Part shown: positions 1 through 64,000 of the stretch, piece after piece | How positions within the stretch are numbered: position 1 is the stretch's first letter | Layout of the letters: each line of letters begins with the position of its first letter | Assembly (NCBI GenBank): GCA_948567375.1 | Contig: OX419758.1 | Location: forward strand, 439,001-503,000 | Length of the DNA: 64,000 nucleotides | Source: Lunularia cruciata | Taxonomy: Eukaryota > Streptophyta > Marchantiopsida > Lunulariales > Lunulariaceae | Reading direction: 5' to 3' | The notes under the pieces: generated by a model | Seen by the model: only the letters and a program-made list of their open reading frames with translations | Told to the model about the DNA's origin: nothing | The model's database searches: none | Program-made: the position numbers and the translations under genes

Positions 1-2565
1 GGGCTGCATATGAAAGTGGTTGCCAAGCAGTGCGGGGTGAAAACGCATATATTTGGCAGGTTTGTGATGTTCTTAATTTCGCGAATTTCTTTGCACAACA
101 ATTTAAGGTTCAGTGTCTAGTGTTAACATGTCTACAATGAGGGACTTAATAACACTTCCCCAATATCTTATGTAATGTTTTTCTCGCTTTCTATTGCTAT
201 CCGAGTCCCAGCAATGACCTTGAAGGCTATCCTTCGCATTGATTCATAAATTTTTCAGGCTTGGGCTATTCTAGAGGAAAAGAGCGGAAATGTAGCGAAG
301 GCAAGACAATTATTTGATGCAGCAACAGTGGCCGATAAAAAGCATGCAGCAGCCTGGCATGGATGGGCAAAGTTAGAACTTCGTGCAGACAACCTAAAAA
401 GAGCCAGATCTTTGCTTAATAAGGGCCTAAGATACTGTGGCGCAAATGAATATCTCCTACAGACGCTTGCTCTTATTGAGTCGAGAGCAGGAAAGCTTGA
501 GCAAGCTCGGTCCCTTCTGGCGAGAGCTACTCAGCACAATCCTAAGAGTGCAGCCAGCTGGTTGGTAAGTATCTTAAAGTGTTCATGATATTTACATCTC
601 ATAATTGTTCTCTGAGATTTTCGTTTTGCAATTAAGGTATACCTGGCCGCAGGTCGTCTCAACTTCCATCATACAGAGCTCTAATTCTAATCATTGCTTT
701 ACTCTCTTAGGCTTGGGCTCTCATGGAGTCACAGAATGGTTTGTTTGAAACTGCTCGTCGACTGTTCCAGGTCTTTCTTCATCCAAACTCATCTTACTTC
801 CTCTTGAGTGAAGCTGGACTCGCTTGCTTGATTTATACTGTTTTGTATCTGACTTGTGATGAATGTTTGTCCTGAGCAGAAGGGTATTGTAGCTAGCCCC
901 AAAAATCGCTATGTTTGGCAGGCTTGGGCCTTATTTGAGGCTAGACAAGGAAATAGGGAACGCGCTAGAGAACTCTTTCAGAGAGGGCACGAATTAAACC
1001 CGAAAGATGCAGTGTTATTACAAGCTTTCGCTCTCTTTGAATATGAATGTGGTCGGCCAGGTCTTGCCAGAGACTATTTCCGACGCGCTCTCGTGTGTGA
1101 CCCAAGTCACCAACCAGTTTGGATAGTGAGTTGCTGCCCTCGTTTGCCGTCCAACGATACTGTCGTGCCCTGTTAAAATGTGCTGTTAATGTGTTAATTC
1201 ATGCTACCAGTGAAGTTGACAGGCCTTAAGCAGTAAGATTACTGTGAGTGGCCTTTTAGTGTCGTGGTATAGACGGCGGCTTTTTATGTTTCCTTCTTGA
1301 TCTTAGAAGAAAAGTTGTTTTGCTTTCCAAGTAGTAACTCTTCTCTCCTACTTTAGAAATAAATTATTTGGGAGCAAATTAGGTTCCCGCAGAGAGGTGT
1401 TGAGTTTCTGCTTAGAAGTTGAGGTTTTTAAGGAGATTTTTTCTTTCCTGAACTAGTAAGATGCCCCTTGCAGTAATCACGAATGCATTGCAGGCCTGGG
1501 GCTGGATGGAATGGAAGCAGGGGAATATCAGTGTCGCACGCGAATTATATCAAGGAGCTATTCAGGCCGACTCCAGGAGTATGGATGCAGCTCGAGGTTT
1601 CCAGGTCTGATCTCCTTCTCAAGTTGTCGTAGTTGTCAAATCATAATAATTCAGATTACTGGAAATCTTTGACGAGACTTGAGGGGGCAGGCGCTTATTA
1701 TAGCACATGAAACTACGGTATCAATCGTAGAGGTCAAACTGAGTTGTGCGCCTTGGTTTAGGAACTCACCTTATCACACGGTATTGACCCCGAACAGGCA
1801 TGGGGAGTATTGGAAGATAGGGAAGGAGACAGTGGGCTAGCTAGAGAGCTTTTTAAGTGCGCCCTCAAGATCGATTCCCAGAACGTGCCAACATGGATGT
1901 CATGGGCTGCAATGGAAGAACGAGAAGGACGATCTGTAAGAGCCGACGAGATTCGCAACCTTTTCTTACAACAGGTATGTTCCTCTGTTTGCTAATTAAA
2001 AGGTGTGTCCCTGGGCTGACAATTGATGGCGAACAGCTATTTCTTCTCCGACTGGGTCTTGCGTGCAAGTTGTGTCATGCTTGAAGTTGCAGTATCTAGA
2101 AATTGCTATAAACTTCAAGATGGTTGATCTTCACATTAGCTTCTTTTTCCTTTGCAGCGTACTGAGGTTGTGGATGAAGTTCCTTGGGACGTCGACTTGT
2201 CAGATATGCTTGCTCCAGCCATTGACAAAATCAAGGGGTTCTTTAAAGTTGATCAGCGTCCTCCCTGGTCCAGAAGACAAGACGATGACTTGGACTTTGA
2301 AGACGACATTGTCACAAGAAGCTTGAATGTACCAGATGGGAGAACAGGGACTGGGCCCTTAAGTCCATTAGGTGATGAGGAATTTGATGTAGAGCTGTTT
2401 TTGAAAGAGAAGTTTCCGTGGAAATATGGTTCAAGGGAATTGCTAAAGTCGACCGCTGTTTTGGAGGCTATAGATAGGTCGTTGAAAAGGCAATCAAGAG
2501 ATAGTGGTAGAGACGAAAGATTAGATATATTTATGAACAACGAAGGGTCAAGAAACTGGAAGTAG
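1..2565 (+). CDS. HCF107: HCF107/MBB1-like HAT-repeat chloroplast RNA-binding protein, 3' half (partial)
   Basis: Seven exons can be joined in one frame with GT-AG introns: 1-59 (5' partial), 259-564, 711-770, 880-1125, 1494-1604, 1798-1974 and 2158-2565, stop TAG at 2563-2565. Exon ends are phase 0, and most acceptors fall just before an Ala-Trp pair that opens a repeat. The product is a run of about 34-residue half-TPR (HAT) helices with the pattern AWA-x-x-E-x-x-x-G-N-x-x-x-AR-x-LF-x-x-A, for example WQAWALFEARQGNRERAR and LQAWGVLE-type junctions. A non-repeat acidic C-terminal tail of about 136 residues begins RTEVVDEVPWDVD. In Arabidopsis, HCF107 is a chloroplast protein that binds the 5' end of psbH RNA, stabilising it and promoting its translation; Chlamydomonas Mbb1 does the same for psbB/psbH. 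The transit peptide and first repeats lie outside the window. Family assignment is firm from repeat pattern and tail; orthology is inferred. Confidence 0.88.
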
Positions 2566-3944
2566 AATCATCTGCTGTAAGATAGAGTAGAGTTCGATGT
2601 AAACTTTCCTAACTTCTTTCGGACAACGTGTTGGTAGAGCTGAAGCCAGTGGTTGCATGAGCGAATTATTGCGGCAGTGGTTAGAAACCAGCAGGTCTAC
2701 ACATTCTTTGAAGAGAGCTCTACAACGATCCTAAAGTAAGCGGAAATCGATGATAGTTTCTAGGTTTGTCTTGTGCCCAATTGTTATCACCGGCATAACT
2801 GCGCCTTACTTGGTTGTTTGAGTGAGGAAATATAATAAGAAAACCGCAGAGACCAATGTGGTCTGGCAGCTGTTTGAAAGAGGTACGGTTGAAACCTTAG
2901 CCTCCATCACGCTTGAACTTTGATCACCTTACGCAAGTCAATAAAAAATAAATTGTACAAGCAATTAGGGATCGAATGCTGAGATGCGAGTTGATGTGTT
3001 GATGTGCTACCTTGATTCCCATGCGTTTCGGCTCACTTGCAAATAATGTGCTAATTGTCATGTTTATATGTTGCCAACTTGAGTTCCGCGCGTGTGGGCT
3101 CACTTGCAAACAGTATGTAGCAGGAACGGCAAGAAATCAGCACATTCGGGAGTAATCGGGAGTAAATGCCAGTACCATCACGCCAGAAGAGTGAAATGAA
3201 ATGTACAATGAGTTCTGCATCGCTCCACCCATCAAGGGAGGAAGCTAACAGGGAAGAACACCACTTGAGATAGAAACAGCGAAGCTAACGATGATTGAGG
3301 GCAAAGTCCACAGCTGTAGAAACTTTCTCGTCGACACCAGCTGGCCTGCCCCAAAAATATGTGAAAATGAACTAATCAATACCATTTATGTAAGAGAAAT
3401 AGAAAACTAAGTAGTTAGTTCTAATTTATCTGGATGGCAGTTTGATGGGGTCTCTCATCCTTCTCGTTATCCTATGAGTGTCGCTTCTTCTCCGATCTAA
3501 TTTACCTGGACTAGTAGTGAATGGGGTTGTTCAGACGTCATTGCACGAATTTATACCTGTTCCTAGACTAGACTCTTAGCATAAATGTCATGTTTGGGTA
3601 GATTAGATCACTTAACCAAAGATGCAGAAAGGAAAGTCTTAACATTTAGTTAAAAGCATTGTGATGCCCCTTTGTTTGTTTTTGTTATTAAGATATGCAT
3701 TAGTAAAGTTGTTGCTCATGGCGTGAAGTGGATTGCGCGGAAGTCATTGCACAGATCTAATTCTGTTTTAAGATCTTCCTAGAATAAAATAAATTTAGTA
3801 TGATGTATAGGGTTGGTCACCAATTAAAGATGACAAGAAACTGAAAAAAGAATATTCAAGGTTTTAGGTGTTCTTGTTATATATTTTTCTTTCTCTTGCT
3901 AGAAAGAATGTAATGATAGATATGTTTTTTAATGTTATGGGGAT
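2566..3944. other. 3' UTR and intergenic DNA downstream of the HCF107-like gene
   Basis: No coding region or RNA gene is recognised. The first few hundred bases should contain the 3' UTR; candidate polyadenylation signals are an ATAATAAGAAA stretch near 2,830-2,841 and AATAAAAAATAAA at 2,940-2,952. An imperfect direct repeat sharing the core GGCTCACTTGCAAA lies at about 3,008-3,051 and 3,074-3,120. From about 3,600 the sequence becomes AT-rich and merges into the decayed element B0. Confidence 0.5.
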
Positions 3945-6812
3945 ATACATCGTTACAAACTATATATCGTTAACATTTTAAAACTAAAGAAGCATAACTT
4001 ATATGGAAATTACTCTAAAGGCTCACAATTATCAGAAACAAAAATTATATATATACTTTGACAATAGGCAACCATTATAACACTCAGTCAATCAAAACTC
4101 ATGCTAGCACCAAAGAATCCAAGTTACTTACAAACTCTTTCCGCTATAGACAAAAGTTCAACATACAAAAAGTGAGCTTCTTGGAGCTCCAATTCGAGCT
4201 ATAACTCTTCTTATGGTTTAGACCAAGAAGTTTAATCCTATTGCACACAAAAATATCTTAATGTTGTAAAAGATAACTCACAAGGGAACTCTAATGGTGT
4301 TGACTTCTATCACAAAGTAGCTTACTAGTGGCTACTAATATAACTATGCGGCCAAGAACTATGGCATTAGAACTTATATGATAATATATATATATAATAT
4401 TTCTATACAATATATGGTATCTATATCACATATTATATAAGCATAACTCTTATAGGAAGTCATATATAAACTCAAAGTATCATGATTACCCTCCTTACCA
4501 CTTATCTATATATAACTATAACCACCCTAACTATATATAGCCATCTACTCTAAGTATATGATTTGCACTCAAGCAAATTAAGATTAGAGGCAAATGCTAC
4601 CTCACTACATTGCTAGTCATTTCTTTTCAATCCATACCATGTAAAAGAATGAACTAGCTGAATGTCAAGTATAAAAAGGGCATAAAAATTACTCCTATGG
4701 ACCCAATGTAAGAAGAAGAATGAAACATACTAATGACATCCTCTCTAATATCCATCACACATTTATTCAGTAGTAACTCCCCTAGTAAAGCTACATGGCA
4801 AACATCATAAGCATCACATGCTATCCAACTTATATCCATAATTTAATCATCAATATTTGGGGGAGGTGGTATGGTGTATAACTACATTTATAGTCCTTTC
4901 AAACAACACTATCATCACTTTCCAACACAAGAATCTCAAAAGGCAAACCTCATGCTTTCTTAAGATATTATGGTCTATAATCACATCAATTATTCTTAAT
5001 GGAATTTTTTGCAAATTGTAGGATGAAACACTAAGATAGGGATTAAGAGTCAATAAACTCTCTATCAAAGACTTACATAACAAAAAATATCCTTATTTTG
5101 AATAACTACTTAGGTTTTAAAAGGCCATTGGCATCACTCTCTTAAAGATCTTTACTTGCTTGGAACATACTTTGCTCTACACATCAAGATCATCCAAGTT
5201 AAACTCCGTTGCAAAATTTATAATAAATTTTTACAAGTAAATCTTGGTCTTGTTTATATAATAAAAATAGAGAGAGAATGATATTAAGGATGGTTGTTGA
5301 TCAAATTGTTAGCCTATGGTTAACTAAGTTAAATTAGAGACCATAGTCCCTCATTACCTTTATACAAACCATAATCATCTCTTATTTTTATCTAAAATAA
5401 TATCTTTTCTAAACCATCCACCTCAAGATGATCCAAAGGTGTATTATATTGATCAATCTATTGCCTATCATATAAGAATTGAAACTCATTCAAATACTTT
5501 ATATATTGATGAATCAAGGCCTTGATTAGAGAAAAAGAAAACTAAGAACACAATCTAAGAATGAATAATTTATCCCTCATTGGATTTGTTAGGAGGTGCT
5601 ATCAACTCAACCAATTGGAGATGTGCTCCACAATAAACAAAACATTGCAATAATGTTTTATAGTCTACAATCTTACTCTTTGTAAGCCAAAATCCAATGA
5701 TAACCTAACCTAATGAGAAGTATTTGGTACAATTATGGCATAGAAGCATTAAATCATGCCTTATTTGGTTGCAAAACACATATCTTTCAAAATCTATTTT
5801 GTATTAGTTTGCATATTGTGCCATCAATAGTGAATTTAAAGTAAATTATATGTTTGCTTCACTTTAAGTGATCCTTGCTCTTTAAGAGTATGTTAGATCA
5901 GCTATACTCTTTTGAGGCAAGAGTGGTATTGCACTCTACCATCTTCTCATACGTTTGCCTTCCAATCTGGCCAACTTATTGAAGGATATAATCTCTCTTC
6001 TTGGTATCAAATGTGCTAATCATAATACATATATAGAGATATTTCACAAACAAGACCTCATCATCAACATCTTAAGGTCAAGGTTTGTGAATAAAGAGAA
6101 ATTAATGCTAACTTACATCAAAGTACGTAAGCTTCCTTAAAAGCTTGTGGTACTCCATCAACCATTTTAGTAGTTCATAATCAATGATAAGAGTGAAAAG
6201 GCTTCCAAATAAGTAACTTATTCTTGCTAAAACTTATCTTCCATATGAACTAAACTTTGACTCCATGGGATTGTTAGAAAAATCAGTGGAGGCCACCACC
6301 AACTCCTTCTCATCATCTTATTAGATGAGCATTTTTCCAAGATCCAATATACTTCTATCAATATGAGCCTGAAATATACATCCTATGATTGGTCTCTTGG
6401 ACATAAATAAAGATGCCAATTTCTCTTGTAGCTCTACAAAAGCTCTCTTCTCCACAATATTACTTTATGTGCAAGCTTGGATAGTTTTATTGAGGCCTTA
6501 ACAATTATAAAATAATTCTCTAATATATTGACAAAGTTTTGGAGTACTTCCGCTCTACTCATATTTTTAGGTTGATAGAGAAGTGCAATATTGAACACCA
6601 ATTCATACAGGGTGGATAGTATGAACTAAACTCAAAATTAAACCTAGTCTTGGAAGAAGTTCTAGATTTAATAAAGTTCTTAAGATTTCAAACTCACAAA
6701 TACCTCCAAAAGATTTTTTCATTATAGCACTACAAACTAGAATGTGATTGATATCACACCAAGAAACATCTAATCCTACTAGGAACTTGTCCCAAGACTC
6801 TTTAGATCTTAG
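3945..6812 (-). mobile_element. B0: heavily decayed family B Ty3/gypsy copy, 5' truncated
   Basis: This stretch aligns by eye, in order, with B1. About 3,950-4,475 matches the B 3' terminal repeat, including both copies of its 100-bp direct repeat. About 4,500-4,840 matches the PHD-finger region, 4,850-5,500 the integrase C-terminal part, 6,140-6,480 the RNase H region and 6,480-6,812 the RT thumb. Homology stops at the point matching about 14,760 in B1. Reading frames are destroyed, and most CpG sites present in B1 are TG or CA here, giving a much more AT-rich sequence. It is the oldest of the three B copies. It shows that the 3' arrangement (integrase, PHD region, 645-bp terminal unit) is ancestral to the family and not peculiar to B1. 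Confidence 0.72.
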
Positions 6813-6945
6813 AAAATTTATTATTTATATTTTTAAATAATGATATATTATACCATAATATTATATATAATATTTATAATAATAATATATTTACAGTATT
6901 ATTATAATATTATAATACTTATAATTATAATATAATTATAGTAAT
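6813..6945. repeat. AT-rich low-complexity tract
   Basis: Nearly pure A/T of the form TATAATATTATAATA, beginning where B0 homology ends and stopping where the 75-bp direct repeat begins. No gene is visible. It is probably a simple-sequence expansion at an old breakpoint. Confidence 0.7.
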
Positions 6946-7168
6946 ATGAATGTGAAGAGAAGAATTCTTGTTGAAATAATTTGGAGCCTCAAACCATATG
7001 AAAAATAAAGATAATAAGTGAATTTTATATATAAAAAAAATTTGATACTTGGTTAATGTTGAAAAAAATAATTCAAGTATATAAAATATCTAAATGAATG
7101 TGAAGAGTAGAATTCTTGTTGAAATGATTTGGAGCTTCAAGCCACATGAAAAATAAAGATAATAAGTG
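6946..7168. repeat. 75-bp direct repeat, two copies
   Basis: Copies at 6,946-7,020 and 7,094-7,168 both begin ATGAATGTGAAGAG and end AAAGATAATAAGTG, with only a few substitutions (mostly A/G and C/T) between them. They are separated by 73 bp of AT-rich DNA. No TG...CA ends or ORF are associated. Confidence 0.8.
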
Positions 7169-8248
7169 ACTACTACATAAAACAAGACTTTCATACTATA
7201 TATTGTGTCATAGAAAGTATTGATGCAAGGAAAAATCAAATGGTATATCAATTCTTTTGGAAACGGTCTATTCTTTTATAAAGGAGAAAAAAGTTACAAA
7301 ATGAAACTATAGGTAAAAAGTATTCATACACTTAATTATGCATAGACTTAGATTAATAAACCATAATAGTAGGTGCTATTACACCAAAGCAAGTCTATTT
7401 TAAGCCAAAAGTAGATTATTTCAAAGCAATTTAAAATAAGACCTATGTACGAGCTCTACAAAAAGAAAGTGAAACATATTAATCAAAGGAGAAAGACTTG
7501 CATCTTCACTAGACATGGGGAAATGAAAAGATGTATGAATTACTAGATTTGAATACAAACAAGCTTGTATTAAGTAAGGATGTGGTTCTTAGGAAGTAAT
7601 TAAAGCTCAAGTGAGAAAAATGTGAAAAAGATATAAGTTCTTATGTCTATATTTTAATCATTTGAATCGATAGACTTCCACAAGATGGATAACCTAGAAT
7701 TGAAGATGAAATTAATACAAAATGTTCCTTACAATTATAAATGAAGTTAAGAATATTTATATTGGAACAAGATCATTTAAATAGAATTAAGTATCATCAA
7801 GAATAATGAAATATGGTAACTTGCACAAAGCATGAAAGTAAAGAGATATGGAGCAAATGAATTGAGCATAAATTAAGCAAAAATATTAAGCTGTATTAGT
7901 TACTCAAGGATAATATAACAAGAGATCAATTAAATGAGTCCCTTTATCTCATAGATAAGATAGAAACTATGAAGATAAGAATGGGTCTATCTATAAATTT
8001 TAAAAGGAATGTGTTGTAACTAGATGTAAACAAGGCTCTTTAGAATTGAAAATTAGAGGGAGTCCTTTGGATTGAAATAAATATAAATTAAGGAAGCAAT
8101 CAAGGAGAATTTGTTTTGTAAACCTATGAAGATATTATGTGGACTTAATCAAGCTCCATTGACTTTATATAATTATATTCATGTTTATTGGACGATAATG
8201 GAATTTGAGTAAGGTTCTCTTATCATTTGTTGTGTGTCTAGAGCGTCG
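7169..8248 (+). pseudogene. Ty1/copia pol relic (integrase end and RT) in AT-rich DNA
   Basis: Two short copia signatures are readable on the plus strand. At 7,543-7,596 the translation LDLNTNKLVLSKDVVLRK matches the conserved copia stretch at the integrase/RT border (consensus ...KxxxSRDVxFxE). At about 8,113-8,175 the frame reads FCKPMKILCGLNQAPLTLY, matching the RT motif KxLYGLKQAPRxWY. About 500 bp lie between them with no intact frame, consistent with an old decayed RT fingers region. No LTRs are recognised. The relic stops at the edge of the B1 terminal repeat (8,249). Confidence 0.6.
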
Positions 8249-8893
8249 TGCGTAAATACATCGCTACACAACATACATCGCTGTCAACATCATACACTAT
8301 AGAAACACAACTCACACATAAGTCATACATAGACTCTAAAGTGCCACAATAATCAGATTGCTTACCACTCTCAACTCAACTCAACTTAACTCAGATCTAT
8401 AAATTGCCAACAAATAGGCACTGATTATAGTCAAGGTACACCCACTCAAGCATAGAGAATCCAGGTGACGCTCGCCGGCCTCTGTCCAACATAGCCAGGA
8501 ACTCAAAGGCCACTCAACATCAGAGAAGTGAGCTCTCTGGAGCTCACTTCAAAACTATACCCCCTGGACTTGAGCTAGCCTGGAACCCTAATGGTCCCGC
8601 TGACGGCACAGTCGATAGTGTGAATGGTGCAAAGTGACGGTGGGCCCCACCGTGAAGTCAATACCCCAAACACAAAATCTGACCGTCGAAAAGTAGTCTT
8701 TGAGAAACTATTGAAATAACTCTAACTACTATCACTAGAACTCTAGTGTCCGAGCATCTAGATGCGGCACTACAAATGGCGTGACAGTTGTTGTGCATAT
8801 ATACATTGCTACACAACATACATCGATGTCAACATCATACACTATAGAAATAGAACTCACACATAAGTCATACATAGACTCTAAAGTGCCACA
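8249..8893 (-). repeat. 3' terminal repeat (LTR) of B1, with 100-bp repeats at both ends
   Basis: On the minus strand the unit starts TGTGGCACTTTAG at 8,893 and ends at a CA dinucleotide at 8,249. The equivalent unit in B2 (26,009-26,661) stops at the same base, so this is a true element terminus. Within it the outermost 100 bp are duplicated (8,249-8,348 and 8,794-8,893), separated by 445 bp containing a short palindrome-like GAGCTCTCTGGAGCTC. A purine tract suited as polypurine primer adjoins the unit at 8,894-8,910 (minus strand, AGCTAGGGGGG). An alternative reading is that the real LTR is only 100 bp and this is a TRIM-like pair. Confidence 0.65.
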
Positions 8894-8910
8894 ATCGCCC
8901 CCCTAGCTGG

Positions 8911-9990
8911 CGGTTAGGTCCCTCTAACTCCAGATAGCCATCTACTCTAAGTATATGGTATACCCTCCAATGGGCAAAGATCAAGAGGTCGGGTGCTATG
9001 GAGCCCCATTGTTAGTCGCTTGTCTGCAATCTATACCATATAAAGAATGAACTAGCTATATATCAAGTACATCTAGGATATAACCACTATCCCTGAGGAA
9101 CCACCGTGAAGGGAGAAGTCATACATGCCATATGCCATCCTCTCGAACAGCTATCACACACTAACATAATAGCAGCTCCACCAAAAAAGCCACATAACAT
9201 ACACCTCAAGCCTGCACGTACAAGTGCCAAGCTTGGGTCCATAGTAACATCAATGTATGGGAGGTGGCATGGCGCACAATTGTGCACATGATCCTTCCAA
9301 ACAACACCATCACGTCCTTCTAACACAAGGACTCCAGATGGCAAAACCTCACGCACTCTCAAGATAGTGCGGCCTATAGAAACATCAAGTGTCGTTGGTG
9401 TTGTCTACTATAGATATACATAGTTGCTTGGATGAAATCAACGGATCAAGGGTCTATAACTTCCTCCTCGAATGGTAGCATAGCATAAAGTATCTCTATG
9501 CTGAGCAATCGCCAAGTTCTCAAAGGTCATCGGCATCACTCTCCAAAAGATCTCTGCCCGTTGAGAACATGCGCTCATCCATACATCGGGGTCATCCAAG
9601 TCCAAAACTACAATAGCATTTCGACAAATGGCTACAGATAAATTTGGATCTTGTCCATAAAGTAGAAAGTATGGAGAGAAGGATGCTAAGGAGGCTTGCC
9701 GGCTGAACCGATAGCCCATGGCCAACCAAGGTAACTAGAGATCCCAATCTCCCAAGTGGCCTCTCTGCAAACCATACTTTTGCATCCTCTCTTCACCATC
9801 TGAACCACTCTTTGCTAAGCCATCTGCCTTAGGGTGATCTCGGGATGCAGTACGATGATCAATCAAAGCTTTGTCACACTAGACCTGAAACTCCCTAAGA
9901 ACTTTGTACCCTGATCAGTCAAAACCTCAACTAATGCACCAAAATGACTAAGAACTCGATCCAAGAACAAGTAAGCTGTCCCTTCACTAG
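8911..9990 (-). pseudogene. B1 integrase C-terminal half plus PHD finger
   Basis: Reading the minus strand from 9,990: a fragment with LTDQGTKFLGSF (second catalytic Asp region of the integrase core) at about 9,870-9,985; then GYRFSRQASL and SPYFLLYGQDP at 9,640-9,725, typical of the plant gypsy integrase C-terminal part; then VREVLPSGVLVLEGRDG at about 9,310-9,360. This is followed by a PHD finger at about 9,070-9,230: CMLC, eleven residues, CDSC, four residues, HMAC, then WLYPRC after an in-frame TAG. The last knuckle Cys is Tyr in this copy but Cys in B2. PHD fingers bind histone H3 tails; here one occupies the place where chromoviruses carry a chromodomain. Frameshifts and stops make this a pseudogene. 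Confidence 0.75.
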
Positions 9991-10337
9991 ACCCACATTT
10001 TTTTGTTTTTTTATGGTTAGTAGTGTTTAAGAGACAAAGTAAGCACGGAAAAGTCGAATTGCAAACAAAGAAGGGGTGAAAGTAACTTCGGAGGAAAACC
10101 GAAGAAGCTGACATTGGATCCAATGATGGAGGTACTCGGAAGAAGAGTACGCCGGAAGTAGGCCGAAGATCATCATCTTCGGGTTGGAAAACGCAGGAAT
10201 GATGAAGACCGTTTAACAACCTCAACACGTGGCAAGAAAGTACATTCAAGAAACGGCGGGGGTAGAAGAAGCATGTCTTGATAGTAACCGGGAGTGCACG
10301 CAGAAAAGAGAAACTCACAGACAAAATTGACTGAAGA
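9991..10337 (+). promoter_or_regulatory. A1 ORF2 leader with pyrimidine tract
   Basis: Family A homology begins at ACCCACATTTTTTTG, directly joined to the broken B1 integrase. The same start, GGTACCCACATTTTTTTG or a close variant, precedes ORF2 in the copies at 19,695, 20,898 (minus), 31,485 (minus) and 50,090. A T-rich tract followed by AG resembles a 3' splice acceptor. That would suit expression of ORF2 from a spliced subgenomic RNA, as proposed for env-like ORFs of Athila-type elements. This role is inference. Confidence 0.45.
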
Positions 10338-12890
10338 ATGACTACAATTCCAAGCAATATAAAATTGCGACTGCGCAGGGGGAAGTTGAATTCGTTGAGT
10401 AAATTTCCAATTCCTTTGAGTAGTCATCCTACAGGAATGCATGTCCGAAAGCCCGTCGAGAGTGAAATTTTCCAAAACCCTGAGGGAGTTAGAGTGTCTC
10501 ATCCAGGAGAGGGGCTGATCTTCCAACAGCGTCAAACTAGAGAACAAATCATGGTGAAGAAGGTGGCCAACGTGCTAGCAATAAGAGGTTTTGCAATTCG
10601 AAGGGTAGATGTAGTAGCTAGGATCGAAGTCTTGGTTAGACTTCATATCACCTTTTTAGCATGGAACTGGAATTTCAGTTTCTCGGGAGTAATGGCAGAG
10701 ATCCCTGCCAATAATTGTGAAGAGGGTCCCGAACTGGAGGGGAAGAGAGGCAATCCGGCTCGATGGACTGAGTCGGATTGGAAGTTAGTCCTGGGGAGAG
10801 AAGCAGGAGAGCCAACAGGAATCACCTTCTGTTGTTGGAAGTGTGATGCTGCAGAGGAGACGGCGGAGATTTGTAATTCATTTTTCGCTCCAAGAACTAC
10901 GAATGGTTACAAGGTGGAGTCCTATCGAGACCCGATCCGAAGAAGTATCGTAGGGGCGATGATGGCCATGTTCAAGCCGGAGCAAACAACATACGTAACC
11001 ATGCAGCATGCAGTCTTCTTCCACCAGATGTTTGTAGGAGTACCCGTGAATTGGGTGAAGTGTTTTCATCACCAAACAAGGCAGATGGTAGTGAATTGGC
11101 AAATGGGCTCGCCACCGCATTATTTTGCACCATTTGCAGCACATTTCTACTTCGGCCTAAACTTGCTCTCTAAAGACAAGCGGCATCATATGGTCTCCCA
11201 CATGCACCCTGATTTGAGACAAGAAGCAGACGAAGAGGAGCGACAATATATGCTTCAGCTGCGGGCGAATGATGAATACTTTGCGAGAACGGGACAGTGG
11301 AAGATCAAAGATGTGGCCAGTCCAAAGACAAAGAAGCGAAGTAAACCCGAAGAAGCCAAGTCGTTGCCCATACAAAGAAAGACTCGAAGGCTGATGTTGA
11401 AGACCACTAACGTCGTGAGAAGAGCATCTTCGGGATCGGAGTCGGATGAAGAAACTGAGTCACAAGAAGAGGATTCAGAAGAAGAAGAGCTCACGTTAAA
11501 GAGTGAGGAGTCGGGTAGCGAAAGTGATGGAGAGCCCGAAGTCTAGCAATCGGTGGTGGTGAGTGAAGCTGGCAAGGCAATGGTGGAGAACAAGCCAAAA
11601 CCCAAAGCAAAGAAGGAGTATCCCGTGGGGCCGAGTTCAAGAGGCAAAGACGAAGACAGTGCCGACATGATGAAGATACAAAGATCACGACTTCGGATGA
11701 AGGAGCTGATGACGGAGGAGAAGACTCCAGACAAAGATGGCAAGGAAGAAGCAGAACACTTCATCGGGATATCGTATTTGACGAAGGTAGTCACACCATT
11801 GCTGGAGCTGTTAAAGGAGAATCAAAGTGTAATTCTCCAAGATTGCAGGAAGGGGATGAACAAATTGCAGGTGGTGAAGCATCTATTGAAGGAAGTGCAG
11901 GAGCTGCAGGAACAACAAGTCTGAAGAAGCGTGGAAATTGAAGATCTTCGGAGGGAGGAAGACTCGAGGAAGAAACTGCTGAGAGTGCTACAAGGAAGAT
12001 GCGCAGAGAAGGAGAAGGAATTGCAGAAGCAAGCCGGAGAATTGAAGGAGCATGCGATGTGGCTTAGCACGATGAAGGAGGAAGTGAGTGATGTGCACAT
12101 CAAGAATGTCCATTTGAAGGCAATGACCATCGTGATGGAGCAGGAGTTGGACAGCTTGAAGAAGAGTGTCGCAGCAAAAGATCAAGCATGGCAGAGAGAG
12201 TTGACGTCCAGGCAAGAAGAAGAAGAGCGATTGTGAGAACTTGTCAAGAGCGTGGAACAATAGAATATGCAATGTGCAGGGGAGAAGAAGATGCTCGCTG
12301 CAGAATATGAAGACAAGTTGAAGATGTATCGAGCGGAGTTGAAGGTGGAACGTTCTCGAGGATATGCATCGGAATCAGTAGGGGACATTGCGGGGAAAAT
12401 ACAAGCAATCTTAAGCACGGAGGCTGAAGGAAGATTGGAAGAAGCTCGTCTGCATGAGTTGAAGTTACTTGTGCAGGAGACTCGGAAGCAAAGAGCCAAG
12501 GACGTGGATATGAATACCTTGCTAATTCGGTTGAGAGAACGCGTAGATAGAAAAATGTTGGAGGTAGAAAATAATGTTAGTCTTAGGCTAGATTTAGTCA
12601 ATTCAGAGTTAGAGAAAATTCGGAATAGTGTGACAGAAGAGAAGAAACCCGATGTTGCAGAAGTAGGAATTCAGGTGTCATTAGACTTGCTAATTGACAC
12701 ATTAGAGAAGAGTGGGTCGGGAAATAAGAGTGTAGATAGATTACCCGTGAGCTCAATTGTAGATTGTAGTAAAGAAGTCGTAGAATTAGTAAAGAAATTA
12801 GTAGAATCAGTCATACCCGAAGAAGGTGAAATAGCAAGAAGATCATCGAGTTTGGAAGCCGATGATGAAGTCGACATCGGATCGAGATAG
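10338..12890 (+). pseudogene. A1 ORF2: family A 3' ORF of unknown function, four in-frame stops
   Basis: One frame of about 850 codons, interrupted by TAG at 11,544-11,546, TGA at 11,922-11,924, TGA at 12,234-12,236 and TAG at 12,261-12,263. Every stop is one C-to-T change away from a CAG or CGA codon. Residues 1-330 form a compact domain rich in Trp and aromatic residues (FLAWNWNFSFSG, ESDWKLVLGREAGEPTGI, VNWQMGSPPHYFAPFAAHFY). A basic stretch (SPKTKKRSKPEEAK) follows, then a very acidic Ser/Glu region. The remaining 450 or so residues are charged, Leu-rich predicted coiled coil. No signal peptide or membrane segment is visible. By position it corresponds to the env-like ORF of Athila-type retrotransposons, but it looks like a soluble structural or nucleic-acid-associated protein. 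I do not recognise the family; related copies occur at least seven more times in the window. Confidence 0.7.
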
Positions 12891-12901
12891 AAGTCAATTT
12901 T

Positions 12902-12921
12902 GAGATAGGAAAGGACAGATA
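12902..12921 (+). other. Polypurine tract of A1
   Basis: A purine run (GAGATAGGAAAGGACAGA) lies just upstream of the predicted LTR start TGAAAC. The equivalent position in other A copies reads GAGATTTAAAGAGG. This is the expected site for plus-strand priming. Confidence 0.6.
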
Positions 12922-13687
12922 TGAAACAATAGCTTGTCCCTTGGGATCTATAGGTAGGAAGAGATGTTAGGAAGTGGTGCTTAGGTAGGCAAGTCTGCCG
13001 TTTGCTTCAGTATTTAAGTGGAGCATTTGTAGTACGATGTTATTCAGTATTCCAATTTCTGAAGATAGATAAAGCGAAGTGTTGTTCCCAGTACTCATCG
13101 CTTAAGCTTAATTCTGATTGTCAATTTCGTGTGTGTATTTGTGAGTGTGTGGAGAATTCCAAAGAGCAAGTCAGTGTGTTTGTGGATGTTGGAATCTATA
13201 GCCTTGATCTTCATTCTGTGTGTTTGATCCTGAGTGAAGTGCATCGGAGCAATGCCTTGACAGATCTGAGAGGAATTGTAGTGTTGTTAGTATTTTGCAT
13301 TGGTGAGTGCAGCACGAAGTTGATGTGAAGTAATTTTGATCGAGGGAGTTGTGCCTTCAATGGAGGGGTGGAACACAATTCTGAGGCAAAATCAGTCTTT
13401 GCAGTGAAGTGCCGTCTTCATGAGAATTTGAATCATCACAATCAAGAGTTGTTTGGACAGAATTGACTATGATGTGATTACATGTGTGTATTCATGACAA
13501 CTTGTCAAGTTTGTGAGCTTGTTACTCTCTTTTGGGTGTAGTTTCTACCTGAGAGATTAAAGAAGCAATCAAGAAGAACTGCAATTGTGACTTTTGACTT
13601 CTTATTTGACCAATTCTGCGTAGTATCTCTGCAGGAACGAACTTTACTGACCCGATTACCGCAAAAGTGATATTTGCCGGGTTGTCA
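12922..13687 (+). repeat. 3' LTR of A1
   Basis: Starts TGAAAC and ends GGTTGTCA, 766 bp. A TATA-like TATTTAAG lies at 13,011-13,018. Internal blocks such as TGTGTTTGATC and GAGAGGAATTGTAGTG (about 13,219-13,290) are shared with the other family A LTRs at 24,117, 32,616, 37,436, 52,610 and 54,511. The sequence beyond is B1 pol with no primer-binding site, so this is a 3' LTR or the retained half of a recombinant. Confidence 0.75.
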
Positions 13688-15300
13688 TAGCCACCCACAA
13701 CACCAGTGCAAAGATAGTCCATCACTAAGACATCATCATGAATGTCTTGCTGAACTGTACCAATATCTTCACTCTCTGGATCTGTGACCTCAATAACTCC
13801 TCCTGTATGCACTGAGAGAGATACCACCAAAGCCTTTGCAAATATACACAGAAAGGCTGATGCATGCCAACCTGGCACCATCTCCTCATCTATCTCACCA
13901 TGCCAACGTACTCCGGTCTGATCTTGATGGTTGGGACGTGGGTTTCTACTCAACCCATCTGCATCATGGTTCACCACTCCAGGTCTGTGAACAATCATGA
14001 AATCATACTCTTGTAAAATCAGAGCCCATCGTGCAAGCTCCCCTGAAAGCTTGTTGGACTCCATCAACCACTTCAGTGGCTGATGATCAGTGATGAGAGT
14101 GAAGGGGTTACCAAATAGGTAACATTGGAAATGTGCTATTGCCCAAATTGCTGCCAAGCACTCTCCCTCATATGAACTATACTTTGCCTCCGCTGAATTG
14201 TTGGAGCGATTAGCATAGGCCACCACAAACTCCTTCTCCTCATCATCATGTTGGGTGAGCACCGCTCCAAACCCCAACATACTCCAATCAATGTGAACCT
14301 GAAATCCCCTAATAGGTCTCCTCAAAATGGGAGCAGATGTCAACCTCTCCTTGAGCTCTACAAAAGCTCTCTCCTGCTCATCTCCCCAACACCACTCCTG
14401 TGTAAGCTTGGTCAGCTTCGTCAAGGCCTTGGCAATGGCACTAAATCCTCTAACATAACGGCGATAGAAGTTTGCCAACCCAAGGAATGCTCGCACTCTT
14501 CTCACATCCGTAGGCCGAGGAATACATGCAATAGCCTCCACCTTGGTTTGCTGAACACCAAGTCCTCCGGAGTAGATAGTGTGACCCAAATACTCAACCT
14601 GCTTGTGGAAGAACCTACACTTCCCATGATGTAGTTTGAGTCCATGAGATCTCAACCTCTCAAACACCTCCAACAACTGTCTCTCATGCTCCTCCACAGT
14701 AGTGCTATAAACCAATATAACACCGAGCAAAATCCAATCCAGCTAGGATCTTGTCCATGACCCTCTGGAACTCAGTAGGAGTGTTCTTTAACCCAAATGG
14801 TAAGAACCTCCACTGATATAACGCATCTCTTGCTGTGAGGATCAATAGCCCAAAATGTTGTCTTGGACTTATCCTCCTTCCTGATCGGCAACTGATGATA
14901 TCCTGCTCAAAGATCCAAAGTACTGAAGATCTTTGCATGCCCAATAGCATCAAAAATATCTTCCGGTGTAGGCATGGCATACCGATCAGCCCTGGTCTGT
15001 TGGTTGATAGGACAATAATCTCCACACATCCGCCTATCTGTATAGTTGCCATGCATATCCTTCTTGGTTGGCATCACTGTCACTAATGCATACTCTCCAT
15101 GTGAAATCTCCACCAAACCAGCCTCAAAAAGGTCACTACTCCGGCTCTAAATCAATGTCCTCTCCATGTCACTATAACGATATGGGCGTCAGAAAATTGG
15201 TGTATTGCTAGTCAGCTCAATCTGTATACCAGGTCCCTTTAGAGCACCGAAATCTTTCATACTGAAGGCAAAACAACTCGTGTGACTCCTCAAGAACCTC
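13688..15300 (-). pseudogene. B1 reverse transcriptase and RNase H
   Basis: Minus strand. RT begins near 15,260 (KGPGIQIELTS, PYRYSDMERTLI, then MCGDYCPINQQTRADRYAMP at about 14,970-15,040) and continues through the fingers and palm. The catalytic YIDD is missing: an 11-nt deletion at about 14,713/14,714 joins CYI directly to the sequence after the Asp-Asp pair, which B2 retains as CIDDILVY. The thumb follows (LEVFERLRSHGLKLHHGKCR, FLGLANFYRRYVRGFSAIAK). Then comes RNase H: IDWSMLGFGAVLTQHD, YSSYEGECLAAIWAIAHFQ, LITDHQPLKWLM. The frame runs on to DYLCTGVVGG at 13,690, where it is cut by the A1 LTR. The integrase zinc-binding domain, present in B2, is lost here. Confidence 0.9.
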
Positions 15301-15729
15301 CATACCCTCCGTCTTTCCTCTCCAGTAAGCTTGGGTCCAAGATCTGGCTCCCAATTATCCTCTATAACTGTAGTAGGAGTGGAAGACGTACTGACTGACT
15401 GCTACACTGGGCCCTTGGGAGCAATGGTGTCATGCTCCCGACCACTAGAGGTCCCAACCTCTGTTTGAAAAACTCCCTCCACTCTGGCTGCAAGCTCCAC
15501 ACATCCTCTAGATGCATCCCATGTGGACCAAGGGTGTAATCCAAGTAGCCCACGCTCACCTAGATGGACTCCAAGTAGACCACTCTCCCTAGTAGCTATT
15601 GGATGTGTCCCAAGAATACCATGTCCACTCGGTCCATCGCCCCCAGCATGTGCTTGAATCGTCTTGATAGGCACAGGGCTCACAAGTGTCCGAGTGGTGA
15701 TGCTTATCAAGCGCATCCTATGCTGCTTT
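15301..15729 (-). pseudogene. B1 linker between methyltransferase and RT
   Basis: A Gly/His/Leu-rich spacer including two similar short phrases, LLGVHLGE and LLGLHPWS, and HDTIAPKGP, all present almost unchanged in B2 (29,620-29,990). No domain is recognised. Conservation between the two copies shows it belongs to the ancestral polyprotein. Confidence 0.55.
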
Positions 15730-16570
15730 GCCAAGCCAAGGCTCACAATCTAGGTCAAACAGTTTAGGTCCATAGCCAGACCTAACACCTGACGCCTGGA
15801 TGCCTCTGACACTAGTGGAACAGCGGTAATATTGGTGCAAAAACCCATCGCCCGCTCTCTCATCAACGTTGGGCTCCACCAACTACTATAACTGTGAGTC
15901 TTAAACAAGTCCAGGTCCTCCCTCTCAAAAAGCATGAGAGCCTGGGAAACTCATGGGTGTAGGAAATGCGGCTCTAGGCCGTCCAACTAGGTTCACCACT
16001 GCCATAGGTGACCTATCAGCCACTACCACTATCTGAGACTGACGCCCAACATCCAAGATATCATCAACAAGGATGTGGTCAAGTTGCTGAATCCCAGCAT
16101 AAGCGCGTTGTAGAACCTCTCTAGGTAAGAGGTTCGTCCACCAAAGACAAAGACGATGAGCCCGTAAGTTGGAGAAACAGACTAATGAACCTGGAGATGT
16201 CGTAATATCCGTAACATCTCCCAAAACACACCAGAATGAGGATCCTAAAGACCTAATCCTCTACCAGCACTGTATGTCCCTGACATGGCCATCCAGAAAT
16301 CACCAAGTGAATAGGCCCATGTCTCTCTAGGTCATGCGCCCCCAATAAGGAAATGTCTCATGGTAGGGCCTTCTGGTAACCTCTGACTGCTAACATTGGT
16401 AATAACTCCGGATACCGATAGGCCAAGTGTGCCACATGATGTAGAGAGACTTGCCTAGCAGTCTCATCTCTCTCTATATACAAGTACCTCCGTATACCCG
16501 CCTGTAACACCGCAACTAGTCCGGTGTTGATCCCACCAAACAACTCCAATAGGCATATCCCCTCTACTGG
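15730..16570 (-). pseudogene. B1 C5-cytosine DNA methyltransferase domain (DNMT3-like) inside the retrotransposon polyprotein
   Basis: Canonical C5-MTase motifs occur in order on the minus strand. Motif I is LLELFGGINTGLVAVLQAGI (ELFGG at 16,532-16,546). Motif II is YLYIERDETARQV. Motif IV is GPIHLVISGWPCQG, with the catalytic-Cys PCQ at 16,280-16,288. Motif IX/X is RERAMGF ... SRRQVLGLAMDLN at 15,754-15,860. The spacing before PCQ and the C-terminal MGF...T...R-x-x-LG pattern resemble DNMT3 more than MET1 or CMT; DRM enzymes have a rearranged order. The domain follows the protease in the same frame and precedes RT. This copy is dead: an in-frame TGA lies just before motif IV, further stops follow, and about 150 bp covering motif VI (ENV) is deleted. 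In the active element it would methylate cytosine in DNA in the nucleus; target and context are unknown. Confidence 0.85.
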
Positions 16571-17335
16571 ATATTTCCAAGCAATGAGTGTGGTATCCAA
16601 AGGTGTCAAAGCAATTGCCTCTAGAGGCTCATCCTCACACTCATCTCCTGATGGTACGAAGGCTTCACTCCAAGCTTGCTGGACCAACTGATCTGCATGT
16701 TGTTGCAATGCCTCCTCTGAACTCCACAATGGAACATCCAAGGTGGATGGAACAATCCCACTCCTACTCCAAAGCCGAGTGATCTCCTCTGGTATTGGAG
16801 TATCCTCTACATGGGCGTTCCCTTCCAACAAGTCACAAGGCCAAGTAACTACACCACTGAAAGCTAAAACTAATGTTGACATGGTCCCGGACTGTAGTGA
16901 GCCAAGACTGTCACTACTGAAGCGTACTGGTAGGCAACATACCCGTCCCTCACCAGACCGCCAACCATGTCTATAAGAGGCTATTTCCTCCCAATAGTCA
17001 ATGCTAAAACCCATGGGGTATAACACTGCTTCCCCAACTAGCACATCATATGACTCAACTATCGTTGCAATAGCCTGAACTCTCACCACCGAGCTATCAG
17101 TCGGATGACTAGGCTGAACATGGACAACAAGCTCTCCATGTGTGATGTACTGTGTTGAACCACTACCTAGAGATGTCTGGGTCTAAAATAGACACCTCTC
17201 CACATCGGTCTTCCGTAACTCCAAACCGACAACTGCAACCTTCCCCAACATAAGGGGTTGCGCACCAGAGTCTAACAAGACTCTTTGTGGTGTATAGACC
17301 TTCCCTGAAGGTCCCACCAAACAGAAAATCTCCCT
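16571..17335 (-). pseudogene. B1 aspartic protease and protease-methyltransferase linker
   Basis: The retropepsin active site appears as VLLDSGAQPLMLGK, with DSGA at 17,261-17,272. The C-terminal protease signature YDVLVGEAVLYPMGFSIDYW follows at about 16,985-17,045. A single open stretch of the minus strand (17,089 to 16,358) carries the protease end, a linker of about 100 residues and methyltransferase motif I. This is direct evidence that protease and methyltransferase belong to one polyprotein. A stop just downstream of the DSGA region separates it from the active-site part. Confidence 0.82.
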
Positions 17336-18363
17336 CTAGTTATCCAATAGGACAACACCAGGTATAAACCGCGCTCTCTCAAAGGCCAGTCTAGCTTGCA
17401 ACTCCTCTAGTCTAGCCGCTAATGCCTGCCATAAACCACTGGTCGCTGAACGGATCCCATGCTCCTCAACCAAGTCAGCTCCACTACCAACCACCTCTGC
17501 TCTAGTAGTATGAAATGCACCATCCCTACTCTCACACAATGTGGCAGCCAACCGGAATATTGGGGTTGGGTCAACTCCCAATGTAAACATATCACTGGCC
17601 AAAAACAAAGGACGCTGCATAATCAGCTGAGCCGCCCCCAACATCATGCTAGACTCAGTCTGTGTAGTAGCAGGTGGCTGACTAGCAGGTAGTCCATCAT
17701 GTACTCCATCACCACCTACCACACTTGCACTAGGACATCTAGGAACCATGGATGTTGTCTACAATGCCTCAGATAGCGTGAAAGACTGGGGAAGTCTGAC
17801 TTGTCTCCCAACCTCTCCTCTCTGTGGGTCCAACTCCATTGATGCTCCTCTAGGCTCTAGAGCACGTGCTACACTCCTAGTCACTATTGTAGATGCATCC
17901 ACTTGTGTTGCTCCGCTTATGAAGTCCAAAGCATCTCTATCACCAGCATATGAGGTGGAAGCCTCAGCACCCAAATCTGATCTCCTCTAAGCAATAGCCA
18001 TACTAGCCAATCTCTACTCCAACTGCTCAATCCAAGTAGCCATTGTTGTGTCAGAAGTAAGGGCAAGTACTGCACCCCTACTAGGTGTAGATCCTCTACC
18101 ACCACCTCTACCACCATGTCCTCCATGACCTGGTTCTCCTCTACTACCAGCCATAGCAGCCCTACCACTCCGTAACTCCGGGTGTAGGTCAAAACACCAG
18201 TCACTAGTGTGACCAACTAACACGTTGATCATATGTAGCAAATCCTGCCCAAAGCATGATGTGATGAATTGTGTGAAACAATGCTTTGGTAATATCTGGA
18301 CATGAAAGTCCCAATGGTTTGGCGGAAGTGGATTTGGTGGTCCATAAATTCCATCTATCCTAT
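17336..18363 (-). pseudogene. B1 gag-like 5' region
   Basis: Minus-strand fragments between primer-binding site and protease. Near 18,095-18,160 there is a Gly-rich, RGG-like segment (GHGGHGGRGGGRGSTPSR), followed by ATWIEQLE and a predicted helical, Ala/Arg-rich region with several stops. No retrotransposon-gag capsid domain and no CCHC zinc knuckle are visible. The region is only about 1 kb, so capsid sequence may have been deleted or have diverged beyond recognition. RGG-type motifs often bind RNA, which could substitute for a nucleocapsid; that is inference. Confidence 0.5.
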
Positions 18364-18379
18364 TCCTACTCTGATACCA
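18364..18379 (-). other. Primer-binding site for initiator tRNA-Met
   Basis: Minus strand reads TGGTATCAGAGTAGGA one base inside the LTR; the first eleven bases match the plant initiator tRNA-Met complement. It fixes element orientation (minus) and marks 18,381 as the inner LTR edge. Confidence 0.85.
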
Positions 18380-18380
18380 A

Positions 18381-18803
18381 TGTAAAAGATTGAAACCAAG
18401 GAGACAAATAAGAGAATAGAAACTCACATTGGGACACTTGAATGAGGGAAAACTCCAAATGTCTAGCATGAGCTTCGGCTTTGGTATTTATAGGTAGCAT
18501 ACAAGATCCATGAAGCTTCTCAAGAAGCTTCCTTGAGCCGCTTTCTTGGAGTGCAAGCCAAGTTAACCAGGAAGCTTCTCAAGAAGCTTCCTTCTAGAAG
18601 TTGCCTACTTGGCGTGCAAGCTAAGCTAGTTAGAAGCTTCTAGAAGCTTCCTTCTAGAAGCTACCTACTTAGGGCGCAAGTTAACTAGTTGGGAAGCTTC
18701 TCAAGAAGCTTCTTAGATGCTTCTAGAATATTCTAGGCTATTTTGTCTTATTCTCTACTTTGTAAGCCCGACTAACTTTGTCGCTAAACTCCATATTGTT
18801 ACA
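18381..18803 (-). repeat. 5' LTR next to the B1 primer-binding site
   Basis: 423 bp, minus strand TGTAACAATATGG to CTTTTACA, with perfect TGTAA/TTACA ends. It contains a TATA box (TATAAATA, minus strand, 18,485-18,492) and an upstream array of GAA/TTC motifs. Its sequence is unrelated to the terminal unit at the 3' end of B1 (8,249-8,893), so the two ends of B1 are discordant. Either B1 is a recombinant of two related elements, or the 3' unit is not the true LTR of this 5' end. Confidence 0.75.
18485..18733 (-). promoter_or_regulatory. LTR promoter: TATA box plus array of heat-shock-element motifs
   Basis: The TATA box TATAAATA is at 18,485-18,492 (minus). Upstream of it are GAAGCTTC at 18,512-18,519, 18,524-18,531, 18,571-18,578, 18,583-18,590, 18,693-18,700 and 18,705-18,712; a four-unit GAAGCTTCTAGAAGCTTC at 18,633-18,650; TTCTAGAA at 18,592-18,599 and 18,652-18,659; and TTCTAGAATATTC at 18,721-18,733. 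Alternating GAA and TTC at 2-bp spacing is the binding site of heat shock factors. The motifs sit in a roughly 60-bp unit repeated about four times. Heat induction is inferred, by analogy with the heat-activated Arabidopsis retrotransposon ONSEN. Confidence 0.72.
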
Positions 18804-19694
18804 AAGTATGACCTTATTGCTTAATTGAAAGGTGAGATTGTAACTATTCTTATCAACATATTGCTTTGCCAATTTGGAGCAATGAGAAGATTAGACTTGG
18901 CTTGGTATAGGAGTTAAGATAACATGGACAAGAAGGTGGAAGTATGAGGAATTTGAGATGGCAAAAGAGCAAGAAGGAAATTTGGAACAAGTGGAATTAT
19001 TGAAGGATAATAGGACCTATGGTTTCAATCACCAATGCCATAAATAAATCTTGAAATGTGCTACCATCCACGCTTGAAGTGATAATATTAAAAAATCTAA
19101 AGCTTGATGAGAAAAGGATTTGGGAATGGTAGATCAGCAAAGAAAAATATCTTTGGTTCAAACTCTTCTTCCATTGCTCTAGCTTTCACACTCTACTACA
19201 ACTCTCACTTTCTAACATTCTCACTCCACAAAAGACTCCAAAATTAAACACCTTTCCCCTTGTCTCTCAAGTCTCCATCATCTATATCTATCAGAGCCCT
19301 CAAAAAGGACAAGATCATAATCCACATGACCAATCACTTAAATGTACATAGATTTTTCACGTGGAAATAGCTCAACCATGGGATCCATCATAAAATATAC
19401 ATGACCAGAATAGTGGATGAACCATTGGTAAAACATTCCCAATCCATTAAATGCCAAAACTTCTATGGTATCTCTAAGAGTAAGCCAATTGGGGATGGAC
19501 TTGATTTTCTCCTTTTCCAACTTGATCCCCTCCAATAAGACCTTATGATCCAAGAAGGTGACCTCTTATCAAAAGGTAAAATTTGACTTCTTGTAGTCAA
19601 ACATCCACTAGCGTAGTCATCTTAAGACTTCTGGTATATGAATCTTGCATTTTGCGTCCATCTTATTGTATTTTCAAATATCATCTAAGAACAA
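18804..19694 (-). pseudogene. Unassigned DNA with a gypsy RT thumb scrap
   Basis: Most of this stretch is unrecognised. On the minus strand at about 19,360-19,560 one frame reads LLEGIKLEKEKIKSIPNWLT then LGMFYQWFIHYSG, matching the RT thumb motif of gypsy elements (EGI...P.K..AI..WP...LGL..YYRRFI). It belongs to neither B nor C and may be pol of a family A relative. Confidence 0.55.
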
Positions 19695-20487
19695 TATGGT
19701 ACCCATATTTTTTTGTTTTAAACAATTTTTAAAGAAGATGTGTATTGTTGAAGCCAAGTTGAAGCCTAATGGAGAAGAAAAGAGAAGAATCATGTGTTTG
19801 AAGTAGACTCAAGGAAGTTGACTTCATGCTAGAGGAAGAAGGACTTAGGTCAAACTTACTTGATGGTAGGATCCTTGATCTTTCAAAGATTGAACTCTTG
19901 CTCAAGGATACTTTGCCTTGGAATGATTATTCCAAGCCAAAGAAACTGTAACAACTTTTCCTCAGGCCTAACAAATCAAGAAGGTACATGTAAGAAAATG
20001 GCTACTTTGGGATAACGATAAAATTGAGAGTGATAGGAAACAAACACACAAAATTTGTGAGTGTTAATTGAAGATCAACTAAAGAATGATCATGCAATGG
20101 AATATTATAAGATTAAGACTTTATCAAGGGAGTTCTAAAATGTCAAGATGATATCATATGCCTCTTGATAGTTTACCTGAAGGAGTTAGAATCTTGGGTC
20201 CAAGAGAGGGCTTGATCTTTCAAAGACCAAGGATTAGAAAATACATGATGCAAACAAAGAGCAATGGGAAGATTACCTCACTTGCAATGAGAAATCTTGC
20301 AATTTGGAGGTCAGACGTAGTGGCAAGGATCAAAGTCTTGAGTGGAATTTGCATCACTTTTCTGGTCTGGAATTGGAACCTAAGTTTGTGAGGTTTCATG
20401 GTAGAGATAGCTGCCAATAATTTCAAAGATAGTCCCAAGACAAAGGGTAAGAGAGGAAATCCAGCTTGATAGACTGAGTCATAGGAT
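19695..20487 (+). pseudogene. A8: ORF2 leader and N-terminus of a family A element
   Basis: Begins with the ORF2 leader (GGTACCCATATTTTTTTG, about 19,698) and carries the ORF2 N-terminal domain at 20,158-20,470 (LPEGVRILGPREGLIFQRPR, ITFLVWNWNLSL). It matches A1 residues from about 30 to 140. It ends abruptly at about 20,487, where the next bases are the reverse complement of its own leader, forming the left arm of a large inverted repeat. Confidence 0.7.
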
Positions 20488-20902
20488 AAATTCTTGACAC
20501 TTCAGAACTCCCTTGATAAAGTCTTAATCTTATAGTGTCCATTGCATGGTCATTCTTTAGTTGATCTCCAATTGACACTTGGATTTTTCATGCCTATTTC
20601 TTGTCACTCTCAATTTTATCATTATCCCAAAGTAGCCATTTTCTTAAATTTACCTTCTTGATTTTTTAGGCCCAAGGAAAAGTTGTTACAATTTCTTTGG
20701 CTCAGAATGATCACTCCTTACTTTGGATCTACCACCCAATAAGTCCAATCCGAGTCCTTCTTCCTTTGACACAAAGCCGAATTCCTTGGGTCTACTCTGG
20801 ATATATGATTCTTCTCTTTTCTTCTCTATTAGGCTTCAATTTGGCTCCAAAATACACTTCTTCTTTAAAACTTGTTAAAAACAAAAAATGTGGGTAACAC
20901 TT
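20488..20902 (-). repeat. A2 ORF2 leader, right arm of an inverted repeat
   Basis: Reverse complement of the ORF2 leader, homologous to 19,695-20,155 over most of its length (shared blocks GAAGCCTAATGGAGAAGAA-like, AGGCCTAA...TCAAGAAGGTA, GACTTTATCAAGGGAGTTCT). In the A2 element it follows protease directly: no RT, RNase H or integrase lies between. Confidence 0.75.
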
Positions 20903-23900
20903 ACCCCTTCCCTCAAATGTGAGCATTCCACAAACATTGGCTTCCTCTTGTAGTGACATCCACCTTGTAGCATTCCAAATAGTTAACTTGGACTTTGTCT
21001 TTGGATTTGTCCTCCTCTTCCGACGAACTTGTTTCCCCAAGGTGTGGAACTTTTGTCCAACTCACAGTCACCAGCTTTTGATATTCGGATGATATGTCCT
21101 TGAATCTTAACTTATGCTGATGCCAATCTACCACAACTTGGGCACTGTACAACCAGGATCTTGTGATCAATAGAGGGTAACCAGTCTTTGTCACTGGTCG
21201 CAACACAATGTAGTTCAACTTGAAGAGAACCCCTCTAATGATTGTGGTTATGTTTGACAGCATGCCCAAGGCCGTCTCCTAGTTTGGTCTGCAAACTTCA
21301 ACACTCAGGGTGTTGGCTCAAACGTATGATACCCAAGTCAATTTGTAGTATCTTCAATCATGACATTCACACCGGACCTAGAATCAATGGGTATCGATGT
21401 GATCATGCACCCTGCAATCTCTGCGTCTACCTTGGGAGATCCCAAATCTTCTTGTTCAATATGATAGATAGCAAGCAGGTCCTTCTTTGACATCGACCTC
21501 ACCTTCTTGAGTGCCAAATTCAGCTGCATCTTGTACAGCTTGTTATCTTCCCACAATTGCTTGAATGTAACATTGGCATTTATGGCTGCCAAATTTGCTA
21601 CAATATCGTATTGGGGTACTCCTCCCAATTTGACCATCTCTACCTTCGGCTTTGGGTTTGAAGTCTCTCCATGTTCCATCTTGACTTTGGGACGCTTCAA
21701 AATGGTGACGGGATTCCTAGTGGCCTTAACCCGAGGTTCTTCAGGTTGGCCTACCTCGGCTTGGATCAGACCCTTTACTACGGATCGGATGTCCACCAGA
21801 AAAATTGGAGACTTCGTCTTCGTCTCCTCTTCCAAACTCAGTTGCTGAGTCCTGCGTAGTGCCTTCTTTAGTTCTTTCTGCAAGGCTTTAGCTTTGGCTT
21901 TTATGAGGATCTTTTCCTCCTTGGCAGAAAGAATTGCCTTTGGGTGCAGTCTCTTCACCTTTTTGGAAGACAACAAGGTTGTACTCAGCTCTTCAAGATC
22001 ACGCTTCTTCTTACTGGAGCGTTTCTCAACCTTCAAAACTTCAAGGTCTGGCCATTCTCCTTCTGAGGCCGGACTCCCTTCTTGAGGTCTCTCCTCCTCA
22101 AGCGTGATACAATTTACATTTGTATCCCCCTTTGCCTGAATTGTTGCATGCTCAGCGGGGGTCTGTACATATTTTACAGGCGGCTTTGGGTTCGGTGGGT
22201 GAGGACATTGGTTGCCCGTATACCCCGATCCTTTACAATTTCCACACAGGATAACATACCCAATTTGCCTTCTTGGTTCAGGACAGTTTGGAGACCAATG
22301 TCCCATCGAGCCACAATTATAACAGGCTCCGAGTGCAACACTCTAAGGGCGATTCTGGTTGCTCATTGGTGGTCTTTGTGGAGGAGCATTGGGGTTATAC
22401 TCCCTTGGTCCAAACCACGGACCTTGGTACGATGTGCTAGCTTGAGGCTGTACTTCTTGTGTTAGATACACAGCCTCTTTGTCCTCGTCTTGGCTCCATC
22501 CCGGAACCCAATCAATTTGCTACACCAGGAATGCATTACAAGTATTGCACTCTATGTTTGCGTGGCCTGATTTGCCACATGCGGTGCACCATACATTTGA
22601 TCTTCCAAATGTTGGGGCCTTCCTTCTATCTTTGGCCCCAATCATCTGGATCTTGAAATCCGAAAACTCCTTGATGAGGGCATCCAGCTTGGTATCTGCC
22701 TTATTTACACTCTTTGCTAGAGGAGTCATTGGTTTCTTACCCCCACGTCTTCTTACTCATCTTGGCTTTGATTCTTCTTCGGATTCCAAAGAAGAGCTAG
22801 AAGACGTGGAGGATTCTTCCAAAGAGGGGGAAGTGTTACGTGAAGCTCTCCTTTTGGGCTTCTTACCTTTCTTCTCCTGATTTCTCGGGTTGTCGGCAGA
22901 GTGAGAGTGGGCCGCCTCGTAACGAGTGACATGTTTGAGTACTTTGTCAAGGGAAGTTACATTCCTCTCCCTTGCAAAGATTTGTATCTTTGGTGAAAGT
23001 CCCCCGAGGAACCAAGTAATGGCTTGGGCATTGGAGTAACCCGCCACCCCTGATTGCTTGGGAACTTGGTTCAAGAGTGCCATGGACCGCTTAGAGTAGT
23101 CTCTCAACTTCTCCTTCTTGCCTTGGTCTAAAAGTTGAGTGCCGCAAAGACACTCGTGTCGTAATCAACCTCCCGGAATCGTGCCAGGAAGTTGTTTCTC
23201 AAGTCTGCCCAATCCGCTGGTATGAACCCCTTCTGGGTCACATGGGTGTACCAGCTCCGAGCTTTCTTTTAGAGCAAACTTGGGAAAATTCTCAGTTGAT
23301 CTGCCGAGTCATGCTCCTTGTTAGCAAAGGAGATGACTTTGAATTCTTTGATGAATTCATTGAGATCTTTGTCTTGTTCTGTCCCCTTGTACTTCTGATA
23401 GGCGTGTCAGGTGACAGGTAACAAAGTCATTGTTTGATGCACTGGAATCGGTTGAGGTAGTGTTGAACTTGATGGAATTGAGGGATTGGCTGGTATTGAC
23501 GCCATGTTGTTAGCCCAAGGGTCCCAATTCATCAAATTCAAGGTGGGGTCTTCTTTGACAATTTCTGCTATGAGGGTGTTGACTTCAACCCGAGTGGAAG
23601 ATTCAAGATCAATACCTCCAATTTGTTCTTCAAAATTCCTTTGGGACAACCAAGGAATCGTTTGTAGAAGATGTTGACACTCTTCTTCCGTAAGTGTTCG
23701 TGCTGTCCTTTCTCAAACAAAGTTCTTCAAGGAAGCGACTTCCTTTACAGCTCTAGGGGAAGTTGGTGTACTGGGCTGCAATGCATATGTTTGGCCACTT
23801 GAGTCTTTCTTCTTCTTGGATGAAGAGGGAGATGCGAAGTAGCCTTACCAACCGCCTTTGCGTTTCTTGTGGTCAAGTTCTCGCAGGGCTTCTTGCACTT

Positions 23901-24089
23901 TGTGAAGGAGTTGAAAGCCCAATGCCTCTCATTCAGTTTTGTCAACAGTGGATGGGACGTTCAGACGTTCGTCTTCTTCACGCTGCAGTGCTCGTCTTTG
24001 AGCTCTCTCTTCCCATTGTTCTCTTGATGCAGACATTCATATTGCATTGATACCCAGTTTTGAATTTGGTTCCACTTCCGAGATTTGTA
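20903..24089 (-). pseudogene. A2 gag and aspartic protease
   Basis: Minus strand after the primer-binding site. The gag N-terminal region lies at about 23,400-24,030. A capsid-type region at 23,110-23,400 (DLNEFIKEFKVISFANKE, GFIPADWADLRNNFLARF) continues as GGLSPKIQIFARERNVTSL. Three CCHC-type knuckles follow: CTACGKSGHANIEC (about 22,545-22,590), CYNCGSMGHWSPNC (about 22,290-22,335) and CGNCKGSGYTGNQC, where His is replaced by Tyr. Protease is seen as IPIDSRSGVNVMIED at about 21,345-21,400 and YPLLITRSWLYSAQVVVDW at about 21,110-21,170. Frameshifts and stops occur throughout. The product would be the capsid/nucleocapsid and maturation protease of an Athila-like element; pol is absent. Confidence 0.82.
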
Positions 24090-24107
24090 TCCCCGGCAGC
24101 GGTGCCA
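24090..24107 (-). other. Primer-binding site resembling tRNA-Asp
   Basis: Minus strand TGGCACCGCTGCCGGGGA matches the complement of the plant tRNA-Asp 3' end at 16 of 18 bases. It lies 9 bp inside the LTR edge (24,117). tRNA-Asp priming is a known trait of Athila-type Ty3/gypsy elements. Confidence 0.8.
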
Positions 24108-24116
24108 AAAGTCATG

Positions 24117-24986
24117 TGACAACCTGACAAATATCACTTTTGCAGTAAGCTGAACTCTCCACTTTATTAGAACAAAGAATTACCAACTATTACACCAAAT
24201 TGCAAGTGGATGAGATCGGTCGAGTGGTTTCAGTTGGAGATGGAATTGCACGTGTTTATGGAATTGGGTAAGTAAAGTTTGTTCCCGTAGTGATACAAGT
24301 CGGAAATGTTCAAATACGAAGTCAAACAATAACATTGTAGTTCTTCTTGGTTGCATCTTTAATCTCTCAGGTAGAAACCAAACCCAGAAGAGAGTAACAA
24401 GCACTGACTCGCAGTCTTGTCACAAATTCACACTTCTTAATCACAACTCCTTCAATTCTTTCCAAACAATCTTGATTGTGATGATTCAGGCTCTCCCAAA
24501 AACGGCACTTCACTAAAAAATGACTTTGCTTCAAAATTGTGTTCCCCCCCTCCACTGAAGGCACAACTTTCTTGACCAAAATTGCTTCACATCAACTTTG
24601 CACTGCACTCACAAATGCAGAATACTACTAACACTACAATTCCTCTCAAATCTGTCAAGGCATTGCTTCAATTGCACTTCACTCAAGATCAAACACACAA
24701 AATGAAGATCAAGGCAGTGGAATCCAACATCTAACAAGCACACTGACTTGCACTTCAAATTTCTCCACACACTCACAAACACAAGTACAACGTTGATACT
24801 CGAAATCAAGCTTAAGCAACGAGCACTACTTCACAGTACTTTGCTTTATCTATTCTCAAAAATTATGAGCATTGAACAACATGATGTTGCGAATGCCACT
24901 CTTAAATAGTGAACAAATTGACAGTTCTAACAACTATACCATTCTACAACAACTCTTCTAACCTGTAGATCCAAAATGAAAATGCA
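24117..24986 (-). repeat. LTR of A2, carrying an organelle DNA insertion
   Basis: Ends GGTTGTCA at 24,117 (minus) and starts about 24,986 after a purine tract (GAGATTTAAAGAGG, minus, 24,987-25,003). It is 870 bp, about 118 bp longer than the other family A LTRs because of the atp1 insertion. ORF2 C-terminal sequence lies upstream and PBS plus gag downstream, so this single LTR is shared by two element bodies, as in a tandem recombinant. Confidence 0.78.
24149..24267 (+). pseudogene. atp1: Mitochondrial atp1 fragment (NUMT) inside the A2 LTR
   Basis: The plus strand reads [19 protein letters not shown], then [20 protein letters not shown], without a stop. This is the N-terminal region of the mitochondrial ATP synthase alpha subunit. 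The flanking bases rejoin the LTR: other family A LTRs run from TTTTGCAGTAA directly into AAGTAAGTAAAGTTTG (54,525-54,555; also 37,450-37,480 and, reversed, 13,640-13,675) with nothing between. The insert is thus about 119 bp of organelle DNA captured by this copy only. Its frame is intact, which suggests a recent capture. It is antisense to the host LTR and not a functional gene. Confidence 0.9.
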
Positions 24987-25007
24987 CCTCTTTAAATCTC
25001 AAAATTT

Positions 25008-26008
25008 TTACCAATCTAATCCGATGTCTACTTTGTCATCGGCTTTCAAAGCCAAACCCAATGTAAATTTACTTCCTACTACCATGTCTTCGGGTTTCAC
25101 AACTTCTAATTCTTCCACTAGATCCAGCAATTCTCTTTCTTGATCTGAAATTCCACTAATGGGTAACTTATCTAACTCCTTATCTCCCGACCCACTCTTC
25201 TCTAATGTTTCTATTGCTAAATCCAAAATCATTTGCACTCCTACTTCATCTACTTTGGGTTGGGCTCTAACATCCTTCCGAATTTTATCTATCTCCAACT
25301 TTACCAAGTCTAATCTAATGGTGATATTATCTTCTACCTCTAATATCTTCCTATCTACACGAGTCCTAAGACTTATCAATAGCACATTCAAATCTGTATC
25401 TTTTGCTTGTCTTTGCCTTGTCTCCTGCACCAACAATTTCAACTCATGCAGCCGCGTTTCTTCAATTCAAACATTGGCCTCTGTACTTAACATTGCGTTC
25501 ATCCTGAGGACAATCTCCTTCAATGGCTCCAATCACCTTCAATGGCTCCAATCACATTTTTCTTTCTCGCTCTCGATGTGCAAGCCAATCCTCCTTGTAC
25601 ATTGCCAACTCTACTTCAAACTCGGCTTTCAACATTTCCTTCTCCTTCTCCTTCTGTACAATCTTCTCGTCCTAATTACAAAGTAACTCTTGTAATCGCT
25701 CTTCTTCCCTATATTGTGCTACTAACTCCCTTTGCCAGAGTTGCTTCTTCTCTTCTATGCTCTCCATGACTCTATCGAGCTCTTGTTCCTTTGCTGCTAC
25801 CCTCACCATAGCATGGATAAGTTCTACTCTTGAATCAGCAAACTGCTGCTTCAAAATCTCATACTCTACTACTTGTCTCTCCCTCACTATGTCACTCTTC
25901 CTAACAAGCTCCTCTTGATATATCACTTCTCTCTTCAAGTCTTCAATTACCTGAGTCTTCACTACTGCCTCTGCTCGCAGTACTTCACTTTCCTCCTCAC
26001 CTCTGTTG
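25008..26008 (-). pseudogene. A2 ORF2 C-terminal coiled-coil region
   Basis: Minus-strand frames carry LKLLVQETRQRQAKDTDLN, DRKILEVEDNITIRLDLVK and LAIETLEKSGSGDKELDKLP, closely matching A1 12,450-12,760, plus an upstream coiled coil (EEERLQELLCN and neighbours) matching A1 11,900-12,240. It is cut at 26,008 by the terminus of B2; the N-terminal part of a family A ORF2 in the same orientation reappears beyond B2 at 30,747. Confidence 0.78.
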
Positions 26009-26661
26009 TGCATATATACATCGCTACACAACATACATCACTGTCAACATCACTATAGAAGCACAACTCACACATAAGTTGTACATAGACTCTAAAGTGC
26101 CACAATAATCAGATTGCTTATCACTCTCAACTCAACTCAACTCAGATCAGTACTTGATCTGTCACTCTATAAACTGCCAACAACTGGGCACTGATTACAG
26201 TCAAGCCACACCCACTCAAGCATAGAGAATCCAGGTGACACTTGCCGGTCTTTGTCCACCATAGCCAAGAACTCGAAGGCTCAACATCGGAGAAGTGAGC
26301 TCTCTGGAGCTCACTTTGAAACTATACCCCCTGGACTTGAGCTAGCTCTGAAACCCTAACGGTCCCGCTGACGGCACACTCAACAATGTGAACAGTGCAA
26401 AGTGACGGTGGACCCCACCATGAAGTCAGTACCCCGAACACAAAATCTAACCGTCAGAAAGTAGTCTTTGAGAAACGGCTGAAACAACTCTAACTACTAT
26501 CACTGGAACTCCAGTGTCCAAGCATCTAGATGCGGAACTAAAAATGGCATGACAGCTATCGTGCATATATACATCACTACACAACGTACATCGCTGTCAA
26601 CATCATACACTATAGAAGCACAACTCACACATAAGTCATACATAGACTCTAAAGTGCCACA
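26009..26661 (-). repeat. 3' terminal repeat (LTR) of B2
   Basis: Same structure as 8,249-8,893: 653 bp, minus strand TGTGGCAC to TATATGCA, with the outer repeat present at 26,009-26,104 (4 bp shorter) and 26,562-26,661. The purine tract GCTAGCTAGGGGGCAA (minus) adjoins at 26,662-26,677. It abuts family A ORF2 on the left. Confidence 0.68.
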
Positions 26662-26677
26662 ATTGCCCCCTAGCTAG

Positions 26678-27965
26678 CGGTTAGGTCCCTCTAACTCCAT
26701 ATAGCCATCTACTCTAAGTATATGGTATACCCTTTAATGGGCAAAGATCAGGAGGCCGGGTGCTATGGAGCCCCATCGTTAGTCGCCTGTCTGCAATCTA
26801 TACCATATCAAGAATGAACTAGCTATAGGTCAAGTACATCTAGGACATAACCACTGCCCCTGAGGAACCACCGTGAGGGGAGGAGTCATACATGCCATAT
26901 GTCATCCTCTCAAACAACTATCACACACTAACATAGTAGTAGCTCCACCAGAAGAGCCACATAACATACACCTCAAGCTTGCACGTACAAGTGCCAAGCT
27001 TGGGTCCATAGTACCATCAATGTTTGGGAGGTGACATGGCGCACAATTGTGCACATGATCCTTCCAAACAACACTATCATGTCCTTCTAACACAAGGACT
27101 CCAGATGGCAAAACCTCGTGCACTCTCAAGATAGTGCAGCCTATAGAAACATCAAGTGTCGTCGGTGCTGTCTGCTGTAGATAACATAGTCGCCTGGATG
27201 AAATCGACGGATTGAGGGTCTATAACCTCCTCCTTGAATGGTAGCATAGCGTAAAGTATCTCTATGCTGAGCAATTGCCAAGTTCTCAAAGGCCATCGGC
27301 ATCACTCTCTAAAAGATCTCTGCCAGCTGAGAACATGCGTTCATCCATACATCAGGGTCATCCAAGTCCAAAGCTACAGTAGCATCTCAACAAATGGCTG
27401 CAGGTAAATCTGGATCTCGTCCATAGAGTAGAAAGTATGGAGAGAAGGATGCTAAGGAGGCTTGCCGGCTGAACCGATAGCCCATGGCCAATTAAGGTAA
27501 TTGGAGATCCCAATCTCCCAAGTGGCCTCTCTGCAAACCCTACATGCAAACCAGTCAACGGTAAAGGTCCGGTGAAGTCCAAACTCCAATGATAACCCAA
27601 TCCCATGATAGGTAATGGGTGTAACTATGGCATAGGAGCATTGAATGATGCTCTAACTCGGTCACAAACCATACATCTAGCAACAAACTGCTATACCTCG
27701 GTGTGCATATCGCACCACCAATAATGACTCTAGAGTAAGCTATATGTACGCTTTACTCCAAAATGTCCTAGCTCCTCATGAGCATGATGGACCAACTGTG
27801 GTCTTTGTGCTGGAAGTGGTACTACTTGCACTCTACCATCCTCCCATACATGCAAAAGGTGTTTACCCTCCAATCTGAACCGTCTGGCTTGCTGAAGAAC
27901 ACGGTCTCTCTCCTTGGCCTCAACAGTGCCACCCACAACACCAGTGCAAAGATAGTCCATCACTA
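26678..27965 (-). pseudogene. B2 integrase and PHD finger
   Basis: Minus strand. The zinc-binding domain has HEELGHFG at about 27,745-27,790 followed by CMVCD near 27,670. Core start is GYHWSLDFTGPLPLTG at about 27,550-27,606. An internal deletion then joins to the C-terminal portion (27,420-27,500 GYRFSRQASL equivalent) and VHEVLPSGVLVLEGHD at about 27,080-27,125. The PHD finger at about 26,840-27,000 has CMLC, CDSC, a His-x2-Cys after an in-frame TGA (in place of Trp), and the terminal WLCPRC, which keeps the Cys lost in B1. Between B1 and B2 all eight C4HC3 ligands are accounted for. Confidence 0.78.
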
Positions 27966-29619
27966 AGACATCATCATGATTGTCTTGCTGAACTGTACCA
28001 ATATCTTCACTCTCTAGATCTATGACCTCAATAACTCCTCATGTATGCGCTGAGAGAGATACCACCAAAGCCTCTGCAAATATACACAGAAAGGCCGATG
28101 CATGCCAACTTGGCACCATCTCCTCATCTGTCTCACCATGCCAACATGCTCCGGTCTGATCCTGCTGGCTAGGAAATGGGTTTCTACTCAACCCATCTGC
28201 ATCACGGTTCACCACTCCAGGTTTGTGAACAACCGTGAAATCATACTCCTATAAAATCAGAGCCCATCGTGCAAGCTTCCCTGAAAGCTTGTTGGACTCC
28301 ATCAACCACTTCAGCGGCTGATGATCAGTGATGAGAGTGAAGGGATTACCAAATAGGTAACATCGGAAATGTGCTACTGCCCAAATTGCTGCCAAGCACT
28401 CTCTCTCATATGAACTATACTTTGCCTCCGTTGAGTTGTTAGAGCGACTAGCATAGGCCACCACAAACTCCTTCTCCTCATCATCATGTTGGGTGAGCAC
28501 CGCTCCAAACCCCAACATACTCCAATCAGTGTAAACCTGAAATGGTCGTCCCTTGATCGGCCTCCTCAAAATAGGAGTAGATGTCAACCTCTCCTTGAGC
28601 TCTACAAAAGCTCTCTCTTGCTCATCTCCCCAACACCACTCCTATGTAAGCTTGGTCAGCTTCGTCAAGGCCTTGGCAATGGCACTAAATCCTCTAACAT
28701 AGCAGCGATAGAAGTTCGCCAACCCAAGGAGTGTTCGCACTCTGCTCACATCCGTAGGCCGAGGAATACGTGCAATAGCCTCCACCTTGGTCTGCTGGAC
28801 ACCAAAGTCCTCAGGGGTAGATAGTGTGACCCAAATACTCAACCTGCTTGTGGAAGAACCTACACTTCCCATGATGTAGTTGAGTCCATGAGATCTCAAC
28901 CTCTCAAACACCTCCAACAACTGTCTCTCATGCTCCTCCACATTAGTGCTATAAACCAAAATGTCATCAATACAGCACCGAGCAAAATCCAATCCAGCTA
29001 GGATCCTATCCATGACCTTTAGGAACTCAGCAGGAGCATTCTTTAACCCAAATCGTAAGAACCTCCATTGATATAACACATCCTTACCGTGAAGATCAAC
29101 AGCCCAACTTATCCTCCTCCCTGATCGGCAATTGATGATATCCCGCTCAAAGATCCAAAGTATTGAAGACCTTTGCATGCCCAATCGCATCAAAAATCTC
29201 CTCCAATGTAGGCATGGCATACCGATCAGCCCTAGTCTGTCGGTTGATAGGATGGTAATCTCCACACATCCGCCTATATGTATAGTTGCCATGCATATCT
29301 TTCTTGGATGGCATCATTGTCATTGATGCATACTCTCCATGTGAAATCTCCATCAAACCAGCCTCAAAAAGGTCACTACTCCGGCTCTGAATCAATGTCC
29401 ACTCCATATCACTATATCGATAAGGACGTTGGAAAACTGGTGTGTCGCTAGTCAACTCAATCCGTATACCAGGTCCCTTCAGAGCACCCAAATCCTTCAT
29501 ATTGAAGTCAAAACAACTCGTGTGACTCCTCAAGAACCTCCAAACCCTCCGTCTTTCCTCTCCAGTAAGCTTGGGCCCAAGATCTAGCTCCCAAGTATCC
29601 TCTATAACTATAGTAGGAG
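27966..29619 (-). pseudogene. B2 reverse transcriptase and RNase H
   Basis: Minus strand. RT runs from about 29,510 (KGPGIRIELTSDTPVFQRPY, MCGDYHPINRQTRADRYAMP) and keeps the catalytic CIDDILVY at about 28,950-28,975. RNase H lies at 28,249-28,587 (TDWSMLGFGAVLTQHD, YSSYERECLAAIWAVAHFR, TDHQPLKWLM). Several frameshifts interrupt it, and a short indel is present in the palm near 29,100. It is better preserved than B1 in the active site and differs from it by a moderate number of substitutions. Confidence 0.88.
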
Positions 29620-30000
29620 TGGAAGACGTAATGATTGACTACTACATTGGGCCCCTGGGAGCAATAGTGTCATGCTCCTGACCACTAGAGGTCCCAACCT
29701 CTGTGTGAAAAACTCCCTCCACTCTGGCTGCAAGCTCCACACGTCCTCTGGCTGCATCCCATGTGGACCAAGGGTGTAATCCAAGTAGCCCACACTCACC
29801 AAGATGTACTCCAAGTAGACCACTCTCCCTAGTAGCTACTGGATGTGTCCCAAGAATACCATGTCCACTCGGTCCATCGCCTCCAGCATGTGCCTGGATC
29901 GTCTCAATAGGCACATGGCTCACAAGTGTCCGAGTGGTGATGCCTATCAAGCGCATCCTACGTTGCCTTGCCAAGCCAAGGCTCAAAATCTAGGTCAAAT
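29620..30000 (-). pseudogene. B2 linker between methyltransferase and RT
   Basis: Same Gly/His/Leu-rich spacer as in B1 (AHAGGDGPSGHGILGTHP, LLGVHLGECGLLGLHP, EHDTIAP). No known domain. Confidence 0.5.
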
Positions 30001-30746
30001 AGTTCAAGTCCATAGCCTGACCTAACACCTGACGCTTAGATGCCTCTGACACTGCTGGAACAACGGTAATACCGGTGCAAAAACCCATCACCCGCTCTCT
30101 CTCATCAGCGTTGGGCTCCACCAACTGCTGTAACTATGAGTCCCAAACAAGTCCTGGTCCTCCCTCTTGAAAAGCATGAGAGCCTGGGAAACTCATGAGT
30201 GTGGGAAATGCAGCTCGAGGCTGTCCAACTAGGTTCACCACTACCATAAGTGACCTATCAGCCACTACCATTGTTTGAGATTGACGCCCAACATCCAAGA
30301 TATCATCAACAAGAATGTGGTCCAGTCGCGGAATCCCATCATAAGCACGCTGTAGAACCTCTTTGGGTAAGAGGTTTGTCCACCAAAGATGAAGACGATG
30401 AGCTCGTGATCCCACTCTGGCTGCATCTAATAATACAGCATGTCCCACCAAGAATGGACCTGATGTGTACTCACCACCAATCCAGTGCAAGAATCACCCA
30501 TCAAAGGAACGTTCTCCAAAAGGTAAGTTGGAGAAACAGACTGATGAACCTGGAGATGTCGTAGTATCCGTAACATCTCCCAAAACACACCAGAAAAAGG
30601 ATCTTGAAGACCCAAACCGTGGCCCGCATGTGTATTTCCTTGACATGGCCATCCAGAAATCACCAAGTGAATAGGCCCATGTCTCTCTAGGTCATGCACC
30701 CCCAGTAAGGAAATGTCTCTTGGTAGGGCCTTCTGGTAACCTCTGA
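30001..30746 (-). pseudogene. B2 C5-cytosine DNA methyltransferase domain, truncated before motif IV
   Basis: Starts at the junction 30,746 within the segment preceding motif IV, then reads RDISLLGVHDLERHGPIHLV and ISGWPCQG (PCQ at 30,640-30,648), FSGVFWEMLRILRHLQ, YLLENVPLMGDS (motif VI ENVP at 30,505-30,516), LLDAARVGSRAHRLHLWWTN (motif VIII) at about 30,375-30,435, and MGFCTGIT plus KRQVLGQAMDLN (motif IX/X) at about 30,010-30,095. Motifs VI and VIII, deleted or damaged in B1, are present here, and the Arg codon at the B1 stop is intact. Motif I is missing through truncation. Together the copies show the full canonical motif order between protease and RT. Confidence 0.85.
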
Positions 30747-31490
30747 CTACTTTTGCCTTGAACCTGGAAAACTTAGGTTCCAATTCCATGCCAAAAAAGT
30801 GATCCAAAGTCTACACATGACTTCAATCCTGGCTATCATATCTAACCTTTGAATGATTGCATTTCTCATTGCAAGTGAAGGACTCTTCTTCTCACCCTTC
30901 ATTGGCATTGTGCAATCTCTAACCCGTAGTATTTTAAAGATAATTCTATCATCTCTTGGTCTCAAGATCCTAACTCTTTCAGGATTGTTAACATCAAATG
31001 CTTGAATGGCTTGGCTATAGGAACTCCTTTGGGTTGATTACTCAGTGGCTTAGGATACTTGTGTGACCTTTCAAAATCCCCTCAATGAAGGCCCAATTTT
31101 ATAGTTCTCTATTGATCAATCATTCCTCCATCCCTCTTCATTGAGACTCACCCTTTTTGCATGAATTCATCCTAGCATTATGCAAGTTAGTAGTTTGTGC
31201 CTTGTCCACCATTTTCTTGCCTCTCCTTTCTTGATTGACCCATCCGTAGGAAATTTGTTATGCCATCTTTGCATTGGGTCGATCACCCCAAGACAAAGTT
31301 CCCTTACTTTGGGTTTCTCTGGCCGGGTCTAATCCAAGTACTTTGCTTCTAACATAAAGTCACTTTACTTTGGGTTACAAACCAAAGACACAATTCTTCT
31401 CCTTCCAATGTCATTTGGTTTCATTTGGTTTTAATACACTTCTTCAACATAGAACAAAAACAAAAAACCCAAAAAATGTTGGTACCAAAG
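30747..31490 (-). pseudogene. Family A ORF2 leader and N-terminus (split from A2 by B2)
   Basis: Minus strand: the leader ends at GGTACCAACATTTTTTGGG (about 31,470-31,488); ORF2 N-terminal residues lie at 30,750-30,965 (SLAMRNAIIQRLDMIARIEV, ITFLAWNWNLSFPG). Orientation and content continue the ORF2 at 25,008-26,008, although about 1.2 kb of the middle is missing. B2 therefore appears to have landed in, or been recombined with, a family A ORF2. Confidence 0.68.
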
Positions 31491-31499
31491 ATTGCATGT

Positions 31500-32598
31500 C
31501 TTTTATTATTGTAATTGTAGAAGAAGAAGAAGGAGATGCAAAGAGATCATTTAGAGGTGAAGGATGAGTTGTAGGTGAAGTATTTCAGTGATGAAGTCCT
31601 ATAATTGAAAGAATGGTTAAACCAAGGAGAAGAGGAAATCAAAGTACTTCAGGTTGATATTGTACTTTAGAAGAAGAGCTTAGATGATCTGCTAGAGAGT
31701 CTTGAGAAGCATGGAAGTGCTCTTGACAACAAGAAGAATTGAAGGAGCAAGAGTTTGCATTATAGAGATTGAAGGAGGAATTCAATGACTCTCAACTTGA
31801 GGTAATAAACTCCAAGGCCATTGGAGTTGTAAGTTAGTAGAAATTGGAGAAATTAAGAATGGTTGCAGCAGAGAAGGATTGGGCTTGGCAATGAGAATTG
31901 ACAAGTAGAGATTGTGAAGAAGAAAGGTTGTGGGATCTGATTAAAAGTGCAAAAGCTCATATTGTTTACCAAGTGTAAGAGAGAAAATATGAGCAATGAA
32001 GCATGCTAAAGAAGTGAAGATGCTTGGAGAGGAATTGGAAGGAGAGAGTACTCAAGAGGAGTCATTGTTGGAGAAGCCATTGAGATCAATGGAGGAGATT
32101 GTCAGTAAGTTGAAGGTGGTATTCAGCACTAAAGCCAAAGTACAATTGGAAGAGTCAAGATTGCATCAATTGAAATTGCTTGTGCAAGAAACTCATAAGA
32201 GGAAGGTGAAGGATGTAGATATGAATAGTTGTTAACTCTTTTGAGAGATAGAGTAGATAGAAAGATCATTGAAGTAGGAGACAATGTATGCCTCAAACTA
32301 GATTTACTTAGAACAGAGTTAGATGAACTTAGTAGTATTATCAAGGTAGAAAATAGAGGCAAAGTAGTTGAAGTAGAAGTGACTTACTTGATTCATCTGA
32401 AGTAGCGAGAGTAGAAAAAGAGGAAATAGTTAAACCAACTATGACTTCAGTCAAAGTTTAAACTAAGGATGGCATAGAAGTAGATGAAGATATAGATATA
32501 GTAGATGAACTGGAAGTGTAGGAGGGACTGTATGTACATCAGGTGTAGAAGACAAAGTAGAAGAAGATGTCAAATTGGATTAGGAGTAACTGATTGAG
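31500..32598 (+). pseudogene. A3: ORF2 C-terminal region
   Basis: Plus strand, opposite to the preceding piece. Coiled-coil reading frames include LHQLKLLVQETHKRKVKDVDMN at about 32,160-32,230 and the following Asp-Arg-Lys segment, matching A1 12,440-12,560. Many stops are present. Its 5' end is truncated about 15 bp from the leader of the opposing copy, making a head-to-head junction near 31,495. Confidence 0.68.
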
Positions 32599-32615
32599 AT
32601 CTGAAATGGTAGATA

Positions 32616-33372
32616 TGAAGAAGTAAAGCAACCCTTTGGATCTAAAGAGTTGTAAAGTAGCAATTGAAGTGGTTTAGACAATTTTGATAACTATTGAGTG
32701 CTCTGCCTATTTAAAAGAGGCATTCATAGTGTTTTAGCTTTAATATTCATTTTCAAAGTTGAGTAAAGTAAAGTTTTGTAACTCAATACTTGTCATTTCA
32801 ACTTTAATTTTGAGTATCAATCTTGTGTGTATTTGTGTGTTTGGAGAATTTCAAATTGCAGTCAGAGTGTGTGAGACATGGGATTCTATAGCTCTAATTT
32901 CATTTTGTGTGTATGATCTTGAGTGGAATTCAATCAAGGCAATGCCTTGGTGAATCTATGAGGAATTATAGTGTTGGTAGTTTTTTGAATTTGTGAGTAT
33001 AGTGCTAGATTGATGCAAAGCAATTTCAATTGAGGAAATTGTGCCTTCAATAAAGAGATGGAATGCAATTCCAAGGTGAAGTCACTTCATGGTGAAGTAG
33101 CTTGCTTGGAATCAACTAAATCATCACAATTGAGATTGGTTTGGATAGAATTTGATAAATTGTGATTATGGGTGATGTGATTTGTGATAAGATTGCAAAT
33201 AGAGCACTTGTTACTCTATTTTGGGTGTGGTTTCTACCCAGAGGCTAAAGACATAACCAAGAAGAAGTGCTTTGTTGCTTTTACTTCATATTTGACCATT
33301 CTTGACTTGTATCTCTGTAAGAATGAATAATGACTATTCATTACTACAAAAGTGATACTTGTTGGGTTGTCA
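32616..33372 (+). repeat. 3' LTR of A3
   Basis: TGAAGAAG start, GGGTTGTCA end, 757 bp; contains the shared family blocks (TATTTAAAAGAGG at about 32,709, GTGTGTATGATCTTGAGTG, TCTACCCAGAGGCTAAAG). No primer-binding site follows, so it is a 3' LTR facing unrelated DNA. Confidence 0.75.
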
Positions 33373-34289
33373 TAATTCCCTATTAGATTTTGTGTCCAAT
33401 TAACTTTCTGATGGCAATGTTCAAGACAACTTTCATTTGAGTCTATGGTTAATATGACCTAACCAAATTAAGCCCCTAAGGAGGGTGAGCTATGATTGAA
33501 TCATATATATTGTAATGTTACCCAATGAATCAAGTCTATAGTCAGCAATTTGGTGGCATCTAGGTCAATTGTTGGTTGTTAGGGTAGATCCGGTTCACTC
33601 TTGGAAATATGATTAAAATAGGTCACCCCAAAATCTGGGCATGATGTAGTGCCTTCCCTTTGGGTTCCTACTTCTCTTGTATGTGACTCATGTGAGTACT
33701 CTATTTTGTTGTCCATAGTCCTTGCCCAAGATCCATAGAACCTCTAATTAAGGTTGGCCTAGCCAAAGTAATCCCATGTTGGAGAATGTTATTCATGTTA
33801 TTTTCAACTCCTACTCTATTAGAAGTATTCTTTTGGTGATACCTCTATCTGATCTACTTATTCTATCATATATAACATCTTTTTAGATATTACCAAGCCA
33901 ATTTTCACTTCTAGATAATATATCTTGCTATTGGTATTACAAGAGTGTGTGCATGTTTAGATTTTGTGTTGCAAATGTGTTAGTCTTAGTCTACTCAAAA
34001 GCCTATGTAGACTCCTTTAATAACAATAGAGGTTAATTAGAAACTCCATGTTGGTAGTAAACCTTTTAAGAGCTCTCATGCTCAAAAAGATGTGTTTTGG
34101 TTGGGATTGGTGGTGATTATGTCAGTTCCAACCTTGATCCAAACTACATTATGGTCAAAGGATGACATTTTTTGCAAGAAGATGTAGGTACTCATGCCTT
34201 ATATCATCACCTAGTTGAGTTTAAGAATTGAAATCATCAAGGGAAAAACCTTAAGATGCATTCTTATCTTACCTTAAGCACTTTTTGTG
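33373..34289. other. Decayed repetitive DNA, no gene recognised
   Basis: Low-coding AT-rich sequence downstream of the A3 LTR. Short frames from about 34,040 probably belong to the integrase relic that follows. A similar phrase near 34,250 and 49,715 (KxRCxLxLP-like, before the integrase motif) suggests both are the same degenerate pol. Confidence 0.4.
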
Positions 34290-34800
34290 GTAGTTGAGAA
34301 TACTTCCACCAACTAAACTTCAACAAGCTACTTGGAAGGATTATGTAACAATACTAGCTGGATTTCTCTTTTATAACATCATCTCACATTATGGCTATCG
34401 TTTAGAGTTAATGAGTGATAGAAGTACTCATTTCTTGAAAACTCTAGTTATGGCCTTTGCAAAGTACCTTCAAATTAAGCTAAGAAGACTACTCCATACA
34501 AGCAAAGGCAATGAATAGACAATAGAGTATAATGGACTTTATAAAATCCTAAACAAGGTAACAATTAATTGTGCATATAATTGGTACACTAAATTTCTAA
34601 TTGCCTTGTGAGTATATTACACAATTAAGAAGATAAGCATAAATTAGACACTCTACTACCTAAAATATAGCCTTCACCTAATTTTGCCAATTGAGTTTCA
34701 AGTTCACTCATATAGGATTCTCTCCAAATAATTGCTATTCAAAGACAAAAGTCAAAATCTTTGAATAGAGCAGTTGATGTTTCTTAAGGAGAAAATTGAT
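34290..34800 (+). pseudogene. Gypsy integrase core relic
   Basis: The frame 34,294-34,518 reads ATWKDYVTILAGFLFYNIIS and then YGYRLELMSDRSTHFLKTLV, matching the second catalytic Asp region of Ty3/gypsy integrase (YG.P.EL.SDRGTHF). It probably belongs to family A pol, since a similar relic sits just before an ORF2 leader at 49,550-50,089. Confidence 0.65.
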
Positions 34801-35415
34801 GAATCATACAAACACACAAAGAAGATCTAGTTGAAACAAAAGGAGCAACATGATAAGATGATCATACAAAATGATGTAAAGGAAGAAGACTTGGATTGTT
34901 ATATGACATTTCTAAGGAAGTCACAATTGGAGTGGTAAAGGAAGTTCCATCAAGGTTAGCTAATTACAAGGATCCATTTTCATAGACTTTCATTATTTGT
35001 ATGATCCCATCCATCTTAAGTGACTTCCAATCAACTAACCTTGATGGAACATCCGTTACCACTCAAATGAATGGTTGACAAGTCCAAAGATACTAAAACT
35101 AGGCTTAAGAGAGTAGTAGTGGTGTTTCCAATGATGCTCATCTTTGAGGAAGGAGGCATGTGGTTCCCAAATTTTTCTAAAATTTGCATTTTTTTCCTTG
35201 TTTCTTTCTTCTTGTAAAGTTATTTCTATGGTTTGGAGAAGAAACCTCTTGTTTGGGCATTTTTTGGATCCATCTTTGTACATGCTAAGGTACAGAGAAT
35301 CAAGCTATACAGATTTGCAAGTACAATGAATAATTGGACATAAAGATAAAGGGTGCAAAGATTCTTGCCTAAATATTGTAGAGCTAATGACCATATGACA
35401 ATTTGAATGCCACCA
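34801..35415. repeat. Unassigned stretch with a 40-bp-arm hairpin
   Basis: Arms at 34,925-34,964 and 35,029-35,068 are reverse complements with about 5 mismatches in 40, around a 64-base loop; the best-conserved core is GTTCCATCAAGGTTAG. The rest shows no recognisable gene. Confidence 0.65.
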
Positions 35416-36161
35416 CTTGTAATACCAATAGCTAGATAGCTGATCTAGAGATGAAATTTGATTTGATAACATCTGAAAGGATGCTATATATGATGGAATT
35501 AGTAGATAAGCTAGAGGTATCTCCAAAAGAGTGCTTTTACTATAGGCTAGAAATAGAAACATGCTTGGAAACTTTAGAATCAATAGCTAGGCATATGATC
35601 TAGAGGTGAAACTTGGGGTGGTAACATCTAGAAGGATTTTACACATGATGGAGTACGTAGATCAGATATAGATATCACCTAAATATCACTTCTCCTAATA
35701 GGGCAGAAGCCAAAATAGGCCTGAAAACTTCAAAGGCAATATTGAAGGCCTAAACAAATGAATTAGGCCTCAAAAATGTGCAGCTGCTCCCTTGCCCAAT
35801 AAAGGAAAGTTGGCCTTCCCTATGCCTAGTTTGTCTCACTGAGAGCTTTCCAATGGTACCTCACCCATGTGATTCTAAGATTCCTACAAGAAGATTCCCT
35901 AAAAGATTCCCTTTGGTCAAAGCCTATTTGACCAACCAGATGGTACCAAGACCGACATGTCACCCATCCAAGCAAGGAATCAAAGGGTGGAGCTTGCTGA
36001 CAGGTCACCTATCCATGTACCTAAACCTATGGTGGGGCTTCCTTGGACAAGATCTTCCTCGGCTATATAATAAAGAGAAGGTGCTCCTTTGGGGCATCAG
36101 AGGATTGTGTGAAATTTATGTTTTCTCTCTTGAAGAGTTCCCTTGTCCTTGGAGTATTACA
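35416..36161 (+). repeat. Solo LTR of family C
   Basis: Starts TGTAATACCAATAG and ends GTATTACA, homologous along its length to the C LTRs at 56,020 and 61,842. Flanking 5-mers are CCACT (35,411-35,415) and CCACC (36,162-36,166), a probable target-site duplication with one C/T difference. No primer-binding site or body is attached, so it is a solo LTR formed by LTR-LTR recombination. Like its relatives it carries an internal duplication of about 150 bp (units starting near 35,420 and 35,580). Confidence 0.8.
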
Positions 36162-36910
36162 CCACCACATAAGCAAAGAACCACTGCCAAGGACCATTGG
36201 CTCACATAGAAGAGTTCACTCATGAGGATATTGATCATGCACCTACTAAAGACCATTGATCAAATAGCCTTAGCTATAAAATTGAGTGTTTGCCAAGTAA
36301 ATTCACTTTCTACAAGATCTTTCTAAGAGTACTCCAAAGAGCAAAGAGTGAATTAGATTCTTTGGACTTATGCAATTTTTGGGTGGGAAATTCTTTGTTA
36401 TTGTTAAGATGGTACAAGCACAAAGAGCAATGAGAAAGATCTCAGTCATTATCGTTTGCTACTCAATAGTGGATAAGTGGGACATGCACATTAGGACTTA
36501 ATTGCTCTAGAGTAAGCATGTGACTTTTCTTGCTCTAGAATTGAGACCTTAGCTCTCTAGCATATGCCAAGTATTTAAGGACTAAGAAGCACAAAGAACC
36601 ATGGAATATTTAGTGATTCAAAGGGTATCATCTTTTGAAGTAGGCAATTGAGGTTCAAAGAGAACCTTGTTTGGATCAAGTCATGTATTAGTGAGTTATA
36701 GAAGGACTTATGTAATTGTTGGGTCCAAAGGCTGAAGTGAAAGCCAATTGTGGTCAAGAGACACTTAGGTTGTAACTCACTACTGGTTTATTTGAACAAA
36801 AAATACTATAAACAAAATCCATTCTATCTATTGATGTAGTAAGTGTTGATTCCCATTCCAATTCCTGAAATTTTATTATGCATAAACTAATACTTCTTAT
36901 TGTGCTCATT
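36162..36910. other. Unassigned intergenic DNA
   Basis: No coding, LTR or RNA signature recognised in about 750 bp of AT-rich sequence. It may be unique DNA into which the family C LTR inserted. Confidence 0.4.
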
Positions 36911-37095
36911 GCATTCTTGTTTATATCTTAGAGTGTCACAAGTATTGCCCATAGCATTTCCTTTTGTTGCATTCTTGTCTAGATCCTAGAGTATCACTAG
37001 CACTGCCCATTTCATTTCCTTACTTACCTAAAGTATGATACTAGAGTGTCACTAATACTGCCCATTGTATTTCCTTACTTACCTAAAGTATGATA
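36911..37095. repeat. Three-copy tandem repeat, unit about 55-70 bp
   Basis: Three imperfect copies share the blocks TAGAGTGTCAC, ACTGCCCAT and ATTTCCTTACTTACCTAAAG. They start near 36,911, 36,969 and 37,040. The last two are the most similar, pointing to recent slippage or unequal exchange. Confidence 0.75.
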
Positions 37096-37435
37096 ACCAA
37101 GGAAGCCAAAGGGCTCATAGGGAGTCAGACTTGCAAGCAGATTCTTGAGTTAAGTGTCTCAAGGTTAACTCTATCCCATAGTCAAGCTAAGATCATTATG
37201 AGATCTTTGCCCTAAGGCCCATCATGGGAACTCTACCTACATATCACTGGGTTTTAGGAACTCCTTACTATATCCAAAACAAGATCATCCCATACTTCTA
37301 TGCCCCATATCATCATGTAACCTATAAGATCAGATTAACCCATTGAATTTTGTGCTCTCATTGATTTTCAAGACTTGTGTAATTTAATTGACTAAACCTT
37401 ACCTCATTTGGAGGCTTTATGCTTATACCCTATTG
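37096..37435. other. Short unassigned stretch
   Basis: About 340 bp between the tandem repeat and the A4 LTR; nothing recognised. It should contain the left target-site copy of A4 immediately before 37,436. Confidence 0.4.
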
Positions 37436-38199
37436 TGATAACCTAGCAAGTATGACTTTTGCAATAATCAATAAGTAATTGTTTGTTCCTATAGAGATAC
37501 TTGCCAAAAATGGTCAAATACAAAGTAAAAGTCACTAACGATTCTTCTTGGTTGCTTTTTTAATCTCTTGAGTAGAAACTACACCTAGAAGAGAGTAACA
37601 AGCACTAGACCTTAATCTTGTCACAAATCACAACACCTATAATCACAATTCATCAAATTCTTCCAAACCAATCATGATTCTAATGATTCAATTTCTTTAA
37701 AGAAGGCTACTTCACCACAAAAAACTTCACCTTGGAATTGTATTCCACCCCTCCATTGAAGGCATAACTTCCTCAATCAGATTTTCTTTGCATCAATCCA
37801 ACACTATGATCACAAATGCAAGATACTACTAACATTATGATCCCTCGCAGATTTGTCAAAGCATTGCTTCAATTGCACTCCACTCATGATCAAACATACC
37901 AAATGGAACTAGAGCTTCCAGAATCCAACATCTAACACACTCAGACTTGCAATTCAAACTTCTCCAAACACTCACAAACACACACATATATAGGATTGAT
38001 AGTCAAAATTAAGCTCAAACAACAAGCACTAAATTACAACACTTCACTTTACTCAACTTTAGAATTACAATACTTAAACAAAACTACATTATAAATGCTT
38101 CCTTGAAATAGGCAATGCATTGATATTTATCTAACTACCTAAACCACTTCAACTGCTACTTTACTAAATTGCAGATCCCAATGACATTCCAATTCTTCA
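37436..38199 (-). repeat. 3' LTR of A4
   Basis: Minus strand TGAAGAATTGG to GGTTATCA, 764 bp. The purine tract GAGATTTAAAGAGG (minus) lies at about 38,206-38,219. No primer-binding site on the outer side, so this is the 3' LTR. It has no atp1 insert at the position equivalent to 24,149. Confidence 0.78.
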
Positions 38200-38221
38200 T
38201 ATTTACCTCTTTAAATCTCAA

Positions 38222-41200
38222 AATTGTTACTAATCTAACCCAAAATCTACCTCTACTTTAGCTTCTACACTTGATGTAACTACAATCTTTTCTTGCACTT
38301 TGGGTTCCTCTACTATTGCTACATCTTCTTTTATAACTGTTTTGTCTTCCGTCTGAACTAAGACTAAAGTCATAATCCTACTAACTATCTCCTCTTTCTC
38401 TACTCTAACTTTGTCAAACAACTTAGGTAACTCATCTAAAGGACACTTGTGCTCCTACATCAATTACTTCACATTTAGTTCCTACCTTCAAATCACTATG
38501 AAGTTCATCTAATTTTGATCTAACAAGATCTAATCTGAGACTCACATTGTCTCTTACCTCTAGCATCTTCTTGTCTACTCTCTCTCTCTAAGAAAATTAA
38601 TTGTATATGTCCATACCCTTCACCTTCCTCTTCCTTATCTATTTCACTTACAACCTCAACTTGTGTAGTCTTGCTTCTTCTAACTCCACTTCTGCTTTTA
38701 TTACTTAGCACCGCCTTTGCACTCATGATGACTTCTGCTATTGACTCCAATATATTCTTTGAAATTGTCTTCTCCCAAGCTCTCTTTGCTTCCAATGCAA
38801 TTTGGTACATCATCAATTTTTCCTCAAACTCCACCTTCATAGCTTCCTTCTCTTTGTAATGAACAAATTGAGCTTCTGCATTCCTCACCAATCCATGCAA
38901 TTGCTCTTCTTCTTGATATCAACTGGCCAATTTACATTGTCAGGCTCAATCCTTCTCTTGAGCACTCATTCTTAAACTCTCCAACTCTTGCTCCATTACA
39001 ACCACAATGGCTTGGAATGCACGGCTTCTATATGCGCATCCTTGAATTTTACCATCAATCTCTCAAATGTCATATTTTTCTCCCTCAATGCCCTTCTTGG
39101 CACTTAATAATATTGCCCCGCCCCTCAAAACTCTTCTGCAAATCCTTCAACCATTAGTCCCAAACCACTACCTCAACCCAAAAGTACTTTGGCTTCTTCT
39201 TTTCCTTAGGTTTACCTCTTCTTCATTTGTAGGACTTCTTTCCCCAGATAGTGCACCACTTGCAACTCATTCTTCACCTCAAGATGGTTTGGCTTGACTT
39301 CCTTCTTTGTCCTCTACAATTTTTTAAGTAAAGGACAAATGATCTTTGTCAAATAATCTACTCCACTGAATTCTCTTACATTGTCATCTTTGGCTTTGGT
39401 GGGTCCTTCTTCCATGGGTGCCTTATCCCAAAGTCTTGATCTTTTTTTATTCAATGTAATCTCCTCTGAGCTTTCCTTCTCTTCCACAACTCAGCTTGGT
39501 TGCACTCCTATAGCCTACAAACTTTGCTTCATCCTTAGTCCCCTTGGAAATACCAATACAAGTTACACCCCCCACTCCTCAAGACTGTCTTCTTCTATCA
39601 GTTCTAGGTACCGGCCATTTTGTCTTTCTATATGACCAATTTCTGCATGGAACTCTAGTTCTTCTTCTTCAACAACCTCTTCCCCTGGTTGTTGTACTTT
39701 GGGCTCACCTTCATTTCCATTGCTCAATCTTTCACTCTGCAAGGTGAGCTTGTCATCTTCTTCGTCTAGGTCCTCACCCTTGGACTCTACTTTGACTTCA
39801 AACTCTACCCTTGACATCAGGTTTGCTACCACCATCTCATACCTTGGATTCAATTGCCGAGTCTTTTGTTGCTGAACCGGTGAAGCCACATCCTTGGGCC
39901 TACTTTGATTCTTCAACCTCAGCCATGGAATGGGGATGGACATCTTCTTCTCCTAGCCAGTTCTATCATAATGAGCATCATCTTTTCGAATTACCCTTAT
40001 GCAAATTTTCCCACCTTCATCTGCATCTTGATAAAGATCCGGATGGAAGTGAGACACCATCCGCTCCTTTTCCTCCAAGTTAAGTAGATTTAATCCCAAA
40101 AAAAAGTGCATTTCCAGCAATATGAAGTAGTATGGAGGCATTTTCATCCTCCAATTTCTAGTCATCTACCTCATTTTTTGGTAAAACACCTCACCCAATT
40201 CAGTCTTCCTCCTACAAACAAGTGGTGGAAGAACACCACCTTTTGTTTTGTTACATAGGTGGTATGCTCGGGCTTTAACATTGCCATTAGAGCTCCAAAA
40301 GAACCTTGCCTCATTGGGTCCTTATAGGTATCCACCTTGTACCATTCTTGGTGTGAGAGGCATTGAAGGAATTCCTCACCTCCACAGTCTCCTCCAACAA
40401 ATCATCCTTACCATGAAAGGTGATCCCGACTAACTCTTCAACCTCTCTTCCTAGCACAAGTTTCTAATCTGACTCAGTCCATCAAGTCATATTCCCTCTC
40501 TTCTCCTCTACTTTGGAGCCATCCTCACAATTAAAAATAGTGATTTCTGCCATAAACCCCAGAAAACTTGAAGTCTAGTTCTAGGCCTGAAATGTGATGC
40601 AAAGTTTGCTAAGGAATTTGATCCTAGCTATCATTTCAACTCTCAAAATTGCAGGATTCCTCACTACAAGTGCAGGGCTTTGCTTGCTACTCTTCATTGA
40701 TGTTGTGTGTTCACAAATTTTATGTTGTTGGGGAACACTATCCACTCTCCAAGATACATGATATTAACTCTCTCTAAGGTTTTTGGAAAATCAAACTCTC
40801 ATTTTGTCTTGTGATTCACATACCTTTGGGACAACTATTGATGGGAATATGATATCTTCTTGACATTTCATCACTTCTTTGACAAAGTCTTAATTTTATG
40901 GTGCTACACCACATAGTCATACTTCAATAAATTTGCAATCAACACTCATAGATTTTGTAGTTTGTTTCTTGTCACTCTCAACTTTCATCACCCCAATGTA
41001 GCCATTTTTTTGAATGTTACCTTCTTGGTTTGTGTAACCCAAAGGAAAGTTGTTATAGTTTCTTTGGGCCGGGTTGATTATCCCAATGCAAGGTAACCTT
41101 ACTTTAGGTCTACCACCCTATAAGTCTGACATGCATCCTTCTTCTTTTGACATGAAGTCAACTTCTTTGGGTCTAACTTGAACACACAATTCTTCTCTTT

Positions 41201-41285
41201 TCTTCCTCATTTAGCCTTACTTTGGCTTTAATAATATACTTCTTCCTTAAAACTCATCAAAAATAAACAAACCACACCTATAATA
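38222..41285 (-). pseudogene. A4 ORF2 and leader
   Basis: The most complete minus-strand ORF2 in the window, in fragments. The leader is at 40,750-41,285; the N-terminal domain at 39,950-40,700 includes YYFILLEMHFFLGLNLLNLE and SHFHPDLYQDADEGGK (matching A1 HYFAPFAAHFYFGLNLLS and HMHPDLRQEADEEE). An acidic region at 39,563-39,850 precedes coiled coil at 38,520-38,900 and the C-terminus near 38,230. Many stops and small indels. Same unknown family as A1 ORF2. Confidence 0.72.
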
Positions 41286-42849
41286 AACCATTTTGTAATT
41301 TTTGTGTGCATTAGTGGTGAACCATCATTATTCCCATATGTTTGAAGTGCCATAAGTGCCAAGAATTACCAAAATCAGTTCGTTGTCATGTAAGGTAGTA
41401 TCTTGTTTGTGTGATTGCCAATGTAGATGATTGACTTTCAAATCAATGATCTCTATGGCAAAGCATGCTCATGGCCAAAGAGTACCAATCTGAGGATGGA
41501 TGAGGCCAATGGTCTTGGGGTAGCTCCACTCTTATGGTCTCTTCTTTGCTTCTTTGGTCCATATCTTTGGGTTTCTCTCTGGCCAAAGTAAAACCCAACC
41601 AATCCTATATTCTAACTCTAATCTTCTTTAAATGCTTATCAACCTTCTAAATAAAAAGAAAAAAAGGAAAACTTCATATGATGAGGCAAAGTGGACTACC
41701 ATAGAGCTATCTTTCCAAAGACCAAGAACGTCTTTTGGCCAAAGATCTTATGACTCCAATAAACCCAAGCTCACCATCTAAGACACAAGTCCATGAAGTT
41801 GAAGAGGAATGGATCATAAGAGGATATAAAAATTCAAGAAAAAGTCCCTAAACTAGTCTAACCCAAGACAAAGGTGCAGTTCTAATAGAACAAATCATGC
41901 ATATATCAGCTGGATCAACCTTCATATTCAACTTTGTATACCCAATTTTGAAGTACTTATAGACAATCATGCAACTATATGAAGAAAGTTGACCAAAAGT
42001 AGTAAATTGTGTTTCCTTTGCAAAGATAATGCATATATATATAAGTATGCATTCAAGGCAAAGAATGACACCTTGAATAAGGAGATAGAGAAGAACCAAA
42101 ATCCATACAAGGAAGAATCAAAAAAGGAGATGACTTCGTGTAAGAAAACCAAGAATTGAAGAGATATACTTCACTAGCTACTAAGAAGAAGAGCTATGAG
42201 GATGATGAATGAAGAATTCAAGAATACATGAGTGCTCTTTGGTTTGTGAGTAATCAAAAGAAAAAGTGGCTCAAAAGCAAGTTGCAAACTTGAGATACAC
42301 ATGTTCTTGTTGAGTTTGTAGCCTAATTGGGTTCTTTTAATTCATGATTCTCAAAAACCCTTGCAGAGAAAGGGTAACACCCAAGAAGAAAATTTCAGAA
42401 GTGAGAGCTTGTCCCATTGCAGGAGCACATTATACATTTATGACTGAGGTACCCTAATAAACCATAGGTGTAGTTGTAGATGTAGGTAATTTCTTGGCCA
42501 AATGACATAAAAACTCTATGTATGTTTCTTCCTATTTTTAGATGATCAATCTTGTTCCTAAATAGTAGATTTTCATTGCTAATATTCTTTGGCTATAGCA
42601 CAATCTTTAAATTGAACAAGGGAGAAGTATTACTTGGGATGCCATTATGGAAGAGTATTAAAAAGAGATTGGTCTTTGGTTACAAGCTTGCACGTAGAAT
42701 TGCAAAAGGAGAAGAAGAGCACCCATAGACCAACCCAAGATAGTAGAGGAAGTCATTGTTCAAGTCTTTACATATCCAAGAATAATGTAGAGGCAACTAC
42801 AAAGATATTAGCAAATTTTTGAGACTACCTTGTCAAACTTACCAAAAAA
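41286..42849. other. Decayed repetitive DNA, possibly a further ORF2 leader
   Basis: The minus strand of about 41,330-41,670 resembles the ORF2 leader of the copy at 31,330-31,490 (shared phrases around GGGTTTCTCT-GGCC and TTACTTTGG-type words), suggesting another truncated leader. The rest is AT-rich with no convincing domain. Confidence 0.35.
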
Positions 42850-43760
42850 AGCATTGGAAGGAAGAATAACCAAAACCAAACTTCACAAAATCAAATTGTA
42901 GATATAGACCTTAAGCAAGAAGACACATGAAGAAAAGGCAATGAATTACTTAGTCTTGGACCTTAGGAAGCACATTGATAAGAATTTTAATGAATCCTTT
43001 GACACCTTGGGATTATAGATAGCATTTTGCAAAGAGAAAGTTGAACTTCTCCTTAGGGTAGTTAAAGGTGAAGCAAGTTCTTTGTAGTGGACCTTCCGTA
43101 GTTAATTCTTTGTAGATGATTTCTTTCTAGTTAGGACTCTTTGCAATATCAATCTTTGGATTAATGTTAGTGATCCAAAGAAGGCAAGAAGGAAGTTTCT
43201 TGGAATAGAATTAGAGCTCTATATAGACAAGTGGAAAATATTTATAAGTATAAAGGATAAGTAATTGTACAAGAAAAGGAGATAAACAACATACAAAGGA
43301 GATTAAACCAAATGCAAATTTGATAGATCCAATGATATTAGATTTCTTAGCTTCCAAATAGATTTTTGCTACTTAAGGTTGCAATTCAGTGTAAATATTG
43401 ATTCAATTGGTCAGAAGATGAGTAAAAGAGCCTTAGCTCTTTTTCACTTTTCTTAGTTCTGATTATAAGTTTCATTTCTTTTTTGTGTGAATCTTTGTAG
43501 TGAGAGTACCAAGTAACTTGCAAGTTTAATCCTTAGTATTCATGACCTTGTGTGTATGATCCTTGGTGTAGTTCTTTGAAAGCAATTCTGTGATGGGACT
43601 TTGAGTGATTTGTAGTGTCAATATTACTCAACAAAAGCACAAAGAAGAAGAGTAGTTAATAATGCAAAGAATCTTGAAAAAAGATGTTGTGTTGTGGTCT
43701 GCTTAGGATTGCAAAACTATTTAGTGTTGTTTATCTATGTAATGTTGTAGTAGATTATGC
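42850..43760 (+). pseudogene. A9: strongly decayed ORF2 end and LTR of family A
   Basis: About 42,900-43,000 aligns by eye with the LKLLVQET...DVDMN region of ORF2, and 43,380-43,760 with the family A LTR (TGTGTATGATCCTTGGTG, then GATTTGTAGTGTCAATATT). No frame remains. It appears older than A1-A6. Confidence 0.45.
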
Positions 43761-46150
43761 AAAGGATCTTATAGTTGACCTTTTTCTATATGAGCAATCT
43801 ATGTAGGTCCAAGTGATTGGCCACATGGATCTTGTCCTCTCCTAGGGCTTATAGGTGGTGGAGGATCCATAACCAGTAGTTTGTTTAGTTTTGTGGCATT
43901 GGAGTATGGGAGCTAGAGTGTTTGATGGTGAGGCTATTGAGAGTTTCAATACTCTTGATCTAGTTCTCTCACACCCTTGTCTCATCAAGCTTGAGATTTT
44001 ACACTATGATCACTTTTTGGGCCTGGATGGTAGCTCATTTTGGTCATGCATTCATAAAATTTACTATTTACATTACCATTTACATCCTTTTGAAGAAGAA
44101 GATGCACCAAAATCTCACTCAAGGCTTTTGGTGTGGATTTTGGAGGTCCATATGTCAAAAGGAGTACTTAAAAAGTATCTAAAGGACAAAGAATTGATCT
44201 CTCACCAATTCAAGACTATGGTTTTAAGATTTCAATGATGTTTTTGTGTTCCATTTTAGTTAAAAAGACCACCATTGGAAAGAGGAGTAGATGTGCTACA
44301 ATTGAGAGTGGATTTTTGAGTGATTAATTCTTAAGATATGATCAATGAAAGCAAGTCCTAATTTATACCATGTGCACAATTTGGATGAATTCATGGGTTT
44401 CATTATAGCTTTTCATAATTTTTTAATTGTGTTGAAGATAAGAAAAAATCTAGTTTACAAGCAATGAAATTTGATGCAACAAACTCCATAGAAAATATTG
44501 AAATATTGTCATCAATTCCACCTTAAACCCTTCCATACACAATAATAAAGGAGGTTTAGGAAACTAGTGTATAAGTTCTTGACAATTGAGATTGCAAATA
44601 TGCACAACCACACATGATAGGTTTAGATATGAACTCCTACCTTTAGGAGATTGCAGGTTGTAGATTGTAGATAGGATTCCACAACTACCTATGATAGGTT
44701 TGGATATGACCTCCTAACTATAGATCCCATAGCTAAGCATCTAGTTTGTTCCCAAAAAGAGAAAAGCATAGTATAGTACCACGCCATTGAAGAAGGGTAG
44801 AACATGTTCTTCGGAGTAGGAATTTTTGTAAAGAAATAGCCTCTTTGCATACAACTGGATCATCACCTTTGGAAATTAGTTTTGTTTTATCCTTTTTGAA
44901 TATGATATTTTTTTCTAGTATGTTTTTTACCCAAGAAGTTAAATAATCAAAAGTAAAGAATTGCATTGTCACATTTTCCTTTGCAAATTCCTTTGCATTT
45001 GATAAATTTCTAACCTTATCCTTGTAAGAATGACATATTTCTTACTATTTTACTACTATCTGGTCAACATTATGTTGTCATAAATTTTCAAACTTTGAAT
45101 TTTGGGCCTTTGGATTTTGCACAAGTATCTTTAGAGCATAACTTCTTTGACTTAGCTCCCAATCTTCTTGAAGACAACAATAATTTTTGCCTACCCATAT
45201 TTCTTTGCTATAAAAAAATAAAAATGAAGGCATAACTCTCCACATACATACAAAACTCCCATACTTAAAATAGAAAGTAAAGGAAAGGAAACAAAATTAA
45301 GAAATTCCAAACATCCTCAATTCTAAAATCAAAGGAAAAAGGCTAGATCATAGTTTTGTGCTAGTATTGTAGGTCCTTGATTTCCCTTCTTTTGACTTTT
45401 GAAACCCATTACTTTACCTTGTTCTTGGAGATATCATACTCCTCAAAATTTATCAATCTTCCTTCATCATTTTATACTTCTTACTTTTTCCATTCAAGTA
45501 ATTTGGTATCTAGATGTACTCTTTTTAACTCCCAAATATTGGTAGTAAGCTTTATTTAGTCTTTGGTTATTGTGTAATATGTGGTTGGGATAGTGTGTTT
45601 GATTCAAAATTAAACATGAGTATTCTATATCTAATCTTTTGAGTAGTACATTCTTTCTATTGATTGCAACTTTAAAGATCATACCTCTTACAAGGTGAAT
45701 GCAATGAAATAGGCTATTTTAACAAAAGTGTAAAATAAGATTTATTTACCTATAGCCTATATAGCATAAGAATTGGAGTTTTTTCCACAAAAAGCCTACA
45801 ATTATTTAACTATGAACAAACTTTTCTAACATGACATTCTTAGTAAAAATCTTAAATATAAAAGTTACCCAAGGAAGCTAATACTCATTGTTGCAAGTAT
45901 GCTCTATTGATACATTTAGTTTCGTATTGTAAGTAGTTAAAATATATTATTTATATGGAGTTTAACCAAGCTTGTAAATTACACATAATTAACTAGAGTT
46001 ATTAGTTATTAGTGACACTATTTTAGAAGAGTCTAAAAGAGTGAGAATCACACCTTTGGATTCTATTGTATTGACTCAATATAGTTCTTAGATGTTTGGC
46101 TTTGAATATAAAATTGAAGAACTATTTTATCTAGAGCTTTTTAAAGTAAA
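43761..46150. other. AT-rich region, no recognised gene
   Basis: A plus-strand open frame at 43,891-44,238 (115 codons) has no recognisable domain and lies in old repeat DNA. A short direct repeat built on ATGATAGGTTT-GATATG is present at about 44,610 and 44,690. Nothing else supported. Confidence 0.35.
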
Positions 46151-49100
46151 ATGTTCTATAATTTAAGGAGAGCCCATGTGAAGGAATCCTTTGACTTAAT
46201 TTTTGGATTACAATAAAATCATATGCTTATGGGATTATTTCCATGAGTACGGATATCCATATTGATTTTTATTTAGATGACTTTTTAACTAGTAGATGGG
46301 TTACTTTAGTAATTAGTAATATTTATGTGTAAATAGTTCACAAGTATATAACTATTAATGATGAGGTACTCATCATCCTTTCATTTGAAACTATATATTT
46401 CATTGAGATTTTTAGTGCATAGTAACTTGAGTGTTGGAGGCCTTGGAGTTGTAGCCTTGGAGGAGGGTGATAAAATTAGGCTCCTTGGCTTCATAATCCA
46501 TGGCATGCTTCCTTAACCGTCATCAAAGTGGTTAGTAAGGAAGTATATCTCTCATCTTGAGTGAGAGATAGGTTGGTTCATACTTTTAGTTCCATGTTGG
46601 GACCTTTCTATAAGGTAGGAAAGTTTTCTACTTATAATTCCTTATTAGCCAAAAGGATATCAGATCTCACTTGGAAAAAAAATAAGGGGATGAGAGGGGT
46701 GGTAAACATATGTTAGCAAACTTGGATCTATTTGTAAACCTTAATTCATTATGATATTTTTGAGGTAATATTGTAAATCTTGTGTACATAAGAGAACTTT
46801 GAGATAGTATGCATGGTGGACTAAATTTTTTTAAGAGACTATGATTTAGGAAAGATTTCAAGTTTGAGATATAGATTCAAGATAATCATATATGGAAAAA
46901 TAGTTTATCTTCTAAATTTGCTGCTTAGAATTGCAATGAGAGCTATTACATACACAATACTAGAAACTTTGGAAGTTGGTTGGGAAAATTGCTCAATAAA
47001 ACTACATGCTCTCTATTATATTATAAAGAGTATATCATTTCTTCAATTGGATGTAATTGCCTTGAAACTCTCCAAAAAAATTTAACGATAGATCTATAAC
47101 CATATAGCTGAATAATTGTAGATATAACATCCTCGTAAAGAAGGTTATGAGTTTTTAAGTCAATGGACCAAATCTAGGAATAAAAAAATAGGTGTGCTAA
47201 ACAAATAGGTGCTAAGCCAAATGATTCAATGAAAAGGTTTGAAGTCATTAACGGGAGGACTCCCTTGAGTGATGCTTATATGTGCAACTTCTCAAAGTAG
47301 TAGGAGTAACCATGAGGAAGCAATGATTAACATTGTGTAAATAGGTCTATTTTTGGAAGTTTTGAGTTCTCATGCATTGGAGAATGACCAAAAGTATGTT
47401 TGAATATTTAGGTTCATCTTTGGAGCATTGAGTGCCATCAAGATTAGAAGTTAAATTTATATTCTATTATGGATTATTATTTTAATTTATGTTTTTTTAT
47501 GCCTCCAAGAGGTTGAGGTGATAACCCTTGTTGATTTGAATAAAAGAGAGTTCAAAGTGGAATTTGAAGAGATGGTTCAAAGGATTAAAAATTCTTCTCT
47601 ACTTGGAGGAAAATTTTATTTAAGCACTTTTTATATGGATAGATGTGGAATGAGGCCAATTCATATCCATTGAGGTTTGGAAGACGAGATTGAAGGAAAT
47701 GAAAGGCTTACTTAACTTTGATTGCATATTGTGACTTCTTCCAATATCAAGAGAAAAGAGCTCTAAGACTAGGAAATTATGTGAGGTTTGTGGAGAAGAA
47801 GGATTTCCAAAATACCATTAGTGTAGAAGAGCACTAGTATTTTTGGAGATCTTTGTAAGAGATCTTGAAGATTCTTAGTACCTCCATGGAGAAACTACCT
47901 TCATCCTTTAATACTCAAGATAAATGATGGAGATAACTTCTTAGTTGATGGATAATCTATTCCCAAGGCTTTTATTAATATACCATCTATAATTTATTGT
48001 ATAGTAAAAATATTGGATATGGAGGTTACTACAATTAAGATAATAGCCATGCTCACTGAGAGTTTTTTGAGAGAGTTTGAAAGCACAAATTCTTAACAAG
48101 TTGTTGATGTATGAGAAACCTTCTTCCAAAGTAGAAGTAATCAAAACTGCAATCTATATAAAAGAAGGATGAGAGTGATTTGTGGTGAAGGAGGTTATGC
48201 ATCATACACAAGCCTACAAGTATGCAAGTGCTTTTGTAGTAATAGAGTGTCACAAGCTAATATTCCATATTGCTATTATTCATACGAAAAAAGTCCTTAG
48301 TCACCATGTTAAAATTAAACAAGTGATAATAAACTTTGAAATGTGATCTTTTCCTTTACATATATTAAGTTTTGAACTACATTGACTTGATTCTTAATGA
48401 AATATTGCAATTTGGTTGGTAGTTTATTGATACAAAATTATAAGTTTTATTTTTTACTACTACACTCACCATCACATCTCCCTAAATACACTAACCCAAA
48501 ATTAATTCATTGTTAATAGTATATTAGAAATTCAAATACCTCCATTAATAAAATTTCTCTCAAGGAAAAACACCAAATTTATATCCTCAATCTTCACCTT
48601 AATGGTCTTCAATTGGTGTTAAATTGTTGTCCTCACATGAGAATACTCTTTAGGTGATAATTGCATTTGGTAACTATTCTTATGCTATTTGCATCTGCAT
48701 CCAAATTTGGTATAATTTTTGGGCTAAGTGTCTTTATACCAGTCTTTGAACTTCTAGATTCATGCTATTTAGAATCAAAATTTCTTCTTAATATAAAGTT
48801 CAATCCCAAAATGACACTAAAAGAAAGTAAGTAATTCTTTCTAAACATATGAAAAACTCACTCATCAACTATAGACTCAATTGGGGCCTAGCCCCATTTT
48901 AACTCTTTTGTCTCTCCCTTGTATGGCTTGATGGGTCCTCCCATCCTTCATTTTCTCTATGCGGTCACATTTTTCTCATTAACTATACAAATTATGTAAC
49001 AAAAGAAATAATCAAAATTTCACAAAACCACATCGGGTGTTGTAGTATTGGAAGTAATTAGAAGAACATATGAAGACAATGTCTTTCAGAAAAATATATT

Positions 49101-49549
49101 ATTCTTAAAGAAATGTGCTTTTGTGGAAGTGTGGAATATGCATCTTGGAGAGGAAGATATTGATAATTGCCTTAAGAAGGAATCAATATGGTTATATTGA
49201 AATATCACTTTCATGATCTATATGTTTTTACTCTATTTGATTATGAGTTTATTTCTCTAGTGTCTTCACACACCTTCAACTCTTATGGGATTACTTTTTA
49301 TGTCAAAACTACCAAACTACATGGTGACATTTTCCTTTGTATCTATTCATTTGCTAATCATATCCTCATGAGATTGAACTATTCCTTATCAAACTACTAA
49401 CATTTTATTTTATATTGAGTTATTCTAATAAAAGTGCACTCTAGGATCCTACCAAGGCTCCTAGAGATTAATAAAAATATATTCATTCTTTCAAAGATCT
49501 CTTGAGTGATTTCTTCTTTATGTAAGTGCTTTCTTGAATTTGGAAAGAT
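46151..49549. other. AT-rich decayed region with a weak copia integrase signature
   Basis: At about 46,220-46,305 (+) the translation YGIISMSTDIHIDFYLDDFL with following TSRWVT resembles the copia integrase motif YGP...GxxYYxxFIDDxSRxTWVY. This is a single short match and tentative. The remaining 3 kb has no domain I can name; only short frames with stops are present. Confidence 0.35.
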
Positions 49550-50089
49550 CCAAATTGGCAAGAACCACAAAGGACATGAAATTAATCCATGAGTAATCTA
49601 TCACAAAAAGTTGATTGTTGCAAAGAGGTATAAACTCCTCATGCCAAAAGTTAAAGACCATCACTCCTCATGTCACTAAACAAAGCTTTAAGATTAAAAT
49701 CATCAAGTTAACAACTAGGGATGTATTCTTACACTACCCTAAGTACTTATTTGAAGTAGTTGGTGATACTTAAAAAACTAAGATCTCCACAATATACATG
49801 TAATAATGAGTTGAGTAATAATTATGTCAACTGCAAAGATAAAGTGCAGATGTTAAGGAGCTACAGTCTTAGTACCTTCATATGCTAGTAATAATTTTAG
49901 TAAAGACAAAGAAAGAGTGGTTGGCTTCTTGCTGAAACTATAATCAAGTTCTATATATTGATATATTAATAAAGAGGCTACATTGTCAAAAGAATATGAG
50001 GGAATGGGTATACAAGGTGGCTTGTATATCAAGCACTTCTTTCAAATCTCAAGAACTATCATGCCATTTATGATAGCACATGTGTGTGG
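49550..50089 (+). pseudogene. Gypsy pol relic just upstream of the A5 ORF2 leader
   Basis: Words in the same order as at 34,200-34,330 (GGGATGTATTCTTAC-like, ACCCTAAG, GTAGTTG) indicate the integrase region of the same element. Lying directly before an ORF2 leader, it suggests that full-length family A had pol between protease and ORF2. Confidence 0.45.
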
Positions 50090-52589
50090 TACCCACATTT
50101 TTTTTGGCAATTTTTAGGATGAAAAGTGTATTTGTAGACCAAATTCAAGGAAAGATAGAAGAGGTTAGTGCATTTGGATTGAAATAAGGAGATCTAATTT
50201 GACTTAAGGAAGTTGGCATCATATCAGAAGGAGGAATACTTAGATCAGACTGGATGGACAAAAGATCCAAAGTGAGGTTACTTTGAATTGGAATAAAGAA
50301 CCTGATCTGAGGAAACCTTAACAAACTTGACTTGGGCTGTACCAACCAAGAAGATACACTTGACAAGAATAGTTACTTCATGTAAGGATATATTTGAAAG
50401 TGATAGGAGTAAGTCATGGATTATGCTTGAGTTTCAACTAAGGTTTGATTGAAGAATAACTAAGATTTAGTGGAGTATAAAATCAAGGCTTTGTTGAGTG
50501 GATCGCAATGTTGAAGGATTATCCTATGCCTTTGAATAGTTGTCTTGATTGCATTAGAGTCACGGGATTTTTGTGTGAGAAGCCAAGAGAGAATGAACGC
50601 AAGATGCCATTCAAGGAAGGCAAACAAGTTCTGACCATCTCAATCCAAAACCCAATAATTAGATGCATTAATATGGTGGCCCAATTCAAAGTCTTGAGCA
50701 AACTTTGGACCACATTCTTGGCATGGAATTCGGATTTGAGTTCTCCAGGATTCATGCCAAAAATAATAGCCATCAATTGTGAGGATGGTCCTAAGGAAGA
50801 GGGGAAGAGAGAAAACCCAACTCAATGGATTGAGTCCAATTGGAGGTTAGTTATTGGAAGGGATGCAAAAGAGCCTATAGGGATCACCTTTGATTGGAAC
50901 TGTGGTCCTATGGAGGAAACCAAAGAGCTAAAGGAGACCTTCAATGAACCTTTCAAGAAGAATTGGTACAAGGTAGACACTTATGTAGACATGATGAGGT
51001 GAAGTATTGTAAAGGTAGTGATGAAGATCATGAATCCAAAGTGGAATACCTATATAACCAAGAAAAATTCACTTTTCTTCCACCTGATGTTTGTAAGAGA
51101 GAGTGTAAACTAGGCAAGGTGATTTTATTTTAAGACAAGGCAAATGGTAGGGCAATAGAGGATGGAAATTTTGCCTCATCAATGATAGCAATAGTAAACC
51201 TATCATCAAGGGTGGAGGGAGAGGAAGAAGCAAAGCCTAGTGATGAGAACTCTAAGGAGGAACTAACTTTGAAGAGTACATACTCATGGCATGTACAGCT
51301 TCGTCAAGCTGTACATGTGAAACCAAGTGAGCTTCTAGAAGAAGAGGAGAGCTTGGAAGTGTTAAGTTTGAAGGTGAGAAAATCTCAACTTTGGGTTGTG
51401 GCACAAGCAACAATTTTAAAGGATTAAGAAGAACTATACAATGATATATTTTAGAGTGTGAATTTCCTATCAAGTATGGTTTATCCTTTGTTGGTGTATT
51501 TGTCGGAGAGGATGTAAGAGGTAAAGAAGGAGCATCCCTAGGTAAAGAATGAGCTTTAGATGGTGAAAGAATTCAGAAAAGACATCCAATAGTTGAAGAT
51601 GCAATTTGCTCAAAGTCAAGATGAAGCTGAGGTTCTTTGGGTTGATGTTATAATCTAACAACAAAGCTTCAAAGACTTGTAGGAGAGCTTTGAGAAACAT
51701 GGTGGTTATTTAGAATGTCAAATAGAAGAGTTGAAGGAGCAAAAGGAAGCACTTGAGAAGTTGAAGGAGGAACTTGTTGATGCACAAACAGACTTAGTCC
51801 ATCAACAAAGGCAGACCCAACCGCAAGAAGAAGTGATGGCTAAACTAAGACAAGTCATGGTAGAAGAAGATTGAGCTTGGCAGAGGGACCTTGCCAGCAT
51901 AACACAAGAAGAACAATGATTGTATGATCTTGTTAAGTGGGCTGAAGCTCAAGTTGCTTAGGAGGAAGTAGAGAGGTGGAAGGTGGAGATGAAGGATGAT
52001 GAGGAACTCTTCCTCATCAACTTCGTATGAAGTTGGGGGAAGAGATGACTCAAGGGGCATCAATCTCATTGAAGAAGAGTTCAAGTTTGGTAACTGAAGT
52101 CACTATCTATTTGAAGGTGATGCTCAATATTGAGCTGAGGTGAAGCTACAGGAGGCCTACCTACACAAGCTCAAGTTATTGGTGCAAGAAACCCAAAGGA
52201 AGAAGGTGAAGGACATAAAATTGATCACTTTGTTAATCTGCCTTAGAGATAAAGTAGATAGGAAAATGACAAAGGTAGGAGATCATTTCTGCTTTAGGTT
52301 AGATTTAGTTGAGAAAAATGTAGATAATCTGATACTTACTTTGGGTGGAAGTAGAGTAATTTGACCCAAAGTAGTCAAGGTCGGAGGGTGAGTGATTTTG
52401 GAGGAGTTACCCAAGTCATGTGAGACAATTAGAGTAGCAAAGGAGAAGATAATTAGAACACCTATGACTTCAATCTTAATATGGACTGAAGATGTGCTAA
52501 TAGTAGATGATGAACCTGAAGTACAAAAGACACTTGTAGTGGACTCAAGTCAAGAAGCCAAAGTCAAAGTAGTACTTAGATGGGATTAG
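50090..52589 (+). pseudogene. A5 ORF2 and leader
   Basis: The leader begins GGTACCCACATTTTTTTTGG at about 50,090. The ORF2 N-terminal domain is open at 50,508-51,002 (FLAWNSDLSSPGFMPKIIAI, WIESNWRLVIGRDAKEPIGI, NWYKVDTYVDMMR) with the same Trp spacing as A1. The acidic and coiled-coil parts continue to 52,589 (YLHKLKLLVQETQRKKVKDI). About 300 bp of the N-domain is missing near 51,170. Several stops. Function unknown, as for A1. Confidence 0.72.
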
Positions 52590-52609
52590 GATAGTAACAA
52601 TTCCATATA

Positions 52610-53372
52610 TGAAGTGGTGGAGTTAGAGATATGATGCTTCATATTTGGGGATTTGTAGGAAGTTTTCAAGTGGTTTAGATATTTCTTATAACTGCCACGT
52701 GGCCTGTCTATTTAAAGCAGCCATTTGCTGTGTTATGTATTTAGTATTGAGCAGAAGAAAGAGTAATGTGAAGTGTTCAACCAACACTCATTGTTTCACT
52801 TAATTTTGAGTATCAGTCTTATGTTTGCTCTTGTGAGTGTATGGAGAAGTTTGGATTTTAAGTGAGAGTTTGTTAGATTTTTGATTCTACAGCTTTGACT
52901 TTCATTGTGTGTGTTTGATCTTGAATAGAATGCATTCAAAGCAATGCTTGACACCTTTATAAGAATTGTAATATTGGTAGTATTTGTCATTTGTGTTTGT
53001 AGGTAGGAGACTGATGCAAAGTCATCTTGCACATTAGGAAGTTGTACATTTTATGGAGGAGTGGAATGCAATTCCAAGGTGAAGTCATGGTGAAGTAGCC
53101 TTTTTGTGTCAACTAAATTATCACAATTGGAGTGAATTTGGAGTGAAATTGAAGAAATGTGATTTTGAATGATATTAAATTGTAGTGTGGTTGTTGTTAA
53201 GCAATTGCTATTCTCTTTTGGGTGTTGTTTTTGCCCAAGAGATTAAAGATGTAATCAAAAGAACTATATTATTACCAATTAATTTTTATTTGACAATTCT
53301 TTACCAAAATCTCTATGGGAAAAAAATGATTACTCATCTTTTATTGCAAAAGTGATACTTATTGGGTTATCA
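52610..53372 (+). repeat. LTR of A5, between ORF2 and a following PBS/gag
   Basis: TGAAGTGG to GGTTATCA, 763 bp. ORF2 lies upstream, while a primer-binding site and gag lie downstream, so one LTR serves two bodies, as in A2. Confidence 0.78.
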
Positions 53373-53381
53373 CATGATTTT

Positions 53382-53399
53382 TGGCACTGGTGTTGGGGA
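53382..53399 (+). other. Decayed tRNA-Asp-type primer-binding site
   Basis: TGGCACTGGTGTTGGGGA, 13 of 18 matches to the tRNA-Asp complement and in the same place as in A2. Most differences are C/T or G/A. Confidence 0.65.
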
Positions 53400-54510
53400 C
53401 ACTAACCTTTGGAGTGGAATAATACAAAGTGGATTTTTAGGCCAACTATTCCTTGAATATGAATTTTTGCATCAAGAGAACAAAAAGAAGAGAGTGCGCG
53501 TAGATGAAATCTGCAATGTAAAGAAGAAGAATGCAAGAAGAACCAACTCATTGTTGAACAACTAGAGAAGAAAGCATTGGACTTAAAACTCCTTCATGAT
53601 GTGCAAGATGCCTTGAGACAGCTCAAATAGCAAAAATGAGAAGTTGGGTGGAAAGACTTTTTTACACCACCTCATCCTAAATGAAAGAAGGATGCTAGTG
53701 GACAAACATATTTGTTGAGACATAGTACATTGACTTCCCCTAAAACTGCAAAGGGAGCCAGTTACTTGAAAGAGTTGATTCATGAGAAGACTATATGAAC
53801 CTTGACAAAAGAAGAGTGAAAATACATCTTACATAATATCCACTGATCAGTTTGGGAGGTTCTTGAAGAGCAATTTGATGATATTTACACTCTTTAACAA
53901 CTTTGGTTGAAGACAAAGTAGCTACTATTGAAGACCTATTGTTGCATTTGGTACCTTAGGAACCTTGGCCTAAACCCAAAGTACAATCCTAGAAGTGGAT
54001 AAGGGCAAGCAAGTTTGTTACCCCAATAGCCTATCAAACAACCAATAGACATGATGTTCCACCATATTACAAGTTAAGCATATCAAAAGTATAAGAGGAT
54101 GGAACAAGATGAAGACCCAAATGAATTCATTAAGGAGTTTGAGGTAATTTATTTTGCTAAAAAAGAACAAGACTCCCAAGATTGACTGTGAATTTTCCCA
54201 TGTTTGCTCTAGAAGGAAGCTTGGAGTAGGAATACCCATGTTATTTAGAATAAGTTTAAACTAGTCAATTGAGTGGAACTTTGGGATATCTTCTTGGAAT
54301 GGTTTTGAGAAGTGGATTACAATACAAGTGACTTCACCATCCTCAATGATTTGGATTAAGGCAAGAATGAGAAGTTGAGAGATTATTCCAAGTGATTTCT
54401 AGTGTTACTAAATTGAGTGGTTGGCTATTTGGATGCTCAAGCCATCACTTAGTTCTTAGGAGGCCTATCACCCAAATTTGGATCTTTGACAAAGAGGAAT
54501 GTAACCTCTA
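53400..54510 (+). pseudogene. A5 gag fragment
   Basis: Decayed gag in the plus strand. EFIKEFEVIYFAKKEQDSQD at about 54,120-54,180 and FLGGLSPKFGSLTKRNVTS at about 54,455-54,510 match A2 gag (FIKEFKVISFANKEHDSADQ and FLGGLSPKIQIFARERNVTS). It is cut at 54,511 by the opposing LTR of A6. Confidence 0.72.
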
Positions 54511-55242
54511 TGACAACCCAACAAGTATCACTTTTGCAGTAATAAGTAAGTAAAGTTTGTTTCCACAGAGATACAATTCAAAGATGCTCAGATGCAAAGT
54601 AAAATGTAACAATGTAGTTCTTCTTGAGTTTTTCTTTAATCTCTCAAGTGGAAACCACACCTAGAAGAGAGTAACAAGCATTGATTCATAGTCTCATCAT
54701 AAATTAATAACACTCATAATCACAACTTCATCAAATCTTTCCAAACAATCTTGATTGTGATGATTCAAACTTTCTCAAAGAAGGCTAATTTTCTATGAAA
54801 CCACTTTGCCTCAAAAGTGTGCTCCACACCTCCATTAAAGTCACCACTTCCTTGATTAAAGCTACTTTGCATCAACTCCATGCTGTGCTCTTCAATGCAA
54901 AATACTACCAGCACTACAATTCCTCTCAGATCTATCAAGGCATTGCTTTGATTGCTATCCATTCAAGATCAAACACACATAATTAAATCAGAGTTGTGGA
55001 GCTCACTGAATTGTACTTTGAAATTCTCCAAACACTCACAAACACACACATAGGATTGATACTTGGAATTAATGACAAGCACTAAGTTATAGCACTTTGC
55101 TTTACTCAACTTAAAAAATATAAATACTAAACAACATAACACTATGAATGCTTCCTTTAAATAGGTTGAGCACATCAACAATTACTAACAAATATACTGT
55201 TTCCTAACAATCTCCAGATCTAAAATGGCAATCCACTCTTCA
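54511..55242 (-). repeat. 3' LTR of A6
   Basis: Minus strand TGAAGAGTGG to GGTTGTCA, 732 bp, inserted into A5 gag. It carries no organelle insert at the atp1 site and serves as the clean comparison for A2. Confidence 0.78.
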
Positions 55243-56019
55243 TATTTGTCAATTCAAATCTCAAATTAATTATGATCTGATCTGATGTGTACCTCTTCAT
55301 CTTCTCTACCCAATTTACCTTCCTTTGCACCTTGTACTTTGGCTCTATCCCCTTCTATATCTTATTCTATTCCTATCACTTCTTCCATCTGAACCGCAAT
55401 CAAAATCATGGGTATTCTATCTACTTTCTCATCTTCCAACCTACTTACTCCTAGTCACTTAGATAACTCCTCCAAAGACAATTGAACTCCTACTTCTTAT
55501 ACTTCACCTTGGATTCCTACCTTCATGCTACTCCGAATCTGCTTGAGTTTAAGACAAACATTGTCTCCTACTTCTATCATCTTCCTATCTACTAGATCCC
55601 TTAGGCAAATCAGCAAATTACTCAGATCCATATCCTTTGCCTTTTTCCTTCTTGTCTCCTACACTAAAAGCTTCAACTCATATAAGCATACTTCTTCTAC
55701 TTTCACTTTGGCTTTGGTTTTTCACATCATGCTGAGCTTTTGTACTACTCCTCCTACTTGCTCCAATGTATGATCTTGAGCTCTCTTCCCAATGCATCTT
55801 AATGCATCTTTGAACTCGGCTTTCAATGCTTCTTTCTCCTCCATGTATCAAGCAAGTTGGGCCTCTCCATTAATGACAAGTCCTTGCAATCTCTCTTCTT
55901 CTCTATTCCTCCTTACTAACTTTCATTTCCAGGCTTCATCTTTTTGTGTTGCCATCAACTTCAAACTCTCCAACTCCTGCTCCATTTTGGCGATGATTGA
56001 TTTCATATGTATAACCTCT
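55243..56019 (-). pseudogene. A6 ORF2 C-terminal region
   Basis: Minus-strand coiled-coil region corresponding to A1 from about 12,100 to 12,890, interrupted at 56,019 by the 5' LTR of the family C element. The continuation towards the N-terminus lies at 62,403-64,000. Confidence 0.7.
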
Positions 56020-56705
56020 TGTAATACCAATAGCTAGACATATGATCTAGAGGTGAAATTTGGTTTGGTAACATCAAGAAATATTTTATACATGATGGAC
56101 TAAATAGATCAGATAGAGGTATCACCAAAAGAGTACTTCTACAAATAGGGTAGAAACCAAAACAAACTTGAAAACCTTAGAACCTATAGTTAAACATATG
56201 ATCTAAAGGTGAAATTTGGTTTGGTAGCATCTAGAGGGATGTTATACATGATGGACTAAATAGATCAGAAAGAGGTATCACTAAAAGGGTACTTCTACGA
56301 ATAGGGCAGAAACAAAAATTGCATGAAATCTTTAGAGGCAATATTTAGGGCCTAAACGGATGAAGTAGGCCTCAAAAATGTGCAGATCCCCCTCCTAAGA
56401 AAGAAAAGGTTGGCCTTCCTTCCTTCCTTCCTACAAGAAGTCCATAAAGACTCTTGTTGGTCAACATTGGTTTGACCAACTAGATAAGACTAGATCCAAC
56501 ATGTCACCCACACATACACCTAATCTGAGGCTGGAAATCAATGACATGACACAAATCCATGAATTTGATCCAAGGGTTATGCTTTTGTTGAGTGTCTTTA
56601 CTTTGCTATATAATAAAGCCAAGGTGCTCCTTTGGGGCATCGGAGTTTGAGTGTGGGACTTGTGTTTTCTTTTTTGTGTTTCTCTACTATCCTTGGAACA
56701 TTACA
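56020..56705 (+). repeat. 5' LTR of chromovirus C
   Basis: 686 bp, TGTAATACC to CATTACA. An internal duplication of roughly 150 bp (units from about 56,023 and 56,183) is shared by all three C LTRs. The plus-strand TATATAATAAAGCC at about 56,609 is a possible TATA box. Confidence 0.85.
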
Positions 56706-56706
56706 A

Positions 56707-56716
56707 TGGTATCAGA
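56707..56716 (+). other. Primer-binding site for initiator tRNA-Met (family C)
   Basis: TGGTATCAGA one base after the LTR end; matches the initiator tRNA-Met complement. The following bases have drifted. Confidence 0.8.
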
Positions 56717-58500
56717 AAAAGTGTTTCAATCCAAGGGAGTGGATCACTACTCTTGGAAGAACATGAGCTACTAAGACTAAGTAATTTTGGGAAGAAAAGA
56801 AACCACACAGTAATTGAAGGTTAGGAATTTTTTTAAGAGAGGATGGGATAGAGGCTCCTGGAGGACAATTTCTTGCACCTTGTTTTCATTTCACATTTCA
56901 TATCAAGGTCATGTAATCTAGTGAGAACAAGTGAGAGTATATCATGTTTACCATTTTGGAGCAGAGTTCATAGACATAGTGATGAATTCACCAAACACAA
57001 TGATTCTTCTTATAGTAATTTATGATAGAGAGTGGGATTTGACAATCTACATTTTTTATGATGATCTGAATGTCCAAATCCTCTCCCTTTCAATACTTAA
57101 GCAGAAATTCATTACATAATTAGACCAAAAGTGATGTTTAGGAATTTCATAGTTAAGAATTTTGGTGAGGAATATTATCAGCAAGTGATAGCTTCTAAAG
57201 TCCAAATGGTAGTTCCAATGGTTTGTGCACCTTCCCAAGTGATCATATCAACTCTCTATTAAATTAGGAAGTAGTGATTGAGCATTTGCAAGAACCATGG
57301 ATCCGTAATTGTAGGAGTTGATGCAAGGAATGCAAGAAATGTTGAACGGTTTTTGAGAGATCAAGATGACCATGGAGGCATTACAAAGTCAAGTACAGAC
57401 CTTCAGGAATGATCAGGAAATGTAGGAAGGAGAATCATCTCAAAACCCAACATTTGCAATTGAAGTACTTGGAGATGCACCTATGCCAATGACATCAAAC
57501 CCAATCAACAATGAAGTCACATTGTTACTACAAATGAAGAAGACCTGCAATATTGAGCCTTATAAGGGGCAATATTCTATGGGAGTAATTGAGAGTTGGA
57601 TCTCAAGAATGAATTGATACTTTCAATTGTTCTCAATGGAGATCATCAAGCATGTTGTAAGACATGTTTGCATGTGGATACTTGACCAACAAAGCTCTCA
57701 TATGGTATGATGCTTGGGAACGATCAATGTTGGCAAAAAGAAGAGAGTTCATGTGGACAACAATGCAAGAAAGACTGTTGAAGAATTTCCAATCTATGGA
57801 TTTGATGTAGATGGCCCAAATCCAAATATGGAAATTGAAACAAAAGAATATCATACAAGAGTACATGGAAGCATTTCTTGATGTACAAGTTGCAATAACC
57901 AACATGAGTCTAGCAAAGACTCTAGACAATTTCAAATGAGGATTGGAGTGGATTTCCCAAGAAGTCATGGTACAAAATCCTAGCATTGTATTTGAAGCTA
58001 TTGCTTACACTCAAAGAATAGTAGGGCATTTGGAGGAGGTGAAGGAGTAGTTTTATCTCAAGATTATTGGGCTGAAATGCCACACATGGGTAGACCAATA
58101 CTTATGGAATTGTGCAACCTTTGGTTTCAAGACCAAGGAGCACAACCGTTTCAAGGAGAGCAAAGACAGGTGGAAGAACAAAGAGATGGAGTCTTAAAAG
58201 GAGAAGGAACCCAAGGAGAGCAACATCATTACTACAATTGTGGCCATTATTGGGCACATATCCATCAATTGTTGTGCTTTTCTCCTTAGAGGCCCTTGGC
58301 TTCCATATAGGTGATCTTTGAACAACATGGAACAATGCACCAAAGAGGAGGATGTAGGAATCACCTTGGAAAGTTAAGATTGCCAATAACTATACCTCAT
58401 AGCCTTACTTGCTCAATAGGGAAGCAAAAAAGCAAGGAGAGGAAGAAGACATGTGTGCAAAGACTCAAAAAGGCAAACTCATAATTGATTGTTGTGAAGG
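56717..58500 (+). pseudogene. C gag remnant
   Basis: Gag with many stops. Capsid-like phrases begin near 57,540 (CNIEPYKGQY, VIESWISRMN). A degenerate zinc knuckle YNCGHYWAHIHQLLC lies at about 58,235-58,277; the first Cys appears to be Tyr. No uninterrupted frame longer than about 100 codons. Confidence 0.65.
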
Positions 58501-58900
58501 GAGTCCTAGGGTAATCAAGTGAAAGTATTGATAGATCTTGGGGCAATAAAGAATTTCTTATCTGTCTCTATTGCAATAAGATTGGAGATGGATCTAGAGA
58601 AGGATGAGAGCAAAAGAAGTAGAGTTACCTAATGGGAAAATAGAGAAGATTGAGTCATTACCTAGAAGGGTAGCATTCTTTGTAGGAGAACATCAAGAAG
58701 CAATTGAGTGACAAGTGATACAATTATCTCATTATGATGTAATCCTAGGCATACCATGGATAGAGCATTACAACCCTATGGTAGATTGGAGGAGGAAAGT
58801 AATTAGCACCCACCAATGGATGATCATTGGGGTTAAAGAAAAATCATAGAGGCAAGAAATGTCTCTCTATATCATAAGAACAATAGCTATTTGTAAGATA
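58501..58900 (+). pseudogene. C aspartic protease remnant
   Basis: VLIDLGAIKNFLSVSIA at about 58,525-58,580 corresponds to the active site LIDSGATHNF with Ser replaced by Leu. SHYDVILGIPWIEHYNPMVD at about 58,730-58,790 is the conserved protease end of chromoviruses. Confidence 0.75.
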
Positions 58901-60480
58901 GATAGATGTTTCATGGGTCTAATAAGAGAAGTCTAGAGTGAACAACTCAATGGACAAATTCTTGAGAAATTGAAGGATGTGGTAAATGAGTTCCAAGATG
59001 TCTTTCCAGATGATATACCCTTGAGATTACCACTAAAAAGGAGAGTAGATCATAAAAGTGAGACACTTTTGGAGAAGATACCTCCTTGTAAGGCCCCATA
59101 TTGTTTATCACTTCATGAGTTGGAAGAGTGTAAGGCTCAAATCAAGGAGATGCTGCAAAATGATTTATCCAACCAAGCATATCACCATATGGAGAGTTTG
59201 TCTTGCTTGTGAAGAAGAAGATGGTACAATGTGCATATGCATTGATTATCAATTAACAAATAGTGAAGAATCAATCAACAATAATGAAGAACAAATACCC
59301 CTTACTCTGCATGGATGACATGTTTGATCAGCTCAATAGAGCAAAACACTTCACCAAACAAGACCTATGAAGCGGTTACAATCAAATCCAGATTGTAGAG
59401 GAAGATGTATACAAAACCGCCTTTGAGCCAAGTATGGCTACTTTGAGTGCCTTGTGATGCCATTTGGCCTTACCAATGCACTTGCCACTCTCATGATTCT
59501 GATGAATGGCATATTTTGTCCATATTTAGATAAGTTTATTATTGTTTTCCTAGATGACATCTTAGTATACAATAGGATAATGATGGAACACAAATTACAT
59601 CTACAAGAAGTCCTCCAAATTCTAAGACAAAATCAATTGTATGCCAAAATCTCAAAGTGTGAGGTTGGCAAGTCTAAAGTAGACTACTTGAGGCACAGAG
59701 TAAGTGCATAGGGCATCCAAGTATTAATAGATAAAGTAGAGGTCATTCAAAAATAGAGCGCTCTAAAAGATTGGACTCAACTCAAGAGCTTCTTGAGGTG
59801 GATGTGGTTTTATCATCAATTTTTCAAGAACTTCTCCAAGGTTGCACAACCTTTAATGGCACTACTTGGCAAGGGGAAGAAGTGGATATGGGGAACCACA
59901 CAAGAGTTGGCCTTTCAATATTGAAAGATGTCATGCTACATACACAGATCTTGAAATGGTATGACCCAAAATGTCTAATCAAGTTAGCTATAGATGTATC
60001 AAGTGTAGCAATAGGAGAAATCCTACAACAAGAGTGGCATGACGGATGGCATACAATTGCATATTTCTCTTGAAAGTTGTTATCGATAAAATACAAATAT
60101 CACACTACAAAATGAGAAGAGTTGTTCATTGTCCTTACAACCAAGCATTGGAAGCACTATCTTGGTGAGAAGGCATTTATGGTGGAGATAAACTACAAAC
60201 CTCTAATCTACCTTGAGATGTAGAAAGATCTATCTCGTTGCCAAATTTGGTTGGCAGAGTAGCAACAACAATTTAACATGACAACCACCTACATGGAAGG
60301 CAAGAACAAAATTGTAGATGTATTCACCCAAATATTGATGGCAAACAATTTGGTTGTAGAGGTCAAGGTGAACTCTGAATTTTGGCCAAAGATTTTGGCT
60401 ACTCCAAAATTGATCCATAAATTGTAGGAGATCAATCATCCAAAGGCATCACCAGTACTTAAGGACTCAACTTTTGTGAT
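58901..60480 (+). pseudogene. C reverse transcriptase and RNase H
   Basis: RT starts at about 58,970 (VNEFQDVFPDDIP), with CIDYQLTN near 59,236 and FDQLNRAKHFTKQDL near 59,320. The open frame 59,454-59,711 carries [14 protein letters not shown] and the catalytic FLDDILVY (59,547-59,570). RNase H covers 59,950-60,230 (LAIDVSSVAIGEILQQE, KHWKHYLGEKAFMVEINYKP). Frameshifts lie between blocks. Length and order are normal for a Tekay/Galadriel-type chromovirus. Confidence 0.88.
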
Positions 60481-61640
60481 GGTAGATTATGATCCCAAAT
60501 ACCACAAAACTATGCACCACCATCCTAGCAGAATGTCATGATTTTGCCATTGCAGGTCATGTTGGAGTGGATAAGACCTTGGATGCAATCTAATGCAATT
60601 ATTATTGGCCCAAGATGAGCAAAAATGTGTTGGAGTATATTTAAAGCTGCCTACTCTATCAACAAAACAAAGCTTCTAATCAAGCTCTTGTAGGACTCCT
60701 TCAACTTCTTCAACTCCTTCCTACTCCTACAAAATGTTGGGAATAGGTGAGTATGGATCTAGTTTATGATTGCCCAAGACCACCTTAGGGTTTCAACTCC
60801 ATTGTAGTCTTTGTTGATCAACTTAGCAAAATGATTCATGTACAACCTACCACCAAGGATGTGATTGCTCCACAATTAGCTCAATTGTACTTAGATGGAT
60901 TCTTCTCTCACCATGGCATATCTCGAGTGCTTATCATAGATAGAAGCACTCAATTCACTAGTTTGTTTTGGCAAACACTCTTTGGTTTCTTCAAAAACAA
61001 GTTGGCCATGTCTACGGCTTACTACCCACAATTTGATGGACAAACAAAGCGGGCTAATTGCACTATTGAAGATATGCTACAAGGCTTCACCTTAGATGAG
61101 CAAGAGAGGTAGGCATCTTATTTCCATTGGTGGACTTTTCTTACAACAATTTAGTGAATACATCAACTCAAGTCACTCCATTCTTCCTCATGTATGACAA
61201 GCATCTCCTCACACCTTTGAGCTTGATGAAGATCTATTTGATGGCTACCAAAGTTGACATAGTCAACAACTTTATTTCTAGAATCCAACAAGGTGTAGAG
61301 AGTGCCAAGCACATGTTGTAAATTGCCCAAAATTGACAGAATCAATGTGATGAGGCACACTGTAGCCACAAGGAATTCAATGTTGGGGATCAAGTGTTGC
61401 TATCAACAAACAACCTCACACTAATTGGCCCTTGTAAGCTCAAACCTCATTTTATTGGGCCTTTTTCCATTCTTCATTGAGTCTACGTTGTGCCCTATCA
61501 CCTCAAGCTACCATCACACATGAAGATCCATCCAATGTTCCATGTTTCTTTAATATGCAAATATGCCTCCCGATTGGACCACTATCATTCTATACAAGAC
61601 ATTCAACCTTGTCTGACAATCATTGATGGCACAAAGGAAT
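60481..61640 (+). pseudogene. C integrase, catalytic Glu replaced by Lys
   Basis: The zinc-binding region AGHVGVDKTLDAI lies at about 60,553-60,590. The core has the first Asp in SMDLVYDC (60,756-60,758), IIDRSTQFTSLFWQTL at about 60,935-60,985, and GQTKRANCTIEDML, where the catalytic Glu position (normally GQTERVN) is AAG, Lys, at 61,047-61,049. The C-terminal domain continues to about 61,640 (CKLKPHFIGPF near 61,430). The substitution fits a single G-to-A change and would inactivate the enzyme. Confidence 0.85.
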
Positions 61641-61800
61641 ATAAAGAAGAACTTATTCTCTAGATATGCATCCGTGTTACTTGCCATCTGCGGGTGGACT
61701 ACCTTGTACAATGGAAAGGTTACCCACTATGTGAGATGACTTGAGAGCTAGTTGCCAACTTGACACATGCACCAGTCTTGGTGCAATCTTTTGAGCAATA
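61641..61800 (+). pseudogene. C chromodomain
   Basis: DYLVQWKGYP at 61,697-61,726 followed by ELVANLTHAPVLVQSFEQ, matching the chromodomain pattern YLVKWKGYP..ATWE...NL.A...V..F at the integrase C-terminus. A TGA replaces the Trp codon of the TWE motif. Chromodomains guide chromovirus insertion to methylated histone marks. Confidence 0.85.
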
Positions 61801-61826
61801 GCTCCATAATGAGGATGTTATGTCTT

Positions 61827-61841
61827 AAAAGGAGGGAGATT
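61827..61841 (+). other. Polypurine tract of C
   Basis: AAAAGGAGGGAGATT ends directly at the 3' LTR start TGTAATACC (61,842). Confidence 0.85.
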
Positions 61842-62402
61842 TGTAATACCAATAGCTAGACATATAATCTAGAGGTGAAATTTGGTTTAATAACTTCTGG
61901 AAAGATGTTATACATGATGGACTAAATAGATCAGATAGATGTATCACCAAAAGAGTACTTCTACTAATAGGGCAAAAACCAAAACAAACTTGAAAACCTT
62001 AGAACCTATAGCTAGACATATGATCTAGAGGTGAAATTTGGTTGGTAGCATCTAGAAGTATGTTAGGGCACCTATATTCTACAAAGCGACCCCTCCCGCA
62101 AAAACAGCAGATGCTCAACCTGCGGCAGGTTTCCAATTTGAACTACATGATGGACTAAGTAGATCAAAAATTGGTATCACCAAAAAGGGTACTTTTACTA
62201 ATAATGCAGAAACCAAAATATGCTTGAAATCTTTAGAGGTAATATTGATGGCCTAAACAAATGAATTAAGCCTCAAAAAATGTGCAAATTCCCTTGCTAA
62301 TAAACAAAAGGCTGGCCTTCCCTCCTCCTTGTTTGTCTCATCAAGAGCTTTTTAATGGTACCTCATCCATACAATTTGGATTCCTACAAGAAGTTCCTAA
62401 AA
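61842..62402 (+). repeat. 3' LTR of C, truncated, with a 78-bp foreign insert
   Basis: Aligned with the 5' LTR from TGTAATACC onward but stopping at about 62,402, so roughly 280 bp are missing at the end. At 62,066-62,143 there is a 78-bp block absent from 56,020-56,705 and from 35,416-36,161; the LTR resumes with TACATGATGG. Confidence 0.82.
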
Positions 62403-64000
62403 ATTAGCTCCGGATGATCCGTCTTTAGCTCTTCCATCTTCTTCTTCAATACACATAACAATGGATAGACAATTATAGATAAGTACACTACTTCCCAAAA
62501 TCTTCTTCTTCACCCTCATCTTTGCTTTCTCATGCAGCTTGCATTGGTACTTCTTTGACCGATGCCTTACCCCAAAGTCTTGATCCTGGTTACCCTGAAG
62601 GAGTACCTTCAAGGTAACCTCTTCCAAGCTATTATTTTCACCTTCCTCTTTACTCATTCTTGTTATGGCCGGTTGCACACTCTTCTTTGTTTTGGTTCCT
62701 CATGGAAATACCAACCTCAACTCTTTGTCTCTTTGTTCTTTATCTCCACTCCAAGTAATTCTAGACACAAAATATCTCCTCCTTCCATGCGATTGATTGC
62801 CACATAGAACTCTTTGATCTTCCTCCTCAACCACTTTCTCCAATGGCTGTTGCACCTAGGGTTCTCTATCACTCCTAGTGCTCAATTCCTCACTTTGCAA
62901 TGTGAGTTCTGCCTCTTCTTCTTCCATTGAGTCCTTTGACTTGTACTTGGCTTTTCCTTTTGATTCTTCTCCCAATGTTTGGTCTCTCAAGATGACCTTG
63001 TGCCTTGACTTCAACCTTCTTGTCTTTCATGGCTATATTGGGGACACCATCTCTTATGGTCAACTTTGATTCTTTGTTTTTGGGATTTTCACCTCCACTT
63101 TCTTCTATTGTCCTGTCTTGGCAAAGTGGTCATCTTTACTTTGGATTTGGTAGATGTATTGTTTCTCTTCTACATTGGCTTCTCTTCTCAAGTCTAGGTA
63201 GAAGTACAACACCATCTTTTGTCTTTTGGCCACACTCAATAAGTTCAACCCAAGGTAAAAATGTGTTGTGAATGGCACTAGGTAGTATGGCGGCAATTTG
63301 TCTTTCTAATTCTAGATCATTTGCCTCATTTGCTAGTGAAAGTACTTTGCTCAATTTATTGGTTCCCCTGCAAACATTTGGTGGAAGAAGATGGCCTAGT
63401 GATTTTACATTACATTACATAAGTGGTTTGCTCCAGCTTGAAGATTTATATCATCCTCCCAACAATACTTTGCCTTATTGGGTCTTGAAAGGTATCCACT
63501 TTGTACTTGTTCTTCTTTGTACTTGTTCTTCTCAAGGAATGTAGTTCCAATTCTCTTGCTACCGTCTTTCCTTAGGCCTAGTCTCTAATCCAACTTTGTC
63601 CATTGAGCCAGATTGCCTCTCTTCCCTTCTTCCTCTAGACCCTCCTCACAATTACTTGTAGCTATTTTTGCCATGAAACCTGGAAAACTCAAGTTCCAAT
63701 TTTAGGTCATAAAAGTGATCCAAAGTCTACTCAACAATTCAATCCTTACTATGACATCTAACCTCTAAATTTAATGATTTCTCACTACAAGTGATGGATT
63801 CTTCTTTCCACCCTTCATTGGCATCATACAATCTTTAACTCTTTGTCTCAAGAAGATTATCTCTTCCTTTGGACTAGAAATTCTCACTCCCTTAAGATTC
63901 TTAAAAATCAAACTCTTAGTTGGCTTCAAAATAAGCACTCCTTTGGGACAACTACTTAGTGGCATAGGATACTTCTATGACATTTTGAAATTCCCTCTAT
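62403..64000 (-). pseudogene. A6 ORF2 N-terminal region
   Basis: Minus strand: HYLVP-type region at 63,105-63,296 (YYLVPFTTHFYLGLNLLSV, YLDLRREANVEEKQYI) matches the A1 N-terminal domain, and LPS-type leader sequence runs to the window end (LSSCPKGVLILKPTKSLIF at about 63,900-63,960). With 55,243-56,019 it forms one ORF2 interrupted by the chromovirus; about 390 bp corresponding to A1 11,715-12,100 is missing at the junction. Confidence 0.72.

Follow-up and report, generated by a model that had tools for sequence, protein, structure and literature searches.

Cytosine methylation is the main defence of plants against transposons. Ty3/gypsy chromoviruses combine the gypsy pol order with a chromatin-reading chromodomain at the C-terminus of integrase and two full LTRs, and they are not known to carry a DNA methyltransferase (DNMT). 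DIRS elements use a tyrosine recombinase and are not known to make a target duplication. Retrotransposons bearing a DNMT were described by de Mendoza et al. 2018 (PMC5890265). In Klebsormidium nitens, KnitGypsy-Dnmt3 is a gypsy-type element with a DNMT3 and a DDE integrase, its repeats being arranged as in DIRS elements. In dinoflagellates, SymbioDIRS-Dnmt3 and SymbioLINE-Dnmt are tyrosine-recombinase DIRS elements or LINEs which, according to that paper, captured their DNMT independently. In yeast, de novo methylation of CG was obtained with the SymbioDIRS enzymes, and KnitGypsy-Dnmt3 gave none, in an assay that the authors judged inconclusive (PMC5890265). A preliminary description of the locus studied here had referred correctly to the gypsy elements of Klebsormidium, but its "dinoflagellate copia" elements are DIRS and LINE elements in the legend and text of the 2018 paper (PMC5890265); a 2025 paper does use "Copia" for dinoflagellate DNMT elements. 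In the passage of PMC6338049 that treats the point, such elements are said not to be present in land plants such as tracheophytes.

We analysed a stretch of 64,000 nucleotides from Lunularia cruciata, hereafter the window, which holds two copies of one gypsy-type element. Like the chromoviruses, this element has the gypsy pol order and a chromatin-reading module at the integrase C-terminus, but the module is a PHD finger instead of a chromodomain, the repeats are split where chromoviruses have two full LTRs, and a DNMT is present. With SymbioDIRS-Dnmt3 and SymbioLINE-Dnmt it shares the carriage of a DNMT by a retrotransposon. Its likeness to KnitGypsy-Dnmt3 goes further: a DNMT3 precedes RT in an element of gypsy type (RT-RH-rve), and the repeats run A-coding-B-A-B. 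The Klebsormidium protein P0200, presumably a KnitGypsy-Dnmt3, also carries its DNMT upstream of RT and groups with the elements in our tree, but it holds DNMT and RT-RH-IN in one frame. KnitGypsy-Dnmt3 differs as well in its algal host, where copies are fewer than in Symbiodinium, and PHD finger, protease and readthrough are absent from the main text of the paper (PMC5890265). A DNMT3 in a gypsy-type element is already on record from Klebsormidium (2018). Within the reach of the searches, three features are new: the land-plant hosts, the placement of the DNMT before a readthrough stop and the integrase-borne PHD; no report of a land-plant DNMT element was found in the titles and abstract openings of the open-access papers retrieved.

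Two decayed copies in the window

The two copies, B1 (18.2-8.2 kb) and B2 (30.75-26.0 kb), lie on the minus strand, are 91% identical in DNA and have the DNMT domain in common (Table 1). Both are decayed, and both are dead. The preliminary description had proposed that a retrotransposon polyprotein bears a C5-DNMT placed after the protease and before RT, and a PF00145 match in B2, homology and the genome copies described below bear it out. The ELFGG and PCQ motifs are found in B1 where they had been read. The open stretch said to contain the protease is real (17,098-16,361) and comprises the post-protease part, the linker and DNMT motif I; the protease motif itself lies upstream of it, behind a stop. 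Pfam gave no protease match within the window itself, and among the proteins scanned Asp_protease_2 passed the Pfam cut-off only in the relatives P0139 and P0146. The proposed comparison with PF00145 was successful for one copy: the piece 30,780-30,430 of B2 scored 28.9 bits (cut-off 22, E 1e-6), and for B1's own pieces nothing was found. The homology of B1 was accepted because the relative P0133 aligns with it from the end of gag through the protease to motif IV (47% over 642 residues, E 1e-144). B2, when read through, matched database relatives down to E 1.2e-108.

In B1, the part upstream of the 5' limit at 18,216 is missing, and the DNMT is broken by a stop before motif IV, by frameshifts and by a 117-nt deletion at 16,165/16,164 that removes motif VI. 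B2 kept motifs IV to X and lacks the motif I side, with one frameshift. Downstream, B1 gave Pfam matches to RT_RNaseH (2.7e-33) and RVT_1 (5.8e-8) at 13,525-14,730 and to PHD at 9,278-9,090 (1.9e-5, 25.0 bits, cut-off 24). The PHD of B2, at about 26,970-26,836 and with a stop inside, was identified by reading, Pfam giving no PHD match in B2's piece. The 3' repeats B-A-B are kept in both copies.

Table 1. Features of the two element copies, in window positions.
Feature	Position	Strand	Basis and remarks
B1 end of gag and protease	17100..18216	-	tblastn with P0133 and L018 ORF1; stops interrupt
B1 protease motif DSGAQP	17,272-17,255	-	stop between motif and open stretch 17,098-16,361
B1 DNMT3-type domain	15711..16560	-	motifs and homology
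B1 motif I ELFGG	16,546-16,532	-	
B1 motif IV PCQ	16,288-16,280	-	
B1 motif X	about 15,797-15,768	-	
B1 UAG CAG UCA, readthrough-context stop between DNMT and RT	15396..15404	-	
B1 RT and RNase H	13690..15362	-	Pfam and tblastn
B1 interruption by other repeats	9993..13689	.	nested insertion; about 450 nt of element lost
B1 integrase end and PHD finger	9066..9991	-	PHD about 9,203-9,069; stop near PHD end
B1 3' split repeats	8245..8894	-	B 8,894-8,789, A 8,786-8,350, B 8,349-8,245; blastn with L036 A and B; D9 repeats
B2 DNMT3-type domain, beginning shortly before motif IV and running to ORF end	29645..30753	-	PF00145 E 1e-6
B2 UAG UAG UCA, equivalent stop	29636..29644	-	one context base changed
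B2 RT, RNase H, integrase, PHD	26833..29635	-	frameshifted; about 295 nt lost
B2 3' split repeats	26003..26662	-	B 26,662-26,556, A 26,554-26,106, B 26,105-26,003

Other repeats surround these copies. A more distant relative at 4,527-6,505 (minus strand) retains RNase H and integrase parts at 65-68% DNA identity, and its DNMT part was not found within the window. Another gypsy-type RT and integrase lie on the plus strand at 59,287-61,094, with 24-37% residue identity to ORF2 of L018, a complete relative presented below. Several old repeats, about 65-75% alike when compared with each other, fill the window (for example 24,262-25,496, 31,513-33,376 and 54,508-55,681), and one of these old repeats is the one nested in B1 at 9,993-13,689. 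No tRNA or Rfam match was obtained within the window.

Copies of the element in the host genome and their UAG junction

The genome to which the window belongs comprises 565.8 Mb in 74 contigs. A scan with PF00145 started from 2,161 first-look candidates and left 123 scored places, each above the cut-off. Of these, 28 were read: eight as cut loci, which proved to be four host genes and four elements, and 20 more (L031-L050) chosen for long open frames. By reading, the host genes are DNMT3 twice in split exons (L023, L026), DRM (L024) and CMT (L025); host and element DNMT3 appear to coexist in this genome (L023, L026). When the RT start of the element was used as the genome query, at least 150 scored places with 97-100% identity were obtained from 20,400 candidates, the latter being a candidate figure and not a copy number, and 18 of the 150 RT matches listed keep the 1,037-residue ORF2 frame. 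The preliminary description had reckoned with a one-off capture, to be recognised by genome copies that lack the domain. The copies carry it: all three picked by RT alone have the DNMT upstream, with none lacking it in this small sample, and RT is in place in all 20 copies picked by DNMT. Of these 20 long copies, 11 have no stop in the 480 codons that precede the UAG, and 12 have all five DNMT motifs in frame. Gag, PR and DNMT form a single open frame in L031 (1,428 aa), L032 (1,428 aa) and L033 (1,292 aa), and ORF2 frames of 1,037 aa ending in PHD were read in L035 and L036. As judged from these sequences, the element is high-copy and fairly recently active, and the DNMT is a regular part of it.

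The genome copies read A1-leader-gag-CCHC-PR-DNMT3-UAG-RT-RH-IN-PHD-B1-A2-B2, where A and B denote repeats. The element measures about 9.95 kb, arranged as A1(450)-coding-B1(107)-A2(450)-B2(107), so that the left end is A only and the right end B-A-B (self-repeats of three copies), and it ends in TG...CA. Target duplications of 4 bp, read by eye, were present in all eight copies having both ends (ten were examined, two of them without one end). A1 and A2 are 94.9-99.1% identical in the seven of ten copies where both align, which indicates, with no rate applied, that the insertions are fairly recent. The two full identical LTRs of a canonical Ty3/gypsy element are absent. Despite the split, DIRS-like repeats, the integrase is of the rve (DDE) type, and this together with the 4-bp target duplications sets the element apart from DIRS elements. 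We regard this structural account as nearly certain.

The DNMT does not lie inside the Pol ORF. In all 24 loci L027-L050, it is followed by TAG and then CAGCCA, CAGCTA or CAGTCA, and UAG CARYYA divides DNMT from RT in every one of the 27 genome copies read (20/20 long copies, 4/4 further loci and the 3/3 chosen by RT). A UAG separates them in both window copies as well; B1 fits the CARYYA context and B2 (TAG TAG TCA) departs from it. RT continues in the same frame after the UAG in 23 of the 24 loci, the DNMT frame itself being broken in the remaining one (L048). UAG CAR YYA is the type I (tobamovirus-type) readthrough motif (PMC3542737). The junction of the element has the same motif, but its stop lies between Gag-PR-DNMT and RT of a retrotransposon and is known here from sequence. 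Since copies of one family share descent, weight is given to the agreement of two distant lineages: in L018, whose DNMT domain is 52% identical, the junction is TAG CAA TCA. Four related proteins (P0123, P0124, P0137 and P0189), seen as protein sequences only, end about 100-140 residues past motif X. The preliminary description is thus corrected in that the DNMT sits in the Gag-PR frame, ahead of the UAG. Because it ends at a UAG in readthrough context, it is probably made at Gag level and not at Pol level.

Class of the methyltransferase and relatives in other organisms

As to the class of METHYLTRANSFERASE, a profile of 17 relatives searched against PDB retrieved DNMT3A/3B first (2.3e-16), with DRM (2.4e-8), HhaI (2.8e-4) and DNMT2 (about 1e-3) at lower ranks and neither DNMT1 nor CMT among the 54 profile matches up to E 1. 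With an AlphaFold2 model of P0004 (mean pLDDT 69.9), the best 50 of 1,042 Foldseek rows were all DNMT3 (target TM 0.40-0.79). The motif order is linear in the element DNMTs, unlike that of DRM; distant relatives retain motifs I, IV (Cys), VI (Glu), VIII and X, and PF00145 matches relatives as well as B2. By profile and fold searches, the domain is of the DNMT3 type, closer to DNMT3 than to DRM, DNMT1, CMT or DNMT2. In a DNMT tree of 39 rows, 37 element DNMTs, those of Klebsormidium included, split from two host rows (100/99), namely a DNMT3 and a DRM from host genes of the window's genome, both on long branches. This tree sets the element clade apart from both host enzymes, each represented by one row, and does not thereby prove a single capture. 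Copies of the window's genome fall in a 12-row DNMT clade with Marchantia and Calypogeia (100/99); along with the presence of DNMT3, DRM and CMT among the host genes, this points to a liverwort-like plant. At the shallower forks, the DNMT and RT trees agree in grouping the window's genome with Marchantia, then with L018.

Relatives were sought among 5.8 billion proteins. The B2 read-through gave 135 protein matches and an alignment of relatives gave 301; the named hosts among the matches listed (best 120 each) are Sphagnum, Marchantia polymorpha, Marchantia paleacea, Calypogeia fissa and Riccia sorocarpa. A third search yielded 35 proteins, including Klebsormidium KFL_009030040 (P0200) and gag-PR-DNMT frames of 1,228-1,451 residues (P0171-P0185), 14 of these 15 with a CCHC pattern. 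Gag, PR and DNMT share one open frame in P0171-P0183, P0185, Marchantia Mp_4g09160 (P0189, 1,278 residues) and ORF1 of L018. By reading, the DNMT runs into RT in Riccia P0032, and the protease runs into the DNMT in Sphagnum P0143. The reported absence does not hold for land plants at large, given that relatives occur in Marchantia, Calypogeia, Riccia and Sphagnum, a comparison that covers bryophytes. L018 (CADCWO010000201.1), from an environmental sample, is a complete relative; its contig measures 9,285 bp, and the two ends overlap by 127 nt. Its ORF1 (gag-PR-DNMT, 1,162 residues) is open at the contig start, and its ORF2 (RT-RH-IN-PHD, 1,047 residues) follows in frame after the TAG. This eukaryotic element was mis-binned in the cyanobacterial MAG AVDCRST_MAG81, a contamination of a public genome. 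A second placement of the domain was seen in a transcriptome protein, P0201 (GHRQ01002908.1), in which RNase H and integrase flank the DNMT and a PHD forms the C-terminus.

Viral contigs gave nothing with P0001 or alignment query A1; query A3 gave 17 loci with short or partial matches (28-59%), which were taken for prokaryotic or phage methylases. P0004 had no match among plasmids. P0123 gave 333 phage records, every one below 60% identity and with less than 80% of the query covered. In the genome contig collection, A1 had no match and A3 retrieved five loci, namely the element L018 and four Streptomyces.

The C-terminal PHD was called by Pfam in L018 ORF2 (4.3e-10) and in P0201 (1.1e-8); P0198 ends in a Cys-rich stretch for which Pfam gives no PHD call. 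The solved structures nearest to the PHD are those of the CHD4, PHF12, KMT2D, UHRF1 and KDM5 PHDs, and for this reason it is plausible that the finger reads histone H3 tails.

A proposed cycle with self-methylation of cDNA, and its alternatives

To look at selection among copies, pN/pS was calculated after pairs below 85% protein identity (out of register) had been dropped. Values were 0.39 for DNMT (153/190 pairs), 0.30 for RT-RH (137) and 0.34 for PHD (101), and 0.52, 0.51, 0.40 and 0.47 for PR-linker, tail, RT and IN. The wrong-frame controls gave 0.47 and 1.03 for DNMT and 0.67 and 0.74 for RT-RH; because this control is weak, within-genome selection is only suggested. Differences of the C-to-T type affect 5.5% of CG, 3.8% of CHG and 0.8% of CHH sites (380 ordered pairs, L031-L050), a per-site rate about 7-fold (CG) and 5-fold (CHG) above that of CHH. 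This decay is the footprint of methylation followed by deamination, and host enzymes alone would give the same.

We propose that translation mostly ends at the UAG, producing Gag-PR-DNMT, and that a small readthrough share would carry the RT-IN-PHD extension. The DNMT would then be assembled into the particle in Gag-like amounts and would methylate the new double-stranded cDNA there, while the PHD would steer integration by histone state. New insertions would carry methylation from the start and join chromatin in a silenced state, and such premarking may lower their cost and lessen conflict with host silencing. Taken as a whole (element structure, Gag-level DNMT, self-methylation of cDNA and PHD-guided integration), we think this account reasonably likely. 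Self-methylation of the cDNA is by itself somewhat short of an even bet. More tentatively, and on balance doubtfully, one old capture may have founded a gypsy-type lineage of green plants with a DNMT3 "writer" at Gag level and a PHD "reader" on integrase, its cDNA being methylated before integration. That lineage would have spread from algae to liverworts and mosses and become high-copy in the window's host.

A different, unlikely use of the enzyme would be in trans: once released by the protease, it would methylate the DNA of the host or of other elements, so that competitors are silenced or the element's own promoter is damped. Many copies could yield much enzyme, and the decay at CG and CHG suggests that copies are methylated, but host maintenance enzymes suffice for methylation in both contexts. 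Effects on the host methylome of Symbiodinium are discussed by the 2018 authors (PMC5890265). An argument for action within the particle is that L018 and Marchantia both retain the enzyme fused to Gag and PR, upstream of the stop. It is less probable again that the domain was kept for nucleic-acid binding or structure and does not methylate. The lack of observed activity of KnitGypsy-Dnmt3 in yeast (PMC5890265) and low Pfam scores (26-51 bits in the window and its relatives) would agree with this, but the five motifs retained in distant relatives, and in frame in most of the long copies, argue against it. Slightly more improbable still is that the UAG is not read through, RT being made by re-initiation, by splicing or from copies without the stop. 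In Klebsormidium P0200, and likewise in P0197 and P0198, DNMT and RT share a predicted protein with no stop between them, and a Marchantia gene model, P0191, seems to bypass the junction via a predicted intron; on the other side, in two lineages the stop together with its six context bases obeys the type I rule (PMC3542737), and RT stays in frame at all loci but one. Finally, a host DNMT3 exon captured only once, or lying next to a retrotransposon through accidental nesting, would account for a single broken domain in the window, but this reading has a negligible probability and is rejected given two window copies, the genome copies picked by RT or by DNMT, relatives in other species, a DNMT in one open frame with gag and PR, and a host DNMT3 (L023) that is in split exons and outside the element clade. 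A host gene fragment was likewise rejected, as host DNMT3, DRM and CMT were recognised separately (reading of L023-L026).

Under the proposed cycle with packaged DNMT, concrete mechanistic predictions follow from two features, the Gag fusion upstream of the readthrough stop and the integrase-borne PHD. Marchantia polymorpha is tractable, which makes self-methylation of cDNA by a retrotransposon directly testable. A thriving element with its own predicted de novo methyltransferase would turn the logic of silencing round.
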